Source of the DNA: an uncultured Bacilli bacterium
Lineage (GTDB): Bacteria > Bacillota_I > Bacilli_A > RF39 > UBA660
NCBI GenBank assembly: GCA_944350365.1
Contig: CALVOU010000006.1
Span: 1-43,683, forward strand
DNA: 43,683 bases
Direction of reading: 5' to 3'
The notes beneath the pieces were generated by a model that was not told the origin of the DNA, ran no database searches, and worked only from the letters and a program-made list of their open reading frames with translations. A program made the position numbers and the translations under genes. Numbering within the stretch: position 1 is the first letter of the stretch; every line of letters begins with the position of its first letter. Positions 1 to 43,683 of the stretch are shown here, one piece after another.

Positions 1-45
1 ATCAGTTAATTCATTAAAAAACATAATAAGATTGTTCATTATCAT
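1..45 (-). CDS. Possible 5' end of a divergent gene, cut by the window edge
   Basis: On the minus strand an ATG at 45-43, or the in-frame ATG at 39-37, opens a reading frame that runs to the window edge without a stop. An AGGA-type ribosome binding site lies just upstream, at about 50-54. Only 13-15 residues are inside the window, so no family can be named. The frame could be chance, but the binding site and the divergent position opposite the gene at 222 make a real start plausible. Confidence 0.3.
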   Translation of the reverse strand, partial: MIMNNLIMFFNELTD

Positions 46-138
46 CACATCCTATTACAATTTTAACTTATTTTTTTTAGTATTCATAATACTATTGACA
101 TTTTTTATGCGGTTGCCCTATGTTTTTCTTGCTTCTGA

Positions 139-167
139 TTGCGCATTTTTTTGTTTTGGCATATAAT
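139..167 (+). promoter_or_regulatory. Putative sigma-A promoter of the AI-2E family gene
   Basis: A perfect -10 box, TATAAT, is at 162-167. A weak -35 box, TTGCGC, is at 139-144 with a 17-base spacer. A second possible -35 (TTGACA, 95-100) has only a poor -10 downstream. The leader to the ATG at 222 would be about 48 bases. Confidence 0.45.
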
Positions 168-221
168 AAGAATTGTAAGTAAATATATAGATAAAAATAA
201 TCATTATAAGGAGAGAGTGGA

Positions 222-1379
222 ATGGGTGTATTTAGGAGAAAAAGTAAAGAAGATGCCTTAGATTATAAAAAAATTAATGAAGGAATAAGTGTTGGTGTAA
301 ATCTTTTACGAGTGATTTTTATTCTAGCAGTTGCTCTTTTGATTTTTGTTTGTAGTAAATTATTACGTGATTGGCAAGTTTTACCGTTGATTGGTCGTAT
401 TTTATCGATTATTTCGCCATTTTTTATCGGTATATTAATTGCGTGGTTAGTAGATCCGATGGTAAAAGCCTTAGAGAAAAAAGGGGTTCATCGTATGTTA
501 GGAACAATTTTTGTCTATGTGATTTTTCTAAGTGCTGTTTATTTAGTATTACGTTTAATGATTCCTACTGTTTGGCATCAATTAAATGATTTGATTTCTT
601 CAGTACCATCCTTTCTAAATAGTATTAAAGATTGGATAGATGGGGCTTTTGATCGAGTTTCTGATATGTCGGGTTATGATTTAAAGGATGCTCAAGACAA
701 TGTTTACCAGATGATTAATAATTTAGGTAATTCTTTAACAGTAGGATTACCTACGACAATTATGAATGTGGTTAGTACTGTGATTACGGGAGGAGCTAAT
801 TTATTGATTGGCTTATTAATAGGTTTTTATATGTCTCTTGATTTTGGTAATGTTAAACAACATTTACTTACCCTCGTTCCTAGAAGCTATCGTAAAGATA
901 CAAAAGATTTAATGGAACGATTAAATGCCAATTTACGTAGTTATGTGCATGGAACTTTACGCATCATGTTTATTCTATTTGTTTTCCAATCGATTGCGCT
1001 TTGGATTGCCGGACTACCAGCTCCGATGATTTTTGGTTTATTCTGTGCTGTTACGAATGTTATTCCTTACATTGGGCCTTATATCGGTGGAGCGCCAGCT
1101 GTTATTGTTGGATTGTCAATCAGTCCAATGACAGGAATTTGTACATTGATCGCGGTAGTGATTGCTCAATTATTAGAAAGCAACTTTTTGCAGCCATTAG
1201 TAATGGGTAAAACAATGAAACTGCATCCAGTTACGATTATGATTGGTTTACTTTTATTCGGTAGTTTCTTCGGTATTTTAGGTATGATTTTAGCTACTCC
1301 AATTATTGCTATTATGAAAACGATTCTTTTGTTTATTAACGAAAAATTTTCTTTGATGGAAAGGGTAACAAATCAGTAA
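222..1379 (+). CDS. AI-2E family transporter (exporter-like membrane protein)
   Basis: This 385-residue integral membrane protein fits the AI-2E_transport family (Pfam PF01594; YhhQ/PerM/TqsA relatives) in length and layout. Two hydrophobic helices sit near the N-terminus (about 27-46 and 55-77). A less hydrophobic amphipathic section at about 115-165 follows, and a cluster of helices fills residues 170-375. The start at 222 is preceded by AAGGAGAGAG. Members are named after E. coli TqsA, which affects AI-2 export, but others move Na+ or unknown substrates, so the substrate cannot be given. The gene appears monocistronic, with its own promoter and a strong terminator at 1411-1448. No AI-2 synthesis gene is in the window. 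Confidence 0.9.
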   Translation: MGVFRRKSKEDALDYKKINEGISVGVNLLRVIFILAVALLIFVCSKLLRDWQVLPLIGRILSIISPFFIGILIAWLVDPMVKALEKKGVHRMLGTIFVYVIFLSAVYLVLRLMIPTVWHQLNDLISSVPSFLNSIKDWIDGAFDRVSDMSGYDLKDAQDNVYQMINNLGNSLTVGLPTTIMNVVSTVITGGANLLIGLLIGFYMSLDFGNVKQHLLTLVPRSYRKDTKDLMERLNANLRSYVHGTLRIMFILFVFQSIALWIAGLPAPMIFGLFCAVTNVIPYIGPYIGGAPAVIVGLSISPMTGICTLIAVVIAQLLESNFLQPLVMGKTMKLHPVTIMIGLLLFGSFFGILGMILATPIIAIMKTILLFINEKFSLMERVTNQ

Positions 1380-1410
1380 AAATAGTAAATAAAATTAATT
1401 TAAATTATTT

Positions 1411-1448
1411 AATCTTTAACAGATAAAATTTAATGTTAAAGATTTTTT
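1411..1448 (+). terminator. Intrinsic terminator after the AI-2E family gene
   Basis: A perfect 11-base stem (1411-1421 with 1434-1444) is followed by a run of T to 1448. The stem is AT-rich but long. Confidence 0.8.
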
Positions 1449-1485
1449 AGTCATATTTTATTTGCATTTAAAGATAGGTAGAAAA

Positions 1486-3315
1486 ATGAGTATGAAATAT
1501 AAAAATGGAGAAGAGTTCTTAAATCGTTTATATAGTAATCTACATATGGAAGAAGTAGTCATGCATACGGCGAGTAAAAGCGATACGCCAGTAGAAAAAA
1601 TCGAAAAATATTTGAGTAGATTGGAAAGCGTTCATGATAAAGCGATAGAAAGTAGCCATAAATTAGAAGTTTTGAAAAAATTTTATTATGATAATTATGT
1701 CATCATAGAATTACCAGATAGTTATATTGAACTACAAAAAAGAATGGCCAGAGAACGTGGCTATGGAAATATCACAGTTACCGAAGAGATGAAAGAAGAA
1801 TTACTAGCTCAAGTTCAAAAAGAACAGATGAAGTCTTTAGATATGTGGATAGATTATCTAGCGAGTGATGATGCGATGTATCCAATGTGGTTTAAACATT
1901 ATGCGTTTAGAGGTATGTTGAAGTTAAATAGATTCGACAAAGAAAAGCAAGAATTTGGAAAAAGAAGTAAGACGACAACGGAACCCTATATCGAATTGAA
2001 CCAAGAAGTATTAGCTAAAGTGTATGATACCTTAGTAAAAGAAATTGGCTCTAGTGAAGAGATCAATGAAGAAATAAGCAAAGCTTTAGAAAATGGAGAA
2101 AGTTTTAAAAAGTTATACGAATATTATTTAACACATAGTGAGTATACTGTTCGTGATGAAAATACAGATGGTGTATGGATAAAGTATGAACAGGGAGATA
2201 ACTATAAACCATTATGGGAATCACTACAGGGCAAGAATACTGGATGGTGTACGGCAGGAGAAGAGACGGCTAGAACGCAATTATCGAATGGAGACTTTTA
2301 TGTATATTATACGAAAGATCAAAATGGGGAGTATAAAGAACCAAGACTTGCCATTAGAATGGATAGAAAATCTAAAATTGGAGAAATAAGAGGAGTAGGA
2401 AAAAATCAAAATATAGAAGGATGTATGACTCCTATTATCACTAAAAAATTAGATGAATTTCCAGGTAAAGAACAGTATTTAAAAAAAGTTCATGATATGG
2501 AGTTATTAACTAAAATCGATCATAAGGTAAAGGATAATCTAGAATTAACGAAAGAAGAACTTGAATTTTTATATGAAATAAACTCTAAAATAGAAGGCTT
2601 TGGATATGAACGAGATCCTAGAATTGAGGAAATAAAAGAAAAGAGAAATCTAAAAAAAGATTATGCCTTAATATTTGACTGTAAAGAAGAAAACATTGGA
2701 ACTAGTATTTATGATTTCGATAATGAGAATAAGAAAATCGCCTGTTATGTTGGAGATTTAAACTATAATGGAGAAACTGTTCCAGCTAGTTTTAGACATT
2801 TAAAGTATATATGTGGAGATGCGGATTTTAATTCGTTAAAAAGTGCTAGAGGGTTAGAGAATTTACATACGATAAGTAAGAATGCTTGGTTTGAATCGTT
2901 AACAAATGCCGATGGATTAGAACACTTACAGAAAATAGGTAGAGATGCTTGGTTTGAATTGCTAATAAATGCTAGGGGTTTAGAGCGCTTACAGACAATT
3001 GGTCAGAATGCTCATTTTGATGCATTAGAAAGCGCTATAGGTTTAGAACAGTTACAGAAAATAGGCAGAGATGCTTATTTTTACGCATTAGAAAGCGCTA
3101 TAGGTTTAGAAAATCTACAAACAATAGGTGGGGATGCTTATTTCGACATATTAGAAAGTGCTATAGGCTTAGAAAATCTACAAACAATAGGTGGGGATGC
3201 TTATTTTCGTTTATTAAAAAGTGCAGAAGGCTTGGAAAATCTACGTATTGTAAACGGGAAAGATGCAACAGAATTTAAAAATGAAATCAATAGTCGGGGG
3301 AATATCCGGAGATAG
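1486..3315 (+). CDS. Hypothetical protein with C-terminal 21-residue leucine-rich-like repeats
   Basis: I do not recognise a named family. The 609-residue product is charged and helical at the N-terminus. A central region holds the sequence TGWCTAGEE (near 2239) followed by GDFYVYYTKD, which looks like a conserved folded core. The C-terminus is six 21-residue repeats of the form GLExLQxIGxDAxFxxLxxAx (2851-3228), an LRR-like solenoid usually used for binding. I chose the ATG at 1486 because AGGT lies at 1476-1479; a TTG at 1462 or the ATG at 1492 are alternatives. There is no signal peptide or membrane helix, so it should be cytoplasmic. No promoter box is obvious after the terminator at 1411-1448. 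It could be a sensor or interaction protein, but nothing nearby points to a partner. Confidence 0.75.
   Translation: MSMKYKNGEEFLNRLYSNLHMEEVVMHTASKSDTPVEKIEKYLSRLESVHDKAIESSHKLEVLKKFYYDNYVIIELPDSYIELQKRMARERGYGNITVTEEMKEELLAQVQKEQMKSLDMWIDYLASDDAMYPMWFKHYAFRGMLKLNRFDKEKQEFGKRSKTTTEPYIELNQEVLAKVYDTLVKEIGSSEEINEEISKALENGESFKKLYEYYLTHSEYTVRDENTDGVWIKYEQGDNYKPLWESLQGKNTGWCTAGEETARTQLSNGDFYVYYTKDQNGEYKEPRLAIRMDRKSKIGEIRGVGKNQNIEGCMTPIITKKLDEFPGKEQYLKKVHDMELLTKIDHKVKDNLELTKEELEFLYEINSKIEGFGYERDPRIEEIKEKRNLKKDYALIFDCKEENIGTSIYDFDNENKKIACYVGDLNYNGETVPASFRHLKYICGDADFNSLKSARGLENLHTISKNAWFESLTNADGLEHLQKIGRDAWFELLINARGLERLQTIGQNAHFDALESAIGLEQLQKIGRDAYFYALESAIGLENLQTIGGDAYFDILESAIGLENLQTIGGDAYFRLLKSAEGLENLRIVNGKDATEFKNEINSRGNIRR
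2851..3228 (+). repeat. Six in-frame 63-base tandem repeats (LRR-like)
   Basis: Units start at 2851, 2914, 2977, 3040, 3103 and 3166, with a partial seventh from 3229. The unit encodes 21 residues with conserved GLE, IG, DA and F positions. Units 5 and 6 share a long identical stretch in their first half (from about 3106 and 3169), which points to recent duplication or gene conversion. Confidence 0.9.
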
Positions 3316-3316
3316 A

Positions 3317-3336
3317 ATATTCGTAAAATCGAATAT
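3317..3336 (+). terminator. Short hairpin after the repeat protein
   Basis: ATATTCG at 3317-3323 pairs perfectly with CGAATAT at 3330-3336 over a 6-base loop. No real T run follows, so it may be a weak terminator or an mRNA 3' end stabiliser. Confidence 0.3.
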
Positions 3337-3357
3337 GAAAATTAGTCTCAAAACACC

Positions 3358-3386
3358 TTGCTTCTTTCTTCTTATTTTGATATACT
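3358..3386 (+). promoter_or_regulatory. Extended -10 promoter of the T-box operon
   Basis: TTGCTT at 3358-3363 and TATACT at 3381-3386 are separated by 17 bases. TG at 3378-3379 makes an extended -10. Transcription would start near 3393, about 35 bases before the first conserved T-box stem I elements. Confidence 0.75.
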
Positions 3387-3426
3387 GTTAATAGTTTTCA
3401 ACTAGTATGGCTAGAGAATATATTTG

Positions 3427-3618
3427 ATGAAAAACGAGGAAAAAGATGAGTAATATAATATTTCTTTTTTAGAGAGCTAAGGGGTGGTGGAACTTAGTAA
3501 GAAAATTATATGAAGCTACTTTGGAGTTGAGTTTATCCGGTAAAACCGTTATGAAAAAAAGATCTAAGTAGGATGGTACCGTGCTTATTCGCACTCCTAT
3601 ATTTAGGTCTTTTGTTTT
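3427..3618 (+). promoter_or_regulatory. T-box leader, alanine-specific
   Basis: The stem I landmarks are in order: a GATGAG k-turn element (3445-3450), AGAGAGC followed by GGTGG (3471-3490), and a specifier loop GAAGCTACT (3512-3520). The specifier codon is GCT (Ala) at 3515-3517. The antiterminator carries the T-box core TGGTACC at 3574-3580. Its variable base is T, which matches the A discriminator of tRNA-Ala. The competing terminator pairs 3561-3573 with 3595-3609, has an inner GTGC/GCAC helix (3581-3594) and ends in TTTTGTTTT (3610-3618). Uncharged tRNA-Ala should therefore switch on the genes downstream, which include alaS. Confidence 0.95.
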
Positions 3619-3644
3619 CGCTAATAAAGAAAGAGGAAATGGGA

Positions 3645-4199
3645 ATGAAAGTATTTTTAGTTAGTGGTCGTGCTCGTCATGGCAAAGATACAATGAGTAG
3701 AATGATTGCGGAAAAATATGAACAAATGGGTAAGAAAGTTTGTTTTATTCAATTGATGCGACCGTTAAAACAATATTTGAAAGAATATTTTGGTTGGGAT
3801 GGTAGCGAAGAGACAAAACCACGAGAGGCTCTTCAGCAAATGGGAACTGAACTTATCCGTGAAGAGATGCATAAACCACTCTTTTTTATCGACCGTTTGA
3901 CGGAGGATATTGAGATTTTATCCCATTTCTTCGATGTGTTTATGGTTACTGATGTTAGACTTCCTCTTGAGATAGAAGAATTAAAGAAACGATTTCCTGG
4001 CGCGGTAAGTATTAACATTACACGGGAAGGGTATGAAAATGATTTATCTTTTGAGGAGAAACAACATTATACGGAAGTAGCGTTAACCAATTATCATAAT
4101 TTCGATTATGAAGTGTTGAACACTTCACTTGAAGATTTAAAAAAAGAAGTAGAAAGAATAGTAGATTGTGAGGGTAAAAAAGATGAGAACGATGACTAG
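3645..4199 (+). CDS. Deoxynucleoside monophosphate kinase-like P-loop NTPase
   Basis: The 184-residue protein begins with MKVFLVSGRARHGKDT, a P-loop (GRARHGKD) of the adenylate-kinase-like fold. The sequence DVRLPLEIE further on resembles the DVRFPNE motif of phage-type dNMP kinases. Such enzymes phosphorylate (d)NMPs, but the substrate here is not shown. I place the start at 3645, where AAGAGG is 8 bases upstream; a longer frame would begin inside the T-box terminator and is unlikely. The gene is first in the T-box operon and overlaps alaS by 17 bases, so the two are probably translationally coupled. A nucleotide kinase under tRNA-Ala control is odd. A precursor or modification kinase of the same fold is the main alternative. 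Confidence 0.75.
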   Translation: MKVFLVSGRARHGKDTMSRMIAEKYEQMGKKVCFIQLMRPLKQYLKEYFGWDGSEETKPREALQQMGTELIREEMHKPLFFIDRLTEDIEILSHFFDVFMVTDVRLPLEIEELKKRFPGAVSINITREGYENDLSFEEKQHYTEVALTNYHNFDYEVLNTSLEDLKKEVERIVDCEGKKDENDD

Positions 4200-6861
4200 T
4201 ACAGAAATTAGAAAAATGTGGTATGACTTTTTTGAGAGTAAGGGGCATAAGAAGATGCCAAGCGCACCATTAGTACCAATTAATGATGATAGCTTATTAT
4301 GGATCAATGCTGGAGTTACGCCATTAAAGAAATATTTTGATGGAACAGAAGTACCAGAAAATAGGCGAATTGTTAGTGTGCAAAAATGTATTCGTACTAA
4401 CGATATCGAAAATGTTGGGGTAACGGCTCGTCATCAGACTTTCTTTGAAATGATGGGAAACTTTTCGGTAGGAGATTATTTTAAAGAAGAAGCCATCGAA
4501 TTTGCCTATGAATTACTTACTTCACCAGAATGGTTTGCGATCGATAAAGATAAACTTTATGTGACAGTATATTCAACGGATGAGGTTGCTTATCAAAAAT
4601 GGATTAGTGTTGGAATCGCTGAGGATCATTTAGTTCGTTTAGATGAAAATTTCTGGGAAATTGGGGAAGGTCCTTGTGGTCCAGATAGTGAGATCTTTTA
4701 TGATCGTGGCGAAAAGTATGATCCGAATGGCGATGCGTTAGAAAAGTTTAAACAAGATCTTGATCAAGAACGTTATGTCGAGATATGGAACAATGTTTTT
4801 AGTCAGTTTAATGCCAAGACTGGTGTTCCACGTGAAGAGTATCAAGAACTTCCAAGCAAAAACATCGATACTGGTGCAGGACTAGAACGTTGGGCTTGTA
4901 TTTTTCAAAATGTGGATTCTAACTTTGATACTGATTTATTCGCGCCAATCATTAAAAAGATTGAAGAGTTAAGTGGTGTACTTTATAATGGGGATGCTTC
5001 ATTTAAGATTATTGCTGACCATATTCGTGCCATCACTGTAGCTTTATCAGATGGCGCTGTATTTGAAAATGTAGGCCGTGGTTATGTATTGAGAAGATTG
5101 CTTCGTCGTAGTGTCAGAATGGGTAGAAAACTAGGGATGAACGATGCTTTTATGTATAAACTAGTCGATACAGTGATTACCATTATGGAAGAATCTTATC
5201 CAGAATTACGAGAGAATCAGGGTATTGTTGAAGCTTTAGTTTATGAAGAAGAAGAATTGTTCCATAAAACACTCGCATCAGGAGAAAGACGTTTATTAGA
5301 ACTGATGGAAAAATCTACTGATCATACCATTTCTGGAGAGGAAGTTTTCCGTCTTTACGATACTTATGGTTTTCCTTATGAATTAACCTTAGAATACTTA
5401 GAAGAAAATGGCTTTACGACGTCTCGTGAAGAGTTTGATCGTTTCATGGAAGAACAGAAACAATTAGCGAAATCTTCTAGAAAACAAGAAGCTAATATGA
5501 ATATGCAGAAGGAAGAATTACTTGCGTTTAAGGAACCTAGTGAATTTGTTTATTCTACTTATAATGTAAAAGGACACGTAATCGGATTAATTGACAACGA
5601 CAAGTTTGTAGATAAGTTAGAAAAAGAAGGTTATGTTATTTTAGATAGGACTTGTTTCTATGCGGAAAGTGGTGGACAAGTTAGTGATACTGGAATGTTG
5701 ATTGGGAAAACATTTAAAGCACGTGTTTTAGATGTATTAAAAGCACCAAATGGACAACATCTTCATAAAATTAAATTATTAGATGGAAAGATTAAGCTTC
5801 AAGATGAAGTTAAGGCTAGCGTTGATGAAATGCGTCGTCAGAAAATAGAAGTTAATCATTCTTCTGTACATTTATTACAGTATGCGCTAAGAACAGTAAT
5901 CAGCGATAAAATTCATCAAGCAGGTAGTAAAGTAGATGAAGATTCCTTACGTTTTGATTTTACCTATTCTGGTAAGATTTTAGATGAACAGATCGTCGAA
6001 GTAGAAAACTTTATTAATCAGTACATCCAAAAAGATATTCCTAGTAAGACTGAGATCATGAATGTTGAAGATGCCAAAAAGACTGGAGCTATGGCTTTAT
6101 TTGGTGAAAAATATGGTAGTGAAGTTAGAGTAGTTACGATTGGTGATTCTAAGGAGTTATGTGGAGGAACACATATTAAGAATACAAATGAAATCAAACG
6201 TTTAGCCATTTTATCCGTTGAATCTAAAGGAAGCAATGTCTTTAGAATTGAAGCAGTAACCAACGATGCGGTCGAAGATGCACTTATGGAAGTCATTAAA
6301 CCATATAATGACGAGAAAATTAAATTATTGATGAAAGCACGTAGTATAATTACCGCGGCTAAGAGTGAAGGCATTGTTTTAGACTTCAACATCGATATCG
6401 ATAATCAAGAGCCAACGAGTTATCAAGATATTTTAAAAGAACGAGGAGAACTAGAATATACGCAAAATGAAGTGAAAGAGTTAGAAAAAACCTATTTTGC
6501 GGAAAGACAAAAGAAAGCGGTTAGTCATTTAGAGGAATATGAATCAAAAATCGAGACCGTGAATGGTGTTTCTGTATTATTGATGCGTACGGAAAATCAA
6601 GATGTTCAAATTTTAAAAGATCTTGTCGATACATTATTAAATAAAATGAAGGAAGGATTTATTTTATTCGCTAATTGTAAGGGAGATTCTGTTAATTTTA
6701 TTGCGCGCAGTAATACCCACTTGTCTGCTGGAGACATCGTGAAAAAAGCAGCTCAGAAATCAGGGGGCAACGGTGGTGGCTCTAATACTTTCGCCCAAGG
6801 AGCAGGTAAAACAACAGAACATATCGAGGAGATTTTCGATATGATCAGAAAAGAGATTTAA
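4183..6861 (+). CDS. alaS: Alanyl-tRNA synthetase
   Basis: The enzyme charges tRNA-Ala with alanine in the cytoplasm. The 892-residue protein has the class II catalytic core at the N-terminus (RHQTFFEMMGNFSVGDYF; later DTGAGLERW), the tRNA-recognition region, and the editing domain with zinc-binding residues HSSVH (about 559-563) and CGGTH (about 660-664). The C-Ala domain ends with the glycine-rich SGGNGGGSNTFAQGAG stretch. The usual editing HTATH motif is HSSVH here, with both histidines kept. I chose the ATG at 4183, 8 bases after AGGG and inside the end of the kinase gene; GTG at 4168 and ATG at 4192 are alternatives. The alanine T-box upstream supports the assignment independently. Confidence 0.97.
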   Translation: MRTMTSTEIRKMWYDFFESKGHKKMPSAPLVPINDDSLLWINAGVTPLKKYFDGTEVPENRRIVSVQKCIRTNDIENVGVTARHQTFFEMMGNFSVGDYFKEEAIEFAYELLTSPEWFAIDKDKLYVTVYSTDEVAYQKWISVGIAEDHLVRLDENFWEIGEGPCGPDSEIFYDRGEKYDPNGDALEKFKQDLDQERYVEIWNNVFSQFNAKTGVPREEYQELPSKNIDTGAGLERWACIFQNVDSNFDTDLFAPIIKKIEELSGVLYNGDASFKIIADHIRAITVALSDGAVFENVGRGYVLRRLLRRSVRMGRKLGMNDAFMYKLVDTVITIMEESYPELRENQGIVEALVYEEEELFHKTLASGERRLLELMEKSTDHTISGEEVFRLYDTYGFPYELTLEYLEENGFTTSREEFDRFMEEQKQLAKSSRKQEANMNMQKEELLAFKEPSEFVYSTYNVKGHVIGLIDNDKFVDKLEKEGYVILDRTCFYAESGGQVSDTGMLIGKTFKARVLDVLKAPNGQHLHKIKLLDGKIKLQDEVKASVDEMRRQKIEVNHSSVHLLQYALRTVISDKIHQAGSKVDEDSLRFDFTYSGKILDEQIVEVENFINQYIQKDIPSKTEIMNVEDAKKTGAMALFGEKYGSEVRVVTIGDSKELCGGTHIKNTNEIKRLAILSVESKGSNVFRIEAVTNDAVEDALMEVIKPYNDEKIKLLMKARSIITAAKSEGIVLDFNIDIDNQEPTSYQDILKERGELEYTQNEVKELEKTYFAERQKKAVSHLEEYESKIETVNGVSVLLMRTENQDVQILKDLVDTLLNKMKEGFILFANCKGDSVNFIARSNTHLSAGDIVKKAAQKSGGNGGGSNTFAQGAGKTTEHIEEIFDMIRKEI

Positions 6862-6862
6862 T

Positions 6863-7795
6863 ATGGATTTGATTTATCTTATCGTCTCAAGTGATCCATT
6901 TACCATCCAAAGGCGGTTAGAAGAGATTGTTTCTAAAAATCCGCTCGCTGAAGTTGTTCATTATGATCTTCGTGAAGTGCCAGTTGAACGTGCCATTGAG
7001 GATTTAGATACTTGTAATTTCTTTGAACAAGAGAAGATTGTGGTTTGTGAACAAGCTTTCTTTCTAACCGCTGAAAAAAAACGAGGATTGGTTGAACATA
7101 ATCTGGAAAGTTTAGAGAAATACGTTACTCATCCTAATCCAGATAATCGTTTAGTTTTAGTAACAGACAGCTTAGATAAACGTAAGAAATTAGTTTCTCT
7201 TTGTTTATCTCATGCGGTTTTATTAGAAGGAGAGATTTCTCCTCAAGATTATATTCGTCATCATTTAGATGGCTATACAGTGGACAAGGAAACACTTACT
7301 TTTTTGGTTGAATACTGTGGTTTAGATAGTAGTAAAATTATTATGGAGTGGGAGAAATTAAAATTATATTGTTCGGATATTAAAAAAATTACGATTTCCG
7401 ATATTAAAACCGTCGTGATGAAGAATATTGATGATAATATTTTTACCTTTATCGATGATTTATTGTCTGGTAAGAAAAAGGAAGCTTTTGAGATTTATCA
7501 GGATTTACTTCTCCATGGAGAACAGGTGGCTAGTATTTTGAGTAAGCTAGCGAATAAAATACGATTATTTTATCAAGTAAAAATCCTTTTAAAAACAGGA
7601 AAGAGTGATCAAGAGATATCGAAAATTCTTGGTGTTCATCCTTATCCTGTTAAATTAGCGCGAGAAGCTTCCTTTCGTTATCCAGAATCTCTTCTTCTTT
7701 CTTATCTATCTAAACTACACACCATAGATCTAGAAATGAAAAGTGGCAAGAGTAGCGATACTGTCGCTTTTGAGATGATGATGGCTAGTATATAA
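6863..7795 (+). CDS. holA: DNA polymerase III delta subunit (clamp loader)
   Basis: The 310-residue protein matches HolA in length and layout. An N-terminal degenerate RecA-like region (FFEQEKIVVCEQAFFL, then NRLVLVTDSLDKRKKL) is followed by a helical middle with NIDDNIFTFIDDLLSGKK and a C-terminal collar domain (LANKIRLFYQVKILLKTGKS; later VHPYPVKLAREASFRY). Delta opens the sliding clamp in the clamp-loader complex. It starts one base after the alaS stop codon, so it lies in the T-box operon and should respond to alanine charging. A good terminator follows at 7801-7830. Confidence 0.9.
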   Translation: MDLIYLIVSSDPFTIQRRLEEIVSKNPLAEVVHYDLREVPVERAIEDLDTCNFFEQEKIVVCEQAFFLTAEKKRGLVEHNLESLEKYVTHPNPDNRLVLVTDSLDKRKKLVSLCLSHAVLLEGEISPQDYIRHHLDGYTVDKETLTFLVEYCGLDSSKIIMEWEKLKLYCSDIKKITISDIKTVVMKNIDDNIFTFIDDLLSGKKKEAFEIYQDLLLHGEQVASILSKLANKIRLFYQVKILLKTGKSDQEISKILGVHPYPVKLAREASFRYPESLLLSYLSKLHTIDLEMKSGKSSDTVAFEMMMASI

Positions 7796-7800
7796 ATAAT

Positions 7801-7830
7801 AAGAGTTTGTACTCGAAACTCTTTTTTTTT
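7801..7830 (+). terminator. Intrinsic terminator of the alaS-holA operon
   Basis: An 8-base stem (7801-7808 with 7816-7823) and a 7-base loop are followed by an unbroken run of T to 7830. Confidence 0.9.
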
Positions 7831-7880
7831 GAACACTTGGTAACTGTTTGTGAATTTTTCTTTGAAAAGTAATTTTATAC

Positions 7881-7909
7881 TTAAGGAAAGGGTAAGTTCA
7901 TGCTATAAT
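7881..7909 (+). promoter_or_regulatory. Extended -10 promoter of the glucan synthase gene
   Basis: TATAAT at 7904-7909 is preceded by TGC (7901-7903), an extended -10. The -35 region at 7881-7886 (TTAAGG) is weak with a 17-base spacer. The leader is short, about 18 bases, with AAGGGTGA as ribosome binding site. Confidence 0.6.
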
Positions 7910-7933
7910 ATAAATAGAGTAAGGGTGATTTAG

Positions 7934-10900
7934 ATGTACAAAAAATTAAAACAATTCAAGCAGGATTTGCGGGTAATTGAAAAATACTATCGTTATTTGG
8001 TTAAGTTAACGAAAGATCACCAAGTAATTGGTGCTTTTAACGAATGGATACTCGATAATTATGCTTCGATATTGGAACATGAGAACATGGTTTTAGAATA
8101 TTATGGGGATGAAAAACTCATGTTATCTTCCAAAGAGAGTGGGGATGTTATTTGGAAGTGTTTAAGTACTTATCTTGAAGGCAGTCATTTTAAGATGTCT
8201 AAACGAAATTTAATTCGTTGTTTTTTACAATATCAAAAGAATAATAAAATGTTTTTCACTTATCGTGAACTATTATTGATTCGACCAATTCTATCGATGA
8301 TTGTTATTCATCAGACACGTTTGTTGTGTGACTTTGAACGACATACTTTAGAAGAGAAAAAACGAGCAGAAAAAGATATTGCTTATTTAGAAAAGAAATT
8401 ACAGAAAAATAAGAATGCGAATATTCATCAGTATATTACCATTCGTGAAGATATTATCGACTATCCGATTTATTTAGAATATTTAAATGAAAATCTTCAT
8501 CGTTTGAATCGTGAAGCTAGTACCCTTTTTTATGAATTAAATGAAAATTTGGAGAAGAATAATACCAATTTAAAGAAAGTGTTAAATGGGGTTTATCAAG
8601 ATCGGATCAGTAATAATTTGATTATCAGTAATTTGTTTCATATTTTGAAATTAAATGAGAATTTAAAACTTGAAACTTTGTATGAAGAAATTAGTGAGAC
8701 AGAAAAAGAATTAAATACAGATAAGATCTATAAAGCTATGGATTCTGATACTAAAGCTAGTTATCGTAATCAAATAATTAAGTTAGCTAAAAAGAAAAAA
8801 ATCAGTGAGTTGACTTATGCGAGAAGGTTAGTAGCTAAGGGAGAAAAAGAAAAACAACATATTGGATTTTATCTATTTAAAGAACCAAACATTAAGGTTA
8901 GAGAAGTTGCTTATGTGACGACGATTGTTGTTTTGACAACGGTAATTTCTTATTTTTTAGGAAGACTGTTGACACCTTATTGGTTCCTTGGACTTTTCAT
9001 TTTATGGTTTCCAACTTCTGAGTTAGTTATTCAGGTCATTAATCAGTTTTTAATTCGAATGTTTAGACCTAAAGCTCTTCCGAAAATGGATTATTCAAAA
9101 GGTCTAAAAGAGGAAACTCCCGTTATGGTTGTTATTCCTACGATTTTAAAAGATACGAAAAAGATCGATGAGATGTATCGGAATTTAGAGTCTTGTTACT
9201 TGGCCAATAAAACTAAGCATTTATATTTTACATTGTTAGGGGATTGTAGTGAGCAAAAACAACCAGTCGTTAAATTAGATGATGAAGTAGCTAGTTATGG
9301 GGTAGAGAAAGCCAATGAATTAAACCAGAAGTATCATGCTAATATTTTTTATTTTGCGTATCGTAATCGTGTATGGCATGAAAGTGAAGAGTCATATCTT
9401 GGATGGGAAAGAAAAAGAGGGGCACTAATTCATTTTAATTATCTTTTGCTTCATAAATTTTCTAAACAAGATAAAGAAAAATATTTTCGTGTAGAAACTG
9501 TTTCTCAAGTAAAAGAAAAAATTAAATATGTTATCACGTTAGATGCAGATACTAAATTAGTCGTCAATAGTGTAACTGATTTAGTGGGTACGATGAATCA
9601 TCCATTAAATCGTCCAGTCTTGAATAAAGAACGAAATAAAGTTATTCGTGGTTATGGGATTATTCAACCTAAATTAAGTGTCGATGTCGAATCTTCAAAT
9701 AAGTCAATGTATGCAGAGTTGTTTGCTGGATTAGGTGGATTTGATGTCTACAATACATTAGTTTCTAATTTTTACCAAGATGTTTTTCATGAAGGTAGTT
9801 TCATGGGAAAAGGAATCTATGATTTAAAAACATACGATGAAGTACTTGATCATCGATTCCCAGAACAATTGATTTTAAGTCATGATTTAGTAGAAAGTAA
9901 CCTTCTTCACAGCGGTTATACGTCCAATATCGAATTGTTTGATGATTTTTGCAGTCGCTATTTGACGGATATGACAAGACATCATCGCTGGATGAGAGGA
10001 GATGTACAAGTTACTCCATGGTTATTTTCTAAAGTGAGAGATGGGCGAGGAAACAAGTATCATAATCCGATGACTTTAATTGAAAAATGGAAGATATTTG
10101 ATAATATTCGTCGTAGTTTTATTGAATTTTTCTTACTACTCATCTTATTGATTGCTTATTTCAATAGTCATATTAGTCTTACTTGGTGGGGCTTATACAT
10201 TATTTTAATTATCGCTTTACCAGTCATCTTCTATTTAGTTGAAAAATTACGTCATCAGTTTAATCGTAAAGTTAAAGTAAAACCATATACCAATATCATC
10301 AAGAGTGGAGAAGCTGTTATTATTAGAACCGTTATTTCTTTTACAACGATTCCTTATAAAGCCGATTTGTATTTTAACGCAACAGTAAAATCTCTTTATC
10401 GAATGTTGATTAGTAAAAAGAAATTATTAAATTGGTTGACGGCTGAAGAAGCAGAAAAGACAGTGAAAAATACACTTACCAATTATATTGAAAATTTTAG
10501 ACCTAATTATGTTGTGATTGCGGTACTTATTGTCTTTACTTATTTATTTCAAAATCAGAATCTAGTTTCCGCTATGTGTATCAGTTTAGCTTTCGCTTTG
10601 GCGCCTTATATTACTTATTATATTAGTAAAGAATCTAGACGAAGTAGATTTCAACTTGGACAAGGTGAAAGATCAGAATTTAGAGAACTTGCTTATCGGA
10701 CATGGAAGTTCTTTGAAGAAAATTTAAATGAGGAGAATCATTATCTTATTCCTGATAATTATCAAGAAAATCGAGATATTAAAGCCGATAACAAAACATC
10801 ACCTACCGATATTGGTTATTCACTAACTTCAGTAGTAGCTGCTTACGAATTAGGTTTTATTCGTCATGAAAAAGCATTGTTTTATTTAGAACATATTTTG

Positions 10901-13900
10901 GATACTGTCGAACAGTTAGATAAGTGGCATGGACATTTATATAATTGGTACAACACTGAAAATTTGAAGGTTTTATTTCCTCACTTTATATCTAGTGTCG
11001 ATAGTGGTAACTTTGTGGCTTCTTTGATTGTCGTAAAGGAATTTTTACTAAAAGTAAAAGAAGATAATCTAGCGAAAACGGTTAAGAAAATGATCGATGA
11101 TACTGATTTTTCTAAGCTATATACGGAAGACGATGTATTTAGTGTTGGGTATAATGACTTAGAAAATGAATTATCGGTTTATAAATATAATCGCTTTGCG
11201 AGTGAGAGTAGACTACTTAGTTATGTAGCGATCGCAAAAGGGGATGTACCTAGTAAACATTGGTTCTGTTTAGATAAGACATTAACGAAGTTTAAGCTAC
11301 ATAAAGGCTTAGCTTCTTGGGCAGGATCTTTATTTGAGTATTATATGCCATTAATTTTTATGAAGTCTTACCCAAATACTTTGTTAGATGAGAGTTATGA
11401 TTTTGCTTATGTTTGTCAACGGGCTTATATGAGAGAAAGAAAACCGAATTATCCATGGGGTATTTCGGAATGTGCTTACGATGAATTGGATAACGGGATC
11501 AATTATAAATATAAAACATTCTCAATTCCTTATTTAAAGTTACAGGAAGTAATTGATGATCGAATTGTCATTTCTCCTTATAGTTCGATGTTAGTAGTGA
11601 CGGAAAAACCAAAGGAAGTTTACCATAACTATCAACGGTTAAAGAAATTAAAGATGGAAGCGAAATATGGTTTGTATGAATCTTTTGATACGGAAACTAA
11701 TCGTCCTGTTTATGCGTACTTTTCTCATCATCAAGGTATGATTTTAGCTTCTCTTACCAATTATTTGACAGATGGTATCATTCAAGATTTATTTATGAGT
11801 GATACGAATAATCAAGCATTTGAAATTTTAACGAAAGAAAAGATTCAACTTAATCCAGTTATCGATTGGAAGATTGCGAAATATAAACGTTTCAACTATC
11901 AGAAAGAAGTAGTTGAAAATGATATGCGTTACTTTACTTATCCTTCTGCCATACCTGAAGTTTCTGTTATTTCTAATGGAAAATATACGGTTTTAATGAA
12001 TGATCGTGGAGATGGGTTTAGTCGTTATAAGGAACTTCAATTAAATCGTTATCGTAAGGTGACGGAACAGGACTATGGTACTTTCTTGTATTTAAAAGAT
12101 GTTAAGTCGGGAAAGACTTGGTCGAATACTTTCGCTCCAATAAATAAAAAGCCTGAAAAGTATGAAGTTGTATTCGCATCAGACCGACTCAAATATGTTT
12201 TGGTGGAAGATGAAATCGCAACGACGACGGAAATTGTAGTTAGTACAATTCATCAAGCGGAAATTCGTAAAGTAACGATCAAAAACAATAGTAAAGATAT
12301 TCGTACTATCGAACTAACGACTTATTTGGAACCAACCGTTATCGAAAATGCTAGTGATGTTACGCATCGAACATTCAACAGTTTATTTTTAGATAGTGAA
12401 TTTGATGCAGATACTGAGTCATTAATTATGAAGAAAACGGTACGAAATAGTGATAATCATTATTATTTACTTCATCGTTTATATGTTCCTGAACGAATAG
12501 AAGAGTATAGCTACGAAACAAGAAGAAATCTCTTTATTGGTCGAAATCATACAGCTAAAGATCCAATTGCTTTGTTCCAGAAACTTTCTAATAAAGTGGG
12601 AACACCAATTGATCCAGTCATGAGTATGCGTAATCGGGTAGTGATTGAACCAGAAGAGATGATGGAAGTATATATCTTAAATTGTTTTGGAACTAGTCGA
12701 AAACAAGTAATCGAAGCCGTTAAACATTATGAAGATCCACTAAAGATTGAAGAGGCATTTGAAGTAGCTACCATTACTAATGTCAATAGTATGAAAAAAC
12801 TAAATATTAATGGTGAAGATATGCGTCTTTATAATGCGATGCTTAATTACTTATATCAGACAAGTAGAATTAACATTAATGATGTGAGAAAAGAATTTCT
12901 TAAGAAAAATCAACTTTCTCAAGAAAACTTATGGAAGTTTGGTATTTCTGGAGATCGTCCGATGATTACACTAACGATTCATGATATTAATTCTGTCAGT
13001 TTAGCCAAACAGGTATTAAAAGCGTATGAGTATTTTAAAAATAAAGGAATTTATGTCGATGTTATCTTAATTAATGCAGAAGAAAATCCTTACGATAAGA
13101 GTTTAAAGAAGGAAATTGATTTTACGATTTATCAAATTCAAAAGACTAATTCTTTTGGTGGAAGACCGGGTAATATTTATTATATTGAACATGAAGATCT
13201 TACTCCTGAAGAAGAAATTTTATTAAATACAGTCGCTCGTCTTCGTTTAGATAGTCGGGAAACTTCTTCCTTAAAAGCTTATATCGATGAATTACAAAGT
13301 CAAAATAGTGCTAGTAATTATAAGATGATTAAGAAGCAAGATACGATTAAGATTCCGTTTGATGAGAAAGAACTTTCTTACTTTAACGGTTATGGTGGCT
13401 TTACTAAGGATGGTAAGGAGTATGTTATTTTGAATCCTAATACACCAACACCTTGGACGAACGTCTTAGCTAATTCTCATTTTGGTTCTTTGGTTACCAA
13501 TAATGCGGCGGGATTTACTTATGCGTATAATAGTCAAGATTTTAAACTTACTTCTTGGACGAATGATATTGTTTCTTTCGATCAATCAGAAGGCGTTAGA
13601 ATTAATCATGAAAGTTTTATGCCGGTTATCACAAGACATGGTTTTGGTTATACTACTTTCTTAAGTGAAACAGAAAACTTTAAGGAAGAGTTAACGGAGT
13701 TTGTTGCCCTAAAAGAAAATGCTAAATTATATCGATTTACGATTACCAATAAAGATGAAGAAGATGAAGTTTTACTTACTTTTTGGATGAATCCAGTATT
13801 AGGAAATCTCGAGGAGAAAACGAGTAGATATCTTTTGGTAGATGAACACGAAAAAGAAAACTATTTAACGATACGTAATGTTTATCAGAAAGAGTATCGT

Positions 13901-15616
13901 AATCAACAAGTCTTTTTGACTAGTACTGAAAAAATTCATCATATGAATACGAATCAGATTCTTGTTAAATCGATCGATGTGAAGCTTCCTCTTAAGAAGA
14001 ACGAAACAAAGACAGTTGGGTTCTTGCTTGGATGTTGTTCAACCAAAGAAGAAATTGGTCGTGTGATCAATCACTTTAAAGATGTAGTTAGTATAGATAA
14101 CAAGTTTGAAGAAGTTAAATCTTATTGGCAGAATCGTCTTGGTAAAGTTCAAGTAGAAACACCAGATGATAGCTTTAATTACATGGTTAATGGTTGGTAT
14201 TTATATCAGACACTTGCTTCCAGAGTAACGGCTCGAGCTGGCTTCTATCAAGTTAGTGGAGCATTTGGTTATCGTGATCAATTACAAGATTCTATTAATG
14301 TATGTCCGGTTTATCCTGAAGTTACTCGTCGTCAAATTTTAAATAATGCTAAACATCAATTCGCAGAAGGGGATGTTCTCCACTGGTGGTTAGAGCCAAA
14401 GAACTTTGGATTAAGAACTCGCTTTAAAGATGATTATTTATGGTTAGTTTATGCGACAAGTGAATACTTAAAATATACTTCAGATACTGAGATTTTATTT
14501 GAAAAAGTTCCGTTTGTGGTCGGAGATGTGTTGAATGATTACGAAGAAGAAAAGGGAGTAAGCTTTACTTTCTCTGAACATGATGAAACTTTATATGAAC
14601 ATTGTCGTTTAGCGATCGAGAGAACACTTAATGATTTAGGTAAACATGGTTTACCAAAAATGGGTGGTGGCGATTGGAACGATGGTATGAATAAGATCGG
14701 TATTCAAGGATTAGGAGAAAGTGTTTGGTTAGGTTTCTTCTTCTATGATTTACTTGAACGATTTATCCAAATCACTAAAATCTATAATCCAAATCTTGAT
14801 ATTTCTCGTTATCAGGAAGCAAGAGAAAAATTAAAGAATCATTTGAATAAAGATGCTTGGGATGGCGAATACTATTTAAGAGCTTTCTTCGATAATGGCG
14901 AGGCAGTTGGTTCTCTTCACAGTGAAGAATGTAAGATAGACTTAATTTCACAGAGCTTTTCTTTCCTTTCTAGTGTAGTTCCAACAGAGAGAAAACAAAG
15001 TGTTTTAGATGCCGTCGAACATCAATTAGTGGATAAGAAGACGGGTATTGTTAAACTTCTTACTCCTGCCTTTAAAAACTCTAAAAATTATCCAGGTTAT
15101 ATTATGGATTATCCAGTTGGTGTTAGAGAAAATGGTGGTCAATATACGCATTCAGTAGCTTGGTATATTATGGCTTTACTTAAAGAAAATCGCTTTGATG
15201 ATGCTTATGAGATCTATCAGATGGTAAATCCAATTCAACATTCTAAAACCGATAAAGAAGTGGAAACTTATATGGTAGAACCGTATGTAATCGCTGCAGA
15301 TATTTATTCTAACCCAGATCATAAAGGTCGTGGTGGTTGGACATGGTATACTGGTTCTAGTGGTTGGTTTTATCGAGTTGGATTAGAATATATTTGTGGA
15401 TTTACTCCTCGAGGAGAAGAATTAGAGATTACTCCACATATGCCAACTAAATGGACAGAAATTAAAATTAATTATCATTATTTGGATACTATTTATCAGA
15501 TTGTTGTATCTAAAGAAGAAAAATCCAAGATAATCGTGGATGGAAAAAAACAAGATAAGATTCTCTTGGTGAATGATGGAAAAACTCACCAAGTAGAAAT
15601 AGGGGTGGATAAATGA
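7934..15616 (+). CDS. Cyclic beta-1,2-glucan synthase-like protein (GT84-glycoamylase-GH94)
   Basis: At 2560 residues this is the largest gene here. Order of parts: a helical N-terminal region with many charged residues (1-320), a membrane pair (about 325-368), a GT-A type glycosyltransferase domain of the GT84 kind with LDADTKL (about 535) and RHHRWMRGDVQ (about 682), then membrane segments at about 725-768 and 857-897. A glycoamylase-like domain (about 900-1290; SVDSGNF, YPWGISECAYDELDNG, SHHQGMI) and GT36/GH94 super-sandwich regions follow. The catalytic GH94 barrel carries GGGDWNDGM (the first Asp of that motif at about 2247). This is the architecture of Agrobacterium and Brucella NdvB/Cgs (about 2800 residues), in which GT84 polymerises beta-1,2-glucan from UDP-glucose and the GH94 part sets chain length by phosphorolysis. 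Linkage and cyclisation are inferred from the family only. Confidence 0.9.
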   Translation: MYKKLKQFKQDLRVIEKYYRYLVKLTKDHQVIGAFNEWILDNYASILEHENMVLEYYGDEKLMLSSKESGDVIWKCLSTYLEGSHFKMSKRNLIRCFLQYQKNNKMFFTYRELLLIRPILSMIVIHQTRLLCDFERHTLEEKKRAEKDIAYLEKKLQKNKNANIHQYITIREDIIDYPIYLEYLNENLHRLNREASTLFYELNENLEKNNTNLKKVLNGVYQDRISNNLIISNLFHILKLNENLKLETLYEEISETEKELNTDKIYKAMDSDTKASYRNQIIKLAKKKKISELTYARRLVAKGEKEKQHIGFYLFKEPNIKVREVAYVTTIVVLTTVISYFLGRLLTPYWFLGLFILWFPTSELVIQVINQFLIRMFRPKALPKMDYSKGLKEETPVMVVIPTILKDTKKIDEMYRNLESCYLANKTKHLYFTLLGDCSEQKQPVVKLDDEVASYGVEKANELNQKYHANIFYFAYRNRVWHESEESYLGWERKRGALIHFNYLLLHKFSKQDKEKYFRVETVSQVKEKIKYVITLDADTKLVVNSVTDLVGTMNHPLNRPVLNKERNKVIRGYGIIQPKLSVDVESSNKSMYAELFAGLGGFDVYNTLVSNFYQDVFHEGSFMGKGIYDLKTYDEVLDHRFPEQLILSHDLVESNLLHSGYTSNIELFDDFCSRYLTDMTRHHRWMRGDVQVTPWLFSKVRDGRGNKYHNPMTLIEKWKIFDNIRRSFIEFFLLLILLIAYFNSHISLTWWGLYIILIIALPVIFYLVEKLRHQFNRKVKVKPYTNIIKSGEAVIIRTVISFTTIPYKADLYFNATVKSLYRMLISKKKLLNWLTAEEAEKTVKNTLTNYIENFRPNYVVIAVLIVFTYLFQNQNLVSAMCISLAFALAPYITYYISKESRRSRFQLGQGERSEFRELAYRTWKFFEENLNEENHYLIPDNYQENRDIKADNKTSPTDIGYSLTSVVAAYELGFIRHEKALFYLEHILDTVEQLDKWHGHLYNWYNTENLKVLFPHFISSVDSGNFVASLIVVKEFLLKVKEDNLAKTVKKMIDDTDFSKLYTEDDVFSVGYNDLENELSVYKYNRFASESRLLSYVAIAKGDVPSKHWFCLDKTLTKFKLHKGLASWAGSLFEYYMPLIFMKSYPNTLLDESYDFAYVCQRAYMRERKPNYPWGISECAYDELDNGINYKYKTFSIPYLKLQEVIDDRIVISPYSSMLVVTEKPKEVYHNYQRLKKLKMEAKYGLYESFDTETNRPVYAYFSHHQGMILASLTNYLTDGIIQDLFMSDTNNQAFEILTKEKIQLNPVIDWKIAKYKRFNYQKEVVENDMRYFTYPSAIPEVSVISNGKYTVLMNDRGDGFSRYKELQLNRYRKVTEQDYGTFLYLKDVKSGKTWSNTFAPINKKPEKYEVVFASDRLKYVLVEDEIATTTEIVVSTIHQAEIRKVTIKNNSKDIRTIELTTYLEPTVIENASDVTHRTFNSLFLDSEFDADTESLIMKKTVRNSDNHYYLLHRLYVPERIEEYSYETRRNLFIGRNHTAKDPIALFQKLSNKVGTPIDPVMSMRNRVVIEPEEMMEVYILNCFGTSRKQVIEAVKHYEDPLKIEEAFEVATITNVNSMKKLNINGEDMRLYNAMLNYLYQTSRININDVRKEFLKKNQLSQENLWKFGISGDRPMITLTIHDINSVSLAKQVLKAYEYFKNKGIYVDVILINAEENPYDKSLKKEIDFTIYQIQKTNSFGGRPGNIYYIEHEDLTPEEEILLNTVARLRLDSRETSSLKAYIDELQSQNSASNYKMIKKQDTIKIPFDEKELSYFNGYGGFTKDGKEYVILNPNTPTPWTNVLANSHFGSLVTNNAAGFTYAYNSQDFKLTSWTNDIVSFDQSEGVRINHESFMPVITRHGFGYTTFLSETENFKEELTEFVALKENAKLYRFTITNKDEEDEVLLTFWMNPVLGNLEEKTSRYLLVDEHEKENYLTIRNVYQKEYRNQQVFLTSTEKIHHMNTNQILVKSIDVKLPLKKNETKTVGFLLGCCSTKEEIGRVINHFKDVVSIDNKFEEVKSYWQNRLGKVQVETPDDSFNYMVNGWYLYQTLASRVTARAGFYQVSGAFGYRDQLQDSINVCPVYPEVTRRQILNNAKHQFAEGDVLHWWLEPKNFGLRTRFKDDYLWLVYATSEYLKYTSDTEILFEKVPFVVGDVLNDYEEEKGVSFTFSEHDETLYEHCRLAIERTLNDLGKHGLPKMGGGDWNDGMNKIGIQGLGESVWLGFFFYDLLERFIQITKIYNPNLDISRYQEAREKLKNHLNKDAWDGEYYLRAFFDNGEAVGSLHSEECKIDLISQSFSFLSSVVPTERKQSVLDAVEHQLVDKKTGIVKLLTPAFKNSKNYPGYIMDYPVGVRENGGQYTHSVAWYIMALLKENRFDDAYEIYQMVNPIQHSKTDKEVETYMVEPYVIAADIYSNPDHKGRGGWTWYTGSSGWFYRVGLEYICGFTPRGEELEITPHMPTKWTEIKINYHYLDTIYQIVVSKEEKSKIIVDGKKQDKILLVNDGKTHQVEIGVDK

Positions 15617-16812
15617 AATTAAATACGGATTACGTGAGAGGCTATAGTTATGTGACTAGTGATGAACAAAAGAAATTAGATCAAATTCAAAAAAGCATAG
15701 AAGAGAAGACTTCTATGCTTGATTGGATTGATATAGAAACTTGTATTTCTAAACAGGAAAAGGATCGAATTAAAAAGATCGCTAAGCAGATTAGAGAAAA
15801 ATATCAGGTAGCTATTGTGATTGGTATCGGTGGTTCTTATCTAGGTAGTAAAGCGGTTATCGAAAGCTTATTTCCTTACTTTGATAAGAACAGGGAAACG
15901 GAAGTTTTATTTGCTGGATATCAATTATCTTCTACTTATTTAAAGGAATTACTTCAATATATAGAAGATAAAGAAGTTTGTTTAGTAGTAATTTCTAAAT
16001 CTGGTGGTACTTTAGAGCCAGCGGTTAGTTTTGAGGTATTAAAGAATTATTTAAAAACGAAAACTTCTTCTTATTCTGAACGTATTTTTGTGATTACTGA
16101 TAAGGATAGTGGTGTATTACGAAGAGAAGCACAAGAAGAAGGCTATGTTTCTTTTGAAGTTCCTAAAAATATAGGTGGTAGATATTCTGTTTTGAGTGCG
16201 GTTGGGTTATTACCGATTGCGATTAGTGGAATTGATATCGACAAGTTATTAAAAGGCGCTAGTAGTATGCGGGATTGCTTTAAAGAGACAAGTATGTTGG
16301 CTACTATTCGTGATCGTTTAGAATATGTAGGTAAAAATGTCGAAATGGTAACGATATATGAAGAGAAACTTACATCACTTGCGATGTGGTATCAACAACT
16401 ATTTGCTGAAACCCAAGGAAAAAATCATAAAGGCATTTTACCAGTTGTGAATCCGAATACGACGAATTTACATTCTGTGGGTCAGTATCTTCAAGAAGGA
16501 ACAAGAAATGTATTTGAAACGGTAATTCGTATCAAGAAGAGTGATGACTTGTTCTTAGATAAGTATAAAATAGATATGCATGAATTAAATAATTTAGTCA
16601 TAGAACAAGTAGCTAAAGCGCATCTCAAAGGAGATACACCAAGCATTATTCTTGAACTTGAAGAATTATCTCCCTATTATTTAGGCCAATTGATTTATTT
16701 TCTAGAGATGACTGCGGCTATCGGTGGCTATTTACTCGATGTTGATCCTTTTGATCAGCCTGGTGTTGAAGAGTACAAAAAGTTGGTTAATGAAAAGTTA
16801 GAAGAGTTATAA
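15613..16812 (+). CDS. pgi: Glucose-6-phosphate isomerase, compact form
   Basis: The enzyme interconverts glucose 6-phosphate and fructose 6-phosphate. Family signatures are clear: GIGGSYLGSKAVIESL, SKSGGTLEPAVSFEVL, NIGGRYSVLSAVGLLP, SVGQYLQEGTRNVFETV and DPFDQPGVEEYK. At 399 residues it is about 50 shorter than the Bacillus type, with a short N-terminal lead and a trimmed C-terminus after the DQPGVEEYK helix. The phosphate loop reads SKSGGT where SKSGTT is usual. The ATG at 15613 overlaps the glucan synthase stop in ATGA, so the two are translationally coupled. It may be the only pgi of the organism or a copy dedicated to glucan metabolism; the window cannot tell. Confidence 0.93.
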   Translation: MKLNTDYVRGYSYVTSDEQKKLDQIQKSIEEKTSMLDWIDIETCISKQEKDRIKKIAKQIREKYQVAIVIGIGGSYLGSKAVIESLFPYFDKNRETEVLFAGYQLSSTYLKELLQYIEDKEVCLVVISKSGGTLEPAVSFEVLKNYLKTKTSSYSERIFVITDKDSGVLRREAQEEGYVSFEVPKNIGGRYSVLSAVGLLPIAISGIDIDKLLKGASSMRDCFKETSMLATIRDRLEYVGKNVEMVTIYEEKLTSLAMWYQQLFAETQGKNHKGILPVVNPNTTNLHSVGQYLQEGTRNVFETVIRIKKSDDLFLDKYKIDMHELNNLVIEQVAKAHLKGDTPSIILELEELSPYYLGQLIYFLEMTAAIGGYLLDVDPFDQPGVEEYKKLVNEKLEEL

Positions 16813-16906
16813 TACGGAAAAGAGTTTGGTTTTTCTAAGTATAAATTAGAAATTGCTTTCTAGAAAAATATTATATAATTATGTTAATTAAGAACGGAAG
16901 CACTCT

Positions 16907-17023
16907 ATGAGGAAAGTTAAGAAAATGTCTCTTGTGGTAGTTGGTATAATTATATTAGTTGTCATTGCTAGTATAAGTCTATTTTTCTTAAATGCAAGAG
17001 AGAGAAATAATGATAAAAAGTAG
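16907..17023 (+). CDS. Small single-pass membrane peptide (38 residues)
   Basis: An ATG at 16907, with GGAAG 6 bases upstream, opens a 38-residue frame. It has a basic start (MRKVKKM), one strong membrane helix rich in V, I and L (about 8-27) and a charged tail ending NDKK. A -10-like TATAAT lies at about 16876-16881, although the candidate -35 (TTGCTT) is only 15 bases upstream. A hairpin with T residues follows at 17082-17110. The positive-inside start and a terminator after it favour a real gene, possibly a regulatory or membrane-stress peptide. It has no recognisable family and could also be a remnant at the island border. Confidence 0.5.
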   Translation: MRKVKKMSLVVVGIIILVVIASISLFFLNARERNNDKK

Positions 17024-17081
17024 TGATAGTAACAATAATCGTGACAGTAATTACATTGCTACTCCATCCATATTCTTTGAA

Positions 17082-17110
17082 GACGGGCATTTGTCCGTCA
17101 TTTTTATTTA
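17082..17110 (+). terminator. Terminator after the small membrane peptide
   Basis: A GACGGGC/GTCCGTC stem (17082-17088 with 17093-17099, one G-T pair) with a 4-base loop is followed by ATTTTTATTT. It is GC-rich against its surroundings and is a convincing terminator. Confidence 0.75.
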
Positions 17111-17126
17111 TATGTATTTAATTATA

Positions 17127-17155
17127 TTGACTTTTAAATGATTAAATAATAGAAT
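17127..17155 (+). promoter_or_regulatory. Putative promoter of the phosphotransfer island
   Basis: TTGACT (17127-17132) and TAGAAT (17150-17155) are separated by 17 bases, each one base from consensus. The start would be near 17162, giving a leader of about 108 bases before the ATG at 17270. Confidence 0.65.
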
Positions 17156-17206
17156 ATTGGTAAATTTTGAGAATTTTGTTTTCTATGAAAAATATTATCT
17201 AGAGGG

Positions 17207-17230
17207 TCAAAAAGATATTTTACTTTTTGA
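17207..17230 (+). promoter_or_regulatory. Hairpin in the island leader, possible attenuator
   Basis: TCAAAAAG (17207-17214) pairs perfectly with CTTTTTGA (17223-17230) and is followed by TTTT. It lies between the putative promoter and the first gene of the island. It is AT-rich, so stability is modest, and the T run is short. Confidence 0.35.
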
Positions 17231-17269
17231 TTTTCCTTATAAATTTGCAATATTAATGAGAGGTACAAT

Positions 17270-18396
17270 ATGGTCTATAAAATTAAACAGAATACTTTAA
17301 TAAAGAAGATTTATAAAGATATAGGCAGGAAATTCGATAAAGTTATTTATATAAATATTCAAAACTTTTCAATTAATGGTTGTGCAATTTATCAAAATAG
17401 AAAATGCTTTTTTAAAATAACAGATGAAGAATATTTTATTAAAGAAATTAATGGTTATCTTATTTCTTACAAAGAGATTCCTACTATGACCATATTATTT
17501 GTAAAGCATTTATCCCATTGCAAAAAATATTTAATTGCGTATAATTTAATAATAAAATAAAAGAAAACAGCGGTTTATTAAATGATATACTTGTAAAAAA
17601 CGATAAAATTAATATAATGGATAAATCAGTAGATAGTGAACTTAAAAAAATTTTAAACGTTTATAATACTATTTATAGCGGAAAAAAAGTATTTAGAAGT
17701 TATTGTCCTAGCAATATATTCTTTGTTGAAAGAATATATTCAAGACTGGATAAATGGTATATGAGTTGTAGTGATTTTAAACGTTTGGTTATACTAAATG
17801 GTAATTACAAGTTTAATTTACAGAGAATTTTAGAAGAGACAAAAGAATATTTTTTAAATAATGAAAATAAGAAACAACAATGTATTTTATGTCAGGGTGA
17901 TCCTAATACTTTAAATATTTCCACAACACCATGTTTTTTTGATTTAGCAACTGCTGGTTATAATCCTATAATTGGTGAATTAGCAATTACAATTATATCT
18001 ACTTTAATTTATGACAATTATTTTTGCCCAAAATATCATAGTAAATCGTACTATTTACATGAACTTGCTATTGAACAGTCAAGTCTATTCGAGCCTAATT
18101 TATATTATAAATATGACAAATCTAATATTTATATAGAGTCTAATATAATAACAAGTAATATAAGAAAAAGATATATTTTTGGCTATTTAGAAATTTTAAA
18201 GAAAAATAATATACATATAGGAAAAGAAATTAAATACTATATTATAATGAGATTATTATGTGTTTTTAATATTAGAAAAATGTTAAAAAAAGATTACTAT
18301 TATTCTCTATATTTAGTATGCTATTTTTATAAAAATATAGGTGATGACTTTTATAGATCTATTAGTGATATAATTAACGAAATGGAGTGTGTTTAA
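17270..18396 (+). pseudogene. APH-like phosphotransferase, split by a frameshift
   Basis: Two frames read as one kinase-like protein. The first (17270-17562, 96 residues, GAGAGG 8 bases before its ATG) looks like an N-lobe: KCFFKI carries a likely beta-3 lysine and is followed by an acidic helix. The second frame is open from 17545 and its first ATG is at 17617. It contains CQGDPNTLN and CFFDLATAG, the catalytic loop (Asp, then Asn five residues later) and metal-binding Asp of aminoglycoside phosphotransferase/choline kinase-like enzymes, with Q in place of the usual H. A +1/-1 shift within about 17545-17562, in an A/T-rich run, would fuse them into about 370 residues. It could be true decay, an assembly error in the A run, or programmed frameshifting. 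The natural substrate is unknown. Confidence 0.65.
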
Positions 18397-19083
18397 ATGA
18401 ATAATAATTATACGGATATAATTAATGATTACATAGAAAGATTAAAAAGAGCACTATATAATAATCTTGAATTAATTTATATAATTGGTAGTAGTGCTAC
18501 AAAGGATGTAATTGTTGGTTGGAGTGACATTGATTGTATTATTGTTATTAGTAATTATAATTTTAATGATATAGAGACTATTAAGAAAATTTCTAATAGT
18601 TATGATATTAAGATTGGTAATACAATTTATTCTAAAAATGAGTTTGAAAAGGGATTGTTAGATCAAAAAACTATATATTATCTTTTATTAAATCATGAAA
18701 AAATTTTAAATATTGATTATTCAAATTCGGATTTAAAAATACCAAGTGTTAATTATAATAATTGTAAAAATGTGACTAAATCAGTTCTTTTTAATGATTT
18801 ACATAATTGTAAGAGATTGTTAACATATATGAAATTAGATAGTGGACAAGTTAAATCTTTATTTAAAAAAATATATGTAATTATGAAATCAATTCTAATA
18901 TTACATAATTACAGACCGAAAAATTATAAGGAAACCTTTAATATGTTTAGTACTAACTTTAACTATGAATATTTTGATTACCTTAAATTTATAGAAGATT
19001 TTAAAATGAATCAAGTAGACGAAGAAAAGCTTAAAAATTATGCTTTTAAATTGATAGTATATGTTGTTAATAATATATTATAA
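18397..19083 (+). CDS. Pol-beta-type nucleotidyltransferase
   Basis: The 228-residue protein has the minimal nucleotidyltransferase motif near its start: GSSATKD (31-37), then WSDIDCIIV with Asp 44 and Asp 46. This is hG[GS]...DxD, which binds metal and NTP. The rest is helical and has no further domain I recognise. Members transfer NMPs to antibiotics, proteins or other small molecules, and some act as MNT antitoxins next to HEPN toxins, but no HEPN partner is visible here. The ATG follows the stop of the split kinase directly, and the gene shares the island's A/T-rich codon use (many ATA, AGA and AAT). The substrate is unknown. Confidence 0.8.
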   Translation: MNNNYTDIINDYIERLKRALYNNLELIYIIGSSATKDVIVGWSDIDCIIVISNYNFNDIETIKKISNSYDIKIGNTIYSKNEFEKGLLDQKTIYYLLLNHEKILNIDYSNSDLKIPSVNYNNCKNVTKSVLFNDLHNCKRLLTYMKLDSGQVKSLFKKIYVIMKSILILHNYRPKNYKETFNMFSTNFNYEYFDYLKFIEDFKMNQVDEEKLKNYAFKLIVYVVNNIL

Positions 19084-19111
19084 TTCATATTTTAGAAAGG
19101 AGAAAGTAATA

Positions 19112-20257
19112 ATGGAGATACCAAGGCAGTTTGATGATTTTGTAACATTTTTTGATGTTGGAATAGAAATGATTAATCAAGAACAGTTTAGAACTTTGTA
19201 CTGTGTTATGTCTGAGACAGTGAAGAAAAGAAATAATATTACAAGATTAGCATTACAATATCTATTAGATAAAGAGAAACTTACGCAAAAAGAAAAAAAT
19301 ATTGCAATAACTATACTTGATGATAGTTATTATCAGAAATCTAATAGATATGAACATTGTAAACTATGTTCTGATGATTTTAATAGAGAAATACTAGCAA
19401 AATATAGTAATAGATTTAAGTTTTGGGAATTATGTTTTCCTACTGTTCCATATTTTCCTGCTAATATGATGATATATTTAAAAAATAGACAACTTTGTCA
19501 TAAAGAAAATCTTCAAGATTTAACAATAGAAGAACTAGAGGAATTAAAATGTATTATAAGCGATTTAAAGGAAATCTTAAATAATAATGTATTCAATGGT
19601 GAACTTACGGGTATAAACGTTTTGTTTAATCAAATATCTAAATCACAATTATGTATTCATGGACATATAGAGTTGATGATAAAAAATATTGATAAATTAA
19701 ATTATGGATGTACTTTACTTAAATCTAGAAATTATGATCCTGTCGTTGAGAAATTAAATAATAAAATGAAAAGAAAAATAGGAGTTATACCAACATTAGA
19801 AGGTATTAGAATAAATATGAATATTGTTGGTGATAAAATAGCGTTAGATTATATAAATGAATATGAAAATAATTTATTAGATATTATAAGATTAGGTAAT
19901 GAATTAAGAAAGGGACAGCAAAAAGTAAATAATGATTTTGATATGCTATTGTTGAATGGCTTGAGTCCAGCACCTACAGATTCAATATATTTAACTGATT
20001 ATAGAGGAGAGTTGTTTTTATCAGCTATTCCTGAAATTATACCACCAACTATTAATATTTCTGAGATTGGAGATTTAAATGATGCAGAAAATATGTATTT
20101 AATTAAATATAATGCTACAACGCCTAATAGTAGATATGCAATTATGAAAAAGTATAGCCCATTAGTTAGACCAAGTAGCAAAGTGCCTTATGAAATGCCA
20201 TATACCGAAAATGTAAAAGTGTTGAAAAGAAAGGTAGGTGATGCATTAAATATATGA
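19112..20257 (+). CDS. HIT/GalT-like nucleotidyl-transfer protein
   Basis: I place the start at 19112, preceded by AAAGGAG; a frame reaching back to 19061 overlaps the nucleotidyltransferase and is unlikely. The 381-residue protein has a CKLC pair (Cys 83 and 86) like the zinc site of galactose-1-phosphate uridylyltransferase. The stretch LCFPTVPYFPANMMIYL follows, and then CIHGHIELMI with His 183 and His 185, matching the histidine motif of the HIT superfamily. This suggests a hydrolase, phosphorylase or transferase acting on a nucleoside phosphate bond through a His intermediate. The C-terminal half (190-381) has no recognised domain. Its stop overlaps the next ATG in ATGA, so it works in a coupled unit with the kinase and phosphatase downstream. 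The assignment rests on motifs only. Confidence 0.6.
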   Translation: MEIPRQFDDFVTFFDVGIEMINQEQFRTLYCVMSETVKKRNNITRLALQYLLDKEKLTQKEKNIAITILDDSYYQKSNRYEHCKLCSDDFNREILAKYSNRFKFWELCFPTVPYFPANMMIYLKNRQLCHKENLQDLTIEELEELKCIISDLKEILNNNVFNGELTGINVLFNQISKSQLCIHGHIELMIKNIDKLNYGCTLLKSRNYDPVVEKLNNKMKRKIGVIPTLEGIRINMNIVGDKIALDYINEYENNLLDIIRLGNELRKGQQKVNNDFDMLLLNGLSPAPTDSIYLTDYRGELFLSAIPEIIPPTINISEIGDLNDAENMYLIKYNATTPNSRYAIMKKYSPLVRPSSKVPYEMPYTENVKVLKRKVGDALNI

Positions 20258-21777
20258 AAACTGATGAGTTGGTTTATGATAAAACTTTAAAAGAAATGCT
20301 TCTTGAATATATAGAAGAATTAGATACTTTTATTATTAATGCAAATGGATATCCAACTTCAAATTGTCAAACCAAAGGAGAAGTAAATGGTGTTTTCTTC
20401 AAAAAGTTAAATACAACAAAAATTGAGAAACTTTATAGTGGTGACTATTTATCGTTGTTTAATGAGTATTATAATTTGTTACAAGGCAGAGTAAAAACGA
20501 ACAAAATTATAGCGATGCTGTATAAAGATAATGATATTTTTGAATTTTCACAGTTAATTGCTGAAGAAAAGTTTTTAGATAATGCTAATATTTTTCAATG
20601 GGATGATATAAGCAATCTTTTTGATGTAATTCTATCGGAAATTAATGCTTGTATTAATTATAACAGAAGTAGTAAAATAAAGTTGGGAATTGAAACAGCG
20701 ATTTGGAATTTTACAATAGATGGTATTCTTTTTGATTTAGATCCACCCAAACTATTAAAGGAAACGGAAGACACAAGTTTTACTAGAAAAGAAGATATTA
20801 ATCATATTAAAAGAACAATTTATCGTAGTTTTGATGAAACTGGAATGAAAACTAACTTGCTTGTTACTTTGATATTAGGCGAAAAACACAATAGTTTTAT
20901 TATAAAGAATAAGCCTAATAATTATTTAATAATTCTTTTAAAAAAAATCCTTGATAGTTATGATAGAGAAGAAGATAGAAAAAAATTAGTCGAAGACTTA
21001 TACAATGGTGTATCTGTAAATGAGATATTTGTAGATCATCCTATAGAAATTTTAAGAAGGGAGCTTATGATGAGAGAACGAGGTATGAATAAAGAAATAG
21101 TATTTGTCGCTGGTACTTCCGAGTCTGGAAAAAGTGGAGGAATAAACTATTTAAGAGATAAATACGATGAAATTCAACATATAAAAATAAGAGATGTTTT
21201 TCCTAAAGTGTATGAAGATACTCAAACAAGTCTATCTTTTGAAGAGTGGCAAGATTTTGAAGAAAAAAGAGATTTAAATAATTTTTGGAGATTATTTATA
21301 AATAAAGTTTATGAAATGATTAATCCTGAAAAAAGTATTATAATTTTAGACACAATGTACGGTGTAAATGGGATGATGGAGTTATATAAAATATTGTGTG
21401 ATAAAGTTAACTTATTATATATTGATGCTCCATTCAATGATATAGTTATGAGGGAGTATTCGAGATTAAGAACAGATTCTCTAAGAGGTACAAGAAAAGC
21501 AGATTTATCAATAACGATAGAAGACGTAGTAGAAAGAACAATTAAAAAAGATAAGAATAAAAATAGCAGAGGTGCTAATAAATTAAAGGAGTTACGTTAT
21601 AGCTTGGACTATAAAAGTTTAGAAATAGGTGGCTTAGGAGAGCAATTTACTTATTTAATTAATAATGATGGTAATATTGATGACTTTTATTCATCTTTAG
21701 ATAAATATATTAATCATATAAAAAATAAAAGTAATGATAAATCAGATGTAAAGTTACAAAAGAGGCTGAAAAAATGA
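20254..21777 (+). CDS. Fusion of a kinase-like (APH-type) domain and a P-loop kinase
   Basis: The 507-residue protein has two parts. Residues 1-270 look like an APH/protein-kinase-like domain: ETAIWN (Glu 147, Asn 152) then FDLDPPK (Asp 161). The spacing matches the catalytic and metal-binding residues of APH enzymes, but the catalytic Asp is Glu and the preceding His-Gly is missing, so it may be inactive. Residues 280-480 begin with IVFVAGTSESGKSGG (Lys 293), a Walker A motif, then IIILDTMYG (Asp 366) and an Arg-rich lid-like RLRTDSLRGTRKAD, typical of small-molecule or nucleotide kinases. It overlaps its neighbours by 4 bases on both sides. It probably phosphorylates the pathway's small-molecule substrate, but which one is not visible. 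Confidence 0.65.
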   Translation: MKTDELVYDKTLKEMLLEYIEELDTFIINANGYPTSNCQTKGEVNGVFFKKLNTTKIEKLYSGDYLSLFNEYYNLLQGRVKTNKIIAMLYKDNDIFEFSQLIAEEKFLDNANIFQWDDISNLFDVILSEINACINYNRSSKIKLGIETAIWNFTIDGILFDLDPPKLLKETEDTSFTRKEDINHIKRTIYRSFDETGMKTNLLVTLILGEKHNSFIIKNKPNNYLIILLKKILDSYDREEDRKKLVEDLYNGVSVNEIFVDHPIEILRRELMMRERGMNKEIVFVAGTSESGKSGGINYLRDKYDEIQHIKIRDVFPKVYEDTQTSLSFEEWQDFEEKRDLNNFWRLFINKVYEMINPEKSIIILDTMYGVNGMMELYKILCDKVNLLYIDAPFNDIVMREYSRLRTDSLRGTRKADLSITIEDVVERTIKKDKNKNSRGANKLKELRYSLDYKSLEIGGLGEQFTYLINNDGNIDDFYSSLDKYINHIKNKSNDKSDVKLQKRLKK

Positions 21778-22295
21778 ATTTAACATTTTTAAGACATGGA
21801 ACAACTGACTTGAATGGAAAAGGATTAATTGCTACAAAGTTAGATTATTCTTTAAATGATAATGGTAAAAAACAATGTATAGAAAATATTTTTGCAAAAA
21901 ATGATTTTAGTACAGTTTATTCTTCACCTTATAAAAGGACTTTGGAAACTGCTCGACTTGTTTATCCATATAGTGAACCTATTATAGTACCCTGTATTGT
22001 ACAACGTGATTTAGGCATATTAAATGAAAAATATAAAAAAGATTATACCAGAGAATATTTAAATTTGGTTAGGGAATATATAGTTAATCCTGAGGGTGCT
22101 GAAACGTTAAACGATATAATGATTAGATTAGATTGCTTTTTTGATTACGTTAGACTTAATAGTAGTGATGATGATAATGTTTTAGTAGTTACTCATAATG
22201 GCATTATGAGAATAATAAAGAAGTATTATATGAATGAAACAAATAATATAGAAAGTGAAAATCTAGGAAAATTCACTTTGACTTTAAAGAAGTAA
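21774..22295 (+). CDS. Histidine phosphatase family protein
   Basis: The 173-residue protein is a short histidine phosphatase (phosphoglycerate mutase superfamily). It has FLRHGTTDLNGKG at the start (catalytic His 8), SSPYKRTLETA (phosphate-binding Arg) and VVTHNGIMR near the C-terminus (second His). Such small members remove phosphate from sugars, nucleotides or cofactor intermediates, like CobC or PhoE types. It begins inside the stop of the kinase fusion (ATGA), so it belongs to the coupled trio 19112-22295. A kinase and a phosphatase in one unit suggest two steps of one pathway. The substrate is unknown. Confidence 0.88.
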   Translation: MNLTFLRHGTTDLNGKGLIATKLDYSLNDNGKKQCIENIFAKNDFSTVYSSPYKRTLETARLVYPYSEPIIVPCIVQRDLGILNEKYKKDYTREYLNLVREYIVNPEGAETLNDIMIRLDCFFDYVRLNSSDDDNVLVVTHNGIMRIIKKYYMNETNNIESENLGKFTLTLKK

Positions 22296-22299
22296 GATA

Positions 22300-22442
22300 A
22301 TGAAAAAAATTATAATAATAGGTAGTTTTAGAAATTCGGTAGGTATTGAAAAAATTTGGTTGATAATTATAATGTAATAATCATTGATAAAATTAAAAAA
22401 CTGATTATTGTTGTTGTGGTATTTCTTAAAGTCTTAAGTTAA
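22300..22442 (+). pseudogene. Broken short gene at the end of the island operon
   Basis: Four bases after the phosphatase stop an ATG opens MKKIIIIGSFRNSVGIEKI, which looks like the first beta strand and loop of a Rossmann-like protein. That frame stops at 22377. A second frame (22362-22442) continues in a protein-like way with DNYNVIIIDKIKK and then a hydrophobic strand. The pair reads as one decayed gene with a frameshift near 22355-22362. A nucleoside deoxyribosyltransferase-like origin is only a guess. Confidence 0.4.
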
Positions 22443-22818
22443 AACGTGTTTATCGGAGAAAAGTGTAATAAAATATGCGTATTAATCAACGGTGTTAGGA
22501 TACAAATTTTTTCATCTTTTGAAAAATGAATTGCAATAAACTATTAATGCTGACTATTTTTTGTATTTGTAATATGGTTTATATTGTATATAAAATTGTG
22601 GATAAAGATTTTGCAGTTTTAAATATTTCATCTGTTCATTTAAATGAGATAAGTGTTAATGAATATGTCTACACTTTTAATGATATCTTAAAAGTCATAT
22701 TTAATTTGAACAAATTGCTATTTTCTGTTTTACAACAGTAAATGATTCTCTCATTATATAAGAGGGAGCCTATTTACATTGGAAGAAGTTTATTCTGAAT
22801 AATAGAGGTGATTGTTAT
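22443..22818 (+). other. Gap between the broken gene and the NUDIX gene
   Basis: A 71-residue frame (22526-22741) is open here but has no ribosome binding site, and its product, rich in I, V, Y and N, matches nothing I know. It may be the remains of the gene broken upstream. A weak CTCTC/GAGGGAG hairpin lies near 22745-22767. No clear promoter is seen before the NUDIX gene. Confidence 0.4.
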
Positions 22819-23316
22819 ATGCGAGAAAGTATAAAAATTAAAACTGAAAATTATAATTTTAAGTTTAGAGTGTCCGGATTAATTATTAAAAAAAATAAAA
22901 TTTTGTTGGTTGATATGGATAATAGTGGGTTCCTTTGTTTGCCTGGTGGTTATGTAGAACTAGGTGAAACAACAGAGCTTGCGATTAAACGAGAGTTGTT
23001 AGAAGAAGTAGGAAAAAGGTTTGATATTAGTAAATATTTAGGTGTAGTGGAAAATTATTTTATAAATAAATATTCTAAAAAAATGCACGAGATATCTTTC
23101 TATTATTTAATGATTCCTATAGAAAAAATAGATGCTAATAATTTTACTATTATTGAAAATGATAAAAATCATACAATAAAATTAGATTTTAAGTGGGTTG
23201 ATTTAAAAGATATAAATAATTATGATATTAGACCTAGTTTTCTTAAACGAATTTTAGAAAGCGGAAATCTTGAGTTTAATCATTTGATTTTTAATGAGTT
23301 AGATATAGACCTTTAG
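22819..23316 (+). CDS. NUDIX hydrolase
   Basis: The 165-residue protein has a complete Nudix box: GYVELGE (44-50), then RELLEEVGK (58-66), fitting GX5EX7REUXEEXGU, preceded by FLCLPGG. It should hydrolyse a nucleoside diphosphate linked to some group X; specificity cannot be read from the sequence. AGAGGTGA precedes the ATG. It lies about 520 bases after the phosphatase and shares the island's base composition, so it may belong to the same system or be an independent passenger. The protein ends with a short acidic tail. Confidence 0.9.
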   Translation: MRESIKIKTENYNFKFRVSGLIIKKNKILLVDMDNSGFLCLPGGYVELGETTELAIKRELLEEVGKRFDISKYLGVVENYFINKYSKKMHEISFYYLMIPIEKIDANNFTIIENDKNHTIKLDFKWVDLKDINNYDIRPSFLKRILESGNLEFNHLIFNELDIDL

Positions 23317-23886
23317 GTTTTATAATAAACTGAGGATTATTTGAGTATGTAAATGCAGGGGATGCAGAAGCTTTTTTCTAGAAATAAGGAAATAATATTT
23401 TGCATTAGCTTCCAAAATTAAATCTCCGCTTGTTGTCAAAAAAATAATAAACTAAGAGAAAAAAGTATTTCATTTTGAGAATTTTTATTAAGTAAAAAAA
23501 TAGTTGAGAGAAAAATAATGATGTTCTTTCTTTTTAATAACACAATTTTGTACAGGGTAAGTAATAAGGATTTCCTTTTTTCTTTAATTTATTGTATAAA
23601 AGAAAATACGATTTTAAAGTATATATGAAGAAAAATTGGAAAAAATAAATTGATCTATTTTTGTAATTTGAGAATCTTTAAGGCGATGTATTACTAAGTT
23701 AGTAAATAATGTATATTTATTTTGGTACGATGAAAAGAGAATATTAAAACGTGTGTATTAAGTAGGAAAAATGCTTGTTATAGAAAATTATGTGAAGTTA
23801 ATTGCCATAAAAAAGTAAAATATTTAAACAATGGAAATAGGTTGTTAAGCTGTATCAAGCGGAAATACATTTTAATGGTCATTTTT
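23317..23886. other. Gene-free AT-rich stretch at the right edge of the island
   Basis: About 570 bases without any frame of useful length on either strand, no tRNA and no clear terminator. Base composition is like the island. It is probably decayed sequence. Confidence 0.5.
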
Positions 23887-23915
23887 TTGACATAGGAAAG
23901 ATAAAATGATAAAAT
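23887..23915 (+). promoter_or_regulatory. Strong sigma-A promoter of the acyltransferase gene
   Basis: TTGACA (23887-23892, perfect) and TAAAAT (23910-23915) are 17 bases apart, and TG at 23907-23908 extends the -10. The start would be near 23922. Confidence 0.85.
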
Positions 23916-23964
23916 GAACACGACTATATAGAAAAACCGATTAGTATTTAAAGAGGGGATAAAG

Positions 23965-24867
23965 ATGTATAATCAGTTTTTAGAATACTTAAAAAGTAAC
24001 GATCCTGAAGAGGTTATAAGCAAAAATGGAATTAGAGTGAGAAAGATAGTTAATCCACTTCTTCGTATAGGGGCTAGGCCAACTGGTCATTATCGTTTTA
24101 AACTTGAAAAAAGAGCTAAAATGCCTAAGAATGTGCCTATTATATATGCACCTACTCATGGCTTTAAAGACGATTTTTTATATACCTTGTCAGTAATCAA
24201 TGATCATGCCTATGTTTTGTTTGGAAGTTTGCCTCAATTTTATCATACAATTGATGGTATTGCCTCTTGGATAAATGGCTCTATTATTGTAGATAGAGAA
24301 GACCCTGAAAGTCGTCATGCTTCGATTGAAAAGATGAAAAGGGCAATTGAGTTAGGTTCAAATTTAACAGTTTTTCCAGAAGGTGTTTGGAATAAGGAAG
24401 AGTGTCTTTTGATTTTAAAACTATATTCTGGAATTTATAAAGTAGCTAAAGAAACAGGTGCTTGGGTTGCTCCAGTTGCAACGCACGTTGAAAAAGATAC
24501 TTGTTATGGAAGCTTAGGAGAAGCCTTTGATATTTCCAAGTATTCAGAAAAAGAAGGTTTACAAGTATTAAGGGATAAAATGGCAACTTTAAAATTTGAA
24601 TTGATGGACAAGTATTCCCATTATTCTAGAAAAGATTTAGTAAAAGAAAATCCCAATTTACATGAATATTGGAAAGATTATATCGATAGCTTAATCGCTC
24701 AAGTAGATTATTATGATCACGAAGTTGAGAATAAAGCAATGTATAAAGATCCTAACGAACCCAATGAATTAGATGTGTTCTTACCTGTTGCGAAAAGTGT
24801 AAAATTGACTAAAGATAACGCTTATGTGATGTCTGGAGTAAAACAAATAATAAAGAAATATAATTAG
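23965..24867 (+). CDS. PlsC-like acyltransferase (1-acylglycerol-3-phosphate acyltransferase family)
   Basis: The 300-residue protein has the acyltransferase signatures of the PlsC family: HGFKDD (the HX4D motif, catalytic His and Asp), a middle block with GSIIVDRE, FPEGVWN in the place of FPEGTR, and a final APVATHV block. It likely moves an acyl chain onto a lysophospholipid or a related alcohol at the membrane face; no clear membrane helix is seen, and the substrate is open. The last 80 residues are charged and variable. GAGGGG precedes the ATG. It is transcribed alone, from a strong promoter to a terminator that overlaps its stop codon. It marks the return to ordinary chromosome after the island. 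Confidence 0.8.
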   Translation: MYNQFLEYLKSNDPEEVISKNGIRVRKIVNPLLRIGARPTGHYRFKLEKRAKMPKNVPIIYAPTHGFKDDFLYTLSVINDHAYVLFGSLPQFYHTIDGIASWINGSIIVDREDPESRHASIEKMKRAIELGSNLTVFPEGVWNKEECLLILKLYSGIYKVAKETGAWVAPVATHVEKDTCYGSLGEAFDISKYSEKEGLQVLRDKMATLKFELMDKYSHYSRKDLVKENPNLHEYWKDYIDSLIAQVDYYDHEVENKAMYKDPNEPNELDVFLPVAKSVKLTKDNAYVMSGVKQIIKKYN

Positions 24868-24896
24868 TTGATAGAAAACTGTCAACTAATTTTTAT
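24862..24896 (+). terminator. Intrinsic terminator overlapping the acyltransferase stop
   Basis: A perfect 10-base stem, 24862-24871 with 24882-24891, is followed by TTTTATT. The stop codon lies in the left arm. Confidence 0.85.
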
Positions 24897-24933
24897 TATT
24901 TTTACGGAAAATATTCTTCTAATGTGAATTATG

Positions 24934-24942
24934 TGATATGAT
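24934..24942 (+). promoter_or_regulatory. Extended -10 element before the hybrid kinase
   Basis: TGATATGAT (TG, one base, TATGAT at 24937-24942) is a good extended -10. The -35 region (24914-24919, TTCTTC) is poor. The leader would be about 12 bases, so the AGGTGG at 24949-24954 lies near the start of the transcript. Confidence 0.4.
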
Positions 24943-24960
24943 AACAATAGGTGGTAAGAT

Positions 24961-27231
24961 ATGGTAGGGTTACAATTACCAGTATGCTCAGTATTTTTTT
25001 CTATATTGTTAGCGGTTGTTTATTTTTCTAAAAAAAGGATTAACTCTTTTGAAAATAAAATTTATTCTGTCATGCTAATTAGTAGTATTATTGACAGTTT
25101 GTTAGTTACTTTTTTACAAATATGTGGCTATTTTGAAATAACTGATACCTTACATGTGATAATTGAATGGGTTAATAAATTAGACTTTATTCTGTTGATT
25201 TGTTTTACTAGTTGTTTGTTTTTGTATGCTGTTCTTATTACCTTCCCTAAAATAAAACAGAATATTAATCGATTATTCTTTTATTCGGCTATATTTAATA
25301 TTTTAGGAATTATTATTATGTTATTTTTAGATATAGATGTTACTTTCTTAGAAAGCAATAAAGCAACTGTTGTGGGCGGAGCTCCTGTTGTTACAGCTAT
25401 AGTCTGTGCTACACATATTCTAGCAACTATTGTAGTAACTTTGTTAGGTTTTAAAAGAATATCTACTCGACATATCCCTATTTTTATGAGTATTGGTCTT
25501 ACTATTTTATTACTTGTCTTATATAGTTTAGATCCCTTCTTGATTATTATTTCGATCACTTTGACCTTTATTAATTTTTTAATGTACTTTACGATTGAGA
25601 ATCCGGATCTTAAGATGATCGAAGAATTAAATGTAGCGAGAATGCATGCAGAAAGAGCGAATCTTGCTAAATCGGAGTTTTTGTCTAGTATGTCTCATGA
25701 AATAAGGACACCATTAAATGCGATTGTTGGTTTTAGTGATTGTATTTTGCGGGAGAATGATTTGCAGGTAGCGAAGGAAGATGCGAAGGATATCGTTACG
25801 GCTTCTAAGAACTTATTGGAAATTGTGAATGGAATTTTGGATATATCTAAGATTGAAGCGAATAAGATGGAAATTGTCGAGACGGATTATAATCCTAGAG
25901 AGACGATTTATAATTTGGTAAAATTAGTGGTTCCAAGAATCGGGGAGAAACCAATTGAGATGAAAGTAGGAATTACGCAAGATTTACCACAAGTACTACA
26001 TGGGGATGTAAAGAAGTTAAAACAAATTATTACAAATATTTTAACGAATGCGGTTAAATATACGGATAAAGGTACGATTACGGTGATGGTCACTTGTTTA
26101 AATCAAGAGGGAATTTCTTTACTTTCCATTTCGGTTGAAGATACAGGAAGGGGAATAAAACCAGAAAAAATCGATAAATTATTTAATAAATTCGAACGAT
26201 TAGATGAAGACAGAAATACGACGATAGAAGGAACTGGTTTAGGTCTTGCGATTACGAAACGATTAGTTGAAATGATGGGTGGTAAGATCATTGTTCAAAG
26301 TAAGTTCGGAGAGGGCTCGAAGTTTACGGTTTATTTAAAACAGAGAATTAGTGACCAAAAAGAAGTAAAAGAAGAAAATAAAACAGTAGTGGCTAAACAT
26401 TATCCTGGTAAAAAGATTCTTGTGGTTGATGATAATAAGATCAATTTGAAAGTGGCAAGTAAGATCTTAAGAGAATTAGAAATTTCAGTAGAAGAAGTAG
26501 ATAACGGGTTCAGTTGTATGGAAAAGATACAAAATGGAGAGGACTATGATATGATTTTACTGGATGATATGATGCCTAGGATGAGTGGTAGTGAAACTTT
26601 AGTTCAGTTGAAAAAAATACCTGCTTTTTCTATTCCAGTTATTGCGTTAACAGCGAATGCGATTGAAGGAATGAAAGAAGAATATTTAAAGAAAGGATTC
26701 GATGATTATCTTGCGAAACCAATTTCGCGTAAAGAACTTTATCGAGTACTTAATCAATTTCTTGATGGACATCAAGAGGGGGAAAACGGAAATAAAATTG
26801 ATTTTGGACCACTTCCACAAGAAATTTTCGAATTTAGTACAACTCCTCAACAAGAGAAGACTACTTATGATTTAGATTACTTGAAGAATAAGGGAATCGA
26901 TGTAGATAAAGGACTATCTTTATTGAGAGACGAAGAGACGTATCGAGAGATGATGACGACCTTTTTACAAGAGATCGATCAAAAGATAGAAAAAATGAAA
27001 ACTTTTATCAATGAGAAAAACGCAAAAGAATATGCGGTTTTGGCTCATGGGGTGAAGAGTGATGCTAAATATTTTGGCTTTACTGAGTTAGCGGATATCG
27101 CTTATCAACATGAATTGAAAGGTAAAGAAAATAATATGGATTTTATTATTAAACATTGGGAGAAATTTGATCAAGAGATTAATCGAATAAAAGAGATTAT
27201 TCGTCCATATTTAGAGGGGGATAGATCATGA
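24961..27231 (+). CDS. Hybrid sensor histidine kinase (membrane, HisKA, HATPase, REC, Hpt)
   Basis: The 756-residue protein has about seven membrane helices in residues 1-215 as the sensing part, with little extracellular sequence. The HisKA helix follows with SHEIRTPLN (His 246), then an HATPase domain with NILTNAVKYTD, DTGRGIKPEK and GTGLGLAI. A receiver domain has VVDDNKIN and LLDDMMPRMSG (Asp 535), and a C-terminal Hpt domain has LAHGVKSDAK (His 696). A full His-Asp-His phosphorelay is thus in one chain, which would pass phosphate to a response regulator encoded elsewhere; none is next to it. The signal is unknown. The phosphodiesterase gene downstream overlaps its stop in ATGA and is probably coupled. 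Confidence 0.93.
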   Translation: MVGLQLPVCSVFFSILLAVVYFSKKRINSFENKIYSVMLISSIIDSLLVTFLQICGYFEITDTLHVIIEWVNKLDFILLICFTSCLFLYAVLITFPKIKQNINRLFFYSAIFNILGIIIMLFLDIDVTFLESNKATVVGGAPVVTAIVCATHILATIVVTLLGFKRISTRHIPIFMSIGLTILLLVLYSLDPFLIIISITLTFINFLMYFTIENPDLKMIEELNVARMHAERANLAKSEFLSSMSHEIRTPLNAIVGFSDCILRENDLQVAKEDAKDIVTASKNLLEIVNGILDISKIEANKMEIVETDYNPRETIYNLVKLVVPRIGEKPIEMKVGITQDLPQVLHGDVKKLKQIITNILTNAVKYTDKGTITVMVTCLNQEGISLLSISVEDTGRGIKPEKIDKLFNKFERLDEDRNTTIEGTGLGLAITKRLVEMMGGKIIVQSKFGEGSKFTVYLKQRISDQKEVKEENKTVVAKHYPGKKILVVDDNKINLKVASKILRELEISVEEVDNGFSCMEKIQNGEDYDMILLDDMMPRMSGSETLVQLKKIPAFSIPVIALTANAIEGMKEEYLKKGFDDYLAKPISRKELYRVLNQFLDGHQEGENGNKIDFGPLPQEIFEFSTTPQQEKTTYDLDYLKNKGIDVDKGLSLLRDEETYREMMTTFLQEIDQKIEKMKTFINEKNAKEYAVLAHGVKSDAKYFGFTELADIAYQHELKGKENNMDFIIKHWEKFDQEINRIKEIIRPYLEGDRS

Positions 27232-27782
27232 AGATATTGATATTTTCCGATATTCACGGAATAAAAAATAATTTAGATTATTTAAGAGAAGTTTATGAAC
27301 AAGAGAAGTGTGATCGAGTAATTGTGTTGGGAGATTTATATTATATTGGTCCAAGAAATACGATGATACCAGGTTATGATATTCAAGCAGTGAAGTCTTT
27401 CTTGGAGTCTTTTGGAGATAAGTTAATTTCTCTTCGCGGAAATTGTGATAGCCAAGTTGATTTAGATGTTTCTTCTTTTACGATTATTCCAGAATTAGAG
27501 TATTTAACCTTAGATGGATTAGATTTATATTTTACACATGGAGATGTATATAATCGAAAAAATCATGAGAAAATACCAGCTGGTAGTGTATTGATTTATG
27601 GTCATGAACATACGCCTTATATTGTAAATGAAGACAATAGATGGTTTATCAATCCTGGCTCGATTTCTCTTCCTAAAGGAAATACCTATCCTTCGTATTT
27701 AATCTATGAGAATAGAACGTTTACCATTTATGATGTTAAAGGACAAGTATTGTTTAAACAATCTTTATCATTTGGTGATTAA
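27228..27782 (+). CDS. YfcE-type metallophosphoesterase
   Basis: The 184-residue protein shows the metallophosphoesterase residues in order: FSDIHG, LGDLYY, RGNCDS, FTHGD and YGHEHTPY. Length and pattern match the YfcE/MJ0936 family of small manganese-dependent phosphodiesterases, whose physiological substrates are mostly unknown. GNCD replaces the usual GNH[DE], as in other YfcE members. The ATG overlaps the stop of the hybrid kinase by 4 bases, so it is translated with it. Whether it acts in the signal pathway is not shown. A strong terminator follows directly. Confidence 0.93.
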   Translation: MKILIFSDIHGIKNNLDYLREVYEQEKCDRVIVLGDLYYIGPRNTMIPGYDIQAVKSFLESFGDKLISLRGNCDSQVDLDVSSFTIIPELEYLTLDGLDLYFTHGDVYNRKNHEKIPAGSVLIYGHEHTPYIVNEDNRWFINPGSISLPKGNTYPSYLIYENRTFTIYDVKGQVLFKQSLSFGD

Positions 27783-27784
27783 GT

Positions 27785-27815
27785 AAAGCACTGATGTAAG
27801 TTTCATCAGTGCTTT
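27785..27815. terminator. Bidirectional terminator between convergent genes
   Basis: A perfect 12-base stem, 27785-27796 with 27804-27815, starts and ends in A/T runs, so it can stop transcription from both sides. Confidence 0.9.
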
Positions 27816-27823
27816 TGTAGGTT

Positions 27824-29044
27824 TTAATTGTAAATACTATTGGTCATTTTGCTTACTGCGATAAAGATATAGGAAATCATATACCACGTTTGAAAGTTTA
27901 CGGTTCCAGTAGGGGATAGTTTAAATACTTCTTGGAACTTTTTTACTGCTTTTGTTGTATCACTATCAAATAAACCGCTTGGATTTTTTATAACAGGAAT
28001 GCCTGGATAACTACCTCGTATATAATTTAAGGTGTTTTGTAATTTGTATACATCTCTATTACAGTCTCCTTCTTTTAATGTGCCACTAAATGAATAGGGG
28101 TAGCTTTGAGTGGTTTCTGCTTCCGCAATGTTGATGTTGTTACCGTAGTAATATTTTAATATTTCTAGATAATTATATCCTCTATCTCCTAGTTCTTTAG
28201 ATCCCCATTGACTTAAGTTGCCAGGTTCTGTTGTACTGCTTTTGTAGTGAGCGAGTAATGGCTCTGATCGATATCCTTGGCGGATATAATTGGTAAATAT
28301 TTCGTCAACAACACGGGAGATGGGTTCAAATATTGTTCCATTTACGGTATATTTTTGGTCGTAGCTCGTTGTTGAAGTGATCGTAAAGTCGTATCCCCGG
28401 CTTCGGTACCATTCGGTGTATATTCGGTTTAATGTGTAAGAAATAATGGCAAGGACATTAGCTTTAATGGTTTCGGTTGGCCAGGTACTATAAACTTCGC
28501 TACTCGCTACATTTTTAATATAATCGATAAACGGTACGGTATAGTTAGGAGCGCTGAAGTTAGAAGGAATCCCATCGTGAACAACAATATTTTCTGGAAC
28601 GACTACTTCAGATAATACGAGTGGGGTATATTCTTCTTGGGGAAGTTCTTCTTCACTAATTATATTTTGAGGATATTCTTGCCATAATGTGTTTGGTGTA
28701 ATTACTGAGGTTTCTCCTTTTTGATTTTCATCGATTGAAGTTAGATAGATGTTTTGAATTGACGTTACTCCATCGAAAATCTGAACACCTTCAATTGTGG
28801 TTGGAGTAAGACCTAAAGCAGTTACCGTAACATCATAGGTTTCATAGGGACGTACTTCATGTTGCTCTTCTTCTGTGTAACTTTTATCTACTGTCTCTAA
28901 TGTTATTTGAGGTGTTCTTCCATCTTCGTCAGTTGTTTCTGTAGCGATATCTACTCCATCTTTTTTGACTTTAACAGTTGCTCCCTTTACTGGATTAGCA
29001 ATTGTATCGCTATAGACATTGACTATTAAATATCCATTTGTCAT
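27824..29044 (-). CDS. SleC-like spore cortex-lytic protein (SpoIID-like plus peptidoglycan-binding domain)
   Basis: The 406-residue protein has three parts. An N-terminal beta-sandwich of the carboxypeptidase-regulatory kind spans 1-105 (GYLIVNVYSD, PVKGATVKV). A SpoIID-like lytic transglycosylase domain spans about 165-310 (PFIDYIKNVASSEVYSTWP with likely catalytic Glu 183, then GNLSQWGSKELGDRGY). A C-terminal PG_binding_1 domain spans about 325-390. This order and length fit the SleC cortex-lytic enzymes of clostridia. There is no signal peptide, which is acceptable for a protein made in the mother cell. AAGGTGAAC lies before the ATG, next to an inverted repeat at 29054-29078. If SleC is right, the organism makes spores or comes from a spore former; a vegetative wall role is the alternative. 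Confidence 0.7.
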   Translation of the reverse strand: MTNGYLIVNVYSDTIANPVKGATVKVKKDGVDIATETTDEDGRTPQITLETVDKSYTEEEQHEVRPYETYDVTVTALGLTPTTIEGVQIFDGVTSIQNIYLTSIDENQKGETSVITPNTLWQEYPQNIISEEELPQEEYTPLVLSEVVVPENIVVHDGIPSNFSAPNYTVPFIDYIKNVASSEVYSTWPTETIKANVLAIISYTLNRIYTEWYRSRGYDFTITSTTSYDQKYTVNGTIFEPISRVVDEIFTNYIRQGYRSEPLLAHYKSSTTEPGNLSQWGSKELGDRGYNYLEILKYYYGNNINIAEAETTQSYPYSFSGTLKEGDCNRDVYKLQNTLNYIRGSYPGIPVIKNPSGLFDSDTTKAVKKFQEVFKLSPTGTVNFQTWYMISYIFIAVSKMTNSIYN

Positions 29045-29053
29045 AGTTCACCT

Positions 29054-29078
29054 TAGAATAGATTAATTAGCTATTCTA
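29054..29078. promoter_or_regulatory. Inverted repeat between the divergent wall genes
   Basis: TAGAATAG (29054-29061) and CTATTCTA (29071-29078) form a perfect 8-base inverted repeat with a 9-base AT spacer. It sits 9 bases upstream of the ATG of the minus-strand gene, so it could fold in that leader or be an operator. Confidence 0.45.
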
Positions 29079-29148
29079 TCCTTTCTTTATATCATATTAT
29101 ATATAAACATTTTTTGTTCAATGAATATAATTTACTAGAGGTGAAGAT

Positions 29149-30273
29149 ATGCTTAATGATGTTTTACAATTAGGGGATAGTGGTAATGATGTTCGTATCT
29201 TACAGGAGAAGTTAAAAATATTAGGATTTTATCATGCGATAATTACTGGAGATTTTGGCCTCACAACAGAAGCTGGAGTAAAAGCATTCCAAAGAGAGTA
29301 TTCACTTCCAGAAACTGGCGTTGTTGATGAAGAAATGTGGCGATTATTGTTTTCTTTGACGGAAGTTGCTTATGCGAGTGAATTTAGTAATTATCCAACT
29401 CTTAGTTTAGGTTCTAGTGGGAGTTATGTCCGAGAATTACAGTCAAAATTAAAAACATTATTATATTATACAGGAGCGATCGATTCTTTTTTTGGAAACG
29501 AAACACAAGTTGCGGTAAAACGATTTCAATTCCATAATAATTTGACTACGACAGGGATTGTCAATAATCAAACTTGGAATGCTTTAAATATTTTATATGG
29601 TAATCTCAATGAGTGTACGATCGAAGGAGAAGGGGAAGAAGAAAATACGATTACTTATATTGTTAAACGTGGCGATACTTTGTACTCGATTGCGAGAAGT
29701 TATAATACAACGGTAGATGCGATTAAAAGTTTGAATAATCTTTCTAGTGATGTTTTAACTATTGGTCAGATGTTAAGGATTCCGGTTAAGGAAAGTGGTG
29801 GTTCTGTTTCTACGACTTATACTGTTCAGGCAGGGGATACGTTGTATTCAATTGCGAGACGATATAATACTACCGTGGATGCGATTAAAAGTTTGAATAA
29901 TCTTTCTAGTAATGTATTAAGTATTGGTCAAGTATTAAAGATACCTACCAATCCATCTGATGGAGATACATCTCCTTCTGTTACTTATACCGTTCAAGCA
30001 GGGGATACATTGTATTCTATAGCTAGAAAATATAATACGACAGTAGATGCGATTAAAAGCTTGAACAACCTTTCTAGTAATGTTTTAAGTATTGGTCAAG
30101 TATTACAGATTCCTACTAGCAGTTCCTCTTTGATTACCCATACTGTAGAACGTGGGGATACCCTATATTCGATTGCGAGACGATATAATACTACTGTTTC
30201 CGCAATTAAAGCGATGAATAATTTAACGAGTGATATTTTGACAATTGGTCAAGTGTTAAGGATTAATGGATAA
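29149..30273 (+). CDS. Wall-binding protein with two peptidoglycan-binding and four LysM domains
   Basis: The 374-residue protein is made of binding modules only: PG_binding_1 at about 6-68 and 84-147, then LysM at about 169-212, 223-266, 279-322 and 330-373, each with the GDTLYSIARxYNTT core and the spacing NNLSSxVLxIGQ. No catalytic domain and no signal peptide are visible, so it may be a spore-coat or cortex protein, or be exported by another route. AGAGGTGA precedes the ATG. A TATAAT lies at 29126-29131, though it has no good -35. It is transcribed away from the SleC-like gene, and the shared peptidoglycan-binding fold suggests the pair belongs to one process. A terminator follows at 30281-30304. 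Confidence 0.88.
   Translation: MLNDVLQLGDSGNDVRILQEKLKILGFYHAIITGDFGLTTEAGVKAFQREYSLPETGVVDEEMWRLLFSLTEVAYASEFSNYPTLSLGSSGSYVRELQSKLKTLLYYTGAIDSFFGNETQVAVKRFQFHNNLTTTGIVNNQTWNALNILYGNLNECTIEGEGEEENTITYIVKRGDTLYSIARSYNTTVDAIKSLNNLSSDVLTIGQMLRIPVKESGGSVSTTYTVQAGDTLYSIARRYNTTVDAIKSLNNLSSNVLSIGQVLKIPTNPSDGDTSPSVTYTVQAGDTLYSIARKYNTTVDAIKSLNNLSSNVLSIGQVLQIPTSSSSLITHTVERGDTLYSIARRYNTTVSAIKAMNNLTSDILTIGQVLRING
29653..30270 (+). repeat. Four LysM-coding repeats with near-identical DNA
   Basis: Units start near 29653, 29815, 29983 and 30136. The first three share almost the same DNA over the part encoding AIKSLNNLSS, while the fourth is more diverged. The linkers differ in length and are rich in Ser, Thr and Gly. 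Confidence 0.85.
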
Positions 30274-30280
30274 TAAATAG

Positions 30281-30304
30281 AAGAGTGATATATACTCTTT
30301 TTTA
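30281..30304 (+). terminator. Intrinsic terminator after the LysM gene
   Basis: AAGAGT (30281-30286) pairs with ACTCTT (30294-30299) over a short AT loop and is followed by a run of T to 30303. Confidence 0.75.
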
Positions 30305-30360
30305 TATGCTAGAAATTTTAGTATAGGGGATTAAATGTAAAAAATAAAACAGAAATTTTG

Positions 30361-30508
30361 TGGAGAATAAAGGTTAGTTTATTTGCTAATGGGAAATTTT
30401 AGTGAGTAACGACGCAGGCAGAAAAGGTTTGTTTTTTAATTTGTTTGAACCATAAGCAAAAAAAATCTATACCTTTTTCATTTTTTTTTGTATAATTATT
30501 TATATAGT
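30361..30508 (+). promoter_or_regulatory. Structured leader of the pot-agu operon with terminator-like hairpin
   Basis: About 220 bases without a gene precede potA. GAAAAGGT (30421-30428) can pair with ACCTTTTTC (30471-30479), helped by inner T/A pairing, and nine T follow (30481-30489), as in an intrinsic terminator. GGTT (30426-30429) can alternatively pair with AACC (30448-30451), which would compete with it. Upstream, TTAG/CTAA and a conserved-looking stretch GGGAAATTTTAGTGAG to GCAGGCAG (30391-30422) may be a sensing part. A TATAAT at 30491-30496 after the T run could instead be the operon promoter, with a leader of about 20 bases. I do not recognise a known riboswitch class. Confidence 0.45.
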
Positions 30509-30522
30509 ATAGGGAGTCTTAT

Positions 30523-31605
30523 ATGGAAAAGGTAATTGTACGGATAGAAAACATGTGTCAAAGTTATGGTAAGAAAAATGTGATCGATGATATTTCTATC
30601 GATGTCTATGAAGGGGAATTTTTGACGATTTTAGGACCGTCTGGTTGTGGAAAGACAACAATTTTACGGGCAATATCAGGTCTTGATTTTATTCAGTCGG
30701 GAAAAATTATGATCGATGGTGTCGATGTAACGTATTTAGATCCTACTAAACGAGAGGTCAATACGATTTTTCAAAATTATGCGTTGTTTACTACTATGTC
30801 AGTAGAAAAAAATATTAATTTCGGACTTCGAATGAAACATGTTGGTAAAGAGGAGATAAAAAAACGTACAGAAGAAATGTTAGATTTAGTTAAAATGGGT
30901 GAATTTAGAAATCGAAAACCAAGAGAATTATCAGGAGGACAACAACAACGGGTAGCGATTGCTAGAGCGTTAATCAACAGACCTAAAGTACTACTACTAG
31001 ATGAACCATTATCGGCTTTGGATCAGAAATTACGTAAGCAGATGCAGTTAGAACTTAAAAACTTACAAAAAAAGATGGGGATTACTTTTATTTATGTTAC
31101 GCATAGTCAAGATGAAGCTTTGACGATGAGTGATCGTATCATAATTTTAAATGAAGGAAAAATTCAACAAATCGATACTCCGCATCATATTTATTCTCAT
31201 CCTAAGACGAGATTTGTGGCTGATTTTATTGGTGACTCCAATATCTTTGATGGCGTAGTAGAATCGATTTCTGATGAACAAGCTATCGTGAGAGTTACAG
31301 AGGATATTATTTTTACTTTACCTTCACGAGGGTATAAAGTAGGAGATAACTTATCGATAATTATTCGTCCAGAAAACTTTACTTTAGAAGAAGAAAAAAA
31401 TGATAAAAACTTACCATTAAAAATTAAAAATCATATTTTTGATGGTGCGGCTACTCAAGTGATTGGTACATTATCTAATCGTAAAGAAATTAAGGTAGAA
31501 CTTAGGAAAGGAAGCGAGGATTTTAAAAATAGAGAAACTGTTTATTTGAATTATCAGACTGAAGATTTAATTGTATTAAAAGGTGATTCTCATGAAAAAG
31601 TATGA
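30523..31605 (+). CDS. potA: Spermidine/putrescine ABC transporter ATPase PotA
   Basis: The 360-residue protein has Walker A GPSGCGKTT (38-46), the Q-loop region FQNYALF, the signature LSGGQQQRVAIARAL, Walker B VLLLDEPLSALD and the switch YVTHSQDEAL. A C-terminal TOBE-like regulatory domain (about 240-355) follows, as in polyamine and sugar importers. It powers uptake by the PotBC channel. AGGGAG lies 6 bases before the ATG. Its last codons overlap potB. The operon order A-B-C-D with a lipoprotein PotD supports a polyamine importer over iron or spermidine-unrelated relatives. It is the first gene of a run of eight closely packed genes. Confidence 0.93.
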   Translation: MEKVIVRIENMCQSYGKKNVIDDISIDVYEGEFLTILGPSGCGKTTILRAISGLDFIQSGKIMIDGVDVTYLDPTKREVNTIFQNYALFTTMSVEKNINFGLRMKHVGKEEIKKRTEEMLDLVKMGEFRNRKPRELSGGQQQRVAIARALINRPKVLLLDEPLSALDQKLRKQMQLELKNLQKKMGITFIYVTHSQDEALTMSDRIIILNEGKIQQIDTPHHIYSHPKTRFVADFIGDSNIFDGVVESISDEQAIVRVTEDIIFTLPSRGYKVGDNLSIIIRPENFTLEEEKNDKNLPLKIKNHIFDGAATQVIGTLSNRKEIKVELRKGSEDFKNRETVYLNYQTEDLIVLKGDSHEKV

Positions 31606-32449
31606 TTCTAAGATAAAATGGTTGATCTTACTTCCTATTATTTTCTATTGTTTATTCTTGATTGTTTTACCATTACTTTATATTTTTATTATTAGTTTTT
31701 TTCAAAATGATTATTACGGAGGAATTATTCAAGTATTTACCCTAAAAAATTATTTTCAGATTTTAGATATCGTCTATATTAAAGTGTTTTTACAATCTTT
31801 TTTGATTGCGTTTATGACGACGATCATTTGTATTTGTATTGCTTATCCCTTTAGTCTTTTTGTTTCGGAAAAGAAATCTCGTTATAAGAGTATTTTCTTA
31901 ATGTTGGTGATTATTCCTTTTTTAACCAATTCGTTAATTAGAACTTACGGATGGATTGTCTTACTTCGTAAAGAAGGATTAATCAATACTGTTCTTTCCC
32001 AATTACATCTAATCGATGAGCCACTAGCGTTAATGTATAATAACTTAGGAATTATCATTGGAATGGTTTATACGTTGTTACCATTTATGATTTTACCAGT
32101 TTATAGTGCGGTAGATAAGTTAGATCGCTCGATGCTTGAAGCAGCTTCTGACTTAGGGGCAAGTAAGTGGCAGAGATTTATTCATGTGATTATTCCTGAG
32201 ACGTTACCAGGTTTGTTTAATGGCTCTTTGATGGTATTTATTCCCGCAATTGGTTATTTCTTTATCTCTGATTTATTAGGTGGAGGTAAGTTAATGTTAC
32301 TTGGTAATTTGATTAAGAATCAGTTCTTGGTTGCTAGAAATTGGCCATTTGGGGCTAGTGTTTCTATTGTTTTGATTATCATTACTTTCTTTCTAGTTAA
32401 ACTGTATAAGAAAGCAGGCGGAAAAATGGACGATTTGGGGGGATTCTAA
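31592..32449 (+). CDS. potB: Spermidine/putrescine ABC transporter permease PotB
   Basis: The 285-residue membrane protein has about six helices and the EAA loop of ABC importers, EAASDLGASKWQRF, which contacts PotA. I chose the ATG at 31592, seven bases after AGGTG; a GTG at 31583 is the alternative. It overlaps potA by 14 bases, and its TAA shares one base with the potC ATG, so the three are translated together. With PotC it should form the membrane channel. Confidence 0.92.
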   Translation: MKKYDSKIKWLILLPIIFYCLFLIVLPLLYIFIISFFQNDYYGGIIQVFTLKNYFQILDIVYIKVFLQSFLIAFMTTIICICIAYPFSLFVSEKKSRYKSIFLMLVIIPFLTNSLIRTYGWIVLLRKEGLINTVLSQLHLIDEPLALMYNNLGIIIGMVYTLLPFMILPVYSAVDKLDRSMLEAASDLGASKWQRFIHVIIPETLPGLFNGSLMVFIPAIGYFFISDLLGGGKLMLLGNLIKNQFLVARNWPFGASVSIVLIIITFFLVKLYKKAGGKMDDLGGF

Positions 32450-33243
32450 TGAAAAAAAAGAGATTTTTAAAAAACCTATTTATTGGGTTAGTACTTTTTT
32501 TCCTTTATTTACCTATCTTAGTTTTAGTCCTTTATTCGTTTAATACTTCTAAGCTTAATATATTATTTGAAGGATTTACTTTAAAGTGGTATCGGGTATT
32601 ATTAGAAAATCGAAGTTTATTAGAAGCTCTAGGAAATACGCTTTTTGTTGCGGTTATTTCCACTTTGGTTTCTACCGTTGTAGGGACAGTTTCGGCTATT
32701 GCTTTAAAAAAATATCGGTTTTTTGGACGTGGCGTTTTAAATGAACTTTTATATATTCCGATCGTTATTCCGGAAATTGTTTTGGGAATTGCGTTACTAT
32801 CGATCTATACCTTTTTTCATATCGAATTAGGATTACATACTTTGATTTTATCGCATATTGCGTTTTCATTACCTTTTGTGGTAGTGAGTGTGAGAAGCGT
32901 TTTGAATAGTCTAGATCCTCATTTGGAAGAAGCAGCCTCTGATTTAGGGGCATCTCCGATAAAAACGTTCTTTCATATTACGCTTCCCGCTGTAATGCCT
33001 GGTGTTATTTCAGGCGCACTACTTGCTTTTACTTTATCGTTAGATGATGTTGTCATTAGTTATTTTACAGCAGGACCGGGAAGTAATACGTTACCACTTA
33101 AGATTTATTCGATGATTAAAACGGGAATTACTCCGGATGTCAACGCGTTATCTAGCTTAATTTTATTAGTGGTCATTACCATTTTGACTTTATCTACAGT
33201 GATAAGGATAAAACGGAGTGGAAAGGAAAAAGCGTATGAATAA
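32449..33243 (+). CDS. potC: Spermidine/putrescine ABC transporter permease PotC
   Basis: The 264-residue permease has about six membrane helices and an EAA loop, EAASDLGASPIKTF, nearly the same as in PotB. It is the second channel half. Its start shares a base with the potB stop, and its end overlaps potD by 8 bases. Length and position fit PotC well. Confidence 0.92.
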   Translation: MKKKRFLKNLFIGLVLFFLYLPILVLVLYSFNTSKLNILFEGFTLKWYRVLLENRSLLEALGNTLFVAVISTLVSTVVGTVSAIALKKYRFFGRGVLNELLYIPIVIPEIVLGIALLSIYTFFHIELGLHTLILSHIAFSLPFVVVSVRSVLNSLDPHLEEAASDLGASPIKTFFHITLPAVMPGVISGALLAFTLSLDDVVISYFTAGPGSNTLPLKIYSMIKTGITPDVNALSSLILLVVITILTLSTVIRIKRSGKEKAYE

Positions 33244-34267
33244 GAAAATAATAGTTATATTAATAGTAGCCATTATTTTGTTGAATGGTTGCGCTTTAAA
33301 GGAAAGTAGTAATGTACTCAACGTGTTAAATTGGTCTTCTTATATTCCAGATTCGGTGATTCGTGATTTTGAAGAAGAAACGGGAATTATTGTGAATTAT
33401 GGAACTTATTCTTCAAACGAGGAGTGTTTAGCTAAAGTTCAATCCGCTAAAGAGGGAACTTATGATTTGATTTTTCCTAGTGATTATATGATCGAGTTGA
33501 TGATTAAACGAGATTTAATTCAAAAAATGGATTTATCACAGTTAACCAATTTAGGAAATATTAATCCCAATTATTTAGGTTTATCTTATGATAAAAATAA
33601 TGATTATAGTGTTCCCTTTATTGCTGCCTCTGTCGTGATTGCGGTAAATCGTGATTTGGTGACCGATGAAATTACCACTTATCAAGATTTACTTTCTAAA
33701 GATTATCGCAATAATATTGTGATGTTGGATGATCAAAGGATTGTAATTGGGATGGCTCTTCTAGCTTTAGGATATGATATGAATGAGACCGATCCAGTTA
33801 AGTTAGAAGAAGCAAAAGATTGGTTATTAGAATTAAAACCAAATATTAAAGCGTATGATAGTGACAGCCCTAAGACATTTTTGATTTCTAAGGAGACGGC
33901 TCTCGGGGTAATCTGGAATGCAGAGGCAGCTTTAGCTGTTCAAGAGAACCCGAATATTGAAATTATTATTCCTGAAGAGGGATTTGCGGTTAGTATCGAT
34001 AATTTTGCGATCCCTAAGAATGCTAAGCATGTAGAGAATGCTTATCGATTTATCGATTATATTTTACGTGACGATGTCATGGTAAAAATTATTGAGGATT
34101 ATCCGTATAAGAATGTAAATAAAAAAGCAGAAGCTTCTTTACCAGAATCCTATTTAAAGAATCATGCAGCGAATATTGATGATGCTGTTTTTCATAGAGG
34201 TTCCTTTGTCGAAAATATCGGCGAAGACATTGTCCATTACGACAAGCTGTGGGCAGAGATCAAGTAG
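33236..34267 (+). CDS. potD: Polyamine-binding lipoprotein PotD
   Basis: The 343-residue protein starts with a lipoprotein signal: basic MNKK, a hydrophobic stretch and the lipobox LLNGC (Cys about 19). The mature part has the PotD/PotF pattern, LNWSSYIPDSVIRDFEEETG near the start and later the periplasmic-binding fold. It would be fixed to the outer membrane face and hand a polyamine to PotBC. I chose the ATG at 33236, which overlaps the end of potC and is preceded by GGAAAGG. The ligand (spermidine, putrescine or agmatine) cannot be read from sequence alone; the agmatine genes downstream make agmatine or putrescine attractive. Confidence 0.9.
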   Translation: MNKKIIVILIVAIILLNGCALKESSNVLNVLNWSSYIPDSVIRDFEEETGIIVNYGTYSSNEECLAKVQSAKEGTYDLIFPSDYMIELMIKRDLIQKMDLSQLTNLGNINPNYLGLSYDKNNDYSVPFIAASVVIAVNRDLVTDEITTYQDLLSKDYRNNIVMLDDQRIVIGMALLALGYDMNETDPVKLEEAKDWLLELKPNIKAYDSDSPKTFLISKETALGVIWNAEAALAVQENPNIEIIIPEEGFAVSIDNFAIPKNAKHVENAYRFIDYILRDDVMVKIIEDYPYKNVNKKAEASLPESYLKNHAANIDDAVFHRGSFVENIGEDIVHYDKLWAEIK

Positions 34268-34300
34268 AAGTTGTATGAGAAAAAGAAATGGAGGAAAAAA

Positions 34301-35281
34301 ATGAGAGTAAAAGATTTTATTGACACCCAAGATTTTACAAAAGAAGAACTTCTTGATATCTTGAATTTAGGAATTGAAATCAAGAAGTACATTAAGGCAG
34401 GACATCCACTTAATGTCTTGTATCACAAAACATTAGGGATGATCTTCGAGCAATCCTCAACGAGAACGAGAGTTTCTTTTGAAACAGCGATGACTCAGTT
34501 GGGTGGACATGCTCAATACTTAGCACCTGGACAAATTCAACTAGGCGCTCATGAAAGTTTAGGGGATACTGCTAAAGTGTTGTCTAGATTAGTCGATATT
34601 TTGATGGCACGTGTTCAAAAACATGAAAGTGTTGATCAATTAGCTAAGTATTCTGATATTCCTGTGATTAATGGGATGAGTGATTATAACCATCCAACTC
34701 AAGAGATGGGAGATATTACGACCATTATGGAACATATGCCTGAAGGGAAAAGATTTGAAGACTTAAAAATTGTTTTTGTCGGAGATGCGACTCAAGTATG
34801 TGCTTCTTTGATGATGATCGTTACTCATTTAGGAGGACACTTTGTTCATTTTGGACCTAAGGGATTCCAACTTAGAGATGAACATATTAAAATTGCGGAA
34901 GAAAACTGCAGAAAATCAGGTGGTACCTTCTTAATTACCGATGATGAAGAGGAAGCATTGAAAGATGCTGACTTCATATATACAGATGTCTGGTATGGCT
35001 TGTATGAAAAAGAACTATCTAAAGAAGAAAGAATGGCAATCTTTTATCCAAAATATCAAGTCGATATGGATATGATTAAGAAAGCTAGTCCTCATGTAAA
35101 ATTCATGCATTGTCTACCAGCTTCGAGAGGAGAGGAAGTGACAGATGAAGTAATTGATTCCGAATATTCTATCGTCTTTGATGAAGCAGAAAATCGTTTG
35201 ACAGCAATGCGAGCACTATTAGTATATTTTATGGGGAAAATGGATGAAACCTTGAGTATTATTAAAAAAAGTGAGGAGTAA
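34301..35281 (+). CDS. ptcA: Putrescine carbamoyltransferase
   Basis: The enzyme splits carbamoylputrescine with phosphate into putrescine and carbamoyl phosphate. The 326-residue protein has the transcarbamylase motifs SSTRTRVSF (carbamoyl phosphate binding, residues 52-60), HPTQEMGD and MHCLPA (Cys about 271). These are shared with ornithine carbamoyltransferase, so the assignment to putrescine comes mostly from the aguD-aguA-arcC context, which is the agmatine deiminase pathway. GGAGG precedes the ATG at 34301. A longer reading frame starts at 34271 but has no ribosome binding site. It follows potD by 33 bases, so it likely shares the transcript. Confidence 0.88.
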
Positions 35282-35284
35282 AAA

Positions 35285-36700
35285 ATGGAAAACGAGAAAA
35301 AAACGAAGAAAAAGTTTAGACTGTTTGACGCTATTTTAGCTACGGTTTGTATTACACTAGTAGCTGAGAGTGTTGCGCCAACTGCAGCGATAGGAAATAG
35401 CCAATATTTTTGGTGGTTATTCTTAATTATTGCTTTTTGTTTACCTTATGGTTTAATTTCAGCTGAACTTGGTAGTACTTTTCAAAGTGAAGGTGGAATG
35501 TATGACTGGGTAAAAAAAGCATTTGGTAAAAAATGGGCAGCGAGAGTGGCTTGGAATTATTGGATTAACTTTCCACTATGGATTGCATCCTTAGCGGTAG
35601 CGGTTACTGATGTTGTAGCTGGTATTTTCGATATTGAATTATCGATTGTCTGGTTACTTATCTTACAACTTGGTTATACTTGGATTGTATCATTACTTGG
35701 TACACAAAGAATTGGTGAAAGTAAATGGATTGTAAATATCGGAACATTCTGTAAGATTCTATTTATGGTATCTTTAGGATTACTTGGTATTTATGTATTC
35801 TTAAAAACAGGAAAAAGTGCTAATCCAATTCACAGTGTAGCGGATTTATTACCATCTCTTGATTTAGCAGGATTATCTTTCATCTCAGTGATTATCTTTA
35901 ATTTCTTAGGATTTGAAGTTGTGGCAACTTTTGCCGATGATATGGAAAATCCGAAAAAAGAAATTCCTAAAGCCTTGATTATCGGTGGAGCTTTAATGGC
36001 ATTATTCTATATTTTGCCAGCTACTGGTATCAATATTGCGATGAGTTTGGAAGAAGCTGAAGCTTCTGGTATCACCGAAAGTTTTATGATTTTACTTACT
36101 GATCTTGGGGTTAATGCTGACTTAGTTCGCGGAATTGTTATCGTAGTTGGACTTATGTTTATCTATACAATGATTGCCAACATTGTCTCTTGGTCATTTG
36201 GTGTTAATTCAGTAGCTAAATATTCTGCTGATGACGGTGGACTTCCAAAAGTATTTTCTAAAACGAATAAAGCAGGCGTTCCTTATATGGCCTCAATCAT
36301 TAATGGTATCGTTGCTTCTGTTATCGTAATTGCTGGTATCGTTTTGGGTGAAGTTAGTGAATCAGCTTCTAACTTATTCTGGACGTTCTTTAGTTTCAGT
36401 TTAGTTACTTTGTTAATCAGTTATATCCCATTATTCCCAGCTTTCTTAAAGCTTAGAAAAACCGATAAAACCAAAAGAGCTTATAAAGTTCCAGGAAATA
36501 ATTTTGTTCTTAATTTAATGACTTGGGTACCATTAGTATTATTGGTTTTAGGTGTTGTCTTTACTTTATTTGTTGATTTCTCAATGGAATCTATTATGGC
36601 GAATATGCCATTAATTATCGGGGTTGTGGTATCGTTTATTATTGAAGAAATTCTTGTTTGTTTTGTAAAGGAGGATAAGAAACGTGAAGAAGTTAAATAG
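35285..36700 (+). CDS. aguD: Agmatine/putrescine antiporter
   Basis: The 471-residue protein is an APC-superfamily amino acid/polyamine exchanger with about 12 membrane helices. [18 protein letters not shown] lies in the first helices, and [22 protein letters not shown] in a middle loop is typical of the APC family. Between ptcA and aguA it fits AguD, which takes in agmatine in exchange for putrescine. The start follows the ptcA stop by 3 bases, with GAGGAG inside the end of ptcA. The specificity is set by context, since glutamate/GABA and other exchangers look alike. Confidence 0.88.
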
Positions 36701-37784
36701 TACGCCAAAACAAGATGGATTTAGAATGCCAGGTGAATTCGAGCCACATCGTGGGACATATATTATATGGCCTGAACGTCCAGATAATTGGCGAAATGGG
36801 GCAAAACCTGCCCAAAAAGTATTTACTCAAGTAGCAAATACGATTGGTAAATACGAACCGGTAACGGTGATTGTCAGTGATAGTCAATATCAAAATGCTA
36901 GACATATGTTGAACGATTATGTTCGTGTAGTAGAAATGAGTAACGATGATTCTTGGGTTCGTGATTGTGGAGCGACGTTTGTTGTGAATGATCAAGGAGA
37001 ACTTCGTGGTGTCGATTGGTCATTTAATGCTTGGGGAGGTCTTGTAGATGGATTATATTTCCCTTGGGATAAGGATGATCGTATCGCTTCTAAAATGTGT
37101 GAATTAGAAGGGGCTAATCGTTATCGTTTAGATGATTTTGTTTTAGAAGGTGGTTCTATTCATGTCGATGGAGAAGGTACTTTAATGGTAACCGAAGAGT
37201 GTCTATTATCGGCTGGAAGAAATCCACAACTAACTAAAGAGGAAATCGAAAAAGTATTGTGTGAATATTTGAATGTTGAAAAGGTATTATGGATTAAAGA
37301 AGGTATTTATAACGACGAAACAAATGGTCATGTCGATAATATGTGTAACTTCGTTCGTCCAGGTGTTGTTGCTCTTGCTTGGACCGATGATGAAAATGAT
37401 CCTCAATATAAGCGTAGTCATGAAGCTTATGAATATTTGTCGAATGAAGTAGATGCTAAGGGAAGAAAATTAGAAATTCATAAAATCTTAACACCAACTC
37501 CTGTTTTAATTACGAAGGAGGAAAGTGAAGGGGTAGACGCAGTAGATGGAACGCTTCCTCGTGAAGAAGGAGATCGACTAGCGGCATCTTATGTCAATTA
37601 TTATACAGGTAATGGTTTCGTTGCTGTTCCAGTATTTGGAGATCCTCATGATGAATTAGCCATTAAACAATTACAGGAATTATATCCTGATCGTGTAATC
37701 GAGCCAATTTATGCTAGAGAAATTTTACTAGGTGGCGGTAATATTCACTGTATTACTCAACAAGTTCCAGAAACTAGAAAATGA
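36684..37784 (+). CDS. aguA: Agmatine deiminase
   Basis: The enzyme turns agmatine into N-carbamoylputrescine and ammonia. The 366-residue protein has the guanidino-modifying fold signatures: [57 protein letters not shown] and the catalytic [11 protein letters not shown] (Cys about 356). I chose the GTG at 36684, nine bases after GGAGG and inside the end of aguD; the next in-frame ATG (36726) would lose conserved sequence. Its stop overlaps the arcC ATG in ATGA. This is the defining gene of the pathway in this operon. Confidence 0.96.
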
Positions 37785-38701
37785 GAATTGTCATCGCTTT
37801 GGGTGGTAATGCCTTAGGGAATAATCCTAAGGAACAACAAAGCTTAATTAAAAAGGCAGTAAAAAACATTGTCCCTCTGATTAAGGATGGACATGAGATT
37901 ATTATCAGTCATGGAAATGGACCACAGGTAGGGGTTATCAATTTAGCTTTTGAGGATTCTTATCAGAATGAAGATATCCCCTATATGCCATTTCCCGAGT
38001 GTACAGCGATGTCGCAAGGTTATATTGGCTATCATATTCAAAAAGGATTGCGTGATGTGTTAGAGGATGAAGGAATCGAAAAGAGTATTGTCACGTTGGT
38101 TACTCAAGTCGTAGTCGATCGTTATGATCCATCATTTAAGAATCCCACTAAACCAGTTGGGCCATTCTACAGTAAACGCTTAGCGGAAAAAATGATGGAA
38201 GCAACGGGAGAAATCTACGTTGAAGATGCTGGACGTGGTTATCGTAAAGTAGTTGCTTCTCCTAAACCGTTAGAAATTGTCGAAATTGATACGATTAGAA
38301 CGTTAGTTGAAAAGGGAAGTATCGTGATTGCTGCCGGTGGTGGCGGTATTCCGATCTTTAAACAGAATGAGGCAAAGGGCGCTAACGCTGTTGTTGATAA
38401 AGATGCGGCTAGCTCGTTGATGGCAGTCAATTTAAATGCAGATATGTTGGTTATTTTGACTAATGTTGAACAAGCTGAACTTTTCTATGGTACAGAAAAT
38501 GCTAGAAAATTAGGAGAAATTTCTGTCGAAGAAGCGAAGTCTTATATTGCTGCTGGACATTTTGCAAAAGGAAGTATGCTTCCGAAAGTTCAAGCGGCTG
38601 TTGACTTTGTCGAAAAGACGAATCATCGGGCAATTATCACGTCACTTACGAATTTATCTAACGCTATCCAAGGAATTCGGGCAACGATTATTAAGAATTA
38701 A
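37781..38701 (+). CDS. arcC: Carbamate kinase
   Basis: The 306-residue protein has the amino-acid-kinase fold with ALGGNALG at the start, SHGNGPQVG, and later [10 protein letters not shown] and VVDKDAAS, as in ArcC. It makes ATP from ADP and carbamoyl phosphate, releasing ammonia and CO2, which is the energy-yielding last step of the agmatine route. Its ATG overlaps aguA by 4 bases. It is the last gene of the operon, and its stop codon lies in the left arm of a strong terminator. Confidence 0.95.
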
Positions 38702-38732
38702 AAAAAGTGTTCATTGATTTGAACACTTTTTT
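38701..38732. terminator. Bidirectional terminator between arcC and the coiled-coil gene
   Basis: A perfect 13-base stem, 38701-38713 with 38720-38732, has A and T runs on the two sides. It ends both converging transcripts, and the stop codon of each gene overlaps it. Confidence 0.9.
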
Positions 38733-40398
38733 ATGCGGTTAGATTTTCGTATCGTTTTACTTTTTGATCATTTTTTTCTAGTTCTCTTGCCATTTCTTTT
38801 TGAACAAAGATGATTTTTTCTTTATTGGCGGTAAGTTCTTCTTCCATGGTAGTGATTATGGTTAATAATTCTTTATATTCTGGTAAATCTTGGTAGATAC
38901 TAAAATCATGTTCGAAATTTTTATGAATTTCTTGAATATCCACCAGGCTTTTTTCTACTAAAACGGTTACTGAACCAACATCATTTATTGCGCTTAAAAT
39001 TTCATCTTGATAGTCTTTAATATCACTTGTCAAAGTAATTTCTTTTACTTCTTTAGGTTTTAATAATTCTTTTACTATATTTGCGGCTATTATGCCTTCT
39101 ACTGCCATTAACCCCATCGATTGTTTAAATGGTTTCTTTTTTAATAAAGCCATCATCAGTAGAATCTGTGTCATTAGAGAAAGTGAACTCTTTAATCTTG
39201 TTTTAACATTTTCTGTTACGTGAACAGTTTCTGCTACTTTAGTTTGTATTTCTTCTAAGGCGAGGTTAGCTTCATCGATTAATCGCTGAAGTAAGGGGAT
39301 TGTCTTTTCGATTTCTAGACATTCTGTTTTTAATATTTCGAAGTCTTGATCACGAAGGTCTAGTTCATTTTGTTTTTCTTTTACTTGTTCTTCTAATTCA
39401 TCACGGGCTTGTTCGAAAAGAATAATTTTTTTCATGATGGACATATATTCAGGATCGTGTTTAAAGTCTTGAACTTGATCGATAATCATTTCTTTGGATG
39501 CTTGTTGTTTATAATTATCTACTAGATAAGTTAAGTAGTCATCATGTAATTCATAGATATTTTCTAAATCTACAGTATCAACGAGAATTTCTAATTCCCG
39601 TTTGATTTGTTCTAATTGATCTAGTAGTTTTTCTATTTCTTGTGATAGGTATTTTGCATCTTCACTGTATTGAACTTCTTTTACTTCTTTTTCTAATAAA
39701 TAGTATTCAGCGAATAATTTATCTAATTGATATTGATTTTCTTTGATTAAATTTTCTAATTCTTGGATCACTTTTAGTTCCCAAAGAGGATTTTCATCTT
39801 GGGGTAAAGAGGTTTCTTGAACAGTAGGGGAAGTATTTTTTTCTTCGTAAAAATCGTTTTCTAGTGGTTCTGTGTCTTCTTTAGATGGTATGCCTGCTTT
39901 TCTTTTTTTTCTTTGGATGTTTTCTTTTTGTTTCTCTTCATGATTTATATTTTGTTCTTTTATTTCTTCTTTTTGTTTTGTAATCTCAACTGGCTTGCTT
40001 TTTTCTGGTTCTTTTTGAGTATTATTTATACCGTTTATATTTTTTCTTTTTAGATTTTCTTTTTTATTTTCCAGAGACACTTGGTTATTGACTGTTTTTG
40101 GTGAAGAGCTTGCCTTTGTTAACTCTTCTTTTGGTGATGCTTGTTTTTCTTTCTTTTTATCTTCTGGAACGGGTGCGATTCCCGCTTTTTTTCTTCTTTG
40201 GGGTGGTTGTTTTCCTTGCTCTTTTTTAGGTGAGTTGTTGGCAATGAGCTGTTTTTCTTTTTCTTGTTTTTCCTTTTTCTCAGCTAACAATTTTTCTTCT
40301 ATTTCCTGTTCGGATAATTTTCTTTTCTTTTGTTTGTTTTTCTTCGTTTGTATTAGATCTTTTTTCCCGCCTTTAGCGCCTTTTCCTTCATCAAACAT
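38731..40398 (-). CDS. Lys/Glu-rich coiled-coil protein with a C-terminal hydrophobic segment
   Basis: I recognise no family. The 555-residue protein has a low-complexity, highly charged first third (1-200) rich in K, E and Q, where the short phrase KRKAGIP or KKAGIAP recurs (about 70 and 165). A long coiled coil follows at about 205-400, then a hydrophobic stretch (about 412-450, including ILLMMALLKKKP and GIIAANIVKEL) that may be membrane-associated, and another helical end. Such layout suits a scaffold or filament-like cell-envelope protein. GAGGG precedes the ATG and a good promoter lies at 40425-40454. The tail shares a terminator with arcC but transcription is opposite, so it is not part of the agmatine operon. 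Confidence 0.75.
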   Translation of the reverse strand: MFDEGKGAKGGKKDLIQTKKNKQKKRKLSEQEIEEKLLAEKKEKQEKEKQLIANNSPKKEQGKQPPQRRKKAGIAPVPEDKKKEKQASPKEELTKASSSPKTVNNQVSLENKKENLKRKNINGINNTQKEPEKSKPVEITKQKEEIKEQNINHEEKQKENIQRKKRKAGIPSKEDTEPLENDFYEEKNTSPTVQETSLPQDENPLWELKVIQELENLIKENQYQLDKLFAEYYLLEKEVKEVQYSEDAKYLSQEIEKLLDQLEQIKRELEILVDTVDLENIYELHDDYLTYLVDNYKQQASKEMIIDQVQDFKHDPEYMSIMKKIILFEQARDELEEQVKEKQNELDLRDQDFEILKTECLEIEKTIPLLQRLIDEANLALEEIQTKVAETVHVTENVKTRLKSSLSLMTQILLMMALLKKKPFKQSMGLMAVEGIIAANIVKELLKPKEVKEITLTSDIKDYQDEILSAINDVGSVTVLVEKSLVDIQEIHKNFEHDFSIYQDLPEYKELLTIITTMEEELTANKEKIIFVQKEMARELEKNDQKVKRYENLTA

Positions 40399-40424
40399 AG
40401 AATTCCCTCTTTTTTTCTTACTGT

Positions 40425-40454
40425 ATTATACTCGTTTTTTTAGTAATCTGTAAA
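40425..40454 (-). promoter_or_regulatory. Promoter of the coiled-coil gene
   Basis: On the minus strand TTTACA (40454-40449) and TATAAT (40430-40425) are 18 bases apart. The -35 differs from consensus by one base and the -10 is perfect. Confidence 0.75.
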
Positions 40455-40694
40455 TATTTTCTTGAGATTAATTTACGAATAAATCTCTTTTATATTTCCA
40501 ACTTACTGTTTGTTTTGCACTTACTATTATAATGAGATAACAAAAATACCACAATTTTATCTTTTTTTTGTTTTGACTGTAAATTTTAATAATACAATAA
40601 CATTTTATAAAAAGAACTTTAACACTAGAAATAACCTGTAATAGATTGTATAATGAAAGAAGTTAAGTAAAAAAATAGAAGTAGGAGAATAGGA
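40455..40694 (+). promoter_or_regulatory. Divergent intergenic region with a -10 box for the surface protein gene
   Basis: These bases are strongly AT-rich. TATAAT at 40649-40654 is a perfect -10 for the gene at 40695, but its -35 region (40626-40631) is poor. AGGAG lies 9 bases before the ATG. A GAGATT/AATCTC hairpin near 40465-40488 is weak. Nothing else is seen. Confidence 0.4.
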
Positions 40695-42203
40695 ATGAAA
40701 AAGACAATCTATATTAGTTTAATGATTATAGCGACAGTTTTTGTAGTGGGTGGATTAAGTTATGCTTATTTTACAGCAATTGCTACTTCTGATGAACAAG
40801 TGACAGAAAGTGGGACATTAAGATTAACTTATTTGACAGGACAAGATATTACTTTAGAAAATGTTTTTCCAAGTAATGAAGAGAATGCTGGTATTCATCA
40901 ATTTGCGATAGAAAATACCGGAACATTAGAAGCCATTTATTATTTATATTTGGACGATATTATCTTACAAAAAAATAAAGAAGTTGTTCAAAGTGAAAAT
41001 TTAAAATGGAAATTGTATAAAGCAGACGAAGGTTATGCTCAACGGGAGGAAATAATCAGTGGGACTTTTAACGAGAAAGTGACTACGATTGAATTAGATA
41101 CTGAAATAATTATTCAACCGAAAGAGAAACAATATTATATTTTGAAAGTGTGGTTACAAGAAACTGGTAAAGAGCAAAATGAAGATCAAGGATTGGAATT
41201 TGGTGCGAAAGTAGAAGCGACTACTGAAAGAAAGGCAATTAGTAGAAGATTAGTTGATGTAATCAAAAAAGAAGCAGTAATGGATAATATCGCTAGTACT
41301 TATGTAACCAGTCCTACTGGAATAGATTTTAGTCAAATTTCAAGTGATACGAATGGGAAAGGGTTATATATTTTACATGGAACAGAGAATGATGAATATC
41401 CGATTATGTATTATCGTGGAGCAGTAGTGAACAATAATGTAAAATTTGCGAATTTTTGCTGGAAGATCGTGAGAACAACAGATACTGGTGGAATAAAATT
41501 AATTTATAATGGGGCACCTGATGAACAGGGACAATGTACAGCAACTGAAAGTTCTACTATGATAGGAAACAGTGCTTTTAACACTAATTCTTCCGATAAT
41601 ACCCATGTAGGATATATGTACGGAACTGCAGGATCGAGTAGTTATAGTGAAACCCATAAAAATACTAATAACTCAGCTATTAAAGTGGTAATTGATGAAT
41701 GGTATAGTCAAAATATGATTGAATATACAAATGAGCTAGAAGATATTGTGTGGTGTAATGATAGAAGTATTTCTTCTGGCAGTGGGATTGGAATTATAGA
41801 GACGTATTACGGTGCCTATAATAGATTAATTGCCAATAAAATGCCAACTCTAGAATGTGTAAATGAAAATGATCGTTTTACGGTAAGTGAAGAAAATGGG
41901 AATGGCGCCTTAACTTATCCAATGGCATTATTAAGTGGGGATGAAGTAGTATATGCAGGTGGGGTGTATGGTATGAAGAATACGGATTATTACTTGTGGA
42001 ATAATCAATACTGGTGGGCTATGACACCTGATCGTTTTGGACGATCAGTAGCTGATGAATTTCTTATTTATGCTGAAGGCTATTCAGGAACTAACATGGT
42101 TCATCTTAGTTATGGTGTTCGCCCTGCTATATCTCTCAAAGAAGGGATTAAAGTAATCTATGGTGGGGATGGAACGAAAGAAAATCCATATGTGGTTGAA
42201 TAG
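40695..42203 (+). CDS. Exported surface protein with TasA/camelysin-like start
   Basis: The 502-residue protein begins with a signal/membrane helix (4-24) followed by YAYFTAIATSDEQV, the pattern of SipW-dependent TasA and camelysin-like exported proteins. Residues about 30-165 look like a beta-sandwich (SGTLRLTYLTG, FAIENTGTLEAIYYLYLDD). Residues about 200-502 form a second domain with WCNDRSI, NGALTYPMALLSGDEVVYAGG, YWWAMTPD, YGVRPAISLK and GDGTKENPYVVE. This second domain is familiar from surface proteins of gut Firmicutes, but I know no function for it; ligand or matrix binding is a guess. No sipW-like peptidase is in the window. The following gene, 28 bases away, probably shares the transcript. 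Confidence 0.75.
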   Translation: MKKTIYISLMIIATVFVVGGLSYAYFTAIATSDEQVTESGTLRLTYLTGQDITLENVFPSNEENAGIHQFAIENTGTLEAIYYLYLDDIILQKNKEVVQSENLKWKLYKADEGYAQREEIISGTFNEKVTTIELDTEIIIQPKEKQYYILKVWLQETGKEQNEDQGLEFGAKVEATTERKAISRRLVDVIKKEAVMDNIASTYVTSPTGIDFSQISSDTNGKGLYILHGTENDEYPIMYYRGAVVNNNVKFANFCWKIVRTTDTGGIKLIYNGAPDEQGQCTATESSTMIGNSAFNTNSSDNTHVGYMYGTAGSSSYSETHKNTNNSAIKVVIDEWYSQNMIEYTNELEDIVWCNDRSISSGSGIGIIETYYGAYNRLIANKMPTLECVNENDRFTVSEENGNGALTYPMALLSGDEVVYAGGVYGMKNTDYYLWNNQYWWAMTPDRFGRSVADEFLIYAEGYSGTNMVHLSYGVRPAISLKEGIKVIYGGDGTKENPYVVE

Positions 42204-42231
42204 TTAGTTAAAGTATAATGGTGGAGGTTCT

Positions 42232-43587
42232 ATGAAAAGAGTTAAACATATAAAAATAATTAATATTATCATTATCTTTATTTTAATTTCCTTTCTTTTT
42301 TTTGTTCATCCTTCTTTTTCTTATTTTAAATTAACGAAAGAAAATACAAATGCTATTGTTTTAGAAGCAGTAGAATTAAACTATACCATTACTTCTTCTA
42401 CATCAACCAATAATCAAATGATTATTCCAAGAAATAGTATTCAAAAAATTGTAATTGATTTGGTAAGTGATAATAGTCGCGAAACAGAATATGAAATGTA
42501 TTACCAAATTTTAAGCTCTTTAACAGAAGAAGAAAAAGAAAATATTACAGTAAACTGTATTGAAAATGAAAGCAAGAATTTGCCAATTGGTATCATCCGA
42601 GCAGCAGAATTAAAAGAAATAGTAATTATCGTAGAGAATCAAAATACAGTCGAGGTAATACTAGAAATAGGTTGTCAAGGAGGATTAGTAGGAAGAGAAC
42701 TAGTATTAAAGCAAGGCGAATCAATTCCTGTTGTTACGAATTTTGCTTATACTGGGGCGGAGCAAGTGTTTATTGCAAATAAGACTGGAAAATATAAACT
42801 GGAAGTCTGGGGAGCTCAAGGTGGTGGACACTATACCTATAGTTCAAAAAGTTGTTTTGGTGGCTATGGTGCTTATTCTACTGGGATTATAACGTTAAAT
42901 GAAGGCGACATCTTATATATTAATGTAGGTGGGCAAGGTTTAACTGGAACTGCTACTGATCAAGAGTATTTGGGTGGATATAATGGTGGTGGTAACAGTA
43001 AATATAATACTGATCCCAATTCTTATGGTGGTTCTGGAGGAGGAGCCACACATATCGCAACAGAATCTGGGATTTTATCTACTTTAAAAGATAAACAGAA
43101 TTCCATTTTAATAGTTGCTAGTGGCGGTGGAGGAGCAGGAACTAATGTAGCGGTTGATTGCGCTTCTGGTGGTGCCGGTGGAGGGATATCCGGAAATGAT
43201 GCTACTTCCCATAAAAGTAGTTCGGGGCAAAATTATTATTATGGATTGGGAGCTACACAAACAGAAGGAGGAAGTTGCTATGTCCATATTAGCAGTTCGA
43301 TGGCGTACTGTCATCAAGGAATGTTTGGTAGCGGAGGATCAGCTTTGTATGGTGGTGCCGGAGGTGGTTTATATGGTGGAGGAGCGATGACGTATTCTGG
43401 AGGTGGGGGCTCTGGTTATATAGGAAATAAACTTTTGATCAATAAAGTGATGTATTGCTATAATTGTACAGAATCTACCGATGAATCAACAAAAACAATT
43501 TCCTCCACCAACATATCTGAAGAAGCAATCAGTAATTATCCTAAAATAGGTGACGGTTATGCTAGGATAACCTATTTAAATAAATAG
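42232..43587 (+). CDS. Exported protein with glycine-rich domain
   Basis: The 451-residue protein has an N-terminal hydrophobic helix (about 7-28) ending SFSYFK, again like SipW-type signals. A beta-rich region follows (about 30-165). From about 175 to the end is a glycine-rich domain: FAYTGAEQVFIANKTGKYKLEVWGAQGGG leads into GGYGAYSTG and many GGAGG-like blocks. This start resembles the Gly_rich domain (PF12810), seen also near the ectodomains of ALK/LTK receptors. GGAGG lies 5 bases before the ATG, and a terminator follows at 43591. It is likely secreted or wall-linked with the gene before it. Confidence 0.75.
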   Translation: MKRVKHIKIINIIIIFILISFLFFVHPSFSYFKLTKENTNAIVLEAVELNYTITSSTSTNNQMIIPRNSIQKIVIDLVSDNSRETEYEMYYQILSSLTEEEKENITVNCIENESKNLPIGIIRAAELKEIVIIVENQNTVEVILEIGCQGGLVGRELVLKQGESIPVVTNFAYTGAEQVFIANKTGKYKLEVWGAQGGGHYTYSSKSCFGGYGAYSTGIITLNEGDILYINVGGQGLTGTATDQEYLGGYNGGGNSKYNTDPNSYGGSGGGATHIATESGILSTLKDKQNSILIVASGGGGAGTNVAVDCASGGAGGGISGNDATSHKSSSGQNYYYGLGATQTEGGSCYVHISSSMAYCHQGMFGSGGSALYGGAGGGLYGGGAMTYSGGGGSGYIGNKLLINKVMYCYNCTESTDESTKTISSTNISEEAISNYPKIGDGYARITYLNK

Positions 43588-43590
43588 ATG

Positions 43591-43616
43591 CGAGTATTTT
43601 ATAAATACTTGTTTTC
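43591..43616 (+). terminator. Intrinsic terminator after the glycine-rich gene
   Basis: A 9-base stem with one G-T pair, 43591-43599 with 43603-43611, and a short loop is followed by TTTTC. Two AT palindromes lie further on (about 43645-43660 and 43663-43676) with no clear role. Confidence 0.7.
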
Positions 43617-43683
43617 TGTGTAGATGATTAATTGAAAAAATTATATTCATAAATGAATTCCTCTTTTATATAAAAGTGCTAAT

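Follow-up and report, generated by a model that had tools for sequence, protein, structure and literature searches.

Results

A horizontally acquired six-gene cassette

The AT-rich block at approximately 17078-23329 of the window (the whole stretch of 43,683 nucleotides analyzed here, from an uncultured Bacilli bacterium) is a horizontally acquired cassette that transfers as one unit between related gut-type bacteria. Nearly all of its products are enzymes that attach, transfer or strip off phosphate or nucleotide groups. The six genes encode, in order, an APH-like kinase (APH1), a pol-beta nucleotidyltransferase (NTase), a HIT/GalT-like protein, a fusion of a kinase-like and an NMP-kinase-like domain, a histidine phosphatase and a NUDIX hydrolase (Table 1). 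We lean, with middling confidence, towards a modular, mobile pathway that makes or modifies a phosphorylated, nucleotide-activated small molecule, perhaps a sugar-like one.

The initial annotation had described an AT-richer block, and GC content is indeed 0.20-0.27 across 17-24 kb versus 0.29-0.37 through almost the whole of the flanks; the genes that it listed all lie at or very near the positions it gave them. Compared by blastn with the copy L002, the window is 91.3% identical over 17078-22317 and 87.7% over 22780-23329. The left junction could be narrowed to ~10 bp, as host homology with the genome G647 stops at 17068. L002 also has a sequence similar to the terminator-like hairpin at this edge and repeats the TTGACT-17-TAGAAT promoter arrangement. 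The U-rich hairpin in the leader is a possible attenuator. The cassette contains no Rfam match, no viral structural match at E<=0.001, and no transporter, carrier or export gene.

Table 1. Features of the cassette and its left edge (positions in the window)
Feature	Position	Strand	Remarks
Host gene, 5' part	16907..17068	+	Interrupted by the insertion; the G647 homologue is longer
Whole cassette	17078..23329	+	Bounds set by DNA homology with L002, which lacks 22318-22779
Intrinsic terminator-like hairpin, cassette left edge	17082..17099	+	7-bp stem and T run; 0.0 expected in shuffles
Sigma-70-like promoter, TTGACT-17-TAGAAT	17127..17155	+	Consensus match only
5' leader with U-rich hairpin	17163..17269	+	Fold z = -1.2 (window), -2.0 (L002), weak
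APH-like kinase gene APH1	17270..18396	+	One frameshift here; intact in L002, L014, L016
Pol-beta-type small-molecule NTase (MNT/ANT-like)	18397..19083	+	PF01909 E=8e-4, narrowly missing its cut-off
HIT/GalT-superfamily protein	19112..20257	+	Invariant H183-G-H185-I-E187 and HCxxC (alignment A3)
Fusion protein	20254..21777	+	N-terminal kinase-like domain ~1-277; C-terminal P-loop NMP-kinase-like domain ~278-507
Histidine phosphatase, branch 1	21774..22295	+	PF00300 E=3e-22
Segment found only in the window, with no open frame; a decayed gene or an insertion	22318..22779	+	Absent from L002 (blastn)
NUDIX hydrolase with Nudix box	22819..23316	+	PF00293 E=6e-13; G-x5-E-x7-RE-x2-EE

Conservation, selection and transfer

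The full cassette, with its order kept and the first kinase intact, is present in three further genera of the same family (L002, L014 and L016), and a fourth further copy (L015) agrees as far as the contig end that cuts it. Flanking genes vary from copy to copy, and identities rank the copies alike for every gene. Because the gene order is complete in L002, L014 and L016 down to 51-56% amino acid identity, and L015 matches as far as its contig goes, the arrangement is more than chance. The initial annotation had treated the trio at 19112-22295, joined by two ATGA overlaps, as one functional unit. Both overlaps are real (20254-20257 and 21774-21777), and across genomes the trio recurs with differing flanks and is together in every full copy, so non-conservation cannot be held against it; the unit, however, comprises the six genes at 17078-23329 and not three.

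Every intact cassette gene is under purifying selection: between the window and L002, the closest pair, dN/dS in these five genes lies at 0.14-0.19. Between genera, dS of the cassette is 0.20-0.45, no higher than that of host genes within a genus (0.43-0.87), and the cassette has therefore moved recently. In the window, APH1 is split into two frames (17270-17560 and 17617-18396), which in L002, L014 and L016 form a single frame of 364-375 aa. Since both halves still keep a dN/dS of 0.06-0.21, the frame either broke recently or is split by an assembly error; the window copy, with its frameshifted first gene, may be non-functional. Where the initial annotation saw a 'broken gene', 22296-22818 is non-coding and shows no identifiable frame; 22318-22779 is missing from the other copies, the spacing from phosphatase to NUDIX gene being 13-17 bp in L014-L016. 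The frameshift and this non-coding segment would suit a set of unrelated metabolic genes that is decaying or came together by chance, a reading that we find scarcely credible, as it is contradicted by the conserved order in several contexts, by purifying selection on all intact genes and by the constraint persisting in both halves of APH1.

The distribution is sporadic: 7 of the 291 genomes of the family are positive, with a single genome in each genus. Phylum-wide samples yielded no strong GalT match outside the window's family. Weak matches in G221, G639, G653, G428 and G476 were short, and the two neighborhoods read, those of G221 and G653, consisted of unrelated genes. Relatives of the GalT-like and fusion proteins were found neither in plasmids or phages (tblastn) nor in IMG/VR; for the NTase of the window and the APH1 of L002 the search covered plasmids, and for APH1 additionally IMG/VR.

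Predicted activities of the six proteins

The APH-like identity of APH1 and of the fusion N-terminus is putative and drawn from motifs: neither gave a significant hit by HMM or structure, nor any Pfam or PDB-sequence match. APH1 carries GD-x4-N and a later D (D211-x4-N216...D225), invariant in four relatives. The N-terminal domain of the fusion shows E/D-x4-N ... FDxDPPK (alignments A9 and A11), with E at the catalytic-motif position in six-gene copies and D in L017 and L031, where the fusion exists as two adjacent genes. The NTase motif GS-x12-DxD is invariant. APH-like and MNT/ANT-type enzymes, weak ANT(4')-II matches, a promoter followed by a leader hairpin, and horizontal transfer could together indicate multi-enzyme modification of, or resistance to, an antibiotic, in which the APH- and ANT-like enzymes inactivate the drug, the others recycle or reverse the reaction, and the leader possibly exerts control. 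This rival is live, but we regard it as quite improbable. Six enzymes including a phosphatase, a NUDIX hydrolase and a GalT-like protein are superfluous for inactivation, and no curated AAC, APH or ANT resistance family was reached at its cut-off (13.4 bits against 350 for ANT(4')-II). The leader hairpin, with its weak z for both window and L002, folds hardly better than shuffled sequences and was rejected as an antibiotic attenuator.

The HIT/GalT-like protein has no HMM match in Pfam or NCBIfam. Its AlphaFold model (pTM 0.80) matched Apa2, Cwf19, DUF4931, Ap4A phosphorylase and HINT in Foldseek, with low whole-chain TM, and is predicted to be a HIT/GalT fold with paired histidines. All seven aligned GalT-like homologues (7/7) have HGHIE; the canonical HPHGQ or HxHxH is not present. 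The model of the fusion has a mean pLDDT of 59.9 overall and is poor in the N-terminal half. The fusion C-terminus is predicted to be P-loop NMP kinase-like by its Walker A (GTSESGKS) and its fold, which resembles AdkA-like 3lw7 and 3h0k by Foldseek and hmmsearch (3lw7: E=1.2e-4, TMt ~0.7). In the histidine phosphatase the catalytic motifs are invariant, save for RHA in place of RHG in L016.

Several observations are compatible with anti-phage defence, in which the enzymes would block the phage by producing an altered nucleotide or a nucleotide signal, or by modifying a nucleotide or RNA. The cassette is sporadic, mobile and compact, and candidate-defence models match the NTase (PDC-M05A; 7e-6 in the window, 3e-7 in L017), the NUDIX hydrolase (PDC-S07; 8e-10) and an ASCH protein of L017 (PDC-M11B; 2e-18). 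An Abi_2 gene lies <3 kb from the cassette in L014, and a Zeta-type kinase adjoins the lone GalT-like gene of L018. Defence stays live but is, in our view, unlikely. PDC-M05 is a pair of NTase and HEPN (PMC12988326), yet the NTase-domain similarity is weak, no HEPN partner gene was recognized in the cassettes, and R-x4-6-H occurs in 0/6 NTases tested. The NUDIX model is generic. The CBASS Cyclase model matched weakly (5e-4), and the downstream effector that CBASS requires beside its CD-NTase is absent from the cassette, as are a sensor and a nuclease; most neighborhoods consist of housekeeping genes.

Rearranged relatives carry tailoring enzymes

The initial annotation had remarked that no glycosyltransferase is present. 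Neither this nor a tailoring gene belongs to the cassette in the window, but rearranged relatives retain the NTase and NUDIX genes, and usually the APH-like kinase, together with tailoring enzymes. L050 keeps the APH1/NTase/NUDIX core (alignments A10 3.7e-26, A6 1.1e-17 and A8 1.7e-9, respectively) and adds a GT2::NTase fusion (GT2 7e-32), a HAD phosphatase fused to APH1 (HAD::APH1), an SDR and a cupin-like protein. In L017, which also has ASCH, a carbamoyltransferase C-terminal domain (E=1.2e-69) lies directly upstream of the NTase; in place of its Kae1-like half stands a stretch with no Pfam match that resembles ASCH on visual inspection. The YrdC-like domain of such carbamoyltransferases adenylates carbamoyl phosphate during the decoration of secondary metabolites (PMC9633730). 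On the Lactococcus lactis plasmid p275D, a fused P-loop kinase and NTase, with a weak NUDIX match, adjoins APH1 and a hexapeptide acetyltransferase. The tailoring genes of L017 and L048 are neighbors and candidate members of the system.

Because the rearranged relatives carry these enzymes, we lean towards a nucleotide-activated small-molecule pathway among the three hypotheses offered initially. For the same reason (GT2, carbamoyltransferase domain, SDR), an operon for nucleotide salvage, nucleotide or metabolite repair, or RNA-end repair appears very improbable. An NMP-kinase-like domain nearest AdkA-like 3lw7, and a NUDIX hydrolase, HIT fold and NTase that all handle nucleotides, would fit such an operon; a nucleosidase, phosphoribosyltransferase, RNA ligase and PNKP-type phosphatase are absent, the pair of APH-like kinases and the GalT-like protein fit poorly, and the patchy distribution is unlike that of housekeeping salvage.

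Discussion

The analysis establishes how the genes are ordered and linked, the selection on them, their recent transfer, and the motifs and folds of their products; each reaction of the small-molecule pathway, and the sequence of steps, is inferred. The acceptor that the APH-like kinase might phosphorylate would be small and polar, perhaps a sugar or a cyclitol. The NTase and/or the HIT/GalT-like protein could then add a nucleoside monophosphate to the acceptor phosphate, or shift NMP between partners, the latter protein via a covalent NMP-His185 intermediate. The fusion protein might phosphorylate the NMP-bearing or a second-stage intermediate, the histidine phosphatase could take off a phosphate, and the NUDIX enzyme might cleave a nucleoside-diphosphate linkage or unwanted by-products. 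The carbamoyl-transfer domain, GT2, acetyltransferase and SDR of relatives would tailor the same kind of intermediate. Synteny with differing flanks, selection, a kinase pair that is fused in some genomes and split in others, the tailoring partners and the HIT/GalT and AdkA-like folds count for this pathway. Against it count the lack of a match to known sugar or nucleotide-sugar pathways and of a transporter, carrier or export gene, the motif-based APH calls, the poor N-terminal half of the fusion model, the HGHIE motif, the frameshifted window APH1, the status of the L017 and L048 tailoring genes as neighbors, and the missing Kae1-like half of the L017 carbamoyltransferase.

Among known systems, the Campylobacter MeOPN (O-methyl phosphoramidate) capsule modification activates a small group by turning it into a nucleotide conjugate, with enzymes that comprise a nucleotidyltransferase, a hydrolase and two kinases, one of them of the P-loop type. 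The cassette, compared by description only, resembles it in enzyme kinds, but the MeOPN enzymes belong to other families and capsule genes are not adjacent to the cassette. The bifidobacterial lacto-N-biose/galacto-N-biose (lnp) cluster similarly partners GalT with a kinase unlike galactokinase, the structurally unrelated, ATP-dependent sugar-1-kinase NahK (PMC8106489). In contrast to lnp, with its ABC transporter, phosphorylase GLNBP and GalE, six-gene copies have no transporter, phosphorylase or epimerase; their GalT-like protein belongs to no GalT sequence family and differs in motif (no HPHGQ), so that neither a Leloir-type nor a NahK-GalT assignment applies, and the pol-beta NTase, NMP kinase, histidine phosphatase and NUDIX hydrolase are not named for lnp. 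Ap4A phosphorylase, DUF4931 and HINT resemble the 19112-20257 protein in fold, but with no sequence match and a different triad, HGHIE. Class III antibiotic carbamoyltransferases (TobZ/GdmN/NodU) share their C-terminal domain with the L017 relative, not with the window, and have an N-terminal Kae1-like transfer domain that the L017 protein lacks.

The system was initially proposed to be undescribed, and we found no description of it in any library searched or in literature searches for the gene combination or the PDC names. More tentatively, and with some doubt, it might represent an undescribed class of mobile small-molecule systems across Bacilli, including a conjugative Lactococcus plasmid, in which a kinase-nucleotidyltransferase-NUDIX core builds an unusual phospho- or nucleotidyl-conjugate and interchangeable tailoring gives varied products for bacterial competition or anti-phage use. 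Small and self-contained, the cassette is under selection in several genera. The core enzymes undergo reshuffling and fusion and are paired with changing tailoring enzymes, as in modular biosynthetic or conflict systems. If a nucleotide-linked metabolite is made, the cassette would be a new, compact source of such chemistry in uncultured, small-genome bacteria, and functions could be given to unannotated GalT-like, kinase-like/NMP-kinase fusion and APH-like families. Because complete six-gene copies exist, the cassette is directly testable.

Results

The window belongs to a 1.47-Mb genome (contig C6 of that genome), and the underlying data are MAGs. Its cassette block has a GC content of 0.20-0.27, against 0.29-0.37 across nearly all of the remaining window. 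The genes listed in the initial annotation were confirmed, all on the + strand (see table), as were the two ATGA overlaps at 20254 and 21774. One frameshift breaks APH1, a frame-less segment sits between the HisP and NUDIX genes, and no integrase gene was found within the cassette. The 5' leader (window 17163-17269; ~6901-7015 in the related locus L002) shows a U-rich hairpin together with a possible upstream frame of five codons; its folding signal is weak.

Cassette genes and flanking genes in the window
Feature	Position	Place	Basis
Glucose-6-phosphate isomerase-like gene (pgi)	15613-16812	left neighbour of cassette block	sequence inspection
APH-like kinase (APH1), frameshifted	17270-18396	cassette	
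Pol-beta nucleotidyltransferase (NTase)	18397-19083	cassette	
HIT/GalT-superfamily protein (GalT-like)	19112-20257	cassette	
Kinase-like + P-loop (NMP-kinase-like) fusion	20254-21777	cassette	
Histidine phosphatase (HisP)	21774-22295	cassette	
NUDIX hydrolase	22819-23316	cassette	
Acyltransferase gene (plsC)	23965-24867	right neighbour of cassette block	PF01553

One scan of genomes for the fusion protein turned up one close relative, L002 (MAG contig CALVZF010000001.1), with the complete gene set in the same order and an intact first kinase of 375 aa. Window positions 17078-22317 align with its DNA at 91% identity and 22780-23329 at 88%; similarity ends at those points. A second search, within the order, recovered more distant copies: all six genes, order conserved, in L014 (G545) and L016 (G552), and the last five in L015 (G574), where the NTase is truncated by the contig end. 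The proposal that the coupled trio forms one unit is thus borne out, the six-gene order being kept in L002, L014 and L016. The GalT-like gene occurs in 7 of 291 sampled genomes of the family, in seven different genera, and phylum-level samples yielded no further strong matches; all samples total <2,000 genomes, mainly of one class or phylum.

Neighbouring genes differ by copy: recG and an HTH gene at L002, thioredoxin-reductase-like and amidase genes at L014, BRO at L015, and the pgi-plsC interval in the window. BRO, Abi_2 and the HTH gene were named by Pfam, the remainder by sequence inspection. The Abi_2 abortive-infection gene (PF07751, 5e-42) lies <3 kb from the L014 cassette (4380-5327, -). 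Downstream of the L002 cassette (15219-16874, +), a macrodomain gene and then a sirtuin-like (SirTM-type) gene were recognized by eye. G552, which carries a full cassette, also has a lone GalT-like paralogue (L018, C87, 641-1783) flanked by a transposase fragment on one side and a Zeta-toxin-type kinase gene on the other.

G647, of the same genus as the window genome, has the pgi-plsC interval without the cassette. Its homology extends to window base 17068, ending within a small host gene, and is convincing again only from 23965; a weak match covers 23694-23762. Because this homology ends at 17068 and that between the window and L002 starts at 17078, the left junction is fixed within ~10 bases; the alignments place the right junction somewhere in 23329-23965. 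Cassette dS between two genera is 0.20-0.45, whereas two host genes compared inside the genus give 0.87 and 0.43, indicating recent horizontal transfer. Taken together, the cassette is a single unit and mobile.

Between the window and L002, dN/dS is 0.14-0.19 for the five intact genes, a signature of selection on the cassette genes. Since both halves of the frameshifted APH1 also keep low values (0.06 and 0.21), its break is either recent or an assembly error. Identities run parallel across genes (L002-window ~0.90, L014-L015 0.84-0.88, L017-L031 ~0.90; L016 to other copies usually 0.51-0.57, NUDIX higher), as would be expected of co-inherited genes.

HisP and NUDIX were clearly what they had been called; three other protein assignments are based on motifs or models. 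The GS-x12-DxD signature of the NTase is invariant in six copies, and the window protein scores just below the NTP_transf_2 cut-off. For the GalT-like protein, the model libraries gave no family match; its predicted structure (pTM 0.80) matches HIT/GalT-superfamily structures in Foldseek: 3jb9_c (a yeast spliceosome chain, E 5e-5, which we take to be Cwf19-like), yeast Apa2, DUF4931, mycobacterial Ap4A phosphorylase and HINT. Because whole-chain TM-scores are low, we claim from this model superfamily membership alone. Its invariant H183-G-H185-I-E187 and HCxxC are reminiscent of the active site and the zinc site of GalT, Glu taking third place in the triad. The fusion ends in a P-loop domain of NMP-kinase-like type, which forms its C-terminal half (3lw7: hmmsearch 1.2e-4, Foldseek TMt ~0.7); the N-terminal half has a kinase-like pattern, E/D-x4-N ... 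FDxDPPK, for which HMM and structure searches gave no support. APH1 keeps D211-x4-N216...D225 across four relatives and has no HMM match.

Rearranged relatives vary this set. L017 and L031 retain NTase, NUDIX, GalT-like, kinase-like and P-loop genes, the fusion halves being two separate overlapping genes, and no histidine phosphatase adjoins them in the sequence examined. L031 also carries an APH1 gene with a 300-aa N-terminal extension (5011-5922), whose start (CHFACIYNMVKYFGI) resembles BtrH-N/cysteine-peptidase-like domains by eye, with no HMM match. Directly upstream in L017 lie genes for an ASCH protein and for the C-terminal domain of a carbamoyltransferase (E 1.2e-69); in carbamoyltransferases decorating secondary metabolites, a YrdC-like domain adenylates carbamoyl phosphate (PMC9633730). 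On p275D, a conjugative plasmid of Lactococcus lactis (L048), a single 709-711-aa protein combines P-loop kinase, NTase (4e-11 with our NTase profile, A6) and a weak NUDIX match; next come a split APH1 (9e-13, APH1 profile A10) and a hexapeptide acetyltransferase. In addition to SDR and cupin-like genes, L050 (G166) encodes a HAD::APH1 fusion (A10, 3.7e-26), an unassigned protein, a GT2::NTase fusion (GT2 7e-32; A6 1.1e-17) and NUDIX (profile A8, 1.7e-9). An unassigned 207-aa protein there (5634-6257, -) has NILKPDMIR near its start, recalling nucleoside diphosphate kinase, and no Pfam match.

Discussion

The gene content of the rearranged relatives points to a lasting core of NTase and NUDIX with APH1, often with a P-loop kinase; around it, phosphatases alternate between HisP and HAD and tailoring enzymes are variable. 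Adjacency and fusion suggest that the tailoring genes of L017, L048 and L050 are members of the system. The component enzymes are members of known superfamilies. We found no model describing the six-gene combination in Pfam, NCBIfam, PHROGs, PADLOC or Rfam, nor a description in the papers found, and the cassette may be a categorically new system.

The patchy distribution and mobility of the cassette make an anti-phage-type defence role possible, and candidate-defence models match the NTase, the NUDIX and the neighbouring ASCH protein. However, the matched NUDIX model is generic, and the HEPN partner included in the definition of PDC-M05 (PMC12988326) is absent from the cassette. The most likely predicted function is a pathway acting on a small, perhaps sugar-like compound, which would be phosphorylated, joined to a nucleoside monophosphate and then modified, with side products hydrolysed. 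Such a pathway fits the kinase/phosphatase pair (opposing activities fused in G166), the NTase-glycosyltransferase fusion, the GalT-like fold and the presence of a NUDIX hydrolase. These features are a poorer match to antibiotic modification or nucleotide repair.

Elsewhere in the window are a T-box leader (3428-3601, +; RF00230, 100.4 bits) and a cyclic beta-glucan synthase-like gene (7934-15616, +) whose 2560-aa product, with GH94 and glucoamylase-like domains, is very large for a 1.5-Mb genome.
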